Below are positions 1 to 64,000 of a stretch of 64,000 nucleotides of DNA, piece by piece. The notes beneath the pieces were generated by a model. That model did not search any database. It saw only the letters and a program-made list of their open reading frames with translations, and was not told the DNA's origin. The DNA is from Chitinophagaceae bacterium (GTDB lineage: Bacteria; Bacteroidota; Bacteroidia; Chitinophagales; Chitinophagaceae). Position 1 is the first letter of the stretch; every line of letters begins with the position of its first letter. The DNA lies in contig JAHBTJ010000015.1 in assembly GCA_019638595.1 (NCBI GenBank), positions 150,466-214,465 of the forward strand. The letters are read 5' to 3'. The position numbers and the translations under genes were made by a program.

Positions 1-8
1 TACTTGCT

Positions 9-1430
9 ATGACTTCCAACCGGAGAAATTTTTTGCGCAATGTTACATTGGGAACGGGTGCGCTTGCCACTGGATTACCTGCATTTGCCAAAGAAGATGG
101 TAATTGGTTTGCTAACGAAATAACAAAGCGCCAGGCTGCTGATGGCTTTAACATGTGCGGCTATGCCGCCCCCAAAATTGAAACGGTCAGGATCGGCTTT
201 ATTGGATTGGGAAACAGGGGACCGGGCGCTGTTGAACGTATTTCGCACATCGAAGGGGTGCAGATCAAAGCGCTTTGCGATAAACGCCCGGAGCGGATAG
301 CGAACTCCCAAAAAATACTTGCCAAAAACGGTTTGCCCAAAGCAACAGAATATACCGGGGAAGAAGGCTGGAAAGCGTTGTGCGAGAGCAAGGATATTGA
401 TCTGGTATACATTGCCACTCCCTGGAAATTACATACTCCTATGGCAGTATATGCTATGAATCATGGAAAGCACGCGGCTTCGGAGGTACCCATTGCCGTT
501 ACAGTGGACGAGTGCTGGCAATTGGTAGAAACTTCGGAAAAAACAAGAAAGCATTGTATGATGCTTGAGAATTGCTGTTACGATTTCTTTGAGCTGCTTA
601 CTCTTAATATGGCCCGCAATGGAATGTTCGGTGAGCTCATTCATGCTGAAGGCGCGTATATACACGATTTAATTCAGTCGAATTTTGGAAAAACAAGTTA
701 TTCAGACATGTGGCGGCTGAAGGAAAACATTGGCAGAAACGGGAATTTATATCCCACGCATGGCTTGGGCCCTATTGCGCAATGCCTCGATATCAACCGG
801 GGCGACAAAATGGACCATCTTGTATCTATGTCATCGAATGATTTTATGATGAATGCGTTGGCTAAAGAAAGGGCTGCTACCGACTCTTTTTACAAAGAAT
901 ATGTAGATAAGCCCTATCGTGGCAATATGAACACCACGATGATCCGCACGCAAAAAGGTAAAACCATTATGCTGCAGCACGATGTAACTTCACCGCGCCC
1001 TTATTCACGTATTCACCTTATAAGTGGTACCAAAGGCGTTGCCAGCAAATACCCCGAGCCTGAAAGAATAGCATTTGGTCATGAATGGATAAAGCCTGAG
1101 GAGCTTAAGGCCTTGTATGATAAGTATACGCCGCCGATAGTGAAACACGTGGGTGAAATAGCCAAAAAAATAGGGGGGCATGGAGGTATGGACTTTATGA
1201 TGGATTGGCGCCTGATAGATTGCCTGCGTAATGGATTGCCGCTCGACCAGGATGTGTATGATGGGGCTTTGTGGAGTGTGATAGCTCCTTTAAGCGAACA
1301 GTCGGTTGCCAATAAGTCCACGACCGTTGATATTCCCGACTTCACCAAGGGGAACTGGAAAACAAATAAGCCTGTTAATCTTACTTTAGAGGGTGGAGGA
1401 AATACGGGTGTAAAAACGGTCAGTAAATGA
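9..1430 (+). CDS. Tat-exported Gfo/Idh/MocA-type glycosidase, GH109-like
   Basis: Family GH109 enzymes are NAD-dependent glycosidases (alpha-N-acetylgalactosaminidase is the founding activity) that work by a transient oxidation at C3. The protein opens with a twin-arginine signal (NRRNFLRN, residues 4-11, then a hydrophobic stretch ending AFA at 25-27), so it is probably exported folded with its cofactor. A Rossmann motif GLGNRG lies at 66-71, inside a block (about 62-95) typical of GH109, and YPTHGLGP in the middle carries the conserved family histidine. At 473 residues it has the normal family length. Only 8 bases precede the chosen ATG and no stop is seen in frame, so a start further upstream cannot be excluded. 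A strong terminator follows. The substrate is inferred from family only. Confidence 0.85.
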   Translation: MTSNRRNFLRNVTLGTGALATGLPAFAKEDGNWFANEITKRQAADGFNMCGYAAPKIETVRIGFIGLGNRGPGAVERISHIEGVQIKALCDKRPERIANSQKILAKNGLPKATEYTGEEGWKALCESKDIDLVYIATPWKLHTPMAVYAMNHGKHAASEVPIAVTVDECWQLVETSEKTRKHCMMLENCCYDFFELLTLNMARNGMFGELIHAEGAYIHDLIQSNFGKTSYSDMWRLKENIGRNGNLYPTHGLGPIAQCLDINRGDKMDHLVSMSSNDFMMNALAKERAATDSFYKEYVDKPYRGNMNTTMIRTQKGKTIMLQHDVTSPRPYSRIHLISGTKGVASKYPEPERIAFGHEWIKPEELKALYDKYTPPIVKHVGEIAKKIGGHGGMDFMMDWRLIDCLRNGLPLDQDVYDGALWSVIAPLSEQSVANKSTTVDIPDFTKGNWKTNKPVNLTLEGGGNTGVKTVSK

Positions 1431-1476
1431 GCTGTGCCCAACAGATCAAACTTCTTAAATAGCTATCATAGCTTTG

Positions 1477-1498
1477 GGCGCCGCGAGGCGCCTTTTTT
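1477..1498 (+). terminator. Rho-independent terminator after the GH109-like gene
   Basis: Perfect 6-bp stem GGCGCC / GGCGCC with a GCGA loop, followed directly by six T residues (1493-1498). It lies 46 bases past the stop codon. Confidence 0.85.
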
Positions 1499-1650
1499 AT
1501 AAACTGTATTGGATTTTAATGATAGTGAAAAAACAATTTACTTTCCCGGTACAGATATTTTGTACTATTACACGAAGCCTTGTTAAATTGCAGTGCAGCT
1601 TGTTCAAAGAAGCTTTGAAGTAAAATCAACAGGATTCGAAAAATTAATTT

Positions 1651-2400
1651 ATGAAAACACTCTTCACTTTATTTCTGGTAACCGCGGCTGTATCTGTACA
1701 TGCCCAGCGAAAGAAAACGCAGTTTTTTGTTTTTGATGCCCATCGTAATCCCTGCAAGGTAGACGAAGCCAAATTTTTAGGATGCCTGGATAAACTGAGT
1801 GATACTGCTTATCAATGGCGATATTATAATTTTACGGGCCCGCTTATAGCGGTGGAAACATACAAGGATGAGGATATTTCTATTCCTCACGGTTATTTTG
1901 CATACTATAATAAAAAAGGAAAGATAGACTCTGTGGGAAATACCTATGAAGGAAAAAAGCACGGCGACTGGTTTTATTATACGGATTCATCAACCATTTG
2001 GCAACAAAAAAAATACGAGCATGGAAAATTGATTGAAACCAGGGATACCGCTGCGCTAAGGCGGGAGCGGGAGGAGAGGAATAAAGCCGATACCGTTAAA
2101 CGGGTAGAAATTGAGGCCGCTTTTAAAGGAGGGGACGAAGCGTGGATGAAATACATACAGAAGCATATACAGGTTCCCGACAGGGCACGTAAGCTGAATG
2201 CCGGTGGTACCGTAATAATAGAATTTGTTGTAAATAAAGAGGGCAATGTGGAAGCTGTTAAAGTGGTTCAGTCTGTAGAATATTCCATTGATGAGGAAAC
2301 TTCTGAGATCATCCGGAAGTCTCCCAAATGGGAGCCCGCCATTCAGGACGGAAGACCGGTGAAAGCTTATCGTAAACAACCTATTACAATAACTTATTAA
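1651..2400 (+). CDS. Secreted TonB C-terminal-domain protein with MORN-like repeats
   Basis: A 249-residue protein with a cleavable signal peptide (hydrophobic residues 4-16, VHAQ site near 19). The middle (about 75-135) has short G-x-F/W-x-x-Y stretches (HGYFAYYNKKGK, HGDWFYYTD) that resemble the MORN variant repeats common in Bacteroidota secreted proteins. The last 80 residues (AGGTVIIEFVVNKEGNVEAVKVV onward) match a TonB C-terminal fold, which in TonB binds outer-membrane receptors. It lacks the N-terminal membrane anchor of a true TonB, so energy transduction is unlikely and the role is open. It stands alone, between a terminator and a long non-coding stretch. Confidence 0.8.
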   Translation: MKTLFTLFLVTAAVSVHAQRKKTQFFVFDAHRNPCKVDEAKFLGCLDKLSDTAYQWRYYNFTGPLIAVETYKDEDISIPHGYFAYYNKKGKIDSVGNTYEGKKHGDWFYYTDSSTIWQQKKYEHGKLIETRDTAALRREREERNKADTVKRVEIEAAFKGGDEAWMKYIQKHIQVPDRARKLNAGGTVIIEFVVNKEGNVEAVKVVQSVEYSIDEETSEIIRKSPKWEPAIQDGRPVKAYRKQPITITY

Positions 2401-2897
2401 GCGCTGTTATCCTGTTTCAGGCAAGTTCAACTTTTATAGTATTTTTTTGATATATATTAACTAATTGTTGTTATATAAGGCTGATTTACAAAACACTATT
2501 TTAAGAATGGAAATTGTGTATATATTTGTGTGCGAAAAGCCTCATAATTAATGCCGGTGGGACGATCATTGTTTTCTATGTCTGAATTTTTATCAGTGGG
2601 TATTATTATAAACTAATCCGGTCTAACGCCTGGCGTTGCGTTAAATTCTGAATATGTCCTTTCTTTTAGTACCAATTCCTATAAGTTTTAAATTAAAAAT
2701 ATCCTGTTTAAGATATGCCAATCTAATATCTTATAAACGTTATTGGTTTGATTACCAGTGCTGTAAAAATGTAACTGAGGAAAGCAAAGTCATGAAATAC
2801 AGTAAAAATTAACTAAACCGGCAGTTCAATTAAAATCTTATTTTCCCTGTCGGGATTTTATAAAAACAAGCAACAAAATCGGAATTAAAGTATATAT
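2401..2897 (+). other. Long non-coding leader before the polysaccharide locus
   Basis: Nearly 500 AT-rich bases with no credible gene. It holds a perfect TAnnTTTG element (2521-2528), a palindrome AACGCC-T-GGCGTT (2625-2637) with a nearby TAACGC (2624-2629) / GCGTTA (2638-2643) pair, and an 8-bp inverted repeat TAAGATAT / ATATCTTA (2709-2716 and 2726-2733). A weak CCC-TGTC-GGG hairpin followed by TTTTAT lies near 2847. If the -7 element is used, the transcript would carry about 360 bases of leader before the first export gene, the arrangement in which capsule operons are often controlled by antitermination or attenuation. The regulation is inference. Confidence 0.5.
2521..2528 (+). promoter_or_regulatory. 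Candidate -7 promoter element of the polysaccharide operon
   Basis: TATATTTG matches the Bacteroidota -7 consensus TAnnTTTG exactly. No clear -33 TTTG is present at the usual spacing. It is the best promoter match ahead of the operon that starts at 2898. Confidence 0.45.
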
Positions 2898-3671
2898 ATG
2901 CGTAATGTAAAATCAATAATAGGGCTGTTAACCATTTCTATAGCGCTTTTTTCGTGTAAGGTTGGCAAACAGTTGGCTTATTTGCAGGATTTAGATGATA
3001 CTACAAGAATACAGGAAGTGCGCATTGCTGCTTATGAGCCTCTTAAGCTGCAGCCGGACGACCAGGTTCAGATAACCATCACCAGCAGGTCTGAAGAGGG
3101 TGCGCGCCAGTTTTCCATGATGGGCACCAGCATTACCTCGGGTACTACCAACCAGGTCATTCAAAATGTATATACTGTTTCATCAAAAGGCACCATTACC
3201 ATTCCTTTGATAGGTGAGCTTTCAATAGGGGGGCTTACAACCGAACAGGCTAAGGAGGTTGTTCAAAAGGAGGCTGTTGAATACGTAAAAGATGCGATGG
3301 TAGGTTTAAGCCTTATGAATTTCAGGATCACGGTTATGGGAGAGGTAACCCGTCCTGCCACGCTCCAGGTGGCCGGCGAAAAGGTAAATGTGCTGGAGGC
3401 GTTGGGAATGGCCGGCGATTTAACGGTATTTGGTAAAAGATACAATGTTAAGGTAATACGGAAAGCGGGCGACAAGGTAGAAGTGGCGCATCTAAACCTT
3501 AACAGCAGCAAGGTAATGCGATCGCCCTTTTATAATTTAAAACAAAATGATATAGTGTATGTGGAACCTGTAAAACGTAAGGGCTTTGCTGCAGAAACAT
3601 CATTGGGAGTATTGCCTACGGTTCTCAGCGTAGCTACATTAGCCCTGCTGATATTCAGGTATACGCGATAA
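2898..3671 (+). CDS. Polysaccharide export lipoprotein, Wza/BexD-like
   Basis: Outer-membrane exporter component for a Wzy-type exopolysaccharide or capsule. The signal ends in a lipobox (ALFSC, Cys about 20), so the protein is a lipoprotein. A Poly_export domain covers about 45-125 (LQPDDQVQITI is the typical opening), followed by a SLBB domain (about 145-215, ITVMGEVTRPATLQVAGEKV). A C-terminal hydrophobic segment (about 235-253) is usual in Bacteroidota members. The next gene is the co-polymerase/tyrosine kinase 42 bases on, the standard wza-wzc pair, and this is the first gene of a 16-gene run on the same strand. Confidence 0.9.
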   Translation: MRNVKSIIGLLTISIALFSCKVGKQLAYLQDLDDTTRIQEVRIAAYEPLKLQPDDQVQITITSRSEEGARQFSMMGTSITSGTTNQVIQNVYTVSSKGTITIPLIGELSIGGLTTEQAKEVVQKEAVEYVKDAMVGLSLMNFRITVMGEVTRPATLQVAGEKVNVLEALGMAGDLTVFGKRYNVKVIRKAGDKVEVAHLNLNSSKVMRSPFYNLKQNDIVYVEPVKRKGFAAETSLGVLPTVLSVATLALLIFRYTR

Positions 3672-3713
3672 TCAACTCAATAGCTTAGTACATCATACTT
3701 TAAAAGATTTTAA

Positions 3714-6110
3714 GTGCAAACATCTTCTCAAAAACAGCTACAGCGGATCAATAATATAACGCAGGACGAGACCTTAAATATGCAAAATATTTTTGCCAAG
3801 ATCCTTAACAGGTGGCCCTGGATCATTTTAAGCCTGCTGATATCCTTATCGGTAGCCTACGCTTATCTCAGGTATGCTTCCCCGGTATATAAGTCGAAGG
3901 CAAGTTTAATGATAAGGGATGACAAGAAAGGAGGAAGCCCGTTGGACAACCAGGTACTCAGAGGATTGAATATAGAGCCATCCTCCCAGTCGCTTGACAA
4001 TGAAATGGAGATACTGAAAAGCTATGACCTGATAGAATCTGTTGTGCGCAGGGAACAATTGTATGTGGATATTAAAACGAAAGGCCGTTTGGTAGAGCGT
4101 ACCGTGTATGGAAATGAAGAGCCGTTGTTTTTTAGCTTTGCCAACCCCGATACCGTAGAACGCGTGCTTAACTGGACACTAAGGGAGGCACCGGCAGGTG
4201 AATGGACCTTGATCCATCATGGCGAAGACCAGCCATTGCACGTTACCCCCGGGAAATGGTACCGCATAAACGGGCTTGCCTTTAAAACTACAGTTAATCC
4301 TTTACATGTAAGGGAAAAAACACAAAGCAAAAAAGAGGAAACTGAATACGCAGTTACAGTAAAGCCGCTTCCACTGGCGATCAACGGCTTTATTAAAAAC
4401 CTTAATATCAAAGTAGTGGGCAAAGCTGCCAGCATTGTATATCTTGAATTTACAGATTATAACAGGCAAAAGGCAGTTTCGGCATTAAGTGCTTTGATCA
4501 ATATTTATAATAAGCAGGGACTGGATGACAAAAAGCGGGAGAATGAAAATACACTTGAGTTTCTTGAAGAACGTGTGGCAATGGTGGAAAGAGAGCTGCA
4601 GTTGGTAGAAAGCAAGGTAGAAAATTTTAAAAGTGGCAACAGGATCACCGATGTAAGTACCGAAGGGCAACAATACCAGCAGCTTTCGCAGGCGGTGGAT
4701 GAACAAAAAGCCCAGCAACAAAGCCAGCTGAACATACTGGAAGGACTTGAAAAAAGAATAAGGGAAAACCAGAACGATCCTAAATTGGTGCCGTCAACGG
4801 CTGGCATTACCGAACCAACCTTATCGGGGCTCATTCAAAACCATAATGCATTAATACACGAAAGAGATAGAAAGCTGCAGATATATGGGCCGAAAAACCC
4901 ATTGAATGTGGATATGGAAAATGACATAGCGAATGTGAGGGAAAGCATATTGTCGAACATCGCTAACCTGAAAAGCGCGTACAATACCGCCCTGACTGAT
5001 ATCAATAAAAGAGAGTCCGCTTTATCCGCCAGGATCAGGACGATCCCTAAAATTGAAAAGAACCTGTTGCAGATAAACAGGGATCAGAACGTAAAGCAGC
5101 AGCTCTATTTTATTTTATTACAACGGCGCGAAGAAACCGCCATATCGTTGGCGTCCACTACTGTGGACAGCAGGGTTGTAGAGGCTCCGCGCAGTATGGG
5201 CATTGTTAGTCCTAAAGGTCAAACGGTGCTGCTGGTTGGCATAGTGGTAGGCTTGTTATTGCCCATAGGCATTATTTACCTTATGGATGCGATGAATAAT
5301 AAAATCGAGAGCAAGATGGAAGTGGAACAGAAATGTCATGCTCCTTTGCTCGGAGAGATATCGTATTCAAAAAAAACCGACTCTCCCATTATTATTACCA
5401 AAGGAAGCCGGTCTATTATTGCGGAGCAGTTCAGGGTAATTCGAACGAATATCAGCTTTACAGGACGCGGAAAGAAAAGCGAGGTTATACTCGTTACCTC
5501 TCATCGTCCTGAAGAAGGAAAATCATTTACCAGCCTGAACCTGGCGGCGAGTTATGCGCTGCTGAATAAAAAGGTGATAGTGCTTGAATTTGATTTGCGT
5601 AAACCACGCTTAAGTCAGAACCTTAATATCAAGGCCGATATAGGCATCAGTAACTACCTCAATAATTCCGGTAATCTTAAAAGCATGTTGAAAGAAGTGC
5701 CGGGCTTTGACAACAATTTCTGGTTATTGCCTTCGGGGCCTATTCCTCCCAACCCCGCCGAATTGATATTAGGCCCCAAAATGGATGATCTTGTAAAGGA
5801 ATTAAAAGAACAGTTTGATTATATCATTTTTGATACGCCGCCTTATACATTGGTTACCGATTCCTCGCTGCTGTCTGCTCATTCGGATATCAGCGTGATC
5901 GTATTGCGCAATGGCTTTACATTTAAATGGGTACTGCAGGAAATTAATAAGAAAATACAGGACAATCCTGATCAGCCTTATTATACGGTATTGAACCGGG
6001 TTGACGAAAGAAGCAGGTACGGAGCATACAGGAACTATGGGTACGGATATGCCGAATATTTTGACGCTCCTGAAAGAAAGAAGAAGTGGTATAATATATT
6101 TAAAAAGTAA
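3714..6110 (+). CDS. Wzc-like polysaccharide co-polymerase and BY-kinase
   Basis: An inner-membrane protein that controls chain length and couples polymerisation to export. Order: short cytoplasmic N-terminus, TM (about 36-53), Wzz domain, long coiled coil (about 265-460, rich in E, Q and K), a GNVR-type second region, TM (about 500-520), then a cytoplasmic tyrosine kinase. Kinase motifs: Walker A as RPEEGKSFTS (canonical PGEGKS has Gly where the first Glu stands), Walker A' as VLEFDLRKP (Glu for the usual first Asp), Walker B as IIFDTPP. The C-terminus is a tyrosine cluster (YGAYRNYGYGYAEY), the usual autophosphorylation tail. The start is GTG right after an in-frame stop. ATG at 3780 is an alternative, but the longer N-terminus matches relatives. 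Confidence 0.9.
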   Translation: MQTSSQKQLQRINNITQDETLNMQNIFAKILNRWPWIILSLLISLSVAYAYLRYASPVYKSKASLMIRDDKKGGSPLDNQVLRGLNIEPSSQSLDNEMEILKSYDLIESVVRREQLYVDIKTKGRLVERTVYGNEEPLFFSFANPDTVERVLNWTLREAPAGEWTLIHHGEDQPLHVTPGKWYRINGLAFKTTVNPLHVREKTQSKKEETEYAVTVKPLPLAINGFIKNLNIKVVGKAASIVYLEFTDYNRQKAVSALSALINIYNKQGLDDKKRENENTLEFLEERVAMVERELQLVESKVENFKSGNRITDVSTEGQQYQQLSQAVDEQKAQQQSQLNILEGLEKRIRENQNDPKLVPSTAGITEPTLSGLIQNHNALIHERDRKLQIYGPKNPLNVDMENDIANVRESILSNIANLKSAYNTALTDINKRESALSARIRTIPKIEKNLLQINRDQNVKQQLYFILLQRREETAISLASTTVDSRVVEAPRSMGIVSPKGQTVLLVGIVVGLLLPIGIIYLMDAMNNKIESKMEVEQKCHAPLLGEISYSKKTDSPIIITKGSRSIIAEQFRVIRTNISFTGRGKKSEVILVTSHRPEEGKSFTSLNLAASYALLNKKVIVLEFDLRKPRLSQNLNIKADIGISNYLNNSGNLKSMLKEVPGFDNNFWLLPSGPIPPNPAELILGPKMDDLVKELKEQFDYIIFDTPPYTLVTDSSLLSAHSDISVIVLRNGFTFKWVLQEINKKIQDNPDQPYYTVLNRVDERSRYGAYRNYGYGYAEYFDAPERKKKWYNIFKK

Positions 6111-6145
6111 TTGAATCATGTTTTTGACTATTTATAGCAGTCAAT

Positions 6146-7063
6146 ATGTTTTCAGTAGTTATACCGCTTTATAATAAAGAAAAGAGCGTCCCCGGCACGA
6201 TTGCCTCCGTATTAAACCAGGAGGTTAAAGATTTTGAGCTGATCATAGTAAACGATGGTTCTACCGATAAAAGTCTTGAGATTGTTGAAGCGATAAAAGA
6301 CGACAGGATCATTATTATCAATAAGCAGAATGGTGGTATATCAAGTACCCGGAATGCAGGTATAAGAGCGGCTAAAAATCCCTACATAGCTTTTGTTGAT
6401 GCGGATGATTACTGGGAGCCTGACTTTTTAACCACTGTTTCAGCCCTGATCAGCGATTACCCCGAAGCCGATGCATTTGCAACAGGCTATGTTTGCAAGT
6501 TCAATGGACTTACATTGCATACCCTGGGAGTAAAGAACAGGGGAATCATTAAAGACTATTTCAAACTTGTATATCGCTACCCGGTAATGCATGCTTCATC
6601 GGTTTGCATAAAGAAAAGCAGTTTTGAAAAAGTGGGATGGTTTGATGAAAGAATGACACACGGAGAAGATTATAACATGTGGGACCGGTTGGGTAAGTAT
6701 GGATTGATCGCGGCGTCTCCCCAACCCTGCGCATGGTATCAACTGGATACAGAGAACAGGGCATTGTTGCGGGTACCCCAGCCTTCCAAACACTGGATGT
6801 ATTATATAAATAAAGAGGAGATCAGGAGCAGGGAGGAGGCTGCCTATTATAAAAGGTATATCAGGCGCCAGGTGCTTTTTTATTTTTTAAAAGGAAAAAT
6901 AAAATGGGCCTGGCAAATTGCGTATAAGCAACGGGGCCTAACAAGTTGGTTTTCGTATTTAATGGTGCACGAATACCGTGAATTAAAAAGTATTCCACAC
7001 CTTGTAATGAATAAATTAAAGAAGATTTTTTTCAGAAAGCAGGTGGCATTGGCAGAAAGATGA
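6146..7063 (+). CDS. Glycosyltransferase family 2
   Basis: GT-A fold transferase that adds one sugar of the lipid-linked repeat unit at the cytoplasmic face. The N-terminus has the family opening (FSVVIPLYNKEKSVPGTIAS), the nucleotide-binding stretch IIVNDGSTDKS (about 31-41) and a DxD-type metal motif in AFVDADDYW (about 90). The ED pair of the acceptor region appears as HGEDYNMW (about 171). 305 residues is normal length, with no membrane segment. It follows the wza-wzc pair by 35 bases and is probably co-transcribed. Donor and acceptor cannot be told from sequence. Confidence 0.88.
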   Translation: MFSVVIPLYNKEKSVPGTIASVLNQEVKDFELIIVNDGSTDKSLEIVEAIKDDRIIIINKQNGGISSTRNAGIRAAKNPYIAFVDADDYWEPDFLTTVSALISDYPEADAFATGYVCKFNGLTLHTLGVKNRGIIKDYFKLVYRYPVMHASSVCIKKSSFEKVGWFDERMTHGEDYNMWDRLGKYGLIAASPQPCAWYQLDTENRALLRVPQPSKHWMYYINKEEIRSREEAAYYKRYIRRQVLFYFLKGKIKWAWQIAYKQRGLTSWFSYLMVHEYRELKSIPHLVMNKLKKIFFRKQVALAER

Positions 7064-7091
7064 ATTGATATTGGTAATCAAGAAAGTAAAA

Positions 7092-8384
7092 ATGAAGATT
7101 TTAATTGTAAGTTATAGTTATCCTCCTGACAATACTCCTGCCGCGCAAAGGCCTTACTTTATTGCCAAATACCTGGCACTATTAGGCCACGATGTAAATA
7201 TACTTACAACCGGCGCATCCAATAGCTCTCTCGGAAAAAGTAACTGGGCAAAGCCTTTACCGGGTGTAACGGTTTGGGATACCGCAAGATCAAAACCTGT
7301 AGTACATCAAAGCGATGAGCCGGCAGCCCCCAAAAAAGCCGTTACGGGGTCCAAAACCAAATGGATCAAAAAAATTGCGCAAATGGTACTTTTTCCGGAT
7401 AAAGCAATACTATGGTTCAGGGAATTGCTGGGATACGATCTAGGAAAGATAGGAAAGCCGGATGTTGTAATTAGCACTTCTCCATTGTTTACCAATCACC
7501 TGGTAGCAAAAAGAGTGGTAAAGAGATTTAAATGTAAATGGATCGCCGATATACGCGATTTTCATTATACAAACACGGAAAGAGAGAAATCCGGGGGCTT
7601 AAAGAACAGGTTGAACGGAAGAATTGAAAGGGATTTATTAAAAAGAGCCGACTATATAACATTTGTCACCCAAACAATGAGAAATGTTTATTGCAGCAAA
7701 TATGAATATGTAAAGCAGAAATCAATGGTTGTTTACAATGGCTTTGAGCCTGAAGAATACCCTGCCGCACAGAATATTCTGCCTTCGGATAAAATGAAAA
7801 TTTTTTATGCCGGTTCTTTTTATGATGGCTTGCGTGACCCGGCCCCGCTGCTGGCGGCGCTGGATATTCTTGTGCAGAAAAAGCTGGTGGATATTAATAA
7901 AGTTGAAATAGAAATTGCCGGCAATATACCCGAAGTAATTGCCCAAAGGATCAATCAATACCAATCTGCCGCCTGTGTAAAATTTTTGGGGTTGATTGAA
8001 AGAAAGGCAGCGATCGAAAAGATGAATAACTCGCATTTGTTGTGGCTTATCATTGCCAACGTAAAGTCGCATTATATGACGTTTCCCTTAAAAGGGTTTG
8101 AATATATAGGAAGCAGGAGGCATATTGTTTTATTTTCACCACCCCAGGCAGAAGGTAAGATCATTGTTGAAGAATTGGGAGTGGGTACCTTTTTTAATCT
8201 TGCTACCGACGATGCTACAAATAATGAAAATGCGGAAAAGTTATTGCAGCTTTATAACAGTACTATGAACGGAGCGTTTGCTGATCCGGTAAAGGTAGAA
8301 GATGAAAAGCTTCTTCCATTTTTGCGAAAGGGACAGTCAATGCAGTTCAGCAATATAATACAAAGCCTACATGCAGCAGAATGA
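7092..8384 (+). CDS. Glycosyltransferase family 4
   Basis: GT-B fold transferase for the repeat unit. It starts with MKILIVSYSYPPDNTPAAQRP, the usual N-terminal strand and glycine-poor loop of GT4 enzymes that assemble cell-surface glycans. The donor-binding C-terminal half begins near residue 235 (MKIFYAGSFYDGLRDP). The C-terminal E-x7-E motif is weak here (LKGFEYIGSRRHIVLF). An in-frame TTG at 7065 would add nine residues; ATG at 7092 gives the cleaner family start. Its end overlaps the next gene by 14 bases, which implies translational coupling. Confidence 0.85.
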   Translation: MKILIVSYSYPPDNTPAAQRPYFIAKYLALLGHDVNILTTGASNSSLGKSNWAKPLPGVTVWDTARSKPVVHQSDEPAAPKKAVTGSKTKWIKKIAQMVLFPDKAILWFRELLGYDLGKIGKPDVVISTSPLFTNHLVAKRVVKRFKCKWIADIRDFHYTNTEREKSGGLKNRLNGRIERDLLKRADYITFVTQTMRNVYCSKYEYVKQKSMVVYNGFEPEEYPAAQNILPSDKMKIFYAGSFYDGLRDPAPLLAALDILVQKKLVDINKVEIEIAGNIPEVIAQRINQYQSAACVKFLGLIERKAAIEKMNNSHLLWLIIANVKSHYMTFPLKGFEYIGSRRHIVLFSPPQAEGKIIVEELGVGTFFNLATDDATNNENAEKLLQLYNSTMNGAFADPVKVEDEKLLPFLRKGQSMQFSNIIQSLHAAE

Positions 8385-9636
8385 ATGGTTCAATAAGAAT
8401 TTGCTGGGAAGGATATATGTAATTCTTTCCTTTATTATAGTTCCTTTGGGAGAATCGGGCTTAATGGGCAGAATTACCATTCCTGATATAATACTGGTAG
8501 CGGCCGCTGTATTGCTGTTGGGAAGTAAAAGAATTTATGCCCCGCGCATGAAAGTGCCATTGTTTCTTGTAGGGTCGTTTTTGATAACAGCTTTCCTTAG
8601 CCTGGATGTACGACTTTCTCTTACTGAAATATTGGTGATGGTTTTCCTGCTGATAGGGATCGTAGTAGTATATAATGTATATCATCAAAATTTTAAATTG
8701 TTGTTTCTCGATATATCAAGGGCCATCATTCTTTCGCTGGTAGTTGGGGTATATGATTTTTTTGCAGGTGGTGTGGGGTTGCCGAGGCTTTTCCCGGGAA
8801 GGGCTCCAGGGGAGATTGTTTCAGCCTTTCGTAACGCCGGGCAGGCCGGAGCGTATGTGCTTGTGATGTTAACGATATTGCTGCCGGTATATCTCAGCAG
8901 CTTTAAAAACAGCTTTAAGGGCGCTGATAAAATGCTTATTAATACCGGCATCATTTGCGGGGTGGTATTTTTGTTTATCAGTGGTAAAATTGCCGCATAC
9001 ATCGGCTTTTTTAGCAGTATCATTTTTTTAAACATCATGCAACGGAATGTGAAAGCGCTTTTTTCCACTGTTTTTATTGGAGCAATACTGGGTGTTATTT
9101 ACTTTAACCTGGAAGATATATCTCCGGCGCTCAATAAACGTATTCAGGCTAAAATTGAAAGCAGGATCACCGACAATATTGACGGAACCAGGAACGTTAC
9201 TGAAGAAGGCTTTATCGCTGAAAATATCGGTAATGCTATCCGTGCCTTTAGCGATAACCCCTTGTCCGGTTCCGGTATCGGTGCTTTTTCTGTGGAATAT
9301 GGGCGACATGAAGTGCACAGTACCTATTTTAAAATGGTGGGGGAAACCGGCTTGATCGGGATAATAGGGTATACTTTTTTCTTCTTTTTTATGTTTAAGA
9401 TCATTTTGTGGAAAATACCTCCCCGGAGCGTATTGCAGGAAAGATTACTTGACTATAAAAGGGTATTGCTGCCTTTTTATTTAGGATGCCTTATAAGCTG
9501 GGCATATACCTACCATTTAAGAAAACGCGAGTTCTGGATTATGGTATCCCTGATACTTCTTATAAATACAGTTCTTAAATACGATACGGAAGAAGAAGAG
9601 GAGGAGGAAAATAATATTGATTATGCAAAGCAATAA
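8371..9636 (+). CDS. O-antigen polymerase/ligase-like membrane protein, Wzy
   Basis: A polytopic inner-membrane protein (about 10-11 hydrophobic segments by eye, 421 residues) of the Wzy_C type. The large periplasmic loop contains NPLSGSGIGAFS and then HSTYFKMVGETGLIG, the conserved His-containing stretch of O-antigen polymerases and ligases. It sits beside the flippase, wzc and glycosyltransferases, so polymerase (Wzy) is the better call than ligase. An acidic run (EEEEEEEN) closes the protein. It overlaps the preceding GT4 and the following flippase by 14 bases each. Confidence 0.85.
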   Translation: MQQNEWFNKNLLGRIYVILSFIIVPLGESGLMGRITIPDIILVAAAVLLLGSKRIYAPRMKVPLFLVGSFLITAFLSLDVRLSLTEILVMVFLLIGIVVVYNVYHQNFKLLFLDISRAIILSLVVGVYDFFAGGVGLPRLFPGRAPGEIVSAFRNAGQAGAYVLVMLTILLPVYLSSFKNSFKGADKMLINTGIICGVVFLFISGKIAAYIGFFSSIIFLNIMQRNVKALFSTVFIGAILGVIYFNLEDISPALNKRIQAKIESRITDNIDGTRNVTEEGFIAENIGNAIRAFSDNPLSGSGIGAFSVEYGRHEVHSTYFKMVGETGLIGIIGYTFFFFFMFKIILWKIPPRSVLQERLLDYKRVLLPFYLGCLISWAYTYHLRKREFWIMVSLILLINTVLKYDTEEEEEEENNIDYAKQ

Positions 9637-11029
9637 TGATAATGTGCGGGCAACGGGTTTGCAGGGAGGATTGGTAGAGAAGGCGAAGCAACTTTTTAAC
9701 AGGTATAAGAAAAGCAGTTATTCTTCGGGGATCTTGTTGGCCATTTCCCAGAGTGTTGTAGCGTTGGTTTTTATACTCATAGATTACATCTATTCAAAAA
9801 AGCTCACCAAAGTTGAATTTGGCGCATGGAAGAAAATGTATTTTATCATTCAGTTCGTTACTCCCCTGTTGTCTTTAGGCTTTCCCGAAGGGTTCAAATT
9901 CTATATTGCTAAAGAGAATAACAAACCCTTATTTTTTTCCAACTTTTTTTTTACATTTTTAGCTATAGCGGTAACAGAACTGGTGGTTATAGTTTTCCTG
10001 AATATTTTTCATTACGCGGGGTGGGTAGATCTTAATGTGTACTTTTTGGTGAGCCTGCTTTTTCCATTCGCGTTTTTTTGTTACGGTATCAATCAATCGC
10101 TTAAATATACTTTTATAAATGAACAACGGGTGTTTGATTTTATAAAAGTTACCCTTGTCAGCTTAACCACTACAATAGTTTTTATTATATTGTCCGGACT
10201 TTTGGTAAGCGTATATAAGTCTTACTATATGGTATTGGGTGTGCTGCTGTATATTTTAACTTTTGGGTTGCCGCTCTATGCATTGTACGGAAAATCGGGG
10301 TTAACGCTGAACCGGAGCCTGGTTAACATGCAGCAGGTTAAAAAAATGTTTGCTATCGGCTTCCCGTTATATTGCGCTTCCTTTATCGGGGTAATAAGCA
10401 TTAATCTTAACAAAGGGGTGGTTGCTTTTCTTGAATCTAAAGAAGCGTTCGCTGTTTTTTCGGTAGGCGCTTTGGAAATACCCGTTTTTGCAATGCTGAG
10501 CGCATCGTTTTCACAGAATATTTATCCCAAGCTGGTGCAATATGTTCAAAATGGTGAAAAAGAAAGGGCGAAAAGGCTTTGGATCGACACAACAAGAAAG
10601 GTCTCTTATATTACGTATCCGATATTGCTGATACTGATGCTTTTTGCCAAGCAGATAATCTTCCTTATCTATTCAAAGGAATACCTGGATTCTGTTATTT
10701 TATTTCAAACTTTTTTATTGATCGGGCTTTTTAGAAATAATTTTTATGGAGCGTTAATTGTTGCCTCAGGAAAAACCAAGTTCATTACTTTTTACAGCGC
10801 ACTTTCGCTCGTTTCTAATCTTATTATTTCATTGTCGTTGTATTATTTTTTCGGGATCAGGGGAATTGTATATGGCAATCTTATGTCGGTGGTAATTATT
10901 AACTGCCTGCAGTTAAATCATGAGAATCTGCTGGGTGATTACGTCAGGAAATTTTTATTTGATAAAAAAATATTCTTTCTCGTTTTAGCAATTTTAGCAG
11001 CATATTTTTATGCTGTATTTAAAGCGTAG
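9623..11029 (+). CDS. Oligosaccharide flippase, Wzx-like (MOP superfamily)
   Basis: Transfers the undecaprenyl-linked repeat unit across the inner membrane. 468 residues with about 12-14 hydrophobic segments and the polysaccharide_synt pattern of a short basic N-terminus followed by paired helices. ATG at 9623 (MQSNNDNVRATG) is preferred over a TTG two codons earlier. It overlaps the polymerase gene by 14 bases. A second, unrelated-looking flippase is found at 38566, so the genome carries at least two glycan export routes. Confidence 0.88.
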   Translation: MQSNNDNVRATGLQGGLVEKAKQLFNRYKKSSYSSGILLAISQSVVALVFILIDYIYSKKLTKVEFGAWKKMYFIIQFVTPLLSLGFPEGFKFYIAKENNKPLFFSNFFFTFLAIAVTELVVIVFLNIFHYAGWVDLNVYFLVSLLFPFAFFCYGINQSLKYTFINEQRVFDFIKVTLVSLTTTIVFIILSGLLVSVYKSYYMVLGVLLYILTFGLPLYALYGKSGLTLNRSLVNMQQVKKMFAIGFPLYCASFIGVISINLNKGVVAFLESKEAFAVFSVGALEIPVFAMLSASFSQNIYPKLVQYVQNGEKERAKRLWIDTTRKVSYITYPILLILMLFAKQIIFLIYSKEYLDSVILFQTFLLIGLFRNNFYGALIVASGKTKFITFYSALSLVSNLIISLSLYYFFGIRGIVYGNLMSVVIINCLQLNHENLLGDYVRKFLFDKKIFFLVLAILAAYFYAVFKA

Positions 11030-11053
11030 AAAAGCATTAAAGCTTTAAAGCAT

Positions 11054-12208
11054 ATGGCCAAAAGAAAATTGATGCGGGTTACAACCATTCCTGGCTCGTT
11101 AAGGTATTTATTAAAAAATCAATTGAAATTCATGAACCAGCATTACGAGGTTCATGCAGTTGCCAGTCCCGGCCAATCATTGGAAGAGGTTGGTAAAAGC
11201 GAAGGAGTAATAACGCATAGCGTATTAATGACGCGTACCATCTCACCCTGGAAGGATTTTGTAGCCTTAATTAGACTGATAAAAATAATACGAAAACTAC
11301 GCCCGGAAATTATACATACACATACTCCCAAGGCGGGCACATTGGGAATGATAGCTGCGAAGGTTACGGGCGTTCCTGTTCGCATGCATACGGTTGCCGG
11401 TCTGCCTTTGCTGGAAGCGAGGGGTAAGAAAAGAAAGCTCCTGGACCTGGTAGAGAAATTAACCTATTCGTGCGCTACCATGGTATATCCTAATTCGTTT
11501 GCCCTGAAAGACATTATTATAAAAAACGGTTATTGTAAAGAAAACAAGCTTTCGGTAATTGGTAATGGAAGCTCCAATGGTATTGATACCTCTTTTTTTG
11601 ATCCTGCCCGGGTTTCGGAAGAAGCCTGCGACGCGCTGAGGAAAGAGTTAAATTTTGAAAAGACAGACAAAGTTTTTTGCTTTATAGGGAGGATTGTAAA
11701 AGATAAGGGCATTCATGAATTGTTAGAAGCTTTTAGCCGTAATGAAAAGAAGGGGTTATCGGCAAAATTGCTATTGCTGGGAACCTTTGAGCAAAAGCTG
11801 GATCCTATAACCAGGGAGGCGGAGGAGATGATATCCTCTCATCCTGACGTACGGTTTGTAGGATTTCAAAAGGATGTGCGCCCCTATCTGGCGATAAGCG
11901 ATATTTTTGTTTTTCCAAGCTATCGCGAGGGCTTCCCCAATGTAGTAATGCAGGCAGGATCTATGGGATTGCCCTGCATTGTAAGTAATATAAACGGGTG
12001 CAACGAAATAGTTGAACACCAGAAAAACGGGCTGATAGTGGCGCCTAAAAGCATGGAGGAATTGGGCGATGCCATGCTTTTTTTGATGGAAAATGAAGAA
12101 GCAAGAAAGAAAATGGCGGCAATATCGCGCCGGATGATCGTTGACAGGTACAGCCAGCAATATATCTGGGACGAATTGCTCAAAGAGTATCGAAAGCAAA
12201 CTGCTTAA
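11054..12208 (+). CDS. Glycosyltransferase family 4
   Basis: GT-B glycosyltransferase (384 residues) of the group that acts early on undecaprenyl-linked glycans in PglA/WbpT-like pathways. It contains IIHTHTPKAGTLGMIAA (about 86-102) and HTVAGLPL in the acceptor half. In the donor half it has FIGRIVKDKGIHELLEAF (about 213) and FPSYREGFPNVVMQAGSMG, where the second Glu of the E-x7-E motif is replaced by Gln. It lies 24 bases after the flippase and 90 bases before the acyltransferase/ACP module. Confidence 0.88.
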   Translation: MAKRKLMRVTTIPGSLRYLLKNQLKFMNQHYEVHAVASPGQSLEEVGKSEGVITHSVLMTRTISPWKDFVALIRLIKIIRKLRPEIIHTHTPKAGTLGMIAAKVTGVPVRMHTVAGLPLLEARGKKRKLLDLVEKLTYSCATMVYPNSFALKDIIIKNGYCKENKLSVIGNGSSNGIDTSFFDPARVSEEACDALRKELNFEKTDKVFCFIGRIVKDKGIHELLEAFSRNEKKGLSAKLLLLGTFEQKLDPITREAEEMISSHPDVRFVGFQKDVRPYLAISDIFVFPSYREGFPNVVMQAGSMGLPCIVSNINGCNEIVEHQKNGLIVAPKSMEELGDAMLFLMENEEARKKMAAISRRMIVDRYSQQYIWDELLKEYRKQTA

Positions 12209-12271
12209 CATGTTTTACCGGCAATGAATAGGGCAGCATATTTGTTATGATATTTCTATGCGGACTAAGAC

Positions 12272-12279
12272 TATCTTTG
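12272..12279 (+). promoter_or_regulatory. Candidate internal -7 element before the acyl module
   Basis: TATCTTTG is an exact TAnnTTTG match in the 90-base gap before the first acyltransferase gene. No -33 box at normal spacing. It could give the acyl-modification genes their own promoter. Confidence 0.35.
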
Positions 12280-12298
12280 ATAATGTAATTATTAATTT

Positions 12299-12940
12299 AT
12301 GAATCATAAAATTGCAATTGCCGGTGCCGGGGGCTTTGCAAAAGAAGTTTATTTAATAATTGAAGCGATCAATAAACGAGAGCCTACATGGGATTTTATT
12401 GGTTTTTTTGATGATAAAATACCCAGGGGACGGTTATTTTTGAATTTTGAAGTATTGGGAAATATGAATGATTTGAATAATATAAATGAAGGGTTGAATG
12501 TAGCGGTAGCAGCGGGCAGATCGGAAAATATCATCTCTATATTAAATAAGCTCACTTCCCCGGGAATCTCCTTTCCCAATATTATTCATCCAAAGGCTTT
12601 TTTACATTTTGAATCGTTGAAAATGGGAAAGGGGAACATTATCCAGGCTGACTCTTCTTTTTCGGCAGATAACAGGGTGGGGGAGTATAATATATTTAAT
12701 GCCTCGGTAAAAGTTGGGCATGATACTTTGATCGGTAATTATAATACATTTGCTACAGGAACATTTATTTCGGGTGGGGTGGCAGTGGGAGACAGAAATA
12801 ATTTTGGCATTGGTTCCGGTGTTCTTCAATATAAAACGGTAGGTAATGGTAACACAATAGGACCTTTATCTATCTTATTCAAAAGTATTAAAGACAATGG
12901 GCATTATTTAGGTGTGCCGGCTTTGCCCACCGGTATGTAG
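12299..12940 (+). CDS. PglD/NeuD-like left-handed beta-helix acyltransferase
   Basis: 213 residues. The N-terminal Rossmann-like domain (IAIAGAGGFAKEVYLII, about 4-20) binds the UDP-sugar in PglD relatives. The C-terminal hexapeptide-repeat helix (about 95-205) carries the catalytic-type histidine in VKVGHDTLIGNYN (His about 139). PglD enzymes N-acylate the 4-amino group of UDP-4-amino-sugars using acetyl-CoA. Here the next genes encode an acyl carrier protein and chain-making enzymes, so an acyl-ACP donor is a reasonable inference. A second paralogue lies at 18223. Confidence 0.82.
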   Translation: MNHKIAIAGAGGFAKEVYLIIEAINKREPTWDFIGFFDDKIPRGRLFLNFEVLGNMNDLNNINEGLNVAVAAGRSENIISILNKLTSPGISFPNIIHPKAFLHFESLKMGKGNIIQADSSFSADNRVGEYNIFNASVKVGHDTLIGNYNTFATGTFISGGVAVGDRNNFGIGSGVLQYKTVGNGNTIGPLSILFKSIKDNGHYLGVPALPTGM

Positions 12941-13013
12941 GTTAATTAGATATCCTTCTGTAAAAATCTTTGTATGGAAGACCATAGATTTTTCATTTTA
13001 AACAAAGTTTTTT

Positions 13014-13241
13014 ATGGACAAAAATGCATTTCTCAGCTCTTTTGCGGATCAGTTCGATGACACGGATATATCTTCCATTACTTTAAATACCAGGTTCAAA
13101 GAGCTGGATGAATGGAGCTCAATGGTGGCTTTGATGATCATTGCAATGGTAGATGAAAATTATAATAAGAAAATTACCGGTGCAGATCTGAGAGAGTCAG
13201 ATACTATTGAACAGTTGTTTAACAGGGTCAGCGCAAAATAG
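13014..13241 (+). CDS. Dedicated acyl carrier protein
   Basis: A 75-residue acidic helical protein with the ACP pattern. The 4'-phosphopantetheine serine is Ser36 in LDEWSSMVALM, where the usual DSL reads SSM; the preceding Trp is typical of ACPs tied to secondary or surface-glycan pathways rather than primary fatty-acid synthesis. It is followed by a ketoreductase and two KAS III genes, and primary-metabolism partners (fabD, fabF, fabZ) are absent, which supports a pathway-specific carrier. Start is ATG, 73 bases after the acyltransferase. Confidence 0.85.
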   Translation: MDKNAFLSSFADQFDDTDISSITLNTRFKELDEWSSMVALMIIAMVDENYNKKITGADLRESDTIEQLFNRVSAK

Positions 13242-13343
13242 CTTCGGTATGCTCATTTTGTAATCAGCTCCTGTACCGGCTATTATTGAAAAACTGATAT
13301 TGGCTGAAAACTTCCTTCAAAATTATTGGTATCAAACTTTTTT

Positions 13344-14105
13344 ATGGATCAAAGTTCTCCTTTTTCTTTAGCCGGGAAAACAATCGTGGTTGCAGGAGCC
13401 TCTTCGGGAATAGGGCTGAGTATTTGCCGGAGCGTTGTAGCGGCAAATGGAAAAGTAATTGGTTTGGCCAGGAGGGAAGACAGGTTGCAGGCAATGGTAG
13501 ATGAATTAGGCCCGGAAAGTGCTTCCTGCATAAAAGCCGATTTATCGAAAGATGAAGATATTGAAAATGCTGTAGCGCGGTTACCGGAAATAAACGGATA
13601 TGTACATGCAGCCGGTATTATAAAATGGGGACCGCTTAAGTTTATTAAAAGACAGGCCCTGGAAGAAATAATGAATGTAAATTATTACTCCATGGTATTG
13701 ACGCTGGCCGAAATGACCAGGAAAAAAAAGATCAAAAAGCAGGTGTATTCTTCAGTAGTGGTCATATCATCTGTTTCAGCGCTGGTGGGCTCAAAATCCA
13801 ATTTGCTGTATACCGGCAGCAAGGGCGCTATGTCTGCCGCCGCACGTGTAATTGCAAGTGAATATGCTGCTCAAAAAATCAGGGTGAACGCCGTAGAGCC
13901 GGCAATGGTACATACCGATATGGCTTCTGAAGCCGAAGCGTTACTTTCGAGAGAGGCGGTTGAGAAAGATATGCAAAGTTATCCCTTTGGGTATGGTACA
14001 CCGGAAGACGTGGCCAACGCCACTGTTTTTTTACTTTCAGATGCTTCGCGATGGATAACCGGCCAGTCTTTAGTGCTGGATGGCGGATGGCTTAATTTAG
14101 TATAA
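13344..14105 (+). CDS. Short-chain dehydrogenase/reductase, FabG-like ketoreductase
   Basis: 253 residues. Cofactor motif GASSGIG (about 18-24), NAA-type motif as HAAG (88-91), catalytic Ser (about 143) with Tyr156 and Lys160 in LYTGSKGAM, and the usual C-terminal SRWITGQSLVLDGGW. All catalytic residues of a classical SDR are present. Between an ACP and two KAS III genes, reduction of a 3-oxoacyl-ACP to a 3-hydroxyacyl-ACP is the likely reaction. A sugar ketoreductase is the alternative. ATG at 13344 is preferred over a TTG six codons upstream. Confidence 0.85.
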   Translation: MDQSSPFSLAGKTIVVAGASSGIGLSICRSVVAANGKVIGLARREDRLQAMVDELGPESASCIKADLSKDEDIENAVARLPEINGYVHAAGIIKWGPLKFIKRQALEEIMNVNYYSMVLTLAEMTRKKKIKKQVYSSVVVISSVSALVGSKSNLLYTGSKGAMSAAARVIASEYAAQKIRVNAVEPAMVHTDMASEAEALLSREAVEKDMQSYPFGYGTPEDVANATVFLLSDASRWITGQSLVLDGGWLNLV

Positions 14106-14143
14106 TAACAAAAACAAAAGTATACGGAAGTATACAAAAGCAT

Positions 14144-15202
14144 ATGGCGCTACTGCATAACAAACATGTTTCCATTACCGGCATCAGTGCCTGTGTTCCC
14201 CGGCAGGTTATAAGGAACCAGGATAACCTTGTCTTTCCTGAAAATGATGTAAAAACGTTCGTTAGCAATGTAGGTATTGAAGAGTATCGTGCCAGCGAAC
14301 CGGCAATGTGTGCTTCCGATTTGTGCGTGGCCGCGGCGGAAAAGCTTATAGAGGATATGGGCATCTGTAAGGAAGATATCGGGATACTGGTATTTGTTTC
14401 CCAGTCGCCGGATTATTATTTCCTGCCCAATACTGCCTGTATCATCCAGGACAGGTTGAACCTTAGCAAAGAAACGCTCGCTTTTGATGTGCCTTTAGGA
14501 TGCAGCGGGTATATATACGGCCTGAATATTATCGCTTCCTATCTTTCTGCCGGTCAAATAAAAAAAGGATTGCTGCTGGTAGGAGATACGGCCTCTAAAA
14601 CCACCAATGCCAAAGATAAAAGCAGCGCCCTGCTTTTTGGAGATGCGGGTGCGGCTACTATATTGGAGTACGCTCCCGGAGCGGAAGGTATTCATTTCCA
14701 TCTGGCAACCGATGGTGCGGGATATAAGGCCATCATTGTTCCCGAAGGTGGCTTTAGGAACAGGTTTTCTCATGGATCGCTGGAGGAAAAAACCAATGAG
14801 GAAGGGTTGATCAGGTGCGGCATTAATGTTCACCTGGATGGGTTTGATGTTTTTTCATTTGGCATAACCGAGGCGCCTAAAACGGTTAAGAAACTCACGG
14901 AGCAGTTAAAGCTTACCAATAGCGATATTGACTTTGCCGTTTTTCACCAGGCAAACAAAATGATGAATGAAAAAATAAGGAAAAAGCTTGCTCTTCCTGA
15001 AGACAAGGTTCCCTATTCGCTTAAAAAATTTGGTAATACCAGTTCGGCGTCTATCCCGCTCACCATGGTTGCCGCTATACGCGGGCAGCTGCACCGGCAA
15101 AAAGCGCGTGTTATTTTATGCGGATTCGGTGTAGGGTTATCCTGGGGCACAGCCTATACAACACTTGACGGTATTTTTGTTTCTGAACTGGTTGAATTAT
15201 AA
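14144..15202 (+). CDS. 3-oxoacyl-ACP synthase III-like enzyme (first copy)
   Basis: Condenses a CoA-linked starter with malonyl-ACP. 352 residues, thiolase fold, with the full Cys-His-Asn triad: Cys120 in PLGCSGYIYG, His268 in VFHQANKMM, Asn298 in FGNTSSAS. Two KAS III genes in tandem inside a polysaccharide locus, with an ACP and a ketoreductase, point to synthesis of a short acyl group for a sugar. It ends 4 bases before the second copy begins. The two copies diverge widely outside the active-site blocks, so they probably have different substrates and are not a recent duplication. Confidence 0.88.
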   Translation: MALLHNKHVSITGISACVPRQVIRNQDNLVFPENDVKTFVSNVGIEEYRASEPAMCASDLCVAAAEKLIEDMGICKEDIGILVFVSQSPDYYFLPNTACIIQDRLNLSKETLAFDVPLGCSGYIYGLNIIASYLSAGQIKKGLLLVGDTASKTTNAKDKSSALLFGDAGAATILEYAPGAEGIHFHLATDGAGYKAIIVPEGGFRNRFSHGSLEEKTNEEGLIRCGINVHLDGFDVFSFGITEAPKTVKKLTEQLKLTNSDIDFAVFHQANKMMNEKIRKKLALPEDKVPYSLKKFGNTSSASIPLTMVAAIRGQLHRQKARVILCGFGVGLSWGTAYTTLDGIFVSELVEL

Positions 15203-15206
15203 AAAT

Positions 15207-16223
15207 ATGCCGGTTGATCCTGCAACCATATCTGCTGTAGCGTACTATCTTCCAAACAGGGAGCTGACGAATGAGCAGCTTAGTATCGAATTTCCTGAAT
15301 GGAGCGTAGAAAAAATAATGGCTAAAGTAGGTATTGCCAGCCGGCGTATAGCCGCTCCCGATGAATTTGTTTCAGACCTTGCGGTAAAAGCATCTCAAAA
15401 GCTGTTTGAAGAGCATAATATTAGTGCTGCCGATATTGATTACCTGGTTGTATGCACGCAAAGTCCTGATTATTTTTTGCCGGCTACTTCCTGTATTGTT
15501 CACCACCGGTTAGGCTTACCCGCTAACGCAGGAGCAATAGATGTGAACCAGGGCTGTTCGGGCTTTGTATATGGACTTGGGCTTGCAAAAGGAATAATAA
15601 CTTCCGGCGATGCATGTAACATTCTTTTGATCACTGCCGATACCTACAGCAGGTTCCTGCACCCGCTTGATAAAGGTAACCGGTCTATTTTTGGCGATGC
15701 CGCCGCGGCTACCCTTGTATCTTCGAAAGGAGCTGGAGCAATAATAGGAAAAATGATTTGGGGTACTGATGGCAGGGGCGCCCACAATTTAATAGTTAAG
15801 AATGGAGCCATGCGTTCACCCAGATCGGGCGATACTCATTTATATACCGATGAAGATGGTAACGCATACAATGATAATTACCTCTTCATGAATGGATCGG
15901 AGGTATTTAATTTTACGCTGGAAGCGGTTCCTGCGCTTATAAGCCGGATACTTGAAAAAAACAATTTGAAGCAGGAGGAAATTGATCTTTTTGTTTTTCA
16001 CCAGGCTAACAGGTTCATACTCGATTATTTAAGAAAGAAAACGAAAATTCCTGCCGATAAATTTTTTATATGGATGGAAACCTGCGGTAACACGGTTTCT
16101 TCTACTATACCTATCGCTTTGTACCAGGCACAAAAAAGTAATAGTATTAAAAAGGGGGATAAGGTGTTGGTAGCGGGTTTTGGAGTGGGGTATTCCTGGG
16201 GAGGAACTGTTTTGTATTTTTGA
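15207..16223 (+). CDS. 3-oxoacyl-ACP synthase III-like enzyme (second copy)
   Basis: 338 residues with an intact triad: Cys117 in NQGCSGFVYG, His265 in VFHQANRFI, Asn295 in CGNTVSST. The GFGVGYSWGG C-terminus is typical of the FabH group. The start is ATG at 15207; the reading frame is open back to 15165 but that lies inside the first copy. Paired with the preceding gene it could perform a second elongation or use a different starter. Such pairs are known from surface-glycan loci that make hydroxylated short-chain acyl substituents on amino-sugars. Confidence 0.88.
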   Translation: MPVDPATISAVAYYLPNRELTNEQLSIEFPEWSVEKIMAKVGIASRRIAAPDEFVSDLAVKASQKLFEEHNISAADIDYLVVCTQSPDYFLPATSCIVHHRLGLPANAGAIDVNQGCSGFVYGLGLAKGIITSGDACNILLITADTYSRFLHPLDKGNRSIFGDAAAATLVSSKGAGAIIGKMIWGTDGRGAHNLIVKNGAMRSPRSGDTHLYTDEDGNAYNDNYLFMNGSEVFNFTLEAVPALISRILEKNNLKQEEIDLFVFHQANRFILDYLRKKTKIPADKFFIWMETCGNTVSSTIPIALYQAQKSNSIKKGDKVLVAGFGVGYSWGGTVLYF

Positions 16224-16250
16224 GCACTTTTTCATTTATCAGCTTCTGTT

Positions 16251-16859
16251 ATGTACAAAGGATTTTTTAAAAGGATATTGGATTTTTTTGTAGCTACTAT
16301 CGGCTTTTTGATCTTGCTCCCGGTTTTTTTAATAGTAATGTTTTTGTTATTGATAGCAAACTCGGGGAAACCGTTTTTTTTCCAGGACAGGCCCGGGCGT
16401 AACGGTAAAATATTCAGGGTTATTAAATTTAAAACCATGAATGATAAAACCGACGACAGGGGTAATTTGTTGCCGGGAGAATTGAGGATCACAAAAGTGG
16501 GGAACTTTGCCAGGAAAACCTCTCTTGACGAGATCCCGCAATTGATAAATGTAATAAAAGGAGATATGAGCCTGGTTGGGCCGCGTCCGTTGCTGGTATC
16601 CTATTTGCCATTGTACAATCAAAAGCAAAAAAGACGGCATGAAATGAGACCGGGCATTACCGGATGGGCGCAGGTAAACGGAAGGAACGCCATTAGCTGG
16701 GAGCAAAAGTTTGAATACGATGTTTGGTATGTTGATAACTGCTCTTTAGGGCTTGATATAAAAATACTTTTTTTAACGGTGCTTAAAGTGTTCAGGAGCG
16801 AAGGCATTAACGCAGGTGAAAAGGTAACCATGAAACCTTTTACAGGTTCAGGCGAATGA
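16251..16859 (+). CDS. Initiating sugar-1-phosphate transferase, PglC-like
   Basis: A monotopic phosphoglycosyl transferase that moves a sugar-1-phosphate from a UDP-sugar to undecaprenyl phosphate, the first step of the repeat unit. 202 residues: one re-entrant hydrophobic segment (about 10-35), basic FKTMND motif (about 60), catalytic Asp-Glu pair in TSLDEIPQLINV, then LVGPRPLL and MRPGITGWAQVNGRN. The short form (no extra N-terminal helices) is that of PglC, which uses 2,4-diamino-sugars. With the DegT aminotransferase and PglD-like genes nearby this fits an amino-sugar first residue. Confidence 0.9.
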   Translation: MYKGFFKRILDFFVATIGFLILLPVFLIVMFLLLIANSGKPFFFQDRPGRNGKIFRVIKFKTMNDKTDDRGNLLPGELRITKVGNFARKTSLDEIPQLINVIKGDMSLVGPRPLLVSYLPLYNQKQKRRHEMRPGITGWAQVNGRNAISWEQKFEYDVWYVDNCSLGLDIKILFLTVLKVFRSEGINAGEKVTMKPFTGSGE

Positions 16860-16964
16860 TGGGAACGGCAGGGTAAAGCAATGATTTATTGCAATATTTT
16901 GATTGATTCATATAATTTGTTACTGCCTGCTCCTTCCGGATATGGATAAAACAGAAAAAAAATA

Positions 16965-16972
16965 TATCTTTG
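16965..16972 (+). promoter_or_regulatory. Candidate -7 element before the ATP-grasp gene
   Basis: TATCTTTG, an exact TAnnTTTG match in the 268-base gap. It lies directly against the start of a 37-bp imperfect tandem repeat. No convincing -33 box. Confidence 0.4.
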
Positions 16973-17045
16973 AGCATTATTCCCAATAACTCCCTCCTGG
17001 TATAATTTGAGCATCATCCCAATGCCTCTACTCTGGTATAAATGT
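16972..17045 (+). repeat. Two imperfect tandem copies of a 37-bp sequence
   Basis: Copy 1 (16972-17008) and copy 2 (17009-17045) both run GAGCAT..AT..CCCAAT....CTC....CTGGTATAA.. with scattered substitutions and one small shift. Each copy ends in a TATAA-like segment, so the repeat could hold duplicated protein-binding sites or promoter parts. It is in the leader of the ATP-grasp gene. Confidence 0.6.
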
Positions 17046-17127
17046 ACCTGCACGCCACTTTTTAGATTTTTGCGGGTGTCTTGTTAAGTTTTCGTGCAGT
17101 TGTGGCAGTTTATTTTATTAAGCAAGG

Positions 17128-18156
17128 ATGATATTACAGAGAATAGCTTATATACCATACTATTTATTGAAGACACCCTGGAAAATCTTCTTTACTTATT
17201 TTTCTTTTGTAAAAAAGAAAAATAAAATCCCTGCAATAAAGCTGCTGAAGGATCTGTTCAAAAATATTTTCAGGTACAATGCTGCTCCACTCGATTATTT
17301 TACACTTCGTTTTTTTGATCTTACAGAAAATGAGCGGGCCTTATACGCCTGTACCGGGTTTATGTACGAATACCAGTTAAGAATGAACCCTTCTGAGTAT
17401 AGATCTGTTTTACGTGATAAAATAAAATTTCTTGCTCACTTTAAAGATTTATCCGGTCGTGAATGGGCTACCGTAAAAATGCTGAAGGAAGATCCCGGTA
17501 TTGCCCAAAAATTTATTTGTAATCCTGAAAAAAAGTTCGTTATAAAGAAAGCCACAGGCCAGGCAGGAAAACAGGTGGAGGTTGTAAACAGCTCGGGTAT
17601 GAATGCAGAAGCGATCATTAAACTGATGGAAGAGAAAGGTTTTGATCTGCTGGAAAGATATGTAATTCAGCACGATGACCTGATGAGGTTGTCGCCGGCC
17701 GCTTTAAATACGGTAAGGATTGTAACGCAGTATAATAATGGTGTTGTGGATGTGTTGCTCGCTTTTATAAGGATCAGCGTAAATATGAAGGTTGATAATT
17801 TATCGGCAGGGAATTACGGAGCGAATTTTGGCGCTCCCATTAACCTGGCAACCGGTAAAATAATGGCTCCTGGCATGTATATTGATATCACAAAGCCCAA
17901 TGAGTATCATCACCCGGTTACAAAAGTTAAGCTGGTAGAATTCCAGATACCTTTTTGGAAGGAGAGTGTAGAGCTGGTGAAGAAGGCTGCCTGCCATATT
18001 CCTCAAAACAGGTCTGTAGGATGGGATGTGGGGATCACCAACCAGGGGCCGGTTCTTATTGAAGGAAATCATAACTGGAATTATTTGTCTCAGCTTTTGG
18101 GAAGCAAAGCGTTGAGGAATGAATTTTTACAATATCAGTCTGACCTTTTATCTTAA
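17128..18156 (+). CDS. Sugar-transfer-associated ATP-grasp protein
   Basis: 342 residues of the ATP-grasp type that is found in polysaccharide loci. ATP-grasp enzymes join a carboxylate to an amine or hydroxyl through an acyl phosphate. Visible: a Lys-rich nucleotide-binding part (KKFVIKKATGQAGKQVEVV, about 132-150), LLERYVIQHDDL, then SAGNYGANFGAPINLATGKI and the C-terminal metal-binding block GWDVGITNQGPVLIEGNHNWN (Asp, Glu and Asn ligands). The substrate is unknown. Attachment of an amino acid or hydroxy acid to the glycan is an inference. It is separated from its neighbours by 268 and 66 bases, and the gap before it holds tandem repeats. Confidence 0.78.
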   Translation: MILQRIAYIPYYLLKTPWKIFFTYFSFVKKKNKIPAIKLLKDLFKNIFRYNAAPLDYFTLRFFDLTENERALYACTGFMYEYQLRMNPSEYRSVLRDKIKFLAHFKDLSGREWATVKMLKEDPGIAQKFICNPEKKFVIKKATGQAGKQVEVVNSSGMNAEAIIKLMEEKGFDLLERYVIQHDDLMRLSPAALNTVRIVTQYNNGVVDVLLAFIRISVNMKVDNLSAGNYGANFGAPINLATGKIMAPGMYIDITKPNEYHHPVTKVKLVEFQIPFWKESVELVKKAACHIPQNRSVGWDVGITNQGPVLIEGNHNWNYLSQLLGSKALRNEFLQYQSDLLS

Positions 18157-18222
18157 CACAAAAATTCTAAGCAGTTTACCCAGATATATGGTTAGTACTA
18201 TTTGAATGCCTAATTTTAGATA

Positions 18223-18873
18223 ATGAATAAGTTTAATTTACTTGTAATCGGGTGTGGAAATGTGGGGGCGTTTGTAGCTTACAACTTTAAAGATTTTCAA
18301 CTGGATGATTTTGTGATGCAGGGTTTTATTGATGATGATCAGGAAAAATGGGACAAAAATCTTTTCGGATATCCTGTGCTGGGAGGAGTTGACAAGATCG
18401 TTCATTTGCAGGAAAAGACAGGGGTTGTAGTTACTATAGCCAACCCTGTTATTAAAAAGAAAATAATAGACAAATTACTTCCCAATAAAAATATAATATT
18501 CCCTTCTCTTGTTTCCCGGCATTCGTGGATATCCACTCATGTGTTTATTGGCAATGGCGTAATTATTTATCCGGGCGTTTCTATAAACTATCATACCCGT
18601 GTTGAAGACTTTGTTATTATAAATATGAATTCCGCCATAGGGCACGATTGCCATATTCAACGGTTTAGCGCGCTTGCGCCGGGTGTTGCTTTAGGGGGCT
18701 TTACCAATATAGGAGAGTGTGTTGACATGGGTATACATTCCGCCACCAGGCAGTCGGTAAAAATTGGTAAACATTCTGTTGTGGGAGGAATGGCCATGGT
18801 AGTGAAGGATTTGCCCGACTCGGTGACTGCCGTAGGCGTTCCCGCTAAAATCGTAAAAACAAAAAAAGCGTAA
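18223..18873 (+). CDS. PglD/NeuD-like acyltransferase (second copy)
   Basis: 216 residues with the same architecture as the gene at 12299: N-terminal nucleotide-sugar domain (LLVIGCGNVGAFVAYNF) and a C-terminal left-handed beta-helix. The active-site stretch is SAIGHDCHIQRFSALAPGVALGG (His about 144), close to the NeuD/PglD consensus, and the end GVPAKIVK is typical of hexapeptide acetyltransferases. Just upstream of the DegT aminotransferase, as pglD is next to pglE in bacillosamine-type loci. Whether it uses acetyl-CoA or the acyl-ACP made by the module at 13014-16223 is open. Confidence 0.82.
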   Translation: MNKFNLLVIGCGNVGAFVAYNFKDFQLDDFVMQGFIDDDQEKWDKNLFGYPVLGGVDKIVHLQEKTGVVVTIANPVIKKKIIDKLLPNKNIIFPSLVSRHSWISTHVFIGNGVIIYPGVSINYHTRVEDFVIINMNSAIGHDCHIQRFSALAPGVALGGFTNIGECVDMGIHSATRQSVKIGKHSVVGGMAMVVKDLPDSVTAVGVPAKIVKTKKA

Positions 18874-18927
18874 ACTTTTCCGCTTCGCTTAATTTTACTG
18901 CAAATAATCTATTTCGAAATAAAAAGT

Positions 18928-20061
18928 ATGCATCCAAAAATCTGGCTTTCATCTCCTCATATGGGAGGCAACGAACGGAAATATGTTACAGAAGCTTTTG
19001 ATACCAACTGGGTAGCTCCCTTAGGCCCGCATGTGAACGGGTTTGAAAAAGATATCAGCGCTTTTCTTTTGCCCGGCAACGGGAACGAAATTCATGTAGC
19101 GGCATTGAGCTCGGGTACGGCTGCAATACATCTTGGGTTGATATTGATGGACGTAAAAGCCGGGGATGAGGTGATATGCCAAAGTATGACCTTTTCCGCA
19201 TCGGCAAATCCTATTGCTTACCAGGGAGCCACGCCTGTTTTTGTAGACAGCGAACCTGATACCTGGAACATGTCGCCTGAATTTCTGGAAGAAGCGATCA
19301 AGGACAGGATCGCTAAAGGACGTAAGCCCCGGGCGATCATTCCCGTGCATTTATACGGTATGCCGGCCAAAATGGATGCTATTATGCAAATAGCCGGCAA
19401 TTATGAAATACCGGTGCTGGAAGACGCGGCGGAAGCTTTAGGCAGCCATATCAATGGTAAAATGTGCGGCACGTTCGGAGTTATTTCCGCGCTGTCCTTC
19501 AACGGCAATAAGATCATTACTACTTCAGGCGGTGGCGCCCTGGTAGCGCATGACGCCCGGATAGCTGAAAAAGCAAGATTTCTTTCAACACAGGCGCGCG
19601 ATGCGGCGCCGCATTACCAGCACTCTCATATTGGCTACAATTACCGTATGAGCAATATTTGTGCGGGAATAGGAAGGGGGCAAATGGAAGTGTTGCAGGA
19701 AAGGATCGCCCAAAGAAGAGCAAACTTTGAATGGTATAAAAATGAGCTGCAAGAGATTGCCGGGTTAGCATTTCCGGCTACTCCCGAAGGTTATTTTTCT
19801 AACCACTGGCTTACTACCGTTATTGTAAATGATGACAGCGTTGACCGCGAAAAGCTAAGGCTCGCATTGGAAGCCGTGAATATAGAAAGCCGGCCCCTGT
19901 GGAAGCCCATGCATAAGCAACCCGTTTTTGCCGGTGCGCCTTTTTATGGCGACGGCACTTCGGAACGGTTGTTTGAAAAAGGCTTGTGCCTGCCTTCCGG
20001 CTCTAACTTAACTCAACAGGAAAAGGAAAGGATATTAAAAGAAATAAAAGCGGTGTTTTAA
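18928..20061 (+). CDS. DegT/DnrJ/EryC1-family nucleotide-sugar aminotransferase
   Basis: PLP-dependent enzyme that aminates a 4-keto (or 3-keto) nucleotide sugar; PglE-like, with the opening IWLSSPHMGGNERKYV. Substrate and cofactor motifs: SSGTAAIHLGL (about 66-76), EDAAEALGSH (about 166), and the PLP lysine in SFNGNKIITTSGGG (Lys about 197). 377 residues is normal. It is the last gene of the locus and gives the amino group that the PglD-like enzymes would acylate. The 4,6-dehydratase that makes its substrate is not in this window. Confidence 0.9.
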   Translation: MHPKIWLSSPHMGGNERKYVTEAFDTNWVAPLGPHVNGFEKDISAFLLPGNGNEIHVAALSSGTAAIHLGLILMDVKAGDEVICQSMTFSASANPIAYQGATPVFVDSEPDTWNMSPEFLEEAIKDRIAKGRKPRAIIPVHLYGMPAKMDAIMQIAGNYEIPVLEDAAEALGSHINGKMCGTFGVISALSFNGNKIITTSGGGALVAHDARIAEKARFLSTQARDAAPHYQHSHIGYNYRMSNICAGIGRGQMEVLQERIAQRRANFEWYKNELQEIAGLAFPATPEGYFSNHWLTTVIVNDDSVDREKLRLALEAVNIESRPLWKPMHKQPVFAGAPFYGDGTSERLFEKGLCLPSGSNLTQQEKERILKEIKAVF

Positions 20062-20063
20062 AG

Positions 20064-20090
20064 CCTGGAAAATAAATTGTCTTTTCCGGG
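20064..20090. terminator. Hairpin between the convergent aminotransferase and NUDIX genes
   Basis: 9-bp stem CCTGGAAAA / TTTTCCGGG (one G-U pair) with a 9-base loop. It lies between two converging genes and has no good T-run on either strand, so termination is likely but not certain. Confidence 0.5.
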
Positions 20091-20101
20091 TGTTTGGAGC
20101 C

Positions 20102-20737
20102 TTATGGTTGAGGTATCAGCCTGGCCGCTTTCATAACATCCACAATAGAAGGAAAGCTGTTGCTGAGCTTTTGTTGTATATCGCCGGGTTGTACCCATTC
20201 TATTTGCATAATGTCCTCTTCGGTTTGTGGTTTTGTTTCTTCGGCAGCGGTAGCTTTCATATTATACCAGTACGATTCTTTTAAAATATGTTTTCCAAAC
20301 TCTTCGTAGGTATGATAGGTGGTGACGATGAACGAAGTTAATGCAACCTGTTTCAGCCCTGTTTCTTCCTGTACTTCACGCAATGCGCATGCTTCTAATG
20401 TTTCTCCTTTGTCGAGCTTACCTTTAGGCAGGTCCCATTTTCCGCGCCTGTAAATCATTAATATCGCGTCCCGGCTGTTTTTTATCAGCCCTCCCGCTGC
20501 CTGTATCACTATAAAATGCTTCCAGAACATTTTTTTTAGCTGGCTGATATCCGTATGGTATAGTATGCCTGAATGAAAGCCGGGCTTCGCTATTTCATGC
20601 AATAAGGATTTAACTGCGGGATTGGTAAGCTCATCAATGAAAACAGTATCGGGATGATGCCTGTATTCCTCTATGACAGGGGTCATTTCATCGCACAAAA
20701 AAACAGGCTTATCGTTAAAATAGATTTTAAAAACCAT
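20102..20737 (-). CDS. NUDIX hydrolase
   Basis: 211 residues. A complete Nudix box, G-x5-E-x7-RE-x2-EE-x-G, spans about 106-128 (GKLDKGETLEACALREVQEE, then TGL), preceded by the strand KWDLPKGK. The N-terminal 75 residues are an extra region often seen in Bacteroidota NUDIX proteins. The box predicts hydrolysis of a nucleoside-diphosphate-linked compound with Mg; the substrate is unknown. Transcribed away from pyrE with only 27 bases between the two starts. Confidence 0.88.
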   Translation of the reverse strand: MVFKIYFNDKPVFLCDEMTPVIEEYRHHPDTVFIDELTNPAVKSLLHEIAKPGFHSGILYHTDISQLKKMFWKHFIVIQAAGGLIKNSRDAILMIYRRGKWDLPKGKLDKGETLEACALREVQEETGLKQVALTSFIVTTYHTYEEFGKHILKESYWYNMKATAAEETKPQTEEDIMQIEWVQPGDIQQKLSNSFPSIVDVMKAARLIPQP

Positions 20738-20764
20738 ACAAAAGCAATTTATTATTTTCGCGGC

Positions 20765-21394
20765 ATGACGAACGAAAAAGCAGTTGCCGGAAAGCTTTTA
20801 CAAATTAATGCTATCCGGTTGAATCCGCAACAACCTTTTACCTGGGCCTCCGGCTGGAAAAGTCCTATATATTGCGACAACAGGAAAACGCTTTCCTTTC
20901 CATTCATACGCGATTTTGTAAAATCCGAATTGTGTAATGTGATCTTCGACAGCTTTCCCGGGGCGGATCTGCTGGCAGGGGTAGCCACCGCGGGCATTGC
21001 ATGGGGGGCCATGGCCGCAGACCAGCTAAAGCTTCCTTATATATATGTTCGGCCCAAGCCTAAAGAACACGGGTTGGGCAACCAGATAGAAGGATTTTAT
21101 GAGGCAGGGCAAAAAGTAGTGGTGATAGAAGATCTTATATCTACAGGAAAAAGCAGCCTGCAGGTATGTGATGTATTGCGCGGACAGGGGTTGATCATTG
21201 AAGGAATGGTATCTATTTTTACGTATGGCTTTGATGTTGCCGCCGAAGCTTTTGAAAAAGCCGGCATTCCGCTGAAGTCGTTAACGAATTATCAAACATT
21301 GATCGCGCTGGCGGTAGAACAGGGCATTGTGGGAGCCGAAACTGAAAGCACTTTGTTAAACTGGAGAAAAGATCCGGCTAATTGGAAGCCTTAA
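20765..21394 (+). CDS. pyrE: Orotate phosphoribosyltransferase
   Basis: Makes orotidine monophosphate from orotate and PRPP in pyrimidine synthesis. 209 residues with the PRPP loop VVVIEDLISTGKSS (about 114-127), the orotate-binding FTWASGWKSPIYCDNR (about 22-37) and the flexible loop RPKPKEHGLGNQIEG. The start is ATG at 20765; the frame stays open upstream into the NUDIX gene but that extension has no family similarity. It is divergent from the NUDIX gene. Confidence 0.95.
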   Translation: MTNEKAVAGKLLQINAIRLNPQQPFTWASGWKSPIYCDNRKTLSFPFIRDFVKSELCNVIFDSFPGADLLAGVATAGIAWGAMAADQLKLPYIYVRPKPKEHGLGNQIEGFYEAGQKVVVIEDLISTGKSSLQVCDVLRGQGLIIEGMVSIFTYGFDVAAEAFEKAGIPLKSLTNYQTLIALAVEQGIVGAETESTLLNWRKDPANWKP

Positions 21395-21462
21395 TATAAA
21401 AAACCGTACCTTTTCATTAAATTTAGGAAACACTATTATCCAACAATATTAAAAATCATCGT

Positions 21463-21807
21463 ATGAAAAAGATGTTGTTTTTATGTACCCTCGTTTGCGG
21501 GTTGGCCTGGAGCGCAAATGCCCAGCAAAAAAAGCCGGTTACAGCAAAAATAGCTACGCCTACGGTTCAATGCGAAAACTGTAAGAAAAAAATTGAAAAC
21601 TTCATGAAGAATGAAGAAGGTATTACGAAAGTGAATGTGGACTATAAAAGAAAAATAACTACGGTAACCTACCTGGGAGACAGAACGAATATTGAGAATG
21701 TTAAAACAGCAATTGCTAACGTGGGCTATGATGCCGATGATGTGAAAGCCAATGATGACTCGTATAAAAAATTGCCTACCTGCTGCAAAAAACCGGAAGA
21801 CCAGTGA
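21463..21807 (+). CDS. Secreted heavy-metal-associated (HMA) domain protein
   Basis: 114 residues: a signal peptide (hydrophobic 4-17, ANAQ site near 20) then a ferredoxin-like HMA domain with the metal motif CENC (Cys37, Cys40) and the usual second half TVTYLGDRTNIENVKTAIANVGYDADDV. A second CC pair (TCCKK) lies near the C-terminus. Such proteins bind Cu(I) or another soft metal in the periplasm. No metal ATPase is adjacent, so the partner is not known. A terminator follows at once. Confidence 0.85.
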   Translation: MKKMLFLCTLVCGLAWSANAQQKKPVTAKIATPTVQCENCKKKIENFMKNEEGITKVNVDYKRKITTVTYLGDRTNIENVKTAIANVGYDADDVKANDDSYKKLPTCCKKPEDQ

Positions 21808-21831
21808 TGATTTGTAAGAACTGATAATAGG

Positions 21832-21861
21832 AAAGGGTATGGCTAAGGCTGTACCCTTTTT
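21832..21861 (+). terminator. Rho-independent terminator, shared by convergent genes
   Basis: 8-bp stem AAAGGGTA / TACCCTTT with a 12-base loop, ending in five T residues on the + strand. It is between the HMA gene and the convergent OstA-like gene and can serve both. Confidence 0.7.
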
Positions 21862-21862
21862 G

Positions 21863-23800
21863 TTATTCAAACAGCTCCAGCCTTGTTTTGGGACGCCTTG
21901 TTTCCTGCCATTTAAAATTCCTGAAACGCTTTTTTTCTTCGGGTACTTCACGAACAGGATAGAACCCGCCTGTTACTTCATTGATCCAGGTTATTTTCTG
22001 CAATTCACGTTTGGCAAGGTATAAATTGATCAGGTCTGCCTGTGCATAATTAGCGCCTGTGTAAGCGCTGTCGTCGTCCTGCAGGTAATACAGGCTTTCC
22101 GCGCTGCCCTTGGCCCTGATGTGCTCAATGTCCCCTTCTACAAAATAGCCGTTGATCACGTTGCCTTTTAATTGATTAAAATACTCATCGTTGCTTTTGC
22201 TGATGCTGAAAGCATTTTCCCAAACTTCTACACGCTGCGGCTTTTTATTTTTGGTATGCAGGAAAATAGTGTCGCCTGTAATCTGGCTTTCTTTTGCCCA
22301 AACTACCGGGTCGGTAAATAACCTGAATATAGAATCTATCCCGGAAAAATACATGCTGTCGCATACAGCCTGCATCGAATCGGAGAAAATTTTTACATGA
22401 TGATAGGCCCGGAAAAAACGAACACTGTCAATTTTCTCGATCTCCGGTGGTTTCATCTGCGTTATCGTATCCGGCTTCAGCTCCTCCCGCTTTGCGATTG
22501 CTATACTATCCCTGCCGGGGATATTCAGCAGCGAGTCTGCCGTTAAAGTAACCTGCAAAGAGTCCGTAACAGCAGGAGGAGAGGAGAGGAGAGCAGCGGC
22601 AGAATCTTTTTCTAAAGATTGTGGCAGCTTCGCTATGTTCCCCGAAGAATCCGCCGCGTCCACGTTTTTCCGTTTGGCTCCAGGAAGGCTTCTTTTGCCA
22701 GGGAGCATATTTTCAGGAAGCTTATCTCCTGTTTTTAAAATACCAGCGTTGGGTGTTGATGGGCCTGCATCTGCCAATGCTTCCGCCGTTGAATCTTTCT
22801 TATACAGCGTATCTGATTTTATGCCTGAGTACAGTATATCGCCGGTTATAAATAAGGAGTCATTGTCCTGCTTAATGATCATTACAGGCTTAACAGTAGC
22901 CATGAATGTTTTTTTATCCCGGTTGAAAATCCCCTCTTCCGCCATAACGGTAACTCCCTGTGCGGTATCGGCATACACGAAGTTCCCCTTTGCTGATCCG
23001 TCGCCGGTCTTTTTGTCAAAAAAAATCGTTTCCGCAGTTATTCGTTGTGTGCTGTCCTGTATAACCGGCCGCTGGCCAAAATTCGCCTGCCCTTTGTCCA
23101 TATCATAATACCCGTCTGAAGTTCTGATGATGGATTTTCCGTCGTTAATGGTAGTGGGCGATACAAAAGTTGCCATTTTGCTATCTACATTATACAGCAA
23201 AGTATCTGTAGCCATAGTATATTCCGGGTCAATCAGCTTAACGCCTGTTTTAAAATAAGCGTCGCGCGTGTCGGCGTAATAATATCCTTCCTTGCTGGTG
23301 AGCGTGGAAGAATTGGTTACAATTTTACCGTTGTTAAGATAGCTCCCGGTTTTAGTATTCAGGTCGTATTCAAGGTCTTCGGTAGTGAGCGTTGCTTTAC
23401 CATCGGTGAGCTTTACTGCTTTTTTTAAATTAGCAAGTTTAGGATTGCCGTAATAAATGAGGTATTGAGAATATACATTTACGCTGTCGGCATCATTAAT
23501 ATGAATATTGCCAAACACCTCAATGATGTTCTTTTGCTTATTCATTACAATGCTGTCGCCTTTAAAATAGGTATTGCCCTGCCGGAGCCGGGCATTGCCT
23601 ACCAGTATCTGAAATTCTGTGCTGTCGTCTTTTTTTTCAAGACGTAAAACATCAGACCTGATAAGATGTATTTCCCTTGTGCTGTCTTTAGGTGGCGGAA
23701 CACCGGGCGCCCCGGGCACAGGCGGCTTTTGTTGTGCAGTTACAATGTGTGCGATGCAAAAAAAAATTACCGATAAAACGATCCGTATAAAAATGTTCAT
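21863..23800 (-). CDS. OstA/LptA-like envelope biogenesis protein
   Basis: 645 residues with a signal peptide (VTAQQ site near 23). From about 45 the protein is built of beta-jelly-roll strands of the OstA/LptA type (LVGNARLRQGNTYFKGDSIVM, FGNIHINDADSVNVYSQYLIY, and onwards to about 330), a low-complexity Ser/Pro-rich linker (about 340-430), then a second OstA-like part (RFFRAYHHVKIFSDSMQAVCDSMYF). LptA forms the periplasmic bridge that carries LPS to LptD. At 645 residues it is far longer than enterobacterial LptA. The preferred start is ATG at 23800, overlapping the stop of the MCE gene in TGATG; a GTG one codon earlier is possible. Confidence 0.85.
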   Translation of the reverse strand: MNIFIRIVLSVIFFCIAHIVTAQQKPPVPGAPGVPPPKDSTREIHLIRSDVLRLEKKDDSTEFQILVGNARLRQGNTYFKGDSIVMNKQKNIIEVFGNIHINDADSVNVYSQYLIYYGNPKLANLKKAVKLTDGKATLTTEDLEYDLNTKTGSYLNNGKIVTNSSTLTSKEGYYYADTRDAYFKTGVKLIDPEYTMATDTLLYNVDSKMATFVSPTTINDGKSIIRTSDGYYDMDKGQANFGQRPVIQDSTQRITAETIFFDKKTGDGSAKGNFVYADTAQGVTVMAEEGIFNRDKKTFMATVKPVMIIKQDNDSLFITGDILYSGIKSDTLYKKDSTAEALADAGPSTPNAGILKTGDKLPENMLPGKRSLPGAKRKNVDAADSSGNIAKLPQSLEKDSAAALLSSPPAVTDSLQVTLTADSLLNIPGRDSIAIAKREELKPDTITQMKPPEIEKIDSVRFFRAYHHVKIFSDSMQAVCDSMYFSGIDSIFRLFTDPVVWAKESQITGDTIFLHTKNKKPQRVEVWENAFSISKSNDEYFNQLKGNVINGYFVEGDIEHIRAKGSAESLYYLQDDDSAYTGANYAQADLINLYLAKRELQKITWINEVTGGFYPVREVPEEKKRFRNFKWQETRRPKTRLELFE

Positions 23801-24804
23801 CACCGTTTTTTATCTGTTTCCGGCAGCACTGTAGTAGAATCGGGCAATGGGGTCATTAAAGGAGCGGATTTATCTTTCCGGCCAAATACCAGCCCCCCGG
23901 TATACCTGCGGGGATGTATCCTAAAGTCCTGCAGCAGCACATTCAGGCTGTTGGCGGTAGAATTTAAGTTGTTATACAATTTTTTGTCATTCATCAGCAG
24001 TCCCAAGGTACCTTCATTGCCATTAATCTTGTTCAAGGTAGTACTAAGTTCAGTTACGGCAGATTGCAGTTTTGTTAAAGTACTATCCAGTTCCAGTTCA
24101 GACAGCTTACCTGTAGTGGTTTTGAGGTTAGAGAATATCCGGGTAATGGTATCGTTGTTGTTTTTAAGGTTACCGGTAAAACCATTGAGGTTTGCCAGTG
24201 TTTGCGCCAACGCACCGGTTTGAGTATTGAGCAGGCTGTTAAGGTGTGCCGTGGAAACTGCAAGGTTGGCAAAGATGGTCTGGAAATTGTGTTGCGTGCT
24301 CGGATCAAATACGTTGCCTATCAGCTTTAACACGGAATCGAGTGAATTAAGGGCAGCGTTTATTTTCACAAGGCTGGGATCAAGCGTTCCCTTTACCTGT
24401 GCCAGCAGGCCGGGTGCGGAGTTGGTAGCCAGCGTATCGCCGTTTTTAGCATAGCTGGTTTCTGTGCCCAAATCAATATTCAGGGTTGTATTGCCCAATA
24501 AGCTGCTGGAAATATGGGCTACAGAGTTTTTGGGTATGTTGATGTTTTTGTGAAGGTTAATGGTTACTACTATGCCGGTAAGATTTTCATCCGTTTCCTG
24601 CATTTTGTATACTTTTCCTACCTGCAGCCCGTTGATCATTACTGCGTTGGAAACAGAAAGACCTTCTACCGAACTGAAAACAGTATATAGCTTAAAGCTT
24701 TTTTCAAAGATGGTTTTTCCTTTCAAAAAATTAAAGCCCAGAATAAGCAGGGTAATGGCGATAGCTGTTAAGGCGCCAACCTTGGTTTCATTTGAAATTT
24801 TCAT
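23800..24804 (-). CDS. MCE/MlaD-family phospholipid transport protein
   Basis: 334 residues. One N-terminal TM (about 9-27), then an MCE domain (about 36-117, with VEGLSVSNAVMINGLQVGKV) and a long helical tail (about 150-300). MlaD-type proteins form hexameric rings in the periplasm that carry phospholipids between membranes and are usually paired with MlaE/MlaF, which are not here. Its stop overlaps the start of the OstA-like gene, so the two are translationally coupled. Function in outer-membrane lipid balance is from family knowledge. Confidence 0.88.
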   Translation of the reverse strand: MKISNETKVGALTAIAITLLILGFNFLKGKTIFEKSFKLYTVFSSVEGLSVSNAVMINGLQVGKVYKMQETDENLTGIVVTINLHKNINIPKNSVAHISSSLLGNTTLNIDLGTETSYAKNGDTLATNSAPGLLAQVKGTLDPSLVKINAALNSLDSVLKLIGNVFDPSTQHNFQTIFANLAVSTAHLNSLLNTQTGALAQTLANLNGFTGNLKNNNDTITRIFSNLKTTTGKLSELELDSTLTKLQSAVTELSTTLNKINGNEGTLGLLMNDKKLYNNLNSTANSLNVLLQDFRIHPRRYTGGLVFGRKDKSAPLMTPLPDSTTVLPETDKKR

Positions 24805-24980
24805 CCGTCTATCGTGTTTTTTGGTCGGACAATATCATATACTGAAGATCCATTTTAGCTTCAGGATGAACGATAATAACCTTCACTTATTATTCAGAAT
24901 CAATACTTTCCTGCAAAAATAAGGTACTTGGGGCAAAGCCGGCGGGAAAGCTTTTAATTGTAAAAGCCGGATGATATTAC

Positions 24981-25916
24981 TTATTTTTTACCGGCACTGC
25001 TGTTTTCTGCAGAGGTGGTATCCTGGGCGTTGCCACCACGTGTTCCGTCTAAAAGGTTTTTAAACGATATAATGGCGTTTACAATAGCCCGTGTCATTTC
25101 TTCCTGCCCCTTTTCGCTGTTCAGGTAATCTTCCTCTTCTTTATTGGTAATGAAACCGGTTTCAATTAATACTGCAGGCATATTGGTAGCCTGTAAAACC
25201 CATATTCCTTTTTCATTTCTTTGTAGCACGCCGTCGCTTTTCCTGCCGATCTTCACAAATTCATCTTCTATCATGGTAGCCAGGCGTACGCTGTTCTTAA
25301 AATATTTTTGAACCCACAAGCGGCTTATCAGCGATCCTTCCGGTGTATTGGGATCTGGTGCATCCGCAACTTCTTCACTCGATTCAAACCTTTCAGATAC
25401 CGCGTCAGCCTTGTTAACACCCCTGTCGGCAGCCCACACATAGGTGCCTGTTCCATAGCGTGGATTGGGGGTATGCCAAACTTTATATACGGGTTCTCTT
25501 TTGGTATGTTTTTTTCTTTTGGCGCCTTTGCCCGTATAATAAGTTTTGTTCCTGTAGCCTGTTATCTGCGAATGCCGGATCGGGGGAGCGGCATTTACGT
25601 GAATGCAGATGAACAAATCGCCTTTGTTATTATTGGCAAACGCCGCTTTTTCTTTTACATTATTAAAAACATCAGTAGTGCGGTTTTGCAGGATCTTTGT
25701 TTGAGGCAATTCTTTCTCCAGCAATGCGGCTACTTTCATTGAAAGCTGTAGCGTAATCTGGGCCTCGGTTGAATAGGAGCCTTTGGCGCCCTGGTCCGAT
25801 CCTCCATGCCCGGCGTCTACAATTATAGTCTTAATCCGGCTCTTGTTCTGGGCGAAACAAACAGAAACAAACAATGAACAGAAAATAAAAGAAGAAGCAA
25901 TAACTTTTTTGTACAT
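24981..25916 (-). CDS. N-acetylmuramoyl-L-alanine amidase, AmiC-like (Amidase_3)
   Basis: Cleaves the bond between MurNAc and the stem peptide during cell separation. 311 residues with a signal peptide (FAQ near 22). Zinc ligands are His37 in DAGHGGSDQGA, Glu51, and His106 in IHVNAAP; the catalytic Glu is Glu252 in LIETGFITNKEE. A 75-residue insertion (about 115-190) that is lysine-rich and then acidic separates the two halves, typical of Bacteroidota amidases. Same strand as the MCE and OstA-like genes and divergent from lptD: an envelope gene group. Confidence 0.9.
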   Translation of the reverse strand: MYKKVIASSFIFCSLFVSVCFAQNKSRIKTIIVDAGHGGSDQGAKGSYSTEAQITLQLSMKVAALLEKELPQTKILQNRTTDVFNNVKEKAAFANNNKGDLFICIHVNAAPPIRHSQITGYRNKTYYTGKGAKRKKHTKREPVYKVWHTPNPRYGTGTYVWAADRGVNKADAVSERFESSEEVADAPDPNTPEGSLISRLWVQKYFKNSVRLATMIEDEFVKIGRKSDGVLQRNEKGIWVLQATNMPAVLIETGFITNKEEEDYLNSEKGQEEMTRAIVNAIISFKNLLDGTRGGNAQDTTSAENSSAGKK

Positions 25917-25987
25917 GCCGTTGTTAAAATTTAATCAGGGTTAGTAATTCTCTTTCAATCTTCACGTTTTCTTACCGCTAATATGGC

Positions 25988-25995
25988 TATTTTTG
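25988..25995 (+). promoter_or_regulatory. Candidate -7 promoter element of lptD
   Basis: TATTTTTG matches TAnnTTTG exactly and is 15 bases before the chosen ATG of lptD, inside the divergent gap with the amidase gene. Confidence 0.45.
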
Positions 25996-26010
25996 CTGCC
26001 TAATGGATGT

Positions 26011-28821
26011 ATGAGAAATAAGTATCGCAAATTTAAGCGAAATTATATATATACCTTTGCTTTACTGCTGCTTACCATTGCAATAACGTATAATGGGCTA
26101 GCAAAAAATCATATTCCAGGTGCTTTTGGCAATAATTTAACAGCATTCAGCGACACAATACCCCCCTCCGCTAAAAAAGATACACTGCCTCCGCCCGCTG
26201 ATACCGCCAAACCTGCAAACGATACTACCGGGCCGGTGGTTCCGGATTCGCTGCTTACCGACAGCGCCAGGCACCTGAAAGTAGATACGTTCAACGTAAA
26301 AATTTCAAAGGATTCGATAGATGCTCCCGTAGACTATAAAGCCAGGGATTCAATGGTACTGGATGTTATTGCTAAAAAGTTATACCTGTACGGGGAAACG
26401 CAGGTTAAATACAAAGATGTTGATCTTACCGCACCTGAAATAGCGTTCGACCAGCAGACCAATATGGTAAAAGCAAGAATGAAGCTGGATACCGCGGGCA
26501 AATCATTGGGGCAGGCAAAGCTGGTGCAGGCGGATATTGTTACGGTAAGCGACAGCATTGAATTTAATTTTAAAACGCAAAAAGGCCTTACACATAGCAG
26601 TTATTTTCAGCAAAACGAGCTGTTTAATTACGCCGAGGTAGTAAAAAAGGTAGACGCTAAAACCATCTATGCTTATAAGGGGCGTTTTACTACCTGCAAC
26701 CTCGATACGCCTCATTTTGCTTTCAGGGCAAAAAAAATAAAATACATCAGTCAAACTGTGGCGGTAACAGGGCCGGTAGGCGTTGAGTTTGAAAATGTAC
26801 CTGTATTGCCTATAGCGGTGCCGTTTGGGTTGTTTCCATTACAAAGGGGGCGAAAGTCCGGGATATTACCGCCAACCTTTACGGTAACAGATTTTGGGCT
26901 GGGACTGGAGCAAATGGGCTTTTACAAAGTGATCAACGATAATTTTGATTTTACGGTAAGGGGAGACCTGTACTCCTATGGCAGTTGGAGAATGAATCTT
27001 TCACCCACTTATCGTGTACGGTATCGGTATAGCGGCACCCTTAATTTCAGCTACCAGCGAACACATTACGGCATTAGTAAGGAAGATGAGGATTACAACC
27101 TGAACAAAAGCTTTTTTATAACCTGGAGCCACCGTATGGATAGCAAAGCGCGACCGGGAGTTAGCTTTTCGGCAAGCGTAAACGCGGGTTCCAGTAAGTA
27201 CATGCAGCGCGTAACAAACAACTCGTATGTTGATATTAATAATGGCAGCGGGGGCAGCTATTCGCAACCGCTCAGCTTTACCAACCAGCTTAGCTCTTCT
27301 ATTTCTTACCAGAAGTCATGGATCGGTAAGCCATATAATCTTTCCATAAACCTCAATCACAACCAGAATACCGCTTCAGGAATTGTAAACCTAAGCCTGC
27401 CGGATATCAATTTTAATGTACAAACGCTGTATCCTTTACAACCTAAGGAAATGGTAGGCAGCGGTAAATGGTATCATAAGCTTGGTATAGGCTATACTAC
27501 AAGTGTAAGGGGGCAGGCCTCGTTTTATGATTCGGCTTTCAGCTTTAACCAGTTAATAGATACTTTTCAGTATGGCGCCCAGCATAATATTCCTATTACG
27601 CTTGCTTTGCCGCAACTGGGGCCTATTCAAATATCGCCGGGCTTCAGCTACCAGGAAAGATGGTATTCGCAGCAGTTACTCCGGGAATGGAATCCCGATA
27701 CGCATAAAGTAGATACTACTATCAACAAAGGACTGTATACAGCCCGGGATATTTCTATGTCTGTTTCCTTTAGTACATCCATGTTCGGTACCCTTAACTT
27801 TAAAAATAAAAACGCTAAAGTACAGGCGATCAGGCAGGTGATCCGGCCGCAAATGAGCATCGGCTATAAGCCGGATCTATCCAAAGCATATTATAACCTG
27901 ATTCAAACCGATACGTTGGGAACCAGGAGAATGTTGTCGCAATATGATGGAAGTATATACAGTTCGTTTGGGTATGGGCGATCGGGAAGCATTGGTTTTG
28001 GAATAGACAATTTTGTGGAAATGAAGGTACGCAAACCCGCAAAAGACAGCACTTCGGAAGATGAGGAAGACAATGTAAAGAAAGTAAAGCTGATTGACGG
28101 TTACGGGATAACGGGGAGCTATAACATGCTGGCTGATTCTTTCAAGCTTTCTAACTTTAACGTATATGCGAGAAGTACCTTGTTTGAAAAAATTAATATC
28201 ACAGCAAGCGCTAACATTGATCCATATCAAACAGATTCAATAACAGGCTTCAGGAAAAACCGGTATGCATGGCAGGATAATAAATTGTCGCTGGGGCGTA
28301 TTACCAATGGCAGCCTGAATATATCTACCAGTTTTAAGAGTAAGCCTAAAGATGAAAAAAAGGACGAAAAAGCACAGGCCCAATACGATAATTACGATAA
28401 CCTTACTGCCGATGAAATGCAGTCGCAGATGGATTATGTACGCAATAATCCTTCGGAATTCGTTGACTTTAATATCCCCTGGTCGGTTAATGTATCTTAC
28501 TCTCTCAGCTTTAGTAAGGTGCTTAAAAGGGATTATTCAGGCTACGAAACGCGCTTTGCTTCCAGCATGAATTTTAACGGCGATTTCAGTCTTACGGAAA
28601 AATGGAAATTTGGCGCCAATGGTTATTTCGATTTCAAAACACTGAAAATTCCTTCCTTTTCTATGTTCATCACCCGCGAAATGCACTGCTGGCAAATGTC
28701 TATTAATGTTACCCCGTTCGGGTTATGGCGTTCGTTCAATATCTCTATCTTTCCCAAATCGGGTATGCTGCGCGACCTGAAGATCAACCGTACGCGTACG
28801 TTCAGAAGTACTGCCATGTAA
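26011..28821 (+). CDS. lptD: Outer-membrane LPS assembly protein, LptD-like
   Basis: 936 residues. N-terminal membrane/signal segment (about 12-30), a Pro/Thr/Asp-rich linker (about 45-85), then an OstA-type beta-jelly-roll (about 105-215, YLYGETQVKYKDVDLTAPEI) and a large beta-barrel with alternating aromatic/polar strands to the end (GVEFENVPVLPIAVPFGLFP, SGILPPTFTVTDFGLGLEQMG). Closing residues WRSFNISIFPKSGML are typical of the Bacteroidota LptD group. It inserts LPS into the outer leaflet with LptE. ATG at 26011 is chosen; a TTG six codons earlier is unlikely. Divergent from the amidase-MCE-OstA group, which supplies related periplasmic parts. Confidence 0.88.
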   Translation: MRNKYRKFKRNYIYTFALLLLTIAITYNGLAKNHIPGAFGNNLTAFSDTIPPSAKKDTLPPPADTAKPANDTTGPVVPDSLLTDSARHLKVDTFNVKISKDSIDAPVDYKARDSMVLDVIAKKLYLYGETQVKYKDVDLTAPEIAFDQQTNMVKARMKLDTAGKSLGQAKLVQADIVTVSDSIEFNFKTQKGLTHSSYFQQNELFNYAEVVKKVDAKTIYAYKGRFTTCNLDTPHFAFRAKKIKYISQTVAVTGPVGVEFENVPVLPIAVPFGLFPLQRGRKSGILPPTFTVTDFGLGLEQMGFYKVINDNFDFTVRGDLYSYGSWRMNLSPTYRVRYRYSGTLNFSYQRTHYGISKEDEDYNLNKSFFITWSHRMDSKARPGVSFSASVNAGSSKYMQRVTNNSYVDINNGSGGSYSQPLSFTNQLSSSISYQKSWIGKPYNLSINLNHNQNTASGIVNLSLPDINFNVQTLYPLQPKEMVGSGKWYHKLGIGYTTSVRGQASFYDSAFSFNQLIDTFQYGAQHNIPITLALPQLGPIQISPGFSYQERWYSQQLLREWNPDTHKVDTTINKGLYTARDISMSVSFSTSMFGTLNFKNKNAKVQAIRQVIRPQMSIGYKPDLSKAYYNLIQTDTLGTRRMLSQYDGSIYSSFGYGRSGSIGFGIDNFVEMKVRKPAKDSTSEDEEDNVKKVKLIDGYGITGSYNMLADSFKLSNFNVYARSTLFEKINITASANIDPYQTDSITGFRKNRYAWQDNKLSLGRITNGSLNISTSFKSKPKDEKKDEKAQAQYDNYDNLTADEMQSQMDYVRNNPSEFVDFNIPWSVNVSYSLSFSKVLKRDYSGYETRFASSMNFNGDFSLTEKWKFGANGYFDFKTLKIPSFSMFITREMHCWQMSINVTPFGLWRSFNISIFPKSGMLRDLKINRTRTFRSTAM

Positions 28822-28835
28822 CAGCCAATATATTA

Positions 28836-29588
28836 TCAGGACAATACGGGTATATTGCTTTTGCAATGATCGTACATAATATTGAATACCCTTTCTTTTA
28901 ATGCAAGTGCGGTATCGTTTGGTTGTACGGCTACCGGCGGAAGAAAATGCATGTGCATGGTAGCCGGCCAAAGATAAAAGGGCTTGGCTGGTCCCGGTAA
29001 AACCTTTTTAGTATTGAACAGTAATACGGGTATAATGCTCTTGCCGGTATCTATAGCCAGCTTAAAAGCGCCATCGTGAAATGGCTTTAAAGGTTCGGCG
29101 GTTTTGTTGCGGGTACCTTCGGGATAAATGCACATGTGCAATCCCTGCTTCAAAACTTCTTTCATCTTGCCAAAGCTGTCTTTCCGGCTTTTTTCATCTT
29201 TCCGGTCTACCAATATAGATCCCCGCTGGTAAATCAGGCCAAATAACGGCACTTTAGCCAGTTCCGCTTTTGCAATGGTTTTGTTGGGGCCGGGTATAAA
29301 AGGGGTGGTAAGCGGCACATCCATATACGAATTATGATTGCTGGTTACAATGTAATTTTCTCCTTTTTTAAAATGCTCTTTACCTTTTACGATCAGTCTG
29401 CAGCCAATCAGGAAAATGAAAACCTGCATCCATGTCCTGGAAATTTTCCTGAAAATTTCGGTTCCCCGCGGCTCTTGTATATAATTTGTAAGCCAGATGG
29501 GTATTATCACAAGTAATAAAGTAGCAATAAAAATGATGGCTCCCCAAAAAGCCCAGATACGACCCAAAACATTTTTAATCAGCAACAT
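28836..29588 (-). CDS. plsC: 1-acyl-sn-glycerol-3-phosphate acyltransferase
   Basis: Adds the second acyl chain in phosphatidate synthesis. 250 residues: N-terminal membrane helix (about 14-36), the catalytic HX4D motif NHNSYMD (His85, Asp90), the glycerophosphate-binding motif YPEGTRNK (Glu157-Arg160), and a further block IPVLLFNTKKVLP. Normal length. Convergent with lptD, 14 bases apart; the relation to neighbouring envelope genes is functional rather than operonic. Confidence 0.9.
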   Translation of the reverse strand: MLLIKNVLGRIWAFWGAIIFIATLLLVIIPIWLTNYIQEPRGTEIFRKISRTWMQVFIFLIGCRLIVKGKEHFKKGENYIVTSNHNSYMDVPLTTPFIPGPNKTIAKAELAKVPLFGLIYQRGSILVDRKDEKSRKDSFGKMKEVLKQGLHMCIYPEGTRNKTAEPLKPFHDGAFKLAIDTGKSIIPVLLFNTKKVLPGPAKPFYLWPATMHMHFLPPVAVQPNDTALALKERVFNIMYDHCKSNIPVLS

Positions 29589-29601
29589 GGAGGCAATTTA
29601 A

Positions 29602-29609
29602 TACATTTG
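29602..29609 (+). promoter_or_regulatory. Candidate -7 element upstream of the DUF937-like gene
   Basis: TACATTTG matches TAnnTTTG. It is 150 bases before the next + strand gene, so the leader would be long; that leader holds the small hairpin CTTTCT-GTA-AGAAAG (29716-29730). No -33 box is seen. Confidence 0.25.
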
Positions 29610-29760
29610 ATGGAGCCGGTGAACCTGCTCCTGCATGGTTTTTTGAATTATAAATGCACTACCTTGATAAATATTGATCTTTTAGTGGATAAATATAATT
29701 GTAACAGCATACAACCTTTCTGTAAGAAAGCAACACTAAGTAAACTAAAAACCTGATAAT

Positions 29761-30324
29761 ATGCTCGACAATCTTTTTAATCTGGTAAAGCAGTATGCCG
29801 GCGATGCAGTCATTAATAATCCTGCTATACCCAATGAACGTAATGAAGAAGTAATAGCTGAAGCGTCTGGTTCTATCCAGGGAGGTTTCCAGGATATATT
29901 AGCGCAGGGCAATATTTCCGATGTTTTAAAATTGTTTGGAGGCAGGGATAATGGCGGAGTGCAGAATAATATTACGCAGCAAATTTCCGGGGGGCTTATA
30001 GAAAATCTCATTGGCAAATTTGGAATGGACAGGCAATCTGCAGGCAGCATTGCCGGCGGGCTGATACCAGCGGTGTTAAATAACCTTGTTAGTAAAACAA
30101 ACGATCCCCAGGATAGCAGCTTTAATATACAGTCGCTTTTCAACAGTTTTTCCGGCGGTAAAACCTCCGGCATGGATATACAGGGCTTATTGAATAAAGT
30201 AAAAGGCGGCGCGCTTGATCTTGACGGAGACGGAGATACTGACCTGCAGGACCTGCTGCTGCTGTTTAACCAGGGAAAAGGCGGCGGATTGATGGATAAA
30301 ATAAAAGGAATGTTCGGCTCTTAA
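29761..30324 (+). CDS. DUF937-like protein with a C-terminal calcium-binding loop
   Basis: 187 residues, no signal peptide. The first 120 residues are helix-forming, rich in Gly, Asn and Gln, with the repeating pattern of DUF937-type proteins (LFNLVKQYAGDAV, GGLIENLIGKFGM, SIAGGLIPAVLNNLV). The C-terminus contains a complete EF-hand/dockerin-like loop, DLDGDGDTDLQD (about 158-169: Asp at 1, 3, 5, 9 and 12, Gly at 6), followed by a helix LLLLF. The loop predicts calcium binding. The function is unknown. A strong terminator lies downstream. Confidence 0.75.
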   Translation: MLDNLFNLVKQYAGDAVINNPAIPNERNEEVIAEASGSIQGGFQDILAQGNISDVLKLFGGRDNGGVQNNITQQISGGLIENLIGKFGMDRQSAGSIAGGLIPAVLNNLVSKTNDPQDSSFNIQSLFNSFSGGKTSGMDIQGLLNKVKGGALDLDGDGDTDLQDLLLLFNQGKGGGLMDKIKGMFGS

Positions 30325-30362
30325 AGCGCATACGGCATATTTTTGATCCCACTTTTTATAAT

Positions 30363-30404
30363 AGGGATTTGCAAACTGAAGTAGTACTTGCAAATCCCTT
30401 TTTT
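30363..30404 (+). terminator. Rho-independent terminator after the DUF937-like gene
   Basis: 12-bp perfect stem AGGGATTTGCAA / TTGCAAATCCCT with a 13-base loop and a run of six T residues (30399-30404). Confidence 0.85.
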
Positions 30405-30528
30405 AATTGTTATCTTGTTGGCACAACGCCAATAACTCTTCTGCAGGAAACCTTCCGCTTTTTAATCTTCGCACCGGTTCTGTTATTCTTAGAAAACCTG
30501 TACATATTCATCTTAAAATATAACAGGT

Positions 30529-32106
30529 ATGCCACTATTCGATTTTCATGTTCATCCAACATTAAAATGCATGTTTTCTGAAACGGAAACCAAAAGCAGT
30601 CCATGGACTGATATAGATGTAAAACAAATTCCCTGGATACTGCGGTGGTGCTCGGATTTTGAGTATATACTGGGTTCGCAGGCAAATCTGCGACAGCTTA
30701 ATACCGATGGACCCGATATTATTTGCGTAGCGATATTTGTTCCCGAACGGGGTATGACGAACAATAAGCTTATTCTTAAGCAGGCGCAGGGAACCTTGCA
30801 GAAGTATCTTAACCCTGAGCGGTTAAAGAAAATGAATGATGAAACCCTTAAGCCATATCCCGACCTGGTAACGGAAGACCTTGAAGTATTACTGAACGCC
30901 GGAAGCTTTGGTATTACAGATAAAAAAGTAAAAATCCTGTTGAGGGATACGGTATACGATGAAAATGATACCAGCAGCATGTATGTTATTTTCAGCGTAG
31001 AAGGCTGTCACTCGCTATCCTCCACGCTCGATAAAACCAGGGTGTCTAAAAATGAAATACTGGAGAACCTGGATGAGATTGCCGGCAAATACCCGCTCGT
31101 ATCGGTGAACATAACCCATCTTGAGCAATACCCGTTTTGTAACCATGCATATGGCATACAGTTTATTGCGAACGAAGATTTCAGACCTACAGGTAACAGG
31201 ATCTCGGCCGATGGGCTGGATATGATACGGCATTGCTATAAAAGAAAAATAATGGTGGATGTAAAACACCTGAGCCTTGCCTCCCGGAGAATGCTGACAG
31301 AAGATATCAGGCACAGACTTGAGTTCATACCCATCAACCAGCCTTTGATTTGTACACATGCCGGTTTTACGGGACTGTCGTACAAAGACATACCGGATTA
31401 CATGGACTATAAAGCGGAACGGAAAAAGAATTACAGCTATATTTTATGGGGTAAACCTAAAAAGTACGGCATGCTGGATTTTATGACCGCATTCAACCCA
31501 AGCAGCATTAATTTGTATGATGAAGATATTATGGCTATACTGAAATCCGGGGGTATGATAGGCTTGAATCTTGATAAGAGGATACTGGGCTATTCGGAAG
31601 CCGATGGCAGGCCGGCAGCTATGAATGAGCTGGCTTTTGAAGAGGAATATATATCAAATGCTGAAAGAGATGTGTATCTCACCCGCAGAACGATCGGTAA
31701 AAAGCTGGATGATTTTCATTGCATCACCATGCAGGAAGTATTGCAGGGAGGAGTAGTGAATCCGGCTGTAAGCTTTTATCACTTATGCCATTTTATGTCT
31801 CACATACTTCATTTTATAAAAGTGGTGCAGGAGCACAGCGATTACGATATACAAAAAGCGTTGACACAAATTTGCATAGGCTCCGATTTTGACGGGTTGA
31901 TCAACCCGGTTTGGTGTTGTTCAACCGTATTGGATATACCCTCTTTCAAAAAAGCGTTTACGGATACTTTTATGCGGTATGCCCATGCCAACAGGAATAT
32001 AGTAGCGCTTCCTGCAGGGTTTGATGTACAGCAGTTCGCCCGCCAGCTTTTCTTTGAGAATGGTAAAAATTTTATTCTTGAAAGGCTGCGGATAATGTAT
32101 GCTTAA
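30529..32106 (+). CDS. Membrane-dipeptidase-like protein, peptidase family M19
   Basis: 525 residues, longer than typical M19 enzymes (about 330-400). Metal-centre motifs in order: FHVHP (His6, His8), EGCHSL (Glu about 155), NITHLEQYPFCNHAYG, VDVKHLS, CTHAGFTG and GSDFDGLINP near the C-terminus. These match the binuclear zinc site of renal dipeptidases, so cleavage of dipeptides or a related amide is likely. No signal peptide is seen, so it should be cytoplasmic. The gene ends 1 base before the convergent purB. The extra length lies between the motifs (about 60-140 and 280-400). Confidence 0.75.
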   Translation: MPLFDFHVHPTLKCMFSETETKSSPWTDIDVKQIPWILRWCSDFEYILGSQANLRQLNTDGPDIICVAIFVPERGMTNNKLILKQAQGTLQKYLNPERLKKMNDETLKPYPDLVTEDLEVLLNAGSFGITDKKVKILLRDTVYDENDTSSMYVIFSVEGCHSLSSTLDKTRVSKNEILENLDEIAGKYPLVSVNITHLEQYPFCNHAYGIQFIANEDFRPTGNRISADGLDMIRHCYKRKIMVDVKHLSLASRRMLTEDIRHRLEFIPINQPLICTHAGFTGLSYKDIPDYMDYKAERKKNYSYILWGKPKKYGMLDFMTAFNPSSINLYDEDIMAILKSGGMIGLNLDKRILGYSEADGRPAAMNELAFEEEYISNAERDVYLTRRTIGKKLDDFHCITMQEVLQGGVVNPAVSFYHLCHFMSHILHFIKVVQEHSDYDIQKALTQICIGSDFDGLINPVWCCSTVLDIPSFKKAFTDTFMRYAHANRNIVALPAGFDVQQFARQLFFENGKNFILERLRIMYA

Positions 32107-32107
32107 G

Positions 32108-33454
32108 CTATATGGCCGGATTAATACCCGTATAATTTTGTGGTGTAATAGCTTTCAGTTCCTTTTTAACCGCCTGCGAAATTTTAAGTGAGTTGATAAA
32201 CGCGTGCATGCTTTTTTGAGTAATGCCTTCAGCACCTCTTGTCAGCTCCTTCAGCGCCTCGTAGGGGTTGGGATAGTTTTCTCTTCGTAAAACGGTTTGT
32301 ATGGCTTCTGCCACTATCGCCCAGTTGTTCTGAAGGTCGTAATCCATCTGCCCGGCATTGAGCAAGAGCTTACTGATGCCTTTGTCTATTGATTTAAGCG
32401 CCAGTATTATATGCGCGAACGGAACGCCTATATTCCTCAGTACTGTTGAGTCGGTCAGGTCGCGCTGAAGGCGGGATACAGGCAGCTTGCCGGCCAGGTG
32501 TTCCAGCAATGCACTGGCTATTCCTGCATTTCCTTCCGCGTTCTCAAAGTCAATGGGATTTACCTTATGCGGCATAGCCGATGAGCCAATTTCTCCTTTC
32601 TTTACTTTCTGCTTAAAGTACTCCATTGAAATATAGGTCCATATATCCCGGCAAAAATCAACCAGTATACTGTTGATCCTTTTCATACCATCAAAATGTG
32701 CGGCAAGGTTATCGTAATGTTCTATTTGCGTGGTAAACTGCTGCCGTTGCAAACCCAGCGAATTGTTGCAGAATTCATTGGCAAATTTTATCCAGTCGGT
32801 TTTTGGATAAGCAACATGATGCGCGTTGAAGTTACCGGTTGCCCCTCCGAATTTGCAGGAGTAAGGAACCGATTGCAGCAGTATTAATTGCTGTTCCAGT
32901 CGTTCCGCAAATACCATTATCTCTTTGCCCAAACGGGTGGGCGAAGCAGGTTGCCCGTGCGTGCGGGCAAGCAACGGAATGTTTTTCCAATCGGCGGCCA
33001 GCTTTTTTAACTGTAGTATAAGGGTAGCTATAGCCGGGTAATATTCGTGCTCAAGCGCTTCTTTCCACAGTAACGGAATAGCGGTGTTATTCACATCCTG
33101 CGAGGTTAGGCCAAAATGAACCCACTCTTTGAATTGCCCTAATTTCAGGGTATCCAGCTCCCGTTTAATAAAATACTCTACGGCTTTTACATCATGGTTG
33201 GTACTCTTCTCAATATTTTTAATTTCCTGTGCCTTATCAGTACTAAACTGCTGGTATATTTCCCTGAGCGGTTTAATATGTATTGGTTTAAGGGCGAAAA
33301 ATTTTTTTTCACCCAACGCAATAAAGTATTCTATTTCAATTAAGATCCTGTACCTTATTAAGGCGAATTCCGAAAAATACTGGTCTAAATGCTGTAACTG
33401 ACTCCTGTACCTGCCGTCTATCGGGGAAATGGCTGTAAGCGCTGATAAATCCAT
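32108..33454 (-). CDS. purB: Adenylosuccinate lyase
   Basis: Releases fumarate in two steps of purine synthesis. 448 residues of the E. coli-like long form: opening ALTAISPIDGRYRSQLQHL, TSQDVNNTA (about 117), ARTHGQPASPT, and the fumarase-superfamily signature SSAMPHKVNPIDFENAEGN with the mobile catalytic serine. Divergent from mqnA, with -7 elements for both directions packed in 20 bases between them. Confidence 0.95.
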   Translation of the reverse strand: MDLSALTAISPIDGRYRSQLQHLDQYFSEFALIRYRILIEIEYFIALGEKKFFALKPIHIKPLREIYQQFSTDKAQEIKNIEKSTNHDVKAVEYFIKRELDTLKLGQFKEWVHFGLTSQDVNNTAIPLLWKEALEHEYYPAIATLILQLKKLAADWKNIPLLARTHGQPASPTRLGKEIMVFAERLEQQLILLQSVPYSCKFGGATGNFNAHHVAYPKTDWIKFANEFCNNSLGLQRQQFTTQIEHYDNLAAHFDGMKRINSILVDFCRDIWTYISMEYFKQKVKKGEIGSSAMPHKVNPIDFENAEGNAGIASALLEHLAGKLPVSRLQRDLTDSTVLRNIGVPFAHIILALKSIDKGISKLLLNAGQMDYDLQNNWAIVAEAIQTVLRRENYPNPYEALKELTRGAEGITQKSMHAFINSLKISQAVKKELKAITPQNYTGINPAI

Positions 33455-33495
33455 AAACTCTTTCTGTTGAACAATTAAAAAAGGGGATTATACCC

Positions 33496-33503
33496 TACTT
33501 TTG
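33496..33503 (+). promoter_or_regulatory. Candidate -7 promoter element of mqnA
   Basis: TACTTTTG, an exact TAnnTTTG match. A TTG lies 26 bases upstream (33467-33469), further than usual. The predicted leader of about 75-80 bases contains a hairpin at 33551-33583. Confidence 0.5.
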
Positions 33504-33507
33504 CGGG

Positions 33508-33515
33508 CAAACCTA
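33508..33515 (-). promoter_or_regulatory. Candidate -7 promoter element of purB
   Basis: Read on the minus strand this is TAGGTTTG, an exact TAnnTTTG match, about 55 bases before the purB start. It nearly abuts the divergent mqnA element, so polymerase binding on the two sides would compete. Confidence 0.5.
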
Positions 33516-33550
33516 CATGAAAAAGTTGAATAATTTTTGTGTAGCCGAAT

Positions 33551-33583
33551 GGCTTGATCCTGGAAACAAAGCTGGAGCAAGCC
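33551..33583 (+). promoter_or_regulatory. Hairpin in the mqnA leader, next to the start codon
   Basis: GGCTTGATCC pairs with GGAGCAAGCC (nine pairs, one A-G mismatch) around a 13-base loop. The stem ends 7 bases before the mqnA ATG, so it could block ribosome access. It matches no riboswitch class I know. Confidence 0.4.
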
Positions 33584-33590
33584 TGCTGAG

Positions 33591-34355
33591 ATGCAAGAAA
33601 AAATAAGGGTTGGCATTATTAACTACCTGAATGTAAAACCTTTTTTATATGGTATTAAGCGTTCGCCGGTTTTAAAGCAGGTAAAGCTGGTGGAAACATA
33701 CCCTTCGAAATTGGCGGATATGCTGCTGAGTGATGAAGTGGATATTGGTATTGTGCCCGTTGCCGTCATCCCCCGGCTTAAGGAACCTTATATTGTTTCC
33801 GACTATTGCATTGGCTGCGATGGACCTGTAGCTTCTGTATGCCTGTTCAGCGAAGTGCCCATTCACAAAGTGGAACGGGTTTGGCTCGACTACCAGTCCC
33901 GCACATCGGTGGCGCTTGCTCAAATTTTATTTAAAAACTACTGGGGTATACAGCCCCTGTTGGAAGACGCTCAGGGAGAGGAGTTCAGGCACCTTATAAC
34001 CGGCGCCACAGCGGCCGTGGTAATAGGCGACAGGGCTTTTGAACAAAGAAAACAATCTACCTACATTTACGACCTGGGAGAAGCCTGGAAAGCATACACG
34101 GGGCTGAATTTTGTATTTGCGGCATGGATAGCCAATAAAAAGCTTCCCGAAGATTTTCTGGAAGCGTTTAACCAGGCAAATGCCTTGGGGGTACAGCTTA
34201 TAGATGAAGTGGTAAAGGAAACAGATTATCCTTTATTTGATCTGAATGCATATTACAGGTATAATATTAACTATATGCTGGATGAAAGAAAACAGGCCGG
34301 TTTGGAAGAGTTTTTGTTTCAATTAAAACGGCTTCGCAGCCAACCGGTGTATTAA
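33591..34355 (+). CDS. mqnA: Chorismate dehydratase, menaquinone synthesis by the futalosine pathway
   Basis: Converts chorismate to 3-[(1-carboxyvinyl)oxy]benzoate. 254 residues with a periplasmic-binding-protein-like fold: opening VGIINYLNVKPFLYGI, then LLSDEVDIGIVPVAVIPRL (about 46-64), YCIGCDGPVASVCLFS, DYQSRTSVALAQIL and GDRAFEQRK. Normal length, no signal peptide. The other mqn genes are not adjacent. Its presence indicates menaquinone made by the futalosine route, which is common in Bacteroidota. Confidence 0.92.
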   Translation: MQEKIRVGIINYLNVKPFLYGIKRSPVLKQVKLVETYPSKLADMLLSDEVDIGIVPVAVIPRLKEPYIVSDYCIGCDGPVASVCLFSEVPIHKVERVWLDYQSRTSVALAQILFKNYWGIQPLLEDAQGEEFRHLITGATAAVVIGDRAFEQRKQSTYIYDLGEAWKAYTGLNFVFAAWIANKKLPEDFLEAFNQANALGVQLIDEVVKETDYPLFDLNAYYRYNINYMLDERKQAGLEEFLFQLKRLRSQPVY

Positions 34356-34381
34356 ACAATCTCAAATTTCAAATCAGTAAT
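34354..34381 (+). repeat. Short remnant of the 7-bp repeat family
   Basis: Four consecutive heptads (AAACAAT, CTCAAAT, TTCAAAT, CAGTAAT) between mqnA and the TerC gene, ending 2 bases before its ATG. They are the same words, in reverse complement, as the TTTGAGATTTGAAATTTGAG tract near 42995. It overlaps the last two bases of the mqnA stop. Confidence 0.5.
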
Positions 34382-34383
34382 CA

Positions 34384-35139
34384 ATGGAATGGCTAACAAG
34401 TCCTGAAGCATGGATATCACTTTTAACACTTACCGTGCTGGAGATCGTATTGGGCATTGATAATATTGTGTTTATCTCCATTATTTCGGGTAAACTTCCC
34501 GCAGAACAGCAAAAAAAGGCACGCAGGCTGGGGCTGATGCTGGCAATGATAACGCGGGTATTACTGCTGCTTTCCATCAGTTGGATAATGACGCTTACCG
34601 CGCCGATCTTTAACATCGCTTCACTTATAGGAATACACGAGGGAGAATGGTTTGAGAAGCTGAAAATATCAGGACGGGATATTATTCTGATAGTAGGCGG
34701 GCTTTTCCTGATCTATAAGAGCACTACAGAGATCCACGAAAAGCTGGAAGGGCATCATGAGGATAAGGATAAAACGCCCAGGATCGTTTCGTTTAGCAGG
34801 GTAATTTTCGAGATAATACTACTGGATGTGGTTTTTTCGCTTGATTCGGTCATTACCGCGGTTGGTATGGCCGACCATATTGAGGTGATGATCGCGGCGG
34901 TTGTAATAGCGGTATTGATCATGCTGGTTTCCGCGGAAAGCATCAGCCGTTTTGTAAATGATCACCCTACCGTAAAAATGCTGGCGCTGTCGTTCCTGCT
35001 GCTGATAGGAATATCGCTGATCGCCGAAGGGCTCGACCAGCACATACCCAAGGGATATATCTATTTTGCTATGGCGTTTTCGGTGTTTGTGGAAATGCTT
35101 AACCTGCGGGTTGCTAAAAAGAACAAGTCTAAAATATAA
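34384..35139 (+). CDS. TerC-family integral membrane protein
   Basis: 251 residues with about seven hydrophobic segments. It has the TerC signatures LEIVLGIDNIVFISI (about 20-34) and, in the second half, EIILLDVVFSLDSVITAVGM (about 144-163), each with conserved acidic residues inside a membrane helix. TerC proteins are linked to tellurite resistance and, in relatives, to manganese export. No ter operon partner is present. The substrate here is unproven. Confidence 0.88.
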   Translation: MEWLTSPEAWISLLTLTVLEIVLGIDNIVFISIISGKLPAEQQKKARRLGLMLAMITRVLLLLSISWIMTLTAPIFNIASLIGIHEGEWFEKLKISGRDIILIVGGLFLIYKSTTEIHEKLEGHHEDKDKTPRIVSFSRVIFEIILLDVVFSLDSVITAVGMADHIEVMIAAVVIAVLIMLVSAESISRFVNDHPTVKMLALSFLLLIGISLIAEGLDQHIPKGYIYFAMAFSVFVEMLNLRVAKKNKSKI

Positions 35140-35162
35140 TTTTACATTTCGCAACATTGCTT

Positions 35163-35170
35163 TACCTTTG
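35163..35170 (+). promoter_or_regulatory. Candidate -7 promoter element of rpmE2
   Basis: TACCTTTG, an exact TAnnTTTG match, 61 bases before the rpmE2 ATG. The leader of about 45 bases is of a length common for ribosomal protein genes. Confidence 0.5.
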
Positions 35171-35223
35171 CACCTCTTTAATAACGTACGGCAAAATCCG
35201 TGCAACATAAAATATTGATTATC

Positions 35224-35472
35224 ATGAAACAAGATATCCATCCCAAGTCTTACCGGTTTGTAGTTTTTAAGGATATGAGTAATGGTCACACTTTTATTAC
35301 CCGTTCCACCGCGGCTTCTAAAGAAACTATTAAATGGGAAGACGGAAACGAATATCCCCTGATCAAGCTTGAAATTTCCAATACTTCTCATCCTTTCTTC
35401 ACCGGCCAAAAAATGCTGGTAGATACGGCAGGACGTATTGACAAATTCAATAAAAAATACGCTAAAAAGTAA
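35224..35472 (+). CDS. rpmE2: 50S ribosomal protein L31, type B
   Basis: 82 residues: [20 protein letters not shown] at the start and [21 protein letters not shown] at the end are diagnostic of L31. It has none of the four zinc cysteines of the C+ form, so it is the type B (zinc-free) protein. ATG at 35224 is the right start; a GTG eight codons upstream is not supported by the family. Followed by a strong terminator. Confidence 0.95.
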
Positions 35473-35496
35473 TTCAGCTTACCGCAAATATGTGAG

Positions 35497-35525
35497 TCCC
35501 CTCAATTTGGTTTGGGGGGATTTTT
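35497..35525 (+). terminator. Rho-independent terminator after rpmE2
   Basis: 9-bp stem TCCCCTCAA / TTGGGGGGA (one G-U pair), 6-base loop, then TTTTT. Confidence 0.85.
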
Positions 35526-35555
35526 GCTTTATACAACAGTCAATTGGAATTGCGC

Positions 35556-36533
35556 TTACTGTTGTTCCTTTTTTGAAAGGAGCATTTTATTTTTGATCAG
35601 CTCGTTCTTTTTATATACCTGCTGTTCTTTTTTATAGCTATCCTTATCAAAAGGCTTATTTTCAAGCGCTGCTAAATTGGGCCTGCCGGCATTTACCCAG
35701 GCGGTATACCAGTAGTCTGCAATAAGATCGGCCGAGCGCAACAATTGTTGGTTGATCGCTTTTCCGCACCTGTTGCCATATTCCTGCGCGAAAGCCGTAC
35801 TGTATGATCTCGATTCTTTTCCATTCCTTATTTGTACCCGGTATTTTAACGAGTCGGTAAAGTTTTTGGACGCCTGTATTTCTTCATTAAATACGGCAGG
35901 TAAAAGACTGTTTGCCTGCCGCAGGGCAACGCGCAATTTTTCAGCGGGCTGGCGCAGGTATTTTGCCTTATGCCTGCTGTATAGGTGAAAGCTGTCTAAA
36001 AACAATACCGGTACCAGTGTTTCCCATAAGCTATGCAATCCTTTCTGGTTACTCAACTGTCCATCGTAATTTTCGGTAGTATGCAGCGGAACGTGCGCAT
36101 CGCCGATATAATGCCCCAGGTCGGCAGCGTAAAAAAGAATGCTATCCCTGTTTTTATTCCGGAAAGCGTTGGTCAGCAGTTCCAGCGTAGTTTCTATTTG
36201 GTAGGGAAGATATCCCGTATGCGCCAGGCTATCAGCGCCATACTGACGGAAAGCCTCTGCCCGTGTAAGCGGCGCTTTCCATATCGCCGAATCGCCCAGT
36301 AATTCAAAGTCAATATAATGTTTGGGGCCTTCGGCAGGATCAGTGCCTGTTCGTATATCGGGGCGGGGCGCGTTGCTTACCAGGTATTCCATATTGCTGT
36401 AAAAAAAATGCTGCATGCCTTTGGGCAGCTTGTATACTGCCAGTTGATGAACTGTGCGGTGTACCAGGAACCCCCAGCTTCCCAATACAAACAATGCTGT
36501 GCCAAGTAAAAGGAGTATAGCTGTTCTTTTCAT
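35556..36533 (-). CDS. Zinc-dependent phospholipase C / S1-P1 nuclease-like secreted protein
   Basis: 325 residues with a signal peptide (hydrophobic 5-17). Signal cleavage would leave Trp20 as the mature N-terminus (SWGFLVHR), as in the trinuclear-zinc phospholipase C/P1 nuclease fold, where the N-terminal Trp itself binds zinc. Further ligands are visible in HRTVHQLA, KHYIDFE, the hallmark AADLGHYIGDAHVPLHTTENYDG (about 140-162) and HSLWE. Whether it cleaves phospholipid or nucleic acid is not clear. It stands alone on the minus strand. The C-terminal 40 residues are a lysine-rich tail. Confidence 0.8.
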   Translation of the reverse strand: MKRTAILLLLGTALFVLGSWGFLVHRTVHQLAVYKLPKGMQHFFYSNMEYLVSNAPRPDIRTGTDPAEGPKHYIDFELLGDSAIWKAPLTRAEAFRQYGADSLAHTGYLPYQIETTLELLTNAFRNKNRDSILFYAADLGHYIGDAHVPLHTTENYDGQLSNQKGLHSLWETLVPVLFLDSFHLYSRHKAKYLRQPAEKLRVALRQANSLLPAVFNEEIQASKNFTDSLKYRVQIRNGKESRSYSTAFAQEYGNRCGKAINQQLLRSADLIADYWYTAWVNAGRPNLAALENKPFDKDSYKKEQQVYKKNELIKNKMLLSKKEQQ

Positions 36534-36557
36534 GATAATAGTTTAATTACTACGAAG

Positions 36558-36588
36558 TTGGCTTAAAAAACAGCTACAATCAAATTTG
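36558..36588 (+). promoter_or_regulatory. Candidate promoter of the GlmU-like gene
   Basis: TTG (36558-36560), 20 bases, then CAAATTTG (36581-36588), which differs from TAnnTTTG at one position. Spacing is ideal for the Bacteroidota -33/-7 arrangement. Confidence 0.4.
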
Positions 36589-36630
36589 GGATTTTGCCGA
36601 TTACCCTGGAAATTTGATCATCCTTGCATC

Positions 36631-37788
36631 ATGAACATTATTTTATTTGATACAACAGAACGGCGCTTTTTGTATCCTTTTACTTATACAAAGCCGGTAG
36701 CGGCGCTGCGGGCGGGCATTTTAACCAATATGGAGCGTTGGGAAAAAAGTACCGGCGTTAAAGCATATGCGCTTACCGCTGATTATCTCCAGCCTCAGTG
36801 GAACCTGCCGGATGAAAATAACAGCATAATAATTGATGCCAGGGTTTTGCCGGATGAAAACCTGGTGAAAACGATTATGGACCTGGAAAAGGGAGAAGCA
36901 ATTACAGGCGAGACCTTTGTGATAGCAGGAAAACCTGCCAAATGGCTGAAAAAAAGCATGAGCTTCGATCTTTCTTCTTTTCAAAAATATATTCCTTACA
37001 CGAGTTCTTTTCATAAAATTGCTTATCCCTGGCATTTGTTCCAGCTGAATGAATACCTGCTTCGGAGCGATATCCGTCTTTTAACTGCTTTGCGAACTTC
37101 GGCAAAGCTGTCTGCAACCAACCAGGTGTTGAACAGCACTTCTGTTTTTATAGAAGAAGGAGCAGAGATGGAGTATTGTTGTATCAACGCAACTACCGGG
37201 CCGGTATACATTGGCGGGAATGCGGTCATCATGGAAGGTTCACTGATCAGGGGACCTTTTGCTGCGGGTGAAGGAGCCGTTGTAAAAATGGGGAGTAAAA
37301 TATATGGCGCAACTACTGTGGGGCCTTATTGCACGGCAGGGGGAGAAATAAAGAACAGTATACTGATGGGGTATAGCAATAAAGCGCATGATGGTTATTT
37401 GGGTGATTCGGTAATAGGGGAGTGGTGTAATATTGGCGCCGGTACCTCTAACTCTAATGTAAGAAACGATGCAGGTACAGTAATGGTTGCAGATGAAAGC
37501 GGTGAAAAAAAAGAAGTTGGATTAAAATGTGGATTATTAATGGGCGATTATACCCGCAGCGCTATTAATACTTCGTTTAATACTGGTACATTTGCAGGAA
37601 TTGCCTCAGGTATATTTGGTTCGGGACTGGCGCCGAAATACCTGCCCAATTTTACCTGGGGATATTCGGAAAAATATCGCTTCGATAAAGCGATGGAACA
37701 TATCAATAATTGGAAACGATTAAAAAACGCAGACTTATCGCTTGCCGATATTCAAATACTGGAACATTTATATAAACAAACTGTATAA
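36631..37788 (+). CDS. GlmU-family putative sugar nucleotidyltransferase
   Basis: 385 residues. The C-terminal half is a left-handed beta-helix (about 165-330) with hexapeptide repeats (GNAVIMEGSLIRGPFAAGEGAV, GEWCNIGAGTSNSNVRND). The N-terminal half (MNIILFDTTERRFLYPFTYTKPVAALRAGI) resembles a nucleotidyltransferase domain but lacks the canonical LAAGxGTRM loop, so its activity is doubtful. Found widely in Bacteroidota beside tpiA, as here. The stop overlaps the ATG of tpiA by one base. ATG at 36631 is chosen. Confidence 0.82.
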   Translation: MNIILFDTTERRFLYPFTYTKPVAALRAGILTNMERWEKSTGVKAYALTADYLQPQWNLPDENNSIIIDARVLPDENLVKTIMDLEKGEAITGETFVIAGKPAKWLKKSMSFDLSSFQKYIPYTSSFHKIAYPWHLFQLNEYLLRSDIRLLTALRTSAKLSATNQVLNSTSVFIEEGAEMEYCCINATTGPVYIGGNAVIMEGSLIRGPFAAGEGAVVKMGSKIYGATTVGPYCTAGGEIKNSILMGYSNKAHDGYLGDSVIGEWCNIGAGTSNSNVRNDAGTVMVADESGEKKEVGLKCGLLMGDYTRSAINTSFNTGTFAGIASGIFGSGLAPKYLPNFTWGYSEKYRFDKAMEHINNWKRLKNADLSLADIQILEHLYKQTV

Positions 37789-38549
37789 TGAGAAATCAAA
37801 TAGCCGCCGCCAACTGGAAAATGAATCTTACAATTACCCAGGCAGAAGAATTACTGAACACTTTATTGCAACAACCCAAACAGCTTTCAGATCATCAAAA
37901 AGTGGTTTTTGCCGTTCCTTTCCCTTACCTGCCGCTTGCAAAAAGCAAGGTAGACGGTCATACCAATTATTTTGTGGCTGCTCAAAACTGTTCTAATAAA
38001 AAATCCGGCGCCTATACTGGCGAAACTTCCGCTGAAATGTTACAATCGTTAGGCGTTGAATATGTAGTATTAGGGCATTCCGAAAGAAGGGAGTATTTTT
38101 CTGAATCTCATGCCATGCTTGCTGAAAAGGTAAATATAGCGCTTGATTATTCGTTAACGCCCATTTTTTGTTGCGGCGAGCCATTGAATATTCGTGAAGC
38201 GGGAACGCAAAACAGTTATGTGGAAGTTCAGTTAAAAGAAAGCCTGTTCCATTTATCTGCAGAACAAATCCAAAAGATAGTGATTGCCTATGAGCCTATA
38301 TGGGCAATAGGTACCGGTAAAACCGCTACTGCAGACCAGGCCCAGGAAATGCATGCCCATCTGCGCAAAGTGTTGTCAGATAAATACGGAAAAGAAGTGG
38401 CTGATACTATTTCTATTTTATATGGCGGCAGTGTAAAAGGCAGCAATGCGAAAGACATTTTTTCCAAGCCGGATGTGGATGGCGGACTGGTGGGAGGCGC
38501 CTCCCTGGTTGCCGGTGATTTTGTGCAGATCATTGATGCGCTGAAGTAA
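37788..38549 (+). CDS. tpiA: Triosephosphate isomerase
   Basis: Interconverts dihydroxyacetone phosphate and glyceraldehyde 3-phosphate. 253 residues. Catalytic Lys11 in AANWKMN, His97 in LGHSERREYF, Glu169 in AYEPIWAIGTGKTA (which also contains the closing loop 6), and the phosphate-binding ILYGGSVKGSN and GGLVGGASL near the end. It starts inside the stop codon of the preceding GlmU-like gene, so the two are co-translated. Confidence 0.96.
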   Translation: MRNQIAAANWKMNLTITQAEELLNTLLQQPKQLSDHQKVVFAVPFPYLPLAKSKVDGHTNYFVAAQNCSNKKSGAYTGETSAEMLQSLGVEYVVLGHSERREYFSESHAMLAEKVNIALDYSLTPIFCCGEPLNIREAGTQNSYVEVQLKESLFHLSAEQIQKIVIAYEPIWAIGTGKTATADQAQEMHAHLRKVLSDKYGKEVADTISILYGGSVKGSNAKDIFSKPDVDGGLVGGASLVAGDFVQIIDALK

Positions 38550-38565
38550 TCTCTAAGTTACAGGA

Positions 38566-39882
38566 ATGAATTTCCGCCGCCTGGTATATCAAAGTGTTTT
38601 GTGGAGGGGTTTGTATTTTGTGTCGGTACTGGGGTTAAATATTGTGATAGCCCGCTATTATGAAGCTTCATATAGCGGGCTTATTTATTTTATAACAAAC
38701 AGCTTTGCCCTTATTGTAACTATAGGAGGATTCAGTCTTGAATCCGGCATGGGCTATTACGTTGTTTCCGGAAAGGTAAAAGCATTGCCGCTGGCAAATT
38801 TTTCTATCGGCTGGACTTTGGCTGCTACGATTGCATCTCTATTGATGCTGTTTCTTCTGGTTGATACTAATATTATTTCTTCGGCATATGCTAACTATTC
38901 TTTTGCGGCATTCTGTTATATCGCCGGGTGTATGCTGGTCAATTTTTTTACCGCTTTCTTTTATGCACACAAAGACTTTCTTTCTCCTAACCTGGTTATG
39001 ACTATTGTCAACATTATACTCATAATGTTGATCCCTCTCAGTAACGAGGGGCTTTTTAATAAAGAACAATACATTGATATTTATTTTGGAGGATTTCTGT
39101 TCCAGGGGCTTGTTTTGGCTTTATTGTTTTTTATGTTTAATAAAGCAGAACGTATCATCCAGCTTCCATCAAAGCAATCCTTAAAGCGGGTTTTTAAATA
39201 TGCATTTCAGGCTTTTGGTGCAAATCTGCTTTTTTTCCTTTTGTACCGGGTTGATTATTTTTTTGTAGAGAAATATTGCTCAGCCGGCAACCTGGGGAAT
39301 TACATACAGGTATCAAAGCTTGTGCAGCTTTTTTTGGTATTGCCAGCCATAATAGCAAGTGCTGTATTTCCTATGTCTGCTGCCGGAGATAAAGAAACGT
39401 TGCATAGAGGGCTGGCCCAGCTTTCCCGAATACTGGTGTTTGGTTATTGTATGATCTGTATAGTTTTATCTGTCGTTGGCTATTGGTTATTTCCCTGGGT
39501 ATTTGGAAAGTCTTTCGATAATATGCTTATACCTTTTATTTTGCTGGTTCCCGGAATTATAAGTTTGTGCGTAGTGAGTTTGCTTAGTGCTTATTTTGCC
39601 GGGCAGGATAAAGTGTGGATTAACGCCGTAAGTTCTTTTTGTGGGTTGATAATGATTGTATTGGGGAATGTGATCTGGATACCGGCAAATGGCATAGTGG
39701 CGGCATCAGCCGTTAGCAGCGTCGGATATTTTATAGTTCTTGTTGTGCTATTGTTTGCCTGGCATAAGGATAAAGCTTCTTTAGGAATACGGCAACTGTT
39801 TATAATAAGACCTGCTGCTGATCTAGGTTCTATTAAAGCAATTTGGCTGAAAATTAGTAACCTGTTAAAAAAAGAACCATGA
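38566..39882 (+). CDS. Oligosaccharide flippase-like membrane protein (second)
   Basis: 438 residues, about 12 hydrophobic segments, polysaccharide-synthesis (MOP) family. Opening MNFRRLVYQSVLWRGLYFVS is typical. It is the first of three tightly overlapping genes (flippase, GT4, methyltransferase): 4-base ATGA overlap with the next. No polymerase is adjacent. It probably exports a different glycan from that of the main locus. The run starts only 16 bases after tpiA, so it may be read through from there. Confidence 0.82.
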   Translation: MNFRRLVYQSVLWRGLYFVSVLGLNIVIARYYEASYSGLIYFITNSFALIVTIGGFSLESGMGYYVVSGKVKALPLANFSIGWTLAATIASLLMLFLLVDTNIISSAYANYSFAAFCYIAGCMLVNFFTAFFYAHKDFLSPNLVMTIVNIILIMLIPLSNEGLFNKEQYIDIYFGGFLFQGLVLALLFFMFNKAERIIQLPSKQSLKRVFKYAFQAFGANLLFFLLYRVDYFFVEKYCSAGNLGNYIQVSKLVQLFLVLPAIIASAVFPMSAAGDKETLHRGLAQLSRILVFGYCMICIVLSVVGYWLFPWVFGKSFDNMLIPFILLVPGIISLCVVSLLSAYFAGQDKVWINAVSSFCGLIMIVLGNVIWIPANGIVAASAVSSVGYFIVLVVLLFAWHKDKASLGIRQLFIIRPAADLGSIKAIWLKISNLLKKEP

Positions 39883-41054
39883 ATATTCTTTGGCTGGCAA
39901 GTTGGTATCCTAATGAAATCTCTCCCCTGGATGGTGATTTTATTCAACGGCATGCCAGGGCTGTGTCCATTTATACGCCTGTAACAGTAATCTATGTATC
40001 CCAGTATGGTGAGCGTGTAGAAGTTGAAGAAAGCAATATTCAAATCAATAACGATAAAAATCTTAAGGAGATTATTGTTCAATTCCGTTATAAGAGAACA
40101 GGTATACCATTAGTGGATAAGATCAGGTATAATCTAAGATATTACGCGGTGTATAAAAAATTGGTAAAACAGCATTTTAATGAGAATGGTATACCAGACC
40201 TTGTACACGTTCATGTGCCAATGAAAGCTGGTGTTATAGCAAAGTGGATCAAACGAAAATGGAAGGTTCCCAATATTGTTTCCGAACATTCAGCTACTTA
40301 TGTTAAAGGAGCCCGCGACGCTTTTGACAACCGGAACTTTTATTTTCGTAATGCGGTAAAAAATATTTTCAGAGATGCGCTGCTTGTTTCTTCTGTATCA
40401 GTGCACGACGGCAATATCCTGAAAAAGAAATTTCATTTAAAGCTTGTGGAAGTAATCCGGAATGTTGTGGATACAAATTATTTTTTCTTTAGACCTGATT
40501 ATGATAAAACAAGGTTCAGGTTTACGCATATTTCTGTGATGCATTATCAAAAAAATACAGATGGTATACTTCGCGCGTGTATGGCTTTAAAAAAAATAAG
40601 AACAGACTGGGAACTGGAACTTATTGGGCCGGCAAATGCCAGGATAAAACAGTTAATAGATGAATTGGATTTAAATAATGAGGTGCTGATAACAGGCCAA
40701 ATAAGTAACCCCGAGGTAGCAGCGCATTTGAAAAAAGCATCCGCCCTTGTTATGTTTAGCCGGTACGAAAATTTTCCCTGTACAATAATTGAAGCGTTGT
40801 GCTGCGGACTTCCGGTAATAGCTACAAAAGTAGGGGGGATTGATGAAGCGATCAATGCTTCAAACGGGTATCTTGTTCAATCAGAGGATGAACAGGCACT
40901 GCTAACAGCAATGCTTGGTATGCTAAAAAACTATGAATCGTTTAACCGGGCGAAGATCGCTGATGAAGCAAAAAAAATATATTCTTATGAAAGGATAGGC
41001 GGTCAGTTTTGGAATATTTATCAGCAGGCTTTAAGCGTAAAAGAGCATGAATAA
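39879..41054 (+). CDS. Glycosyltransferase family 4
   Basis: 391 residues, GT-B fold. N-terminal MNILWLASWYPNEISPLDGDFIQRHA is a hallmark of this GT4 subgroup. HVHVPMKAGVIAKW and VSEHSATYVKGARD belong to the acceptor half; FTHISVMHYQKNTDGILRA begins the donor half. The E-x7-E motif is intact in SRYENFPCTIIEALCCGLPVI. It overlaps the flippase by 4 bases and the methyltransferase by 8. Confidence 0.88.
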   Translation: MNILWLASWYPNEISPLDGDFIQRHARAVSIYTPVTVIYVSQYGERVEVEESNIQINNDKNLKEIIVQFRYKRTGIPLVDKIRYNLRYYAVYKKLVKQHFNENGIPDLVHVHVPMKAGVIAKWIKRKWKVPNIVSEHSATYVKGARDAFDNRNFYFRNAVKNIFRDALLVSSVSVHDGNILKKKFHLKLVEVIRNVVDTNYFFFRPDYDKTRFRFTHISVMHYQKNTDGILRACMALKKIRTDWELELIGPANARIKQLIDELDLNNEVLITGQISNPEVAAHLKKASALVMFSRYENFPCTIIEALCCGLPVIATKVGGIDEAINASNGYLVQSEDEQALLTAMLGMLKNYESFNRAKIADEAKKIYSYERIGGQFWNIYQQALSVKEHE

Positions 41055-42111
41055 ACATCTTATTGATTATCTCAGGTGTTCCCTTTGTAAAAATGAGTTG
41101 ACCTACCTGCCGTTTGCAACTGGTCAAAAAGGTACAAATAGTAGCGGGGAGCTGGAAACAGGTGGGCTCTTTTCTTGCAGTTGCGGAATGGTTTTTCCAA
41201 TTATTAGTCAAATACCACGATTGCTGCCGGAAAGCTTTCTTGATTATGAAGCCGTAATTGAAAAAAATATACCCGATTATAATATTGTCAAATCGAAAAT
41301 CCTTGCTAAGTATAGAGAAATAATAGACTTTTCCATTACACGTAATAAATCCATTAAACAAACTTTTGGGTTTGAATGGAGCTTACTGCATACTGATAAG
41401 CAGGTAAATGTTTGGAACCTTAATGACCGGCAATTTGAGAACCAGCTTTGGGATGAATTAAAAACAGAAGGAATTGATTTGAAAGAAAAAGTTGCCGTAG
41501 ACGTGGGGTGTGGTCATGGCAGGTCGGGCATGCTGCTGGCTGAAAAATGTGGTATAGTGTTTTGTTTGGATGTTGGGGCAAGCATTGAACATGCAGCCCA
41601 AATAAATACCCGGCCAAACTGTATTTTTATTCAGGCAGATCTTAATCATTTGCCTTTCGCAAATGGAGTGTTTGATATTGTATACTCAAGTGGTGTATTG
41701 CATCATAATCCCGATACGAAGGCTGCATTCAGTAAAGTTTCAGCATTAGTAAAAAAAGGCGGGATACTGTGTATCTGGCTTTATAAACCTTTTAATAATG
41801 GTATACACAGGATAATGCTCGGGTTAAGAGGCATTACCACGAAGCTTCCCCTGAAGCTGCAATTCTGGCTTTACTTTTTTACCCTTTTGCCTATTCACAA
41901 ATCCATAGGGCTTTTAAAAGGGAAAAGTAAAGGCTGGCGTGAAATAATGATTAATCAACTGGATATGTTAAGCCCGGAGTACAGGCACGAACATTCTCCC
42001 CACGAAGTGGAAGGTTGGTTTAAAGCTGCAGCATATACGCATGTTGAAATAACCACTACCAATAATTATGGATTTTCTATAAAAGGAACGTTGGCTGAAG
42101 TTGTAAAGTGA
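41047..42111 (+). CDS. Class I SAM-dependent methyltransferase with an N-terminal zinc-ribbon
   Basis: 354 residues. The first 60 residues carry a Trm112-like zinc site (CSLC at 11-14, CSC at 44-46, then GMVFPIISQIPRLL). The methyltransferase fold begins near 130: VDVGCGHGRSGMLLAEKC is SAM motif I, CLDVGASIEH motif II and VYSSGVLHHNPDTKAAF motif IV/post-I. With the overlapping GT4 and flippase it probably methylates a sugar or lipid-linked glycan. It converges on kdsA with 4 bases between stops. Confidence 0.85.
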   Translation: MNKHLIDYLRCSLCKNELTYLPFATGQKGTNSSGELETGGLFSCSCGMVFPIISQIPRLLPESFLDYEAVIEKNIPDYNIVKSKILAKYREIIDFSITRNKSIKQTFGFEWSLLHTDKQVNVWNLNDRQFENQLWDELKTEGIDLKEKVAVDVGCGHGRSGMLLAEKCGIVFCLDVGASIEHAAQINTRPNCIFIQADLNHLPFANGVFDIVYSSGVLHHNPDTKAAFSKVSALVKKGGILCIWLYKPFNNGIHRIMLGLRGITTKLPLKLQFWLYFFTLLPIHKSIGLLKGKSKGWREIMINQLDMLSPEYRHEHSPHEVEGWFKAAAYTHVEITTTNNYGFSIKGTLAEVVK

Positions 42112-42115
42112 AATA

Positions 42116-42937
42116 TTACACCACCGCTTCCCTCACTTTCAACAATTGCTTTAACAGATCTTCCAGTAGATCCAGCTTCAGCATATTGGCGCCATCGCTT
42201 TTGGCAACTGCCGGATTGGGATGCGTTTCTATAAACAGTCCGTCGGCGCCGGTAGCAATAGCGGCTTTGGCAATAGTGCCGATCAGTTGCGGGTTGCCAC
42301 CTGTAACACCCGTTGTTTGATTGGGTTGCTGCAGCGAATGGGTGCAATCCATTACCACGGGCACACCCTGTTCCTTCATCCACGTAATATTCCGGTAATC
42401 CACTACCAGGTCCTGGTAGCCGAAAGTAGTGCCACGCTCCGTTAAAATGATCTTATTATTACCTGCATTCCTTATTTTTTCTACCGCGAATTTCATAGCG
42501 GGGCCACTCAGGAACTGTCCTTTTTTTACGTTTACGATTTTTCCTGTGTCTGCCGCGGCCAATAACAGGTCGGTTTGCCGGCATAAAAAAGCAGGGATCT
42601 GCAATATGTCAATATATTCAGCAGCCGGCGCAGCTTCGTCGTGCGCGTGTATATCCGAAGTGGTGGGGAGTCCAAACTTTTGCCCCGTTTTTTTTACAAT
42701 TGCCAGGGCATTATCATCGCCTATCCCTGTAAACGACGAAGCGCTTGTACGGTTGGCTTTCCTGTACGATGCTTTGAAGATATAGGGTATCCCCAGGTTT
42801 TTGCAAATGCCGGATACTTTTTCGGCAACTTCCATCACCAGTTCTTCACTTTCCACTACACAGGGCCCTGCTATCAGGAAAAAGCTTTTTTCGTTGTAAT
42901 ACTGTCCGGTAAATATATCTTTTAAGAATTGTTCCAT
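42116..42937 (-). CDS. kdsA: 3-deoxy-8-phosphooctulonate synthase (Kdo8P synthase)
   Basis: Condenses arabinose 5-phosphate with phosphoenolpyruvate for the Kdo of LPS inner core. 273 residues: FFLIAGPCVVESEELVMEVA, FKASYRKANRTS, DIHAHDEAAPAAEYIDILQIPAFLCRQTDL, ERGTTFGYQDLVVDYRN and the C-terminal DGLFIETHPNPAVAKSDGAN. The frame stays open to 43075, but the extra 46 codons lie in the heptad repeat array and have no protein-like character; ATG at 42937 matches the family start. Confidence 0.95.
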   Translation of the reverse strand: MEQFLKDIFTGQYYNEKSFFLIAGPCVVESEELVMEVAEKVSGICKNLGIPYIFKASYRKANRTSASSFTGIGDDNALAIVKKTGQKFGLPTTSDIHAHDEAAPAAEYIDILQIPAFLCRQTDLLLAAADTGKIVNVKKGQFLSGPAMKFAVEKIRNAGNNKIILTERGTTFGYQDLVVDYRNITWMKEQGVPVVMDCTHSLQQPNQTTGVTGGNPQLIGTIAKAAIATGADGLFIETHPNPAVAKSDGANMLKLDLLEDLLKQLLKVREAVV

Positions 42938-42942
42938 AGTGG

Positions 42943-43117
42943 AGTTTGTTGTTTGTGATTTGTTGTTTATAGTTTGTAGTTTGGTTACTATTATTTGAGA
43001 TTTGAAATTTGAGATTTGATGGCTGTGCAGGTTACAGATTTTTAGTTTTTGGTTTAGCTTATACTTATAGCTCACAGCCCATTGCTGACGGCTGATAGCT
43101 GATTGCCCACAGCTTAC
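42943..43117. repeat. Degenerate 7-bp repeat array, copy A (25 units)
   Basis: From 42943 the sequence divides without a phase shift into 25 heptads. Tracts: AGTTTGT-like (42943-42984), GATTTGA-like (42992-43019), a mixed part, then AGCTGAT/AGCTCAC-like (43069-43117). The last units run into the stop of the AraC-type gene. The + strand here shares exact words with the minus strand of copy B (47856-48114), for example the 16-mer at 43092-43107 with 47939-47954. No ORF, CRISPR-like spacing or IS end explains it. Confidence 0.75.
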
Positions 43118-44001
43118 TTCGTTTCCCTGAACTTTTTGGGCGACGTTCCCATTACCTGTTTGAACGACCTCGAAAAGCTATACTGGTCAAGGTAGCCCAT
43201 TTCCTCCGCAATTTGTTTGATAGGCATCCTGGTAACCTTTAATAGCTGGCTTGCCTTTTGAATTTTTAAGGAAGTATACAGTTGTATAGGGGAATAATGT
43301 GTTTTTTGTTTAAACAATGCGGAAAGGTAGGAAGCCGATACGTGCGCTTTTGATGCCAGGTCGTCCAGGGTAAGGTTTTCGTGCAAATGATCTTTCATAA
43401 TGATAATACACCGTTCAATGATATTATCAATTCCTTTTTTCATGTAGTTGAACACTGTAAGCCTGAATGTTCCCAGGAAACTATAGAACCTGAAGTTGGC
43501 GTATAAAAGGTTTTCCATATTCTCCATTAAATCCAGGTGGTGCATAATGTCCTGGAACTGGGCAATACGTCCAACAAGCGGAGGTGTTGTTTGGTCAATA
43601 TTCTTTTTATCGCGTAAAAGATATTTATACATGTCTTCACCTATAGCGCCATTAAATTTTACAAAATAAATGCTCCATTGCCCCGAAGTATCTGTACCCA
43701 GTTGAATCAGGCTTTTTTTAGGAAGAACAACAAAGTGATTGGCATTCAGGATCTGCATTTTGTTATTCAGCTTATACCAGCCGCTGCCGCTTACGCAATA
43801 CGCAAGTATATAGTCGGGGTTGTTTTTAGGTACTTCCTTTTCAAACAAGCTGTGTTCAGGATAAAATGCTATTTCTGTAATGTACAAATTCCTGCCGATG
43901 GGATGATTGTCGAGCCTGCTTCTTAAACGCGCGGGCAATAACCAGTGAGACTGGGCTGTAGTTCCGGTAGGACGAGCATTTTCTTTCACTGTTATACTCA
44001 A
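43114..44001 (-). CDS. AraC-family transcriptional regulator
   Basis: 295 residues. N-terminal sensor with cupin-like strands (about 35-110, ILAYCVSGSGWYKLNNKMQILNANHFVVLPK) and a C-terminal AraC double helix-turn-helix (about 190-292): LTLDDLASKAHVSASYLSALFKQ is the first, IKQIAEEMGYLDQYSFSRSFKQVMG the second. The cupin type usually binds a sugar. Divergent from the symporter-aldolase-sialidase genes that follow, whose promoter it probably controls. The stop lies in the last unit of repeat array A. Confidence 0.9.
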   Translation of the reverse strand: MSITVKENARPTGTTAQSHWLLPARLRSRLDNHPIGRNLYITEIAFYPEHSLFEKEVPKNNPDYILAYCVSGSGWYKLNNKMQILNANHFVVLPKKSLIQLGTDTSGQWSIYFVKFNGAIGEDMYKYLLRDKKNIDQTTPPLVGRIAQFQDIMHHLDLMENMENLLYANFRFYSFLGTFRLTVFNYMKKGIDNIIERCIIIMKDHLHENLTLDDLASKAHVSASYLSALFKQKTHYSPIQLYTSLKIQKASQLLKVTRMPIKQIAEEMGYLDQYSFSRSFKQVMGTSPKKFRETK

Positions 44002-44089
44002 TGTTTGTCGGTTATTTTTTGAGGGGTTAAAAATAGTATTTATTGTATCTTAATAATAATTTATGCTATTCTTTTTATAACAATTAACA

Positions 44090-44120
44090 TTGGCGGCTTT
44101 TTGTTTTTAAATAAACTTTG
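44090..44120 (+). promoter_or_regulatory. Candidate promoter of the symporter operon
   Basis: TTG (44090-44092), 19 bases, then TAAACTTTG (44112-44120), one base longer than TAnnTTTG. In the divergent gap with the AraC gene; the start codon is 39 bases on. Confidence 0.4.
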
Positions 44121-44158
44121 ATTTGTACATACCTGTAGATTAACTTACTGATCCTGAC

Positions 44159-45685
44159 ATGCAACACTTGCCCCTGATTGACTTATTGGTTATATTGGTT
44201 TACCTCCTCAGCATGGTTCTGGTGGGTGTATATTTTTCCAGGAAGAATAAAAACGCGCAACAGTTTACAACGGCTTCCGGTAGTATCCCCGGCTGGGCGT
44301 TAGGCATTTCATTATACGCTACTTTTTTAAGCAGCAATACATTTTTAGGAGTGCCGGGTAAGGCTTTTGGCAGTAACTGGAACTCTTTTGTATTCAGCCT
44401 GTCAATGCCTTTGGCTGCTTTCTTTGCCGCAAAATATTTTGTTCCTTTTTACAGGACTAACGGAGAGGTAAGCGCCTATACGCACCTTGAACACCGGTTT
44501 GGCCCCTGGGCAAGAACCTATGCTATGGTTTGCTTTATACTTACGCAACTGGCCCGCATGGGAACCATATTTTTTGGGATAGCGCTTACGTTGCAGGCCT
44601 TGACCGGCGTGGATATGAAAACGATCATGATCGTAACGGGCATCTGCATCATCCTGTATACGGTAATGGGCGGAATTGAAGCGGTAATATGGACGGAAGT
44701 AGTGCAGGGCATTATTAAAACCATTGGCGCATTTCTGGTACTTTATATCATTTTGCGCGAAATGAAAGGCGGCATCTCGGATATATACCGGATAGGGATG
44801 GCCGAAAATAAGTTCTCGTTGGGAAGTTTTGACATCACCGATTTTTCAAGCTCTACTTTCTGGGTTATTTTTTTATATGGCTTTTTTATCAACCTGAACA
44901 ATTTCGGTATGGATCAGAACTATGTGCAGAGATACCATACCGCTAAAAGTGAAAAGGAAGCTGCCAGGAGCATTTGGCTGTGTGTGTATTGGTACGTGCC
45001 GGTTTCGTTATTGTTTTTTATAATAGGAACAGCCTTGTACGCCTATTTTGCGGAACATCCCGAATTATTGCTCACTATTAAGCAGCAGGTGGCCGCTGAA
45101 AAGAATGTAGACATCAACTCGTTGAAGCCGGCAGACTATGGAGATAAAATTCTTCCATTTTTCATGGTATCAAAAGTGCCTCCCGGTCTCGTAGGGTTAA
45201 TAATAGCCGCTATTTTATCGGCTGCCATGAGCACTATCAGCAGTGGAATGAATAGTTCGGCTACTGTTTTCCTGAAAGATATTTACCAGCGTTATATCAA
45301 TCCAAATCCCGGACCCAAAAAGGAATTGAAGATACTGTATATCGTTACCGCGCTTACCGGTATTCTTTCCATTGCTTTTGGAATTGCGCTGATAGGGGTG
45401 GGAAGCATACTGGATATGTGGTGGGAGCTGGCAGGCATTTTTGCCGGGGGAATGCTGGGATTGTTCCTGTTGGGGATCATCTCTAAAAAAGCAAAAAACG
45501 CGGAAGCGGTAACGGCAACTGTAATAGGCATTGTGGTGATTGTATGGATGTCGTTATCTAAACGGTTTCCTCCGGAGCTGGATCACCTTAAGAGCCCCTT
45601 GCATGTGAACATGGTTATTGTAGTGGGTACTCTTACTATTTTCCTGGTTGGATTGTTGCTGACCAGATTGCGCAAACAAAACTGA
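44159..45685 (+). CDS. Sodium:solute symporter (SSS family)
   Basis: 508 residues with about 13 hydrophobic segments. SSS signatures: LPLIDLLVILVYLLSMVLVGVYFSRKNKNAQQF at the start, GWALGISLYATFLSSNTFLGVPGKAF in TM2 and IIAAILSAAMSTISSGMNSSATVF (about 352-375), which contains the conserved Ser pair of the Na2 site in TM8. Followed by an aldolase of the DapA/NanA superfamily and a sialidase-fold lipoprotein, a setting typical of Na-coupled sialic acid (or related acid sugar) uptake. The substrate is inferred from context only. Confidence 0.88.
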   Translation: MQHLPLIDLLVILVYLLSMVLVGVYFSRKNKNAQQFTTASGSIPGWALGISLYATFLSSNTFLGVPGKAFGSNWNSFVFSLSMPLAAFFAAKYFVPFYRTNGEVSAYTHLEHRFGPWARTYAMVCFILTQLARMGTIFFGIALTLQALTGVDMKTIMIVTGICIILYTVMGGIEAVIWTEVVQGIIKTIGAFLVLYIILREMKGGISDIYRIGMAENKFSLGSFDITDFSSSTFWVIFLYGFFINLNNFGMDQNYVQRYHTAKSEKEAARSIWLCVYWYVPVSLLFFIIGTALYAYFAEHPELLLTIKQQVAAEKNVDINSLKPADYGDKILPFFMVSKVPPGLVGLIIAAILSAAMSTISSGMNSSATVFLKDIYQRYINPNPGPKKELKILYIVTALTGILSIAFGIALIGVGSILDMWWELAGIFAGGMLGLFLLGIISKKAKNAEAVTATVIGIVVIVWMSLSKRFPPELDHLKSPLHVNMVIVVGTLTIFLVGLLLTRLRKQN

Positions 45686-45746
45686 TTGCTTGAGCATAGA
45701 TGAAATATTGATTCGTTTTTTAAAAAAATAAAACAAAGCAGGCTTT

Positions 45747-46685
45747 ATGTCGAAAAAATTTGTTCCTGTAATGATAACGCCTTTTACCCCACAGGCGGAG
45801 ATAGATTTTGACATGCTGAAAAAGCTCGTTGATTTTTATCTTGCCGCAGGAGTAAAGGGATTATTCGCTAATTGTCTTTCGAGTGAAATGTACAGCATTA
45901 ATGAAGAGGAGAGGCTGGCGCTTACCAGGGCGGTAGTAGAGTATGTAAACGGGCGGGTACCTGTGGTGGCAACAGGGTCATTTGGATTAACCATTGAAGA
46001 TAAAGCAACGTTCACAAAAAAAATGTATGATACCGGGGTGGATTCTGTGGTTTTAATTACTGCCCATTATGCCGGGCAGGAGGAAAGCGATGAGCTGATG
46101 CTACAAAGATTTGAAAAAATGCTTTCGCTTACAGGCAATATCCCTTTGGGATTATATGAATGCCCGGTTCCTTATAAAAGACTGGTGAGCCCTGAAATGT
46201 TGAAAACGCTGGTATCTACGGGGCGGATGCACTACCATAAAGATACCTGCTGCAACGTAGAACAGGTAAGGGCGAAGCTGGAAGCGATCAAAGGCAGCAA
46301 TATGCAGTTTTACGACGCGCATACACCCAATGGAGTAGCTTCCATGTCTATGGGAGCGGCAGGACTGTCGTCTATCGCCGGTAATTTTTATCCTGAGATC
46401 CTGGTGTGGTTATGTGATCATGTAAACGATCCTGCCAAACAGAAAGAAGTGGAATGGATACAATCGGAGCTCACCCGCCTTGATCCTTTGGTGCACACGG
46501 CATATCCCATGAGCTCTAAATTCTTTCTTCAGCTCAGGGGGCTGCCTATTCATACTATCAGCAGGTCGCATGCCCTGGAGCCAACCCCCAAAGAAAAAGC
46601 CGCTATACACGCTATACTTGATACCTTAAAAGCGTGGTGCGAAAGGCTGGATATTAAGGAAGTGGCGTATGAAGATGTAGTGTAG
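45747..46685 (+). CDS. DapA/NanA-superfamily aldolase or lyase
   Basis: 312 residues, class I aldolase (TIM barrel). Schiff-base Lys165 in MHYHKDTC and Tyr137 in LYECPVPY are in place. The usual GTTGE/GSTGE pyruvate-binding loop is changed to CLSSEMYS (about 43-50), so it is not a standard dihydrodipicolinate synthase or N-acetylneuraminate lyase. Pyruvate as product or substrate is likely from family, and a 2-keto-3-deoxy acid sugar is the inferred substrate. It lies 61 bases after the symporter gene. Confidence 0.82.
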   Translation: MSKKFVPVMITPFTPQAEIDFDMLKKLVDFYLAAGVKGLFANCLSSEMYSINEEERLALTRAVVEYVNGRVPVVATGSFGLTIEDKATFTKKMYDTGVDSVVLITAHYAGQEESDELMLQRFEKMLSLTGNIPLGLYECPVPYKRLVSPEMLKTLVSTGRMHYHKDTCCNVEQVRAKLEAIKGSNMQFYDAHTPNGVASMSMGAAGLSSIAGNFYPEILVWLCDHVNDPAKQKEVEWIQSELTRLDPLVHTAYPMSSKFFLQLRGLPIHTISRSHALEPTPKEKAAIHAILDTLKAWCERLDIKEVAYEDVV

Positions 46686-46724
46686 CATATTAGTTATTGT
46701 TTGCTTTATAAAAAAGTTATACAA

Positions 46725-47852
46725 ATGATGATTAAAATAACAACGACTCATACCGGCAGGTTATTCGCTATAGTTATTTGTGTATGTATGATGGCCTGTT
46801 CCGGCTCCGGCACAAAGGATAATACAAACGTTGCTGCCGGGGCGACAGGTAATGATGATGCCGTTATTACCCGCGGATACTTTTTTACAGAAAAGGAAGT
46901 ATCTTTTCCTGAATGTCATGCTTCTACTATTCTTCACCTGCAAAACGGAGAATTGCTGGCGGCCTGGTTTGGTGGTAAAAAAGAAGGAACAGACGATGTA
47001 GGCATCTGGCTTACCCGTGGTAAGCCCGGTAACTGGGAGGCGCCCGTTGAAGTAGCTAAAATAAGAGAAGACGCGCATTGGAACCCGGTACTCTTCCAGG
47101 CGCCTGAAGGAAAAATATTCCTGTTTTTTAAGGTGGGTAAAAAAATACCATCCTGGGAAACCTGGGTGAAAACATCAGACGATAATGGAAAAACATGGTC
47201 TGATGCTGCCGAGCTGATCAAAGCCGACAGGGGAGGCAGAGGACCGGTGCGTAACAAACCCATCGTGCTTTCCGATGGAAGCTGGATTGCCGGCGCTTCG
47301 CACGAGGAAGGAAAGTGGGACGCTTTTGTTGATATCAGTACGGACAAGGGCATTACATGGCAGCCTTCACCCTATGTGCAGCTCGACAGGAATACATTGA
47401 AAGGCAAAGGCGTCATTCAGCCAACCCTGTGGGAGTCTGCTCCCGGCAAAGTGCATATGTTGCTCAGGAGTTCCGATGGAGCAATTTACCGCAGCGATTC
47501 CGAAGACTATGGTAAAACCTGGTCGGCAGGGTATAAAACCAGCCTTCCTAATCCTAATAGCGGTATAGATCTTACTAAGTTAAGCGATGGAACATTGGTG
47601 CTGGCGTATAATCCCGATACTGCCAACTGGGGCTCACGCTCTCCCATTTCCCTTGCAATATCCCACGATAACGGTGCTACCTGGCCGAAAATGCTGGATA
47701 TAGACGCAGGTGCTAAAGAAGATGAATTTTCCTATCCCGCGGTCATCAGTTATGGAGATACCATTGCCGTTAGCTATACCTGGAACCGGAAAAAAATTGC
47801 TTACTGGATAGGTACGAAAGATGAATTATTGAAAGCAGCAAAGGACAGATAG
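46725..47852 (+). CDS. Sialidase-fold (BNR repeat) lipoprotein
   Basis: 375 residues. Lipoprotein signal with the lipobox MMACSG (Cys about 25). Six-bladed propeller of BNR_2 type with four Asp-boxes (SDDNGKTW, STDKGITW, SEDYGKTW, SHDNGATW) spread from about 145 to 325. The first blade has ECHASTILHLQNGELLAAWFGG in place of the FRIP motif of GH33 enzymes; the arginine triad is not evident by eye. It may cleave a sialic acid-like or other acid-sugar terminus. ATG at 46725 is preferred to TTG at 46701. It precedes repeat array B. Confidence 0.78.
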   Translation: MMIKITTTHTGRLFAIVICVCMMACSGSGTKDNTNVAAGATGNDDAVITRGYFFTEKEVSFPECHASTILHLQNGELLAAWFGGKKEGTDDVGIWLTRGKPGNWEAPVEVAKIREDAHWNPVLFQAPEGKIFLFFKVGKKIPSWETWVKTSDDNGKTWSDAAELIKADRGGRGPVRNKPIVLSDGSWIAGASHEEGKWDAFVDISTDKGITWQPSPYVQLDRNTLKGKGVIQPTLWESAPGKVHMLLRSSDGAIYRSDSEDYGKTWSAGYKTSLPNPNSGIDLTKLSDGTLVLAYNPDTANWGSRSPISLAISHDNGATWPKMLDIDAGAKEDEFSYPAVISYGDTIAVSYTWNRKKIAYWIGTKDELLKAAKDR

Positions 47853-47855
47853 GTG

Positions 47856-48114
47856 TAGATTTTTGATTTGAGATTTGATATTTGAAATGAGCGATCAGCA
47901 TTCAGCTATGGGCTGTGAGCCGTGAGCTATTAGCTATCGGCAATCAGCTATCAGGTGTTTATAGTTTATGGTTTTTTGTTTGTAGTTGAAACCATAAACA
48001 ACAAACTATAAACAACAAACCCGAAACTTCAAACTATAAACCCGAAACCTGCAACTTACGACCTGTAACCCCAAACCCAAAACAACAAACTCTAAATCCT
48101 AAACCTGATATCTC
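47856..48114. repeat. Degenerate 7-bp repeat array, copy B (37 units)
   Basis: The 259 bases divide exactly into 37 heptads with no phase slip: GAnATTT-type (47856-47890), GCnATCA / GCTGTGA-type (47891-47953), nnnGTTT-type (47954-47988), then AAACnnn-type, 18 units (47989-48114). The GTTT and AAAC tracts are inverted relative to each other and could fold into a long imperfect hairpin centred near 47989. The array fills almost the entire gap between two genes (47853-48115). It shares exact 16- and 13-base words with copy A on the other strand. Confidence 0.8.
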
Positions 48115-48115
48115 A

Positions 48116-49405
48116 ATGAACACATCATCCCTTTTTCTTAAACGTATGTTGCCGGTTGCCCTGGCTTTGGGTACTGCCTGGGCGGTCCGGGGGCAGATAG
48201 GACATGAATATGGCGCTACCTGGGCGGCCGCTATAGGAGTTTTTACGGTAATCGCTCTTTCCGGCAGGCAGGATTGGTACGACCGATTGCCCGTAATAGT
48301 GGCTTTAGGCGCTATAGCCTGGGGAGCCGGCGGTATGATCAGCTATGGGAAAATAGTGGGGTATGGACATGCCCCTGATTACCTGAACACAAGCTACGGG
48401 TTGACAATGCTGACGCTGATAGGCGCATTGTACGGATTTTTAGGAGGAGGAATAACAGGATTGGCGCTGGAAAATACACAGGAAAAAAAAGTTGACTGGG
48501 CTTCGTTGCTGGTACAGATGTTTGCGGGAGGATATTTGTTTTGGGGCTTTTTTATTTTTCAGTTGGAGTGGCTGATGACACCTCCCCGTTCAGAGTTATG
48601 GGCCGGGTGCATGGGGGCCTCGCTGGCGCTGGGCTGGTATTTGTATCGTAACGGGTACACACATGCGCTGCGCACCGCCTTTTTCAGCGCGCTGGGAGCC
48701 GGCTTTGGTTTTGGTTTTGGCAATTTCCTGCAGCGGATGGGGCACGCTTCCGGTATTCAATTTAACTGGTGGAATGTAATGGAGTATTCTATCGGATTCT
48801 TCGGGGGATTGGGAATGGCTTACGGTATTTATTCAAGTAAAAAATGGCCAAAAACAGTTGCTCCCCACAAGGTTTCGAATTGGATCGGCTGGATATTTTT
48901 AATGATCATTTTACCGGCTATCAATCTTATTGAAGCTGCCGGTACAAAACGGATGACAGGGATTGCCGAAGGCATACAGGCCGGCGATCCCGCCGGGTTC
49001 GCATTCACATGGCAATTGATCCTGTGGGCAATGTCGGCTGTATTGGCTGTTTATCTTATATGGTATTACAAGCCGGGAAGCGCTGCGGCATCGCAAAACA
49101 AAAACATCAGGGTAACCCTGGTATATCTTGCCTGGTATATACTCATTAGTAATTTCATCAGCGCCATATGGTATACCCCCAAATTTGTATCGCAGCACCT
49201 GTATTGGTTGAATCTTGCAGTAATAGGCTGGATGTTGTACCGTTACAGCGGAAATGATGCTTATGAGTCTGCCGGACCTTCTCATACTTATACCTCCAGG
49301 CTTTTGAAGTTATGGGCTGCCGCCCTGGCGATCATTCTTATTGTAAGCTATGTGGCCGTATCCATAAACTATGCGCATGGGGGTGCACAATTACGATTTG
49401 AATAA
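48116..49405 (+). CDS. Multi-spanning membrane protein of unknown function
   Basis: 429 residues with about 11-12 hydrophobic segments; I do not recognise a named transporter family. Conserved-looking features are an early WAVRGQIGHEYGATWAA with charged residues next to the first helix (about 20-38), a glycine-rich helix GALYGFLGGGITGLALE, another (GAGFGFGFGNFLQRMGHASG, about 197-216) and a C-terminal helix. Its place after the sialidase-fold gene and on the same strand suggests a role in the same catabolic cluster, possibly transport. The start codon lies directly against repeat array B. Confidence 0.65.
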   Translation: MNTSSLFLKRMLPVALALGTAWAVRGQIGHEYGATWAAAIGVFTVIALSGRQDWYDRLPVIVALGAIAWGAGGMISYGKIVGYGHAPDYLNTSYGLTMLTLIGALYGFLGGGITGLALENTQEKKVDWASLLVQMFAGGYLFWGFFIFQLEWLMTPPRSELWAGCMGASLALGWYLYRNGYTHALRTAFFSALGAGFGFGFGNFLQRMGHASGIQFNWWNVMEYSIGFFGGLGMAYGIYSSKKWPKTVAPHKVSNWIGWIFLMIILPAINLIEAAGTKRMTGIAEGIQAGDPAGFAFTWQLILWAMSAVLAVYLIWYYKPGSAAASQNKNIRVTLVYLAWYILISNFISAIWYTPKFVSQHLYWLNLAVIGWMLYRYSGNDAYESAGPSHTYTSRLLKLWAAALAIILIVSYVAVSINYAHGGAQLRFE

Positions 49406-49436
49406 GTTGATTCGTTTCTACATCCAATAAGGGTAG

Positions 49437-49462
49437 CCGCCGTATACTATTTACGGCGGTTT
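49437..49462 (+). terminator. Terminator-like hairpin after the membrane protein gene
   Basis: 8-bp perfect stem CCGCCGTA / TACGGCGG with a 7-base loop, followed by only TTT. Confidence 0.6.
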
Positions 49463-49508
49463 CCTGTTTATATAGGGGAAATTCACAACATCATAACATT
49501 ATCATCTT

Positions 49509-49516
49509 TACATTTG
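49509..49516 (+). promoter_or_regulatory. Candidate -7 element of the TonB-like gene
   Basis: TACATTTG, an exact TAnnTTTG match, 24 bases before the ATG at 49540. Confidence 0.45.
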
Positions 49517-49539
49517 TATAACATATATTATCTCTGAAT

Positions 49540-50424
49540 ATGTCACAAGACTTTGAAACATCCAAAAATGTAAAAGCGGGAACAATAACAGGCGTTATCA
49601 GCGGCGCTTTGTTGATCTTCCTTTTTCTTGTATCATGGTCGGTTCCGGCTCCCCCGCTGCCTCCTGTTGAAGAAGGAATGGAAGTGAACCTGGGCAATAG
49701 TGATGACGGTGCAGGGGATGTGCAACCCTTACGTCCCGGTCCGCCTGCCGCTGTGGAAAAAGAAGTGAACACCCCGCCTAAAGCGGCCAATACCCCCGCG
49801 GAAAATGTAAAGGCGGTGGAAACAGACGACAATGATGAGGAAGCGCCTGATGTGAAAGTGCCCAAGCCAAAAGTTTCCAACCCCGAAAGCAAAGTGATCC
49901 CTACTAAAGAAAATACCACTACTGTTAAAAAGAACAATACAAAGCCGCAGGTGGTAGAAAATCCAACACCTGCTCCCCCCAAGCCCCGTGCTACTTATAA
50001 AGGGGGAGATGGAAGCGGACCCGGCGGTAACAATGCCGATACATGGAACAGCAGCAAAAGCGAAGGCAATACCACAGGCTCCGGCGACAGGGGAAAGATC
50101 AATGGCGATCCCAATTCGAAAAACTATGATGGATTTGGAGGAAGCGGGAATGGAAGTTATACCATACAGGGAAATTTAAAAGGGCGCGCGATTGTTCGCC
50201 AGCCTTCATTTAAGGATGAATTCAACGAAAATGCAAAAGTGGCTGTGGATTTGTCGGTGGACGCTGCTGGCAACATCACATCTGTTACCTATCAGCCGCG
50301 AGGTTCTACAACATCGAATGCCTATTATAAAGACATTGCTTTAAAAAAAGCCAGGGAAATGAAGTTTGCTGCCGGCGAAGAACAAAGGGGAACGATCATT
50401 TTCAATTTTAAAGTTACCAACTAA
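49540..50424 (+). CDS. TonB-like energy-transducer-type protein
   Basis: 294 residues: short cytoplasmic N-terminus, one TM (about 16-33), a long Pro/Lys/Glu-rich periplasmic spacer (about 34-150), a Gly/Ser/Asn-rich stretch (about 150-205), and a C-terminal domain (about 215-294, RAIVRQPSFKDEFNENAKVAVDLSV) with TonB-like strands ending IIFNFKV. The order matches TonB, but no exbB/exbD is adjacent and the C-terminal domain is divergent. An energy transducer for a receptor, or a structural cell-envelope link, are both possible. Terminator downstream. Confidence 0.75.
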   Translation: MSQDFETSKNVKAGTITGVISGALLIFLFLVSWSVPAPPLPPVEEGMEVNLGNSDDGAGDVQPLRPGPPAAVEKEVNTPPKAANTPAENVKAVETDDNDEEAPDVKVPKPKVSNPESKVIPTKENTTTVKKNNTKPQVVENPTPAPPKPRATYKGGDGSGPGGNNADTWNSSKSEGNTTGSGDRGKINGDPNSKNYDGFGGSGNGSYTIQGNLKGRAIVRQPSFKDEFNENAKVAVDLSVDAAGNITSVTYQPRGSTTSNAYYKDIALKKAREMKFAAGEEQRGTIIFNFKVTN

Positions 50425-50444
50425 AATTATAGAACGATATATAG

Positions 50445-50479
50445 ATCTCCCGGTAATAAAACACCGGGAGATTTTTTTT
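50445..50479 (+). terminator. Rho-independent terminator after the TonB-like gene
   Basis: 10-bp perfect stem ATCTCCCGGT / ACCGGGAGAT, 8-base loop, then a run of eight T residues. Confidence 0.9.
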
Positions 50480-50568
50480 GCGCCTGCCTGTCAGAAATAT
50501 TCAGACCGTTATTGGATCTTTAACAGGCAGCGGCAATAAGGACCGGCTGAAATACTGCTTATTCTTAA

Positions 50569-50586
50569 TTTAATCATTTGATTAAA
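50569..50586. promoter_or_regulatory. TetR-type operator upstream of tetR
   Basis: 18-bp perfect palindrome TTTAATCATTTGATTAAA, directly before the -33 element of the tetR promoter. The same half-sites recur before tolC at 51263-51279. Confidence 0.65.
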
Positions 50587-50589
50587 ATA

Positions 50590-50623
50590 TTTGTTTAAAA
50601 TTAAAAACCCGGTTATATCTTTG
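50590..50623 (+). promoter_or_regulatory. Candidate promoter of the tetR gene
   Basis: TTTG (50590-50593), 22 bases, then TATCTTTG (50616-50623), an exact -7 match. The start codon is 17 bases on. Confidence 0.6.
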
Positions 50624-50640
50624 CCCTGTAAATATGCTAC

Positions 50641-51249
50641 ATGGCAAAAATCAAAGAAAATAAACAGGCATCCACCGAGGAGAAGATAAAAGAGGCTGCC
50701 CGCAAAGTGTTTACCCAAAAAGGATATGCGGCTACCCGCACCCGTGATATTGCCGAGGAAGCCGGGTTGAACCTTGCCCTGCTCAACTATTATTTCAGGA
50801 GCAAGGAAAAGCTGTTTGAAATGATCATGAAGGAAAAAATGCAGCAGTTATTCGGCGTAATGACCCATTTGCTGAATGACAAAGCAACAACACTGGACCA
50901 AAAAGTTGAACAGATCGTTTCTAACTATATTGATATGCTGATGCAAAACCCGGATCTGCCGCTTTTTGTGCTCAGTGAAATTCGTAACAATACAGGTATG
51001 TTCAGACAACTACAAGTGGGCAAGCTTATCAGGAATTCTCATTTTGTTAAGCAATTGAAAGAACGGCAACCCGGCCTGCAACCGCTTCATTTTATTGTTT
51101 CCATGCTGGGCATGGTAGTATTTCCTTTTGTTTCAAAGCCGGTATTTCAGTCGCTGGAGGTATTATCAGAAGATTCTTTTGCGGAGATGATGAAACAACG
51201 GAAGGTGCTGGTGCCTAAATGGATGAAAGCCATGCTGAAAGTAAAATGA
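50641..51249 (+). CDS. TetR/AcrR-family repressor of the efflux genes
   Basis: 202 residues. N-terminal helix-turn-helix (about 15-60) with the TetR signature TRTRDIAEEAGLNLALLNYYFRSKEKLF; the C-terminal ligand-binding part is helical and unlike any I can name. It is the first gene of a run that continues with TolC, HlyD, two ABC ATPases and two permeases, the content of E. coli ybhGFSR with its TetR regulator CecR (YbiH). The two TTTAATC/GATTAAA palindromes before tetR and tolC are likely its binding sites (inference). Confidence 0.9.
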   Translation: MAKIKENKQASTEEKIKEAARKVFTQKGYAATRTRDIAEEAGLNLALLNYYFRSKEKLFEMIMKEKMQQLFGVMTHLLNDKATTLDQKVEQIVSNYIDMLMQNPDLPLFVLSEIRNNTGMFRQLQVGKLIRNSHFVKQLKERQPGLQPLHFIVSMLGMVVFPFVSKPVFQSLEVLSEDSFAEMMKQRKVLVPKWMKAMLKVK

Positions 51250-51262
51250 TTTTTTATCCGGC

Positions 51263-51279
51263 TTTAATCAATGATTAAA
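51263..51279. promoter_or_regulatory. TetR-type operator upstream of tolC
   Basis: Palindrome TTTAATC-AAT-GATTAAA between tetR and the TolC gene. Identical half-sites to the operator at 50569-50586, with a spacer of 3 instead of 4 bases. Confidence 0.65.
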
Positions 51280-51305
51280 ATTCTGACCATCAAACTTTAT
51301 ATACG

Positions 51306-52559
51306 ATGAAACAGCTCCATCTCTTGTTTTTTTTGATGTTGGGCATACATGCGGCGAGCGGGCAGGCGCTTGATATTGACGAATGCTACCGGCTGGCCCG
51401 GCAACATTACCCGCTTACAAAGCAATACGATCTCATTCAAAAAAGCAACGAATATTCAATCGCTAATGTAGCCGCCGGTTACCTGCCGCAACTGAATATT
51501 AACGGCCAGGCTGCCTATCAGTCGGACGTAACTCAAATACCCGTTAAAGTACCGGGCGTAGATATACCGGAGATGAGTAAAGACCAGTATAAATTGTATG
51601 GAGAAGTTACACAGACCATTTTTGACGGAGGAGTGATACAGCAGCAAAAGCAAATACAGAAAGCCGGATCTGCCGTTGAGGAACAATCGCTGGAAGTGGA
51701 GCTGTATAAGCTTAACGACAGGATCAACCAGTTGTTTTTTGGGATTTTACTGGTTGATGAGCAGATCAAACAAACGGCCATCACCAATAAAGATATTGAT
51801 GCGGCCCTTCAAAAAACCGAAGCTTCTATTGCCAATGGCGTTGCCCTTAAAAGCAATGGAGATGTTTTGAAAGCCGAAATGCTGAAAAACGATCAACGTG
51901 CCATTGAGCTGAAGGCAATGAGGAAAGCATATGCTTTAATGCTGTCTGCATTTACCGGAACAGCTATCAACGAAACAACGGTTTTACTGAAACCACCACC
52001 TTTGCTGATCTACAATGATATCAAACGCCCGGAACTGGATTTGTTTGAAAAACAGGCGCAGTTATACGATGCGCAATACAAACTTGTGAACGCTAAAAAC
52101 CTGCCGAAGTTTGGATTGTTTTTGCAGGGTGGAATGGGGCGCCCCGCGTTGAATATGCTCAGCAATAAGCTGGAGCCTTACTACCTCGGTGGTGTGCGTT
52201 TAAACTGGTCGCTATCCGGGTTTTATACTGCCGGTAAAGAGAAGCTCCTGCTGGATATAAAGAAGAAAAATACCGGTCTGCAGAAAGAAACCTTTCTTTT
52301 TAATACCGGCCTTTCCCTAAAGCAACAACAGTCGGATGCAGATAAATGGAAAGCTTTATTGGAAACAGATAATGAAATGATACGTTTACGGTCCAGTGTA
52401 AAAAAAGCCGCGGCGGCTCAATTGGAAAATGGGATCATTACTTCCAGCGACTTTATAAGAGAAGTAAATGCTGAAGACCAGGCTTTGCAAAATAAAATGC
52501 TGCATGAAATACAGTTGTTGCTTACGCTGTACAATGTTAAGTGGCATACCGGCAACTGA
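51306..52559 (+). CDS. TolC-family outer-membrane efflux protein
   Basis: 417 residues with a signal peptide (HAASGQ near 19). Two TolC repeats of paired coiled-coil helices (about 25-205 and 230-415) with the family opening LDIDECYRLARQHYPLTKQYDLI. It would form the outer-membrane channel of the tripartite efflux system encoded next. Preceded by a TetR-type palindrome at 51263-51279 and followed 55 bases later by the HlyD adaptor. Confidence 0.9.
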   Translation: MKQLHLLFFLMLGIHAASGQALDIDECYRLARQHYPLTKQYDLIQKSNEYSIANVAAGYLPQLNINGQAAYQSDVTQIPVKVPGVDIPEMSKDQYKLYGEVTQTIFDGGVIQQQKQIQKAGSAVEEQSLEVELYKLNDRINQLFFGILLVDEQIKQTAITNKDIDAALQKTEASIANGVALKSNGDVLKAEMLKNDQRAIELKAMRKAYALMLSAFTGTAINETTVLLKPPPLLIYNDIKRPELDLFEKQAQLYDAQYKLVNAKNLPKFGLFLQGGMGRPALNMLSNKLEPYYLGGVRLNWSLSGFYTAGKEKLLLDIKKKNTGLQKETFLFNTGLSLKQQQSDADKWKALLETDNEMIRLRSSVKKAAAAQLENGIITSSDFIREVNAEDQALQNKMLHEIQLLLTLYNVKWHTGN

Positions 52560-52614
52560 TGTTGTAAATCATATAGCAATGAAACACTATTACCAATTCT
52601 TAAATATACGATCA

Positions 52615-53562
52615 ATGAAATCTCTTTCCGGCAAAATACCGGTACTGCTTGTTCCGGCTGCCATTTTTTTATTTGCCTGTTCCGGCAATAAGCATCCTTA
52701 TGACGCGTCGGGAACTTTTGAGGCGGTAGAAACGATTGTTTCAGCGGAAGCAACAGGCGTTATTAAGCAATTTGATATCAACGAAGGACAAACGTTGGAA
52801 GCGGGGCAGCAGGTAGGATATATAGACAGTACTCAGTTATCTCTTAGAAAAAAACAACTGGAAGCGCAGATAAGAGCTACCGGCAGCAGGGTACCCGACA
52901 TTGCAGCGCAAACCGGTTACTATAAGCAACAACTGGCAGCTATGCAGGTAAAGCTTGACAACCTGAAACATGAGCAAACCCGTATACAAAATCTTGTAAA
53001 GGCCGATGCTGCCACAACCAAGCAATTGGATGATGTGAATGCCCAGGTAGCCGAAATGGAAAAACAGTTGAAAGTAATACAGCAGCAGAGTGTTGCGCAG
53101 GTTTCGGCACTGCAAACACAAACTTCCGGGTTGAGAAGCGATGTGCTGCCGCTGGTAGCGCAAATGGAGCAGGTGGCCGACCAGTTGAACAAATGCAGGA
53201 TCGTAAATGAAACAAAAGGAACGGTTTTAATCAAATACGCGGAGGTAAACGAAATGGCCACGGCAGGTAAAGCTTTGTATAAGGTAGCCGACCTCAGCCA
53301 TGTTATATTGAGAGCTTACATTACCGGCGACCAGCTTTCTGCAATAAAGCTTAAACAACAGGTTACCATAATGGTAGATGATAGCAAGGACGCGTACAGG
53401 AATTACGAAGGAACGGTTGAATGGATCAACGGCAAGGCTGAGTTTACACCTAAAACCATCCAGACAAAAGATGAGCGGGCTAACCTGGTGTACGCAGTAA
53501 AAATAAAAGTCATTAATGACGGGTTTCTTAAAATAGGCATGTATGCCGATGTAAAGTTCTGA
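52615..53562 (+). CDS. HlyD/YbhG-like periplasmic adaptor lipoprotein
   Basis: 315 residues. Lipoprotein signal with LFACS (Cys about 21). Biotinyl/lipoyl half-motif (VSAEATGVIKQFDINEGQTLEAGQQVGYID), a long coiled-coil hairpin (about 85-185), second lipoyl half (ETKGTVLIKYAEVNEMATAGKALYKVADL) and a beta-barrel (VILRAYITGDQLSAIKLKQQVTI). Links the ABC transporter to TolC. ATG at 52615 gives a proper signal; earlier in-frame starts run into the TolC gene. Equivalent of YbhG. Confidence 0.9.
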   Translation: MKSLSGKIPVLLVPAAIFLFACSGNKHPYDASGTFEAVETIVSAEATGVIKQFDINEGQTLEAGQQVGYIDSTQLSLRKKQLEAQIRATGSRVPDIAAQTGYYKQQLAAMQVKLDNLKHEQTRIQNLVKADAATTKQLDDVNAQVAEMEKQLKVIQQQSVAQVSALQTQTSGLRSDVLPLVAQMEQVADQLNKCRIVNETKGTVLIKYAEVNEMATAGKALYKVADLSHVILRAYITGDQLSAIKLKQQVTIMVDDSKDAYRNYEGTVEWINGKAEFTPKTIQTKDERANLVYAVKIKVINDGFLKIGMYADVKF

Positions 53563-53601
53563 TCCGGCATACAGGTTGGCAGGGCGGATAAAATATAAAA
53601 T

Positions 53602-54516
53602 ATGTTTTCGGTTACGGTAAACGACATTACAAAAGTGTATGGAAAAGAAAAGCTGGTGGCGGTAGACCGTGTTTCTTTTTCTGTAAACAAAGGAGAGTTG
53701 TTCGGGCTTATCGGTCCGGATGGAGCGGGAAAGACCAGTATTTTCAGGATGCTTACAACCTTACTGCTGCCCGATAGCGGTTCTGCTACCGTAAACGGGT
53801 ATGATATTGTGAAAGACTATCGCCTAATAAGAAATACCGTAGGGTATATGCCGGGTAAATTTTCGCTGTACCAGGATTTGACCGTAGAAGAGAACCTTCA
53901 CTTTTTTGCAACAGTGTTTGGTACCGGTATTCAGGAAAATTACCAGCTTATTAAAGATATATATGTGCAGATAGAGCCATTTAAAAACAGGCGCGCCGGA
54001 AAGCTGTCGGGCGGCATGAAGCAGAAGCTGGCGCTTTGCTGCGCACTGATCCACAAGCCAACCGTATTGTTTTTAGATGAACCTACTACAGGCGTAGACC
54101 CGGTATCGCGTAAGGAATTTTGGGAGATGCTGAAACGGCTGAAAGCGCAGGGCATTTCTATTGTTGTGTCTACCCCCTATATGGATGAAGCTGATTTGTG
54201 CGACCGTATTGCGTTGATACAGGCAGGAAAAATACTTTCTGTAGAAACGCCGGAAAATATCAAAGCCGGTTATGGCGATACGTTGTTTGCCGTAAAGTCT
54301 GCGAACATGTACCGGCTTCTGGAAACGCTTAAAAACTACGATAAGGCGCTGAGCAGCTATGCGTTTGGTGAGTATGCCCACGTGTCGCTGAATGATAACA
54401 AGATACATGCAGGTGATATTAAACAATTCCTGGCTGGCAGGAACATACAGGAGGCGGAAGTGATACCCGCAGCGGTAACCATTGAAGATTGCTTTATCAA
54501 ATTTCTCAAAAATTAG
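53602..54516 (+). CDS. ABC transporter ATPase, first half of a split YbhF
   Basis: 304 residues. Walker A GPDGAGKT (38-45), signature LSGGM (135-139), Walker B VLFLDEPT (155-162). The switch-loop histidine is replaced: STPYMDEAD has Pro192 where the usual sequence is STHYMDEA. It has a C-terminal extension (about 225-304). In E. coli the two nucleotide-binding domains form one YbhF protein; here they are two genes separated by one base. The missing His should impair hydrolysis at the site built on this subunit. Confidence 0.88.
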   Translation: MFSVTVNDITKVYGKEKLVAVDRVSFSVNKGELFGLIGPDGAGKTSIFRMLTTLLLPDSGSATVNGYDIVKDYRLIRNTVGYMPGKFSLYQDLTVEENLHFFATVFGTGIQENYQLIKDIYVQIEPFKNRRAGKLSGGMKQKLALCCALIHKPTVLFLDEPTTGVDPVSRKEFWEMLKRLKAQGISIVVSTPYMDEADLCDRIALIQAGKILSVETPENIKAGYGDTLFAVKSANMYRLLETLKNYDKALSSYAFGEYAHVSLNDNKIHAGDIKQFLAGRNIQEAEVIPAAVTIEDCFIKFLKN

Positions 54517-54517
54517 T

Positions 54518-55258
54518 ATGAGCGATACCGTTATAATAGCAGATAAATTAACCAAAAAATTTGGCGACTTTATAGCCACCAATCAAATCAGCTTCGAAGT
54601 ATACAAAGGTGAAATATTTGGGTTCCTGGGTGCTAACGGCGCGGGCAAAACCACTGCCATGCGCATGCTGTGCGGGCTGTCTGTTCCAAGTGCCGGTAAA
54701 GCTACCATAGCAGGCTTTGATATATACAAACAAACCGAGCAGATAAAAAGAAAGATCGGCTATATGAGCCAGAAGTTTTCGTTGTACGAAGATTTGACCG
54801 TGCTGGAGAACATCCGGTTTTTCGGCGGCATTTACGGGCTGGGCTATAAGGAGCTAAAAGATAAAAGCGAACAGTTGATAGAAAAGCTTGGGATGCACAA
54901 TCAAACAAAAAAGCTGGTAGCTGAGCTGCCTTTAGGCTGGAAGCAAAAGCTGGCGTTTTCTGTGGCGGTGCTGCACGATCCTGCCATTGTTTTTTTGGAC
55001 GAGCCTACGGGAGGTGTTGATCCGGTTACAAGAAGGCAGTTCTGGGAATTGATATACGAAGCCGCCAACAGGGGAGTAACTGTTTTTGTTACTACGCACT
55101 ATATGGATGAAGCCGAATACTGCAATCGTATTTCTATTATGGTTGACGGGAAAATAGAGGCGCTGGATACACCCGTTAATCTTAAAAAAGCATTTAACGC
55201 CGCATCTATAGATGATGTTTTTTACCAGTTGGCAAGAGGAGCCAAAAGGATTGAATAG
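54518..55258 (+). CDS. ABC transporter ATPase, second half of a split YbhF
   Basis: 246 residues from ATG at 54518. Walker A GANGAGKTT (38-46), Walker B IVFLDEPTGG, and an intact switch histidine in TTHYMDEAE (His194). The signature is degenerate: ELPLGWKQKLAFS (LPLGW at 137-141) in place of LSGGQ. In an ABC dimer this signature faces the Walker A of the first subunit, so both defects lie in one composite site and the other site is intact. Confidence 0.88.
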   Translation: MSDTVIIADKLTKKFGDFIATNQISFEVYKGEIFGFLGANGAGKTTAMRMLCGLSVPSAGKATIAGFDIYKQTEQIKRKIGYMSQKFSLYEDLTVLENIRFFGGIYGLGYKELKDKSEQLIEKLGMHNQTKKLVAELPLGWKQKLAFSVAVLHDPAIVFLDEPTGGVDPVTRRQFWELIYEAANRGVTVFVTTHYMDEAEYCNRISIMVDGKIEALDTPVNLKKAFNAASIDDVFYQLARGAKRIE

Positions 55259-55283
55259 CATTTGAAATATTAATACTACCGGC

Positions 55284-56390
55284 ATGAAACAGTTTATGGT
55301 ATTTGTACGGAAAGAGTTTTACCACGTATTGCGCGACAGGAAAACGCTCCTTATCCTTTTTGGCATGCCGGTAATGCAGATACTTATTTTCGGGTTCGCA
55401 CTTACCAATGAAGTAAAGAATTCCCGTATTGTAATAATGGATGAAGCGAAAGACCCTGCTTCGCAGCAACTGGTTGCTCGTATAGCGTCCAGCAAATATT
55501 TTGAAATAGAAAGAACAATTACAGGGCAGCGGCAGATTGATGAAGCCTTTAAAGCGGGTAAAATTAAAATGGCATTGATACTGCCTGCCGGTTTTAACGA
55601 AGCGCTGTTGCATGAGCATACGGCGCAGGTACAGGTTATTGCCGACGCTTCTGATCCGAATATTGCCACTACTCTTACCAACTACATCCATTCCATTGTG
55701 CAGGATTTTCAGTCGGAGCTGAATGAAACCATCACGGCGCCTTACCGGATTGTTCCCGAAACCAGGATGTTGTATAATCCCCAGCAAAAAAGCGTGTATT
55801 CCATGGTGCCCGGCGTAATGGCGTTGATTTTAATGCTGGTATGCGTAATGATGACGGCTATTTCCATTGTTCGCGAAAAGGAGACCGGCACCATGGAAAT
55901 ACTGCTGGTATCTCCTTTCAAGCCATTTCTTGTCATTCTTTCAAAGGCGGTGCCCTACCTGCTGCTTTCTTTCATCAATATCATAACCATACTTATAATG
56001 AGTGTATGGCTGCTGGAATTACCTGTAAACGGAAGCATTCCGTTACTGCTGGCTGTAAGCATCCTGTATATTATTACCTGTTTAAGCCTGGGTATTTTTA
56101 TTTCTATCAAAACCGAAACACAGCAGGCTGCCATGACCATTTCGCTGATGGGCATGCTGTTACCTACCATTATGTTCAGCGGTTTTATGTTCCCCATAGA
56201 AAATATGCCCCTGCCCCTGCAGGTTATTTCCAATATTGTGCCTGCCAAATGGTTTAACATTATTATAAAGGCTGTAATGATAAAGGGAATGGGACTGATG
56301 GCCATATGGAAAGAAGTGCTGATACTGGCAGGTATGACTTTGTTTTTTTTACTGGCAGGCTTAAAGAGCTTTAAAATAAGACTTGCGTAA
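55284..56390 (+). CDS. ABC-2 type permease, YbhS-like
   Basis: 368 residues. N-terminal TM (about 22-42), a large periplasmic domain (about 45-165), and five TM helices in the C-terminal half. The hallmark VPGVMALILMLVCVMMTAISIVREKETGTMEILLVSPFKP (about 172-213) is the ABC-2 membrane signature. It pairs with the next gene as a heterodimeric channel. The substrate of YbhFSR-type systems is thought to include drugs and cations; nothing in the sequence decides. Confidence 0.9.
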   Translation: MKQFMVFVRKEFYHVLRDRKTLLILFGMPVMQILIFGFALTNEVKNSRIVIMDEAKDPASQQLVARIASSKYFEIERTITGQRQIDEAFKAGKIKMALILPAGFNEALLHEHTAQVQVIADASDPNIATTLTNYIHSIVQDFQSELNETITAPYRIVPETRMLYNPQQKSVYSMVPGVMALILMLVCVMMTAISIVREKETGTMEILLVSPFKPFLVILSKAVPYLLLSFINIITILIMSVWLLELPVNGSIPLLLAVSILYIITCLSLGIFISIKTETQQAAMTISLMGMLLPTIMFSGFMFPIENMPLPLQVISNIVPAKWFNIIIKAVMIKGMGLMAIWKEVLILAGMTLFFLLAGLKSFKIRLA

Positions 56391-56399
56391 AATACTGAT

Positions 56400-57518
56400 A
56401 TGCGTACGATCCGGTTTTTGTTGCAAAAGGAATTCAGACAGATACTGCGGAATAAAACCATCCGCATGATGATATTCGTGATGCCCGTTGTACAGTTGAT
56501 CCTTATACCGCTGGCTGCCGATTATGAAGTGAAGAATATAAACCTGGCGGTGACAGATCATGATCATTCTGCTTATTCCCGCCAGTTGATCTCAAAGATT
56601 ACCGCTTCGGGTTATTTCAGGCTTACAGGATATAACAATTCATTTAAGGAGTCTTTTGCATTCATTGAAAGCGACAGGGCTGACCTGGTTCTTGAAATAC
56701 CCGCCCGCTTCGAAAAAGATATCATCCGGGAAAATGAAGCAAAGGTTTTTGTGGCGGTTAATGCCATCAATGGAACCAAAGCCAGCCTGGGAGGCGCTTA
56801 TATCGGCAATATCATACGCGATTATAATAATGAGGTGAGGGCGAAGCTTGTTCCTGTAACCCGTTTTAATCCTGTACCGGCTGTGGAGGTTACCTCTTCC
56901 AACTGGTTTAACGTGCACATGAACTATCATGTATTTATGGTGCCCGGCATACTGGCCATACTCGTTACTATGGTAGGAGGATTTCTTTCTGCGCTCAATA
57001 TTGTAAAAGAAAAAGAAGCAGGCACTATAGAACAGATCAACGTTACGCCTATCAAAAAGTATCATTTTATTATTGGCAAGCTCATTCCCTTCTGGGTATT
57101 GGGCAATATTATTTTCAGTATAGGCATGCTGATTGCCTGGCTGGTATACGGTATAGTGCCCGTGGGAAATTTACTGGTATTGTACGCCTGTGTTTCTGTG
57201 TACCTGCTTGCCATATTGGGTTTTGGATTGCTTATTTCAACTTTTTGCGATACGCAGCAACAGGCAATGCTCATTATGTTTTTCTTTATGATGATCTTTA
57301 TCCTGATGGGAGGATTGTATACTTCTATTGACAGTATGCCCGGGTGGGCAAAAATAATTTCGCAATTCAACCCGGCAACTTACCTGATAGAAGTGATAAG
57401 AATGGTGGTATTGAAAGGGAGCGGATTGAAAGATGTATTGCCCCATATCATAAAGCTGGGCTTGTTTGCCATTGTGTTGAATACCTGGGCTGTATTCAAT
57501 TACAGGAAAACAACGTAG
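56400..57518 (+). CDS. ABC-2 type permease, YbhR-like
   Basis: 372 residues with the same plan as the preceding permease: first TM at about 20-37, periplasmic domain, and five C-terminal TM helices with VPGILAILVTMVGGFLSALNIVKEKEAGTIEQINVTPIKK. It closes the seven-gene efflux run and starts 9 bases after the preceding gene. Confidence 0.9.
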   Translation: MRTIRFLLQKEFRQILRNKTIRMMIFVMPVVQLILIPLAADYEVKNINLAVTDHDHSAYSRQLISKITASGYFRLTGYNNSFKESFAFIESDRADLVLEIPARFEKDIIRENEAKVFVAVNAINGTKASLGGAYIGNIIRDYNNEVRAKLVPVTRFNPVPAVEVTSSNWFNVHMNYHVFMVPGILAILVTMVGGFLSALNIVKEKEAGTIEQINVTPIKKYHFIIGKLIPFWVLGNIIFSIGMLIAWLVYGIVPVGNLLVLYACVSVYLLAILGFGLLISTFCDTQQQAMLIMFFFMMIFILMGGLYTSIDSMPGWAKIISQFNPATYLIEVIRMVVLKGSGLKDVLPHIIKLGLFAIVLNTWAVFNYRKTT

Positions 57519-57588
57519 TAAAAAGTATAAAAAAGAAAATAGAAAACAACTGTGCAGGATCAGGCATTTTTGTATTTAAACAAAGCGT

Positions 57589-58584
57589 ATGTTCCAGGAC
57601 TTTCAGACGGTAATTATAATTATTGCTTCCATATCCTTGTTTGTATTCGGGCTACAAAGCTTCAGTAAGGAAATCGAGAATTTAGGTACACAACGATTAT
57701 CAAAGTGGATAGGCAAGATTACCAAAGCTCCTTTGGGTGGCTTGTTATTGGGGGGATTGTTTACAGCGGTCATACAATCGAGTACGTTGGTATCAACGCT
57801 TACGGTTTCTTTGGTCAATTCCGGGGTAATTACTTTTCGTGATAGTATCCTTATATTGCTTGGAACTAATATTGGCACCACGTCTACTGCCTGGATTGTT
57901 TCGATGAACTCATTTTTCCTCGGGCCATTTTTTATAGTTTTAGGATCATTGATCAGTATGGTGCCAACCAGGATTTCGGTGGCCGGAAAATCTGTTTTTT
58001 ACTTCGGCTTTATATTCTTTTCCCTTTCGTTTATCAGCCAGGCAATGGAACCTGTTAAGAACGACCCCTATTTGATTGAGATTTTGTCAAAGGCGTCTAA
58101 TCCCTTATTGGGAATTGTTTACGGGATAATTGTTACGGTAATTATTCAGTCAAGTTCAGTAGTTGTAGGGTTGGTGATTGTGTTGCTTTCGCAAGGAACA
58201 ATTAATATTGACGTTGCTATCCCGATCGTGATAGGCGCAAATATCGGTACAACTTCTACGGCTTTAATTGTGAGTCTTAAATTCTCATCTATCTCCAAAC
58301 TGGTTGCCTGGGCCGCGTCGGCTTTTAATATCATTGGCGTTATCCTTATGTTCCCGTTTTTCGGCATACTGAAAAACATAGCCGTTTCCTTTAGCAATGA
58401 GCCCTCGTTACAGGTGGCTATGGCTTTTACAATCAGCAACACGTTCACATCGCTTTTTTTCCTTTTGCTGATAAACCCTACAATAAAGAGGTTGCAGAAG
58501 CACAGATGGTATAAAGAATCTCCGCTGAAACCAGCGAACGGAGCACTATCTGCAAATAGCCCCGGCGAATTTGAGCGGCATTGA
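57589..58584 (+). CDS. Na/Pi-cotransporter (NptA/PNaS family)
   Basis: 331 residues, two inverted repeats with the characteristic pairs QSST (63-66) and GTNIGTT (92-98), then QSSS (187-190) and GANIGTT (216-222). About eight to ten hydrophobic segments. The C-terminal PhoU-like domain found in many bacterial homologues is absent, giving the short form. It probably imports phosphate with sodium; related proteins may act on other solutes. Next to, but not obviously part of, the efflux run (70-base gap). Confidence 0.88.
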   Translation: MFQDFQTVIIIIASISLFVFGLQSFSKEIENLGTQRLSKWIGKITKAPLGGLLLGGLFTAVIQSSTLVSTLTVSLVNSGVITFRDSILILLGTNIGTTSTAWIVSMNSFFLGPFFIVLGSLISMVPTRISVAGKSVFYFGFIFFSLSFISQAMEPVKNDPYLIEILSKASNPLLGIVYGIIVTVIIQSSSVVVGLVIVLLSQGTINIDVAIPIVIGANIGTTSTALIVSLKFSSISKLVAWAASAFNIIGVILMFPFFGILKNIAVSFSNEPSLQVAMAFTISNTFTSLFFLLLINPTIKRLQKHRWYKESPLKPANGALSANSPGEFERH

Positions 58585-58662
58585 TGAAAATGTAAAAGAA
58601 TATTTTAATAACGTTGTGGTATAACTGCTTTTCTTTTTATTTTCGTTCACTACTTTTCCTGT

Positions 58663-59418
58663 ATGTTGCGCCCACCCGTTACTACCATTAATGAAGTGCT
58701 GCTTGAGCTGGATGCTATCATTGCGCATTGCGATGCCGCAGCCAGCCGCCAGGCCTATTTTGCTTTGCTGTACCGGCAAATGACGGCCGCGGTGGCAAAA
58801 GGCATAACCGGTGGCATGTTTGAGGATCCGGAGCGCATGGAAAAGCTGGATGTTATTTTTGCCAGGCGTTATATAGACGCATGGTATTGTTACCAGGAAA
58901 AAAATCCATGCAGTGCCTCCTGGAAAGTTGCATTCGACGCTGCCACGAGAGAAGACCTGGTAGTAGTGCAGCACATACTGCTGGGCGTTAATACGCATAT
59001 CAATCTCGATCTTTCAATAGCCGCAGCCGAAACTGCTCCCGGGCAGGACATTTTTGCATTGAAAAAAGATTATGATATGATCAACGATATTATTGCAGCT
59101 ACTGCCGATGAAATGCAAAACCGGCTGGAGAAAATATGGTGGCCGATGAAATTTTTTATCCGGGTTGCCAATAACAAACATAAAGCCGTTATCAATTTCA
59201 GTGTAAGTAAAGCACGGCAGGCAGCCTGGGCAAGCGCTACAGCCATGGCGCTTACCGATGGAGAAGCGGAAAAGAATTATATCAATGGGTTGGATCAGTC
59301 TGTTGTAAAAGTTGCCGGTGCTGTTATGAACCCGGGAAGGTGGACCGGCTTTTTGCTGAAATTTGTTCGCTGGTCGGAACAAAAAGATGTAAAGCGCATT
59401 ATAGTCCTGCTCAAATAA
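58663..59418 (+). CDS. DUF5995-family protein
   Basis: 251 residues, soluble and mostly helical, no signal peptide. Recognised by the pattern FARRYIDAWYCY, then WKVAFDAATRE, and HILLGVNTHINLDLSIAAAE (about 105-124), where the His and Asn residues of LLGVNTHINLDL suggest a metal or substrate site. Function unknown in the family. It stands alone, followed by a non-coding stretch. Confidence 0.7.
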   Translation: MLRPPVTTINEVLLELDAIIAHCDAAASRQAYFALLYRQMTAAVAKGITGGMFEDPERMEKLDVIFARRYIDAWYCYQEKNPCSASWKVAFDAATREDLVVVQHILLGVNTHINLDLSIAAAETAPGQDIFALKKDYDMINDIIAATADEMQNRLEKIWWPMKFFIRVANNKHKAVINFSVSKARQAAWASATAMALTDGEAEKNYINGLDQSVVKVAGAVMNPGRWTGFLLKFVRWSEQKDVKRIIVLLK

Positions 59419-59516
59419 GAGGTATTTTGTGCATAACCCGCTTTCAAACCTGCTTTTAAGCCTGGTTCCGGTGCATAAAAAGGTGCGTAGCTGGTGCATA
59501 TCAAAAGAGCAAAATA

Positions 59517-59549
59517 TTTGGAAAACGAGGTAAGGTTGGTGTATCTTTA
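59517..59549 (+). promoter_or_regulatory. Candidate promoter of a small RNA
   Basis: TTTG (59517-59520), 21 bases, then TATCTTTA (59542-59549), seven of eight bases of TTTG...TAnnTTTG with normal spacing. Confidence 0.45.
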
Positions 59550-59555
59550 ATGTAC

Positions 59556-59710
59556 AATCGTTGCTGATGACTGGAAACGGAAAAAAGCAACATCAGAGAC
59601 GCGGAAATCCGTCAGAAGATGGAAGCATCTCACGAAAGCATCGGGTAGAGTTAAACAGGAATGCGAAAGCAGGAAAGGGAAACTAAACTTGATGCTTTTT
59701 CTTTTTTCTT
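59556..59710 (+). ncRNA. Candidate structured small RNA
   Basis: Purine-rich segment after the promoter-like pair. Visible stems are CTGATG / CATCAG (59565-59570 with 59591-59596), GACG / CGTC (59598-59601 with 59610-59613), AGATG-GAAG-CATCT (59617-59630) and TGC-GAAA-GCA (59662-59671). A long-range pair AAAGCATC / GATGCTTT (59635-59642 with 59691-59698) leads into a T-rich run, which would act as a terminator. GAAA-type loops recur. It does not match tmRNA, RNase P, SRP RNA or a riboswitch that I know. It could also be the leader of the lipoprotein gene at 59801. Confidence 0.35.
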
Positions 59711-59800
59711 TCCGCAATTTCCCCCGGTATGTAAATTTTGTTTAATTTATGTAGCTGTTCTTACCAATACTATTATTTTATCGCCGAACGTTATAGCGCT

Positions 59801-60274
59801 ATGGAAAAATACTTTTTTGCAGTTATCGTATTCCTGGTATGCGCCTGCTCTTCACAAAAAAAAGCAACAGTATCATCAAAAGATGAGGACACCGGTGTGG
59901 GAGATACCCGTATATATACCGTTGAATCGCTTGATGAGCATACTTACCTGCTGACCGAGACGACTACCGATAAAACCTATGGGTATGCAAAAGAAAACCC
60001 GGTTAAAACCGGGGGTAGCAGGGAGCGTAGCGGGCCTGTTAATGAAAGGCGTTTCCTGAACGCTTTGCTGGGACCAAACGGTGAACCGATCGGCTATTTC
60101 CGCGCGGGCAGTTGTTGCAGCTTTAAAACGCCCAACGGACTGCTTAACAATATGGGATTGCTGGATATATACAGGGTGTGGTGGGAAGGCGGTAAAGACA
60201 CTGTGAGCATTTACATTAATATGTACGATAAAGGCGACCTGTATATTCCCGTAGGATTTACCGCCAGGAAATAG
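59801..60274 (+). CDS. Small lipoprotein of unknown function
   Basis: 157 residues from ATG at 59801. Signal with lipobox VCACSS (Cys about 16). The mature part has the blocks YTVESLDEHTYLLTETTTDKTYGYAKENPVK, ERRFLNALLGPNGEPIGYFRAGSCC and a C-terminal DTVSIYINMYDKGDLYIPVGF. This family is common in Bacteroidota and, as I recall, sometimes carries a wrong 3-deoxy-octulosonate aldolase label; the sequence has no such motif. The conserved GSCC pair may bind a metal or form a disulfide. Function unknown. Confidence 0.75.
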   Translation: MEKYFFAVIVFLVCACSSQKKATVSSKDEDTGVGDTRIYTVESLDEHTYLLTETTTDKTYGYAKENPVKTGGSRERSGPVNERRFLNALLGPNGEPIGYFRAGSCCSFKTPNGLLNNMGLLDIYRVWWEGGKDTVSIYINMYDKGDLYIPVGFTARK

Positions 60275-60320
60275 CATTTCGTTTTAGATACATTGCTTAG
60301 CTTGCGCTGATTACTTACGT

Positions 60321-61013
60321 ATGGCGGCAAAAAAGAAACTGGTTGTATTAACAGGCGCGGGCATCAGCGCCGAAAGCGGATTAAAAACATTCAGGGATAG
60401 CGACGGTTTGTGGGAGGGGTATAATGTGGAAGATGTGGCAACGCCCCGTGCCTGGAAGAAAGACCCGGAGCTGGTACTTCGTTTTTATAATATGCGCAGG
60501 CAAAATGTGCTGGAAGCCCAACCCAATACCGCTCATACCGGGCTTGCCCAACTGGAAAAAGATTTTGACGTACACATCATTACCCAGAATATTGATGACC
60601 TGCACGAAAGAGCCGGTTCCACTAAAGTATTGCACCTGCATGGCGAAATATTTAAAATGCGCAGCGAGCAAAACGAACGTTTGGTATACGACATAAAAGG
60701 AGATATCAGCCTCGGGGATAAGGCGGAAGACGGGGCGCAGTTACGCCCGCATATTGTTTGGTTTGAAGAGCCTGTACCCATGATCGAAAAAGCCATAGCG
60801 GTGATGAATACCGCCGAAATATTTGTTGTGGCAGGCACCTCGCTGGTAGTATACCCCGCCGCAGGTTTGGTAAACTACGCGCCTTATGGTATACCTACAT
60901 TTATCATTGACAAAAAAATCCCTTACTCGTCTTCCCTGCACAACGTAACAGCTATTGAAAAGCCGGCAACGGAGGGGGTGAAGGAATTGATGAAATTATT
61001 GCCGGGGATATAA
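60321..61013 (+). CDS. Sirtuin (SIR2-type NAD-dependent deacylase), zinc cysteines absent
   Basis: 230 residues. NAD-binding GAGISAESGLKTFRD (12-26), TQNIDDLHERAG (88-99) and catalytic His107 in HLHGE. Tyr56 and Arg59 in FYNMRR are the Y-x-x-R pair that binds succinyl or malonyl groups in CobB/SIRT5-type enzymes, so desuccinylation or demalonylation is likely. The four zinc-binding cysteines of typical sirtuins are missing: the region between His107 and RPHIVWF (about 139) has none. The zinc module therefore seems replaced or degenerate. Confidence 0.88.
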   Translation: MAAKKKLVVLTGAGISAESGLKTFRDSDGLWEGYNVEDVATPRAWKKDPELVLRFYNMRRQNVLEAQPNTAHTGLAQLEKDFDVHIITQNIDDLHERAGSTKVLHLHGEIFKMRSEQNERLVYDIKGDISLGDKAEDGAQLRPHIVWFEEPVPMIEKAIAVMNTAEIFVVAGTSLVVYPAAGLVNYAPYGIPTFIIDKKIPYSSSLHNVTAIEKPATEGVKELMKLLPGI

Positions 61014-61024
61014 ACACGAAAAAA

Positions 61025-61087
61025 CGCTGCTGTGTTAAGCGTCCTCGCTGCTGTGTTAAGCGTCCTCGCTGCTGTGTTAAGCGTCTT
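61025..61087 (+). repeat. Three tandem copies of a 21-bp repeat
   Basis: The 21-base unit CGCTGCTGTGTTAAGCGTCC(T) is repeated three times (61025-61045, 61046-61066, 61067-61087). Copies 1 and 2 are identical and copy 3 differs by one base (C to T). The unit is three times 7 bases but is unrelated to the heptad arrays. Confidence 0.85.
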
Positions 61088-61097
61088 CGCTTAACAC
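61074..61097. terminator. Hairpin in the last repeat copy
   Basis: 10-bp perfect stem GTGTTAAGCG / CGCTTAACAC with the loop TCTT. The left arm is part of the third 21-bp repeat. It lies between convergent genes. Confidence 0.55.
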
Positions 61098-61107
61098 CCC
61101 TGTCTTA

Positions 61108-61125
61108 TCGCCTCCGGCGATTTTT
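61108..61125 (+). terminator. Rho-independent terminator after the sirtuin gene
   Basis: 5-bp stem TCGCC / GGCGA, loop TCC, then TTTTT. It lies before the convergent saccharopine-dehydrogenase-like gene. Confidence 0.65.
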
Positions 61126-61135
61126 ATAACCCCGC

Positions 61136-62440
61136 TTACTCTTCCTGAAAAACAATTCCCTCTTTTCTCAGTTCCTTCAATACCGGTTCATAAATTTCAG
61201 GCAATACAGGAATATGTAACCCCCTGAGTTGAATTTTACCCTGCAGGATGAGTGAGGTGGCTATACCCAGCGGCAGCCCTACCGTTTTCGCCATGGCGGT
61301 TTCAATATTGTTCGTTCCCTTTACAACCAGCGTGCTTTGCACTTTCTTTTTATAACCATTTTCTTCATAACCCATTTCATGCATCATAACAACCATATCC
61401 CGGTCCTCCGGCCGGAGCATTAATTTGCTTTCAGCGCAGTTTTGCAATATGTCAGCGGCGGTCAGTATGCCTTTGCCAATGATATCATTATCGTATAACC
61501 CCAGGTAAGCCAGTAACGCCTTTTGTTTGGGTGTGGCATCATCCGCCAGCCGGTAACGGGCAAGATGCTCTTTGAAAAAGGAGGCATAAGTGAGATGACC
61601 GGTGTTATAGCGTTCCTGCTCATCCGTAAGCTTCAGCTCCACTATCTTCCTCCAGCCCAAACAAAAGTCAGGATGGCGCAATGTGGTGCGTATAAAAGTG
61701 GCGGCATTCTCTAACCCATACAGCTTACTGTAACTTAACGAATCCCTGTTCGGGTACCAGGCGTATTCGCCATACCCCGGAATTTCAACTCTTCTTGCTT
61801 CATCAAACAATAGCTCATAAGGCAATTTAGCTTCAAGGTCATTTTCTATATATATAGCCCCGGCTTTTCCCGCCAGTATTATATTGCGCGGGTTCCAACT
61901 GATTTTATAATGCCAGGGATTATCGTCGCTTTCGGGAGCTACAAGTCCTCCGCAATGCGAATAAAAGGAATGGATTTTCCCCCCTTTTTTCCGGATGGTG
62001 TGGATCAACCGCATAGCGCTCATATGGTCTATACCCGGGTCTAATCCCATTTCGCACAAAAAGAGTATATCGTTTTGCTGTATGGTAGCTGCCAACGCGT
62101 GGATGGCAGGATCAATATACGAAGCGGTAAGCAAATGCCTGCCCGCCCGGATGCAGGTTTGCGCCACTAAAAAATGCAGCGACGCGGGTAGCATCGAAAT
62201 AACGATATCTGCCTGCTGGATAAAAGTTTTTCTTTGTTCCGCATCGTTAACGTCTATTACGGCGGAAGTGGTGTTAGGCGCTTTTCCCAGCTTGCTTTGT
62301 GCCAGCTCCAGGTTGTGGTCTGCAACGGTTAAAAACCAGTTGTATGCAAGGCATTTCTTTTTCAAATATTCAATAAGAGCGGTGGCGGATTTACCAGCGC
62401 CGAGCAATAAAATTTTCTTCACCGGCTTTTGATCTTCCAT
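61136..62440 (-). CDS. Saccharopine dehydrogenase-family protein
   Basis: 434 residues. N-terminal Rossmann motif GAGKSATALIEYL (14-26) with the following DHN acidic end of strand 2 (about 41), then ISMLPASLHFLVAQTCI, ASYIDPAIHALA and CEMGLDPGIDHMSAMRLI (about 148-165), all typical of saccharopine reductase-like enzymes. C-terminal part FVWD-like and IATSLILQGKIQLRGLHIPV near 400. It would act in lysine catabolism or in a related NAD(P)-dependent step; the LKR partner is not in the window. Convergent with the sirtuin gene. Confidence 0.88.
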   Translation of the reverse strand: MEDQKPVKKILLLGAGKSATALIEYLKKKCLAYNWFLTVADHNLELAQSKLGKAPNTTSAVIDVNDAEQRKTFIQQADIVISMLPASLHFLVAQTCIRAGRHLLTASYIDPAIHALAATIQQNDILFLCEMGLDPGIDHMSAMRLIHTIRKKGGKIHSFYSHCGGLVAPESDDNPWHYKISWNPRNIILAGKAGAIYIENDLEAKLPYELLFDEARRVEIPGYGEYAWYPNRDSLSYSKLYGLENAATFIRTTLRHPDFCLGWRKIVELKLTDEQERYNTGHLTYASFFKEHLARYRLADDATPKQKALLAYLGLYDNDIIGKGILTAADILQNCAESKLMLRPEDRDMVVMMHEMGYEENGYKKKVQSTLVVKGTNNIETAMAKTVGLPLGIATSLILQGKIQLRGLHIPVLPEIYEPVLKELRKEGIVFQEE

Positions 62441-62610
62441 ACAGCAATGTAAGTGATTTCCCGGTTATTCCGGCAGGATCAGTTGAGCGGGGTATCCTGT
62501 ACAGATACGGTAGCCTTATTTTGTTGCCTGCCTGCAAAAGCTATGCACATTCGTGGAAAAAAAGGCGGTATAAACCCTTATCTTTTACAGGAAAAGCCCT
62601 GTAAAAGCGG

Positions 62611-62618
62611 TACATTTG
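62611..62618 (+). promoter_or_regulatory. Candidate -7 promoter element of gyrA
   Basis: TACATTTG, an exact TAnnTTTG match, 53 bases before the gyrA ATG. No -33 box at ideal spacing. Confidence 0.5.
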
Positions 62619-62671
62619 CAGGTATTTTTAAAATGCAGTAAAAAGTAAAGAAATAAGAAGAGAAAACAGCT

Positions 62672-64000
62672 ATGGAAGATAATTTAACGCCCCCGGAAAC
62701 CAACGACAGCAACCGCATTATCCAGATCAACATTGAGGAACAGATGAAAAAGGCCTACATCGATTATTCGATGAGTGTAATCGTAGGCCGTGCCCTGCCT
62801 GACGTACGGGACGGGCTGAAGCCTGTACACCGGCGGATCCTGTTTGCAATGAATGAACTGGGTCTCAATTACAACAAGCCGTTTAAAAAATCGGCTCGTG
62901 TGGTGGGCGAAGTGCTGGGCAAATACCATCCCCACGGCGACAGCTCGGTATATGATGCAATGGTGCATATGGCACAGGAATGGAACATGCGCTATACGCT
63001 GATAGACAAACAAGGGAATTTCGGTAACCAGGACGGCGACGACCCGGCGGCTATGCGTTATACAGAAGCCCGCCTGCAGCGTTTGGCTGAGCATATGCTG
63101 GACGATATTGAAAAAGATACCGTAGACTTCCAGCTCAATTTTGACGACTCGGAAAAAGAGCCGACGATCCTTCCCACACGCATCCCCCAGTTGCTGGTGA
63201 ACGGTTCAAGCGGCATTGCGGTAGGGATGGCTACCAATATGATGCCGCATAACCTCAGCGAGGTAATTGATGGCTGCATTGCCTGTATTGATAACAGGGA
63301 AATAACGATTGATGAACTGATAAAGCATGTAAAAGCCCCTGATTTTCCTACCGGCGGCATTATTTATGGTTATGAAGGTGTTCGCGCCGCTATGCATTCC
63401 GGCCGTGGCAGGGTAGTACTGCGCGGCAAAGTGCATGTAGATACCAAACCCAGCGGCAGGGAGCAGATCATCATCACGTCTGTTCCTTACCAGGTGAGCC
63501 GCGATGTGCTTACCAACCGGATCGGCGAGCTGGTAAATGAAAAAATAATTGATGGCATTGCCCATGTAAACAACGAGTCTACCGAAAAAGAAGGAACCCG
63601 TATTGTGGTAGACTTGAAAAGAGATGCCATTGCCAATGTAGTGATCAATCATCTGTACAAGCATACAGAATTACAGACTTCTTACGGCATCAACAATGTA
63701 GCTATTGTAAAAGGCCGCCCCAAGATCCTTAACCTAAGGGATCTTATCAGTGAATTCATTGAATTCAGTCATGAGGTAGTGGTAAGAAGAACGCAGTATG
63801 AGCTGAGGGAAGCACAGAAAAAAGCGCATATCTTACAGGGTTATCTTATAGCACTCGATCATCTTGACGAGGTGATTTCACTTATCCGCAACTCTGCTAC
63901 TCCTGAGGTTGCCAAAGAAAACCTTATTAATGCAGGCTGGGGATTAGATGAAATTCAGGCCAAAGCAATACTTGAATTAAGGTTGCAGCGCCTTACCGGC
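62672..64000 (+). CDS. gyrA: DNA gyrase subunit A (N-terminal 443 codons, truncated by the window)
   Basis: Cuts and rejoins DNA for negative supercoiling. The frame is open from ATG 62672 to the last base without a stop. Conserved blocks: [27 protein letters not shown], the quinolone region [16 protein letters not shown] (wild-type Ser at the position of E. coli Ser83, Asp at 87), catalytic Tyr in [29 protein letters not shown]. The window ends in LRLQRLTG of the tower/coiled-coil region, so the C-terminal pinwheel is outside. Nothing marks parC, so gyrA is the call. Confidence 0.93.

Follow-up and report, generated by a model that had tools for sequence, protein, structure and literature searches.

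A probable dedicated N-acyl side-chain module in a Wzx/Wzy-type polysaccharide locus of a Chitinophagaceae bacterium

According to Cisar et al. 2019 (PMC6519341), the R1-group genes of the Flavobacterium psychrophilum O-polysaccharide (O-PS) are wfpB-wfpG together with pglE and pglF. In strains with this set the O-PS has 3,5-dihydroxyhexanoyl on bacillosamine (Qui2NAc4N), and for two strains without it other R-groups are predicted. The paper describes two different ketoacyl-ACP synthases (KAS), a dihydroxy chain of C6 length and a single pglD homologue assigned to it, wfpG. The type strain would be Type-0, according to another study (PMC5601056). In Pseudomonas syringae, the viosamine island consists of vioA, vioB, vioT, vioS, vioR, vioM and acp. 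There the set with a single KAS (vioS, vioR, acp, vioB, vioA) accompanies 3-hydroxybutanoyl-viosamine, and deletion of vioR abolishes the modified sugar (Yamamoto et al. 2011, PMC3927599). In the literature that we searched, we found nothing joining an ACP to 3-hydroxybutanoyl or 3-hydroxybutyryl O-antigens or to bacillosamine capsules.

The window analysed here is a stretch of 64,000 nucleotides from a Chitinophagaceae bacterium (contig JAHBTJ010000015.1). Positions 12299-20061 form a co-directional run, all on the + strand and with intergenic gaps of at most 268 bases, which is preceded by Wza-, Wzc-, Wzy- and Wzx-like genes.

2898..12208, + strand: remainder of the polysaccharide locus, Poly_export, Wzc-like, GT2, GT4, Wzy_C, Wzx-like and GT4 (Pfam)
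12299..12940, + strand: PglD-like acyltransferase 1, PglD1 (Pfam PglD_N, 1.4e-10)
13014..13241, + strand: acyl carrier protein (ACP), divergent and probably dedicated (PP-binding, 0.0019)
13344..14105 (alternative start TTG 13326), + strand: SDR ketoreductase, FabG-like (adh_short_C2, 4.2e-46; adh_short, 1.8e-37)
14144..15202, + strand: KAS III type A, KASA (ACP_syn_III and ACP_syn_III_C)
15207..16223 (TTG 15165 also open), + strand: KAS III type B, KASB (ACP_syn_III and ACP_syn_III_C)
16251..16859, + strand: PglC-like phosphosugar transferase, 202 aa (Bac_transf, 5.7e-63)
17128..18156, + strand: ATP-grasp protein, ATPgrasp_ST (PF14397, 1.8e-43)
18223..18873, + strand: PglD-like acyltransferase 2, PglD2 (TIGR03570, 167.0 bits, above the cut-off)
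18928..20061, + strand: PglE-type nucleotide-sugar 4-aminotransferase (DegT, 2.8e-96)

All genes named in the initial annotation are found in this run by Pfam and alignment, i.e. the ACP, the ketoreductase, two KAS III with intact Cys-His-Asn triads, the PglC-like transferase, the DegT aminotransferase and two PglD-like proteins. That inventory missed the ATP-grasp protein and did not tell the two PglD-like proteins apart. It had also described a reductase without a dehydratase or enoyl reductase, and we found neither within 12299-20061. Scanning for promoters and terminators gave no useful signal (18 promoter-like sites vs 24.6 expected, 8 terminator-like sites vs 10.6 expected).

We consider it highly probable that the run functions, in general terms, as an acyl-chain module, and probable that it is a dedicated N-acyl side-chain module of a Wzx/Wzy-type surface-polysaccharide locus working as follows. 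One KAS III would take acetyl-CoA or another short acyl-CoA like it as the starter and condense it with malonyl carried by the dedicated ACP, and the SDR would reduce the 3-keto group to a 3-hydroxy group. In a second round the other KAS III would condense this 3-hydroxyacyl chain with a further malonyl-ACP, and a second reduction by the same SDR would leave the ACP loaded with a chain of the 3,5-dihydroxyhexanoyl type. On the sugar side, UDP-2-acetamido-4-amino-2,4,6-trideoxyglucose would come from the PglE-type aminotransferase and a PglF-type dehydratase whose gene lies elsewhere in the genome. PglD1 would use the acyl-ACP to acylate the 4-amino group, the PglC-like protein would transfer the sugar phosphate to undecaprenyl phosphate, and glycosyltransferases, Wzx and Wzy would complete the polymer. 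All substrates, the sequence in which the two KAS III enzymes act and the chain are what we infer from the genes. The product is most likely a short acyl chain, 3-hydroxylated or 3,5-dihydroxylated and built on its own ACP, that N-acylates a 4-amino-4,6-dideoxy sugar; exactly 3,5-dihydroxyhexanoyl is plausible, if slightly short of an even chance. Two FabA/FabZ-type dehydratase matches lie elsewhere in the genome, and housekeeping enzymes might reduce the chain more fully.

The window ACP alone matched no family at E 1e-3, its PP-binding score of 18.8 bits (E 0.0019) being under the cut-off of 20.8. Among 30 aligned members of its family, hand-chosen from a set of 50, PP-binding was matched by 28 at E <=0.01 and the attachment-site Ser36 is invariant. 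The family profile retrieves solved ACPs, the best at 9.7e-10. An AF2 model of the window protein (pLDDT 92.9) has TM-scores of 0.64-0.81 to solved ACPs among the 50 matches listed, and Foldseek gave no E-value below 0.001 for this model. By the PP-binding profile, the invariant serine and the fold, the window protein is an ACP, with its own score just under the Pfam cut-off.

The two KAS III enzymes are identical at 116 of 333 aligned positions (35%), and the KASB clade is separate from KASA. The earlier description of two differing, active-looking enzymes agrees with this and with the intact Cys-His-Asn triad of both, which rules out a dead KAS III. The best solved matches are 4efi for KASA (1.8e-61) and 3gwa for KASB (2.6e-112). 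Both proteins stay below the FabH cut-off of TIGR00747 (292.1), with 212.2 bits for KASA and 259.3 bits for KASB; with the broader KAS III model NF006829 (cut-off 249) KASB passes at 289.7 and KASA fails at 238.5. Two other genes of the same genome exceed the FabH cut-off (365.8 and 366.5 bits), therefore we reject a housekeeping FabH identity for the window pair. KAS III-like acyltransferases such as CerJ and PqsBC are known, and one member of the pair could be an acyltransferase or a structural partner, as in pairs of the PqsB/PqsC or ketosynthase/chain-length-factor type. Three Flavobacterium-genus loci (L102, L103, L113) do contain a KAS III-like gene that lacks the triad. However, C-H-N is present in both window genes, and it is kept in 99 of 99 KASB and 91 of 94 KASA sequences (190/193, the window pair counted), so that we regard a non-condensing partner as improbable.

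The cassette recurs, patchily, in other genomes. KASA loci were obtained from 44 of the 50 matching genomes other than its own (one of the 44 without a full KASA ORF), and the own-genome loci L052-L054 were not counted. As the profiles derive from these KASA loci, the 80 loci selected by KASB give the fairer count; they are the best 80 of 571 confirmed matches and overlap the KASA set (e.g. L049 and L124, whose contigs have the same length). Of these best 80 of 571, 63 loci have 3 kb or more of flank; an ACP is near KASB in 62 of them, an SDR in 59, a PglD-like gene in 43 and both KAS types in 32. The initial annotation had proposed searching Bacteroidota polysaccharide loci for the order ACP-SDR-KAS III-KAS III, and a core order PglD-ACP-SDR-KASA-KASB is common to the window and L048, L121 and L122, L048 and L121 having an additional 472-aa gene next to the ACP, on its downstream side (the tabulated orders skip genes matched by no profile). 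In L048, from a same-genus genome of which 19 kb were examined, PglD1-ACP-SDR-KASA-KASB-DegT follows matches to Wzc, GT2, Wzy, Wzx and GT4; these 19 kb gave no PglC, ATP-grasp or PglD2 match, PglD1 being the only PglD-like one. Among L048-L200, cassettes with KASA or KASB occur in Chitinophagaceae, Flavobacterium, Mucilaginibacter, Bacteroidales and others, and at the strict cut-off KASA is present in 5 of 195 genomes of the family. The control primers for F. psychrophilum had an exact match in none of 398 Flavobacterium-genus genomes.

Gene identities, intact triads, the carrier serine and the recurrent clustering can all be read from the sequences, and the domain matches, intact sites and clustering support the proposal that an acyl-chain module is dedicated to a 4-amino sugar. 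KAS III, ACP and SDR are fatty-acid families, which could suggest enzymes of general lipid or secondary metabolism with glycan neighbours by chance. With two FabH-grade genes elsewhere in the genome, and a PglD-like gene near KASB in 43 and an ACP in 62 of 63 flanked loci (from the best 80 of 571), we consider such a coincidence extremely unlikely.

Two KAS III genes are found in only about half of the flanked loci, 22 of 41 anchored on KASA and 34 of 63 anchored on KASB (from the best 80 of 571). Compared with the window, many recurring cassettes have one KAS III, of either type, and some also encode a Rieske oxygenase or an adenylate-forming enzyme. Since cassettes with KASA or KASB alone are common, each KAS III probably primes alone and the two would not have to work one after the other. 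There may then be one condensation per chain, the pair serving different starters or being alternatives, which would give a C4 chain (e.g. 3-hydroxybutanoyl) or two chains for the two PglD-like proteins of the window. Against this, in F. psychrophilum two different KAS occur with a dihydroxy chain of C6 length, to which a single pglD homologue, wfpG, is assigned (PMC6519341), and L048 has both KAS III with a single PglD-like match. We hold a single condensation to be possible but rather unlikely. More speculatively, and with considerable doubt, KASA and KASB may be a chain-length code in Bacteroidota polysaccharides, with one KAS III giving a C4 hydroxyacyl sugar and two a C6 dihydroxyacyl sugar, Rieske or adenylating genes giving further oxidised or differently primed chains, and the window ATP-grasp perhaps linking an amino acid to the hydroxyacyl sugar. 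The accessible parts of the related literature make no mention of an amino acid so linked.

Of the two PglD-like proteins, PglD1 scores 145.5 bits against TIGR03570, under the cut-off of 160.8, and adjoins the ACP also in L048, L121 and L122. It is the likely ACP-dependent N-acyltransferase because the L048 cassette has PglD1 without PglC, ATP-grasp or PglD2 matches. The closest solved chains to PglD2 include the perosamine N-acetyltransferase 4ea7 and VioB 7txp, and PglD2 is probably acetyl-CoA dependent. The PglC-like protein probably starts the repeat unit. The DegT protein obtains 389.6 bits with TIGR04181 (cut-off 420), and its best solved relatives are 1o61 and 4ztc, which we take to be PglE-type. 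The PglF-type dehydratase lies outside the window on another contig (G000:C34, PF02719 381 bits, 675-aa ORF).

The ATP-grasp protein is a possible amino-acid or acyl ligase. It is found at E <=1e-20 in 2 of 147 family genomes, its own included, and has a paralogue of 51% identity in the same genome (C2:60453). A role as the regular partner of PglC was rejected, as the other window query proteins have no match around the paralogue and the same-genus relative (L207, L206). A simple acyl pathway leaves the ATP-grasp protein and PglD2 unexplained.

Among known systems, the P. syringae island shares KAS III, ketoreductase, ACP and acyltransferase with the window, and its acyl group is N-(3-hydroxybutanoyl) on a 4-amino sugar. 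It differs in having one KAS III, where the window has two, and a flagellin glycan instead of a polysaccharide; its dTDP sugar and C4 chain may also set it apart. The Campylobacter PglF/PglE/PglD/PglC bacillosamine pathway and the window share the aminotransferase, the PglD family and the PglC-type transferase. To our knowledge that pathway has no ACP or KAS III. It acetylates to diNAcBac (PMC6519341), unlike what we propose for the window.

The nearest likeness is to F. psychrophilum. The initial annotation had compared the product to the dihydroxyhexanamido sugar of some Flavobacterium O-antigens, and the R1 set does match in function; the annotation's statement that no pathway with this exact gene set had been described does not hold, since wfpB-wfpG with pglE and pglF are equal in function (PMC6519341) and the cassette recurs. 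A gene set of one fish pathogen is now extended to another Bacteroidota family, with cassettes recurring in many loci of the phylum. This offers a rule, open to testing, by which the acyl groups of surface sugars could be predicted; in F. psychrophilum such groups affect antigenicity. In the window two ketoacyl-ACP synthases stand beside the ACP and the ketoreductase, and PglD-, PglC- and presumably PglE-type genes lie in the locus with a PglF-like gene in the genome. Both sets have two different 3-ketoacyl-ACP synthases, an ACP that is O-PS-specific in F. psychrophilum, a ketoreductase, PglD, PglC, PglE and PglF homologues and a Wzx/Wzy-dependent locus. The window differs by the extra ATP-grasp protein, the second PglD-like gene and the PglF-type gene on another contig. 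Judged by described gene functions, the window holds the same functional set as the wfp R1 genes.

The window belongs to a genome of 7.06 Mb (G000:C7:150466-214465). Gene calls and family matches in the window confirm the coordinates that the initial annotation gave for the run of genes within the polysaccharide locus, as follows.

Genes of the polysaccharide locus and the acyl-chain run
2898-12208, +, upstream part of the polysaccharide locus: export protein, Wzc-like, GT2, GT4, Wzy_C and Wzx-like
12299, +, PglD1, a PglD-like acyltransferase, first gene of the run, after the glycan genes at 2898-12208
13014, +, acyl carrier protein (ACP)
13344, +, short-chain reductase (SDR)
14144-15202, +, KASA, KAS III of type A
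15207-16223, +, KASB, KAS III of type B
16251, +, PglC-like
17128-18156, +, ATP-grasp of a family associated with sugar transfer, between PglC-like and PglD2
18223, +, PglD2, a second PglD-like acyltransferase
18928, +, DegT, a PglE-type 4-aminotransferase

The ACP is the least secure single gene call, and it is supported by a family profile, the invariant serine and a structure model. A paralogue of the ATP-grasp gene is found elsewhere in the same genome, at C2:60453.

To judge from sequence, the KAS III pair of the window is dedicated rather than housekeeping. A search of its own genome with KASB returned five KAS III-like genes at E <=8e-19, the window pair among them, and two weak fragments of a sixth. 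Two of the genes outside the window surpass the FabH cut-off, while the window pair stays below it. A FastTree phylogeny built from 196 sequences places KASB in a clade of 99 sequences with a support of 100 and KASA in one of 94 sequences with a modest support of 66; the three other KAS III-like genes of the genome lie apart from both clades. The Cys-His-Asn triad is retained in 99/99 KASB and 91/94 KASA sequences, counting the window pair.

KASA has a patchy distribution, as it matches only 5/195 genomes of the family and 24/395 genomes of the phylum (E <=1e-65, own genome included in both). In the genus of genome G361, read as Flavobacterium, 27/299 genomes match at 1e-70. For KASB, an alignment scan of named genomes gave at least 571 confirmed relatives, and the best 80 of these were used as the locus set. 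They come chiefly from Bacteroidota, but also from Acidobacteria, Spirochaetes and a few others.

Same-strand neighbours no more than 6 kb away were counted, in loci with at least 3 kb of flank on both sides (63/80 for KASB, 41/44 for KASA). Among the 63 flanked KASB loci, drawn from the best 80 of at least 571 relatives, an ACP is present in 62, an SDR in 59 and a PglD-like gene in 43; at least two KAS III genes are found in 34 and both KAS types in 32. Near KASA, the ACP is found in all 41 flanked loci, the SDR in 39 and a PglD-like gene in 35, with at least two KAS III in 22/41 and both types in 14/41. The cassette is recurrent across genomes.

The core order PglD-ACP-SDR-KASA-KASB is also seen in three other loci (L048, L121 and L122), from one same-genus genome and two Chitinophagaceae MAGs, and in L121 it carries on as PglC-ATP-grasp-PglD2-DegT. 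In L048 and L121 a 472-aa gene is inserted between ACP and SDR (L048:12076-13494 in the former); it is absent from L122 and the window. The L048 protein has no Pfam match at 1e-3 and resembles adenylate-forming enzymes (TIGR02304, 3.4e-24, under the cut-off of that model). It may load a different starter.

Other cassettes vary in content. In three loci of the Flavobacterium genus (L102, L103 and L113, from G732, G832 and G778) two KAS III-like genes stand in tandem and one of the two has lost the triad, reading AQD, SQD or AHE instead; these loci also give two ACP matches and two SDR matches. L102, the one of the three examined for it, also has an AMP-binding enzyme. Possibly, these pairs are ketosynthase/partner heterodimers in a glycan locus. 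In L055, L109, L115, L117, L118 and further Flavobacterium-genus loci, a Rieske-type oxygenase lies among the KAS, ACP and SDR genes, with PF00355 and PF00848 in all three copies examined (L055, L109, L115). Its presence suggests an oxidised acyl chain.

The gene content of the window fits a pathway in which a condensation would be followed by ketoreduction of the chain, a second condensation by a second reduction, and the chain would then be transferred by a PglD-like enzyme. For this transfer PglD1 is the favoured candidate, because it corresponds to the sole PglD-like match of L048, where the module adjoins DegT. Cassettes with one KAS are common for the KASA and KASB types alike, so serial action of the window pair is a prediction from gene content.

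The initial annotation proposed a dedicated acyl-chain module whose predicted product is a 4-amino sugar bearing a short hydroxylated acyl chain, and knew of no described pathway with this exact gene set. The module is real, recurrent and largely as proposed; the lack of precedent does not hold, as the wfp genes of the Flavobacterium psychrophilum O-polysaccharide provide one. According to the published account (PMC6519341), wfpC and wfpE encode different 3-ketoacyl-ACP synthases, wfpD an ACP, wfpF a reductase and wfpG a PglD homologue, and wfpC-wfpG are assigned to making and transferring the 3,5-dihydroxyhexanoyl group. There, wfpB is a PglC homologue and the 4-amino sugar comes from pglE and pglF. 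The gene roles were predicted by homology, while the group itself was demonstrated chemically and by NMR. For 3-hydroxybutanoyl-viosamine, PMC3927599 describes a gene set with one KAS, where the genetic evidence is a vioR deletion; the window has two KAS III genes. The window run resembles the wfp set of PMC6519341 in having two different KAS, an ACP, a reductase, and PglD and PglC homologues.
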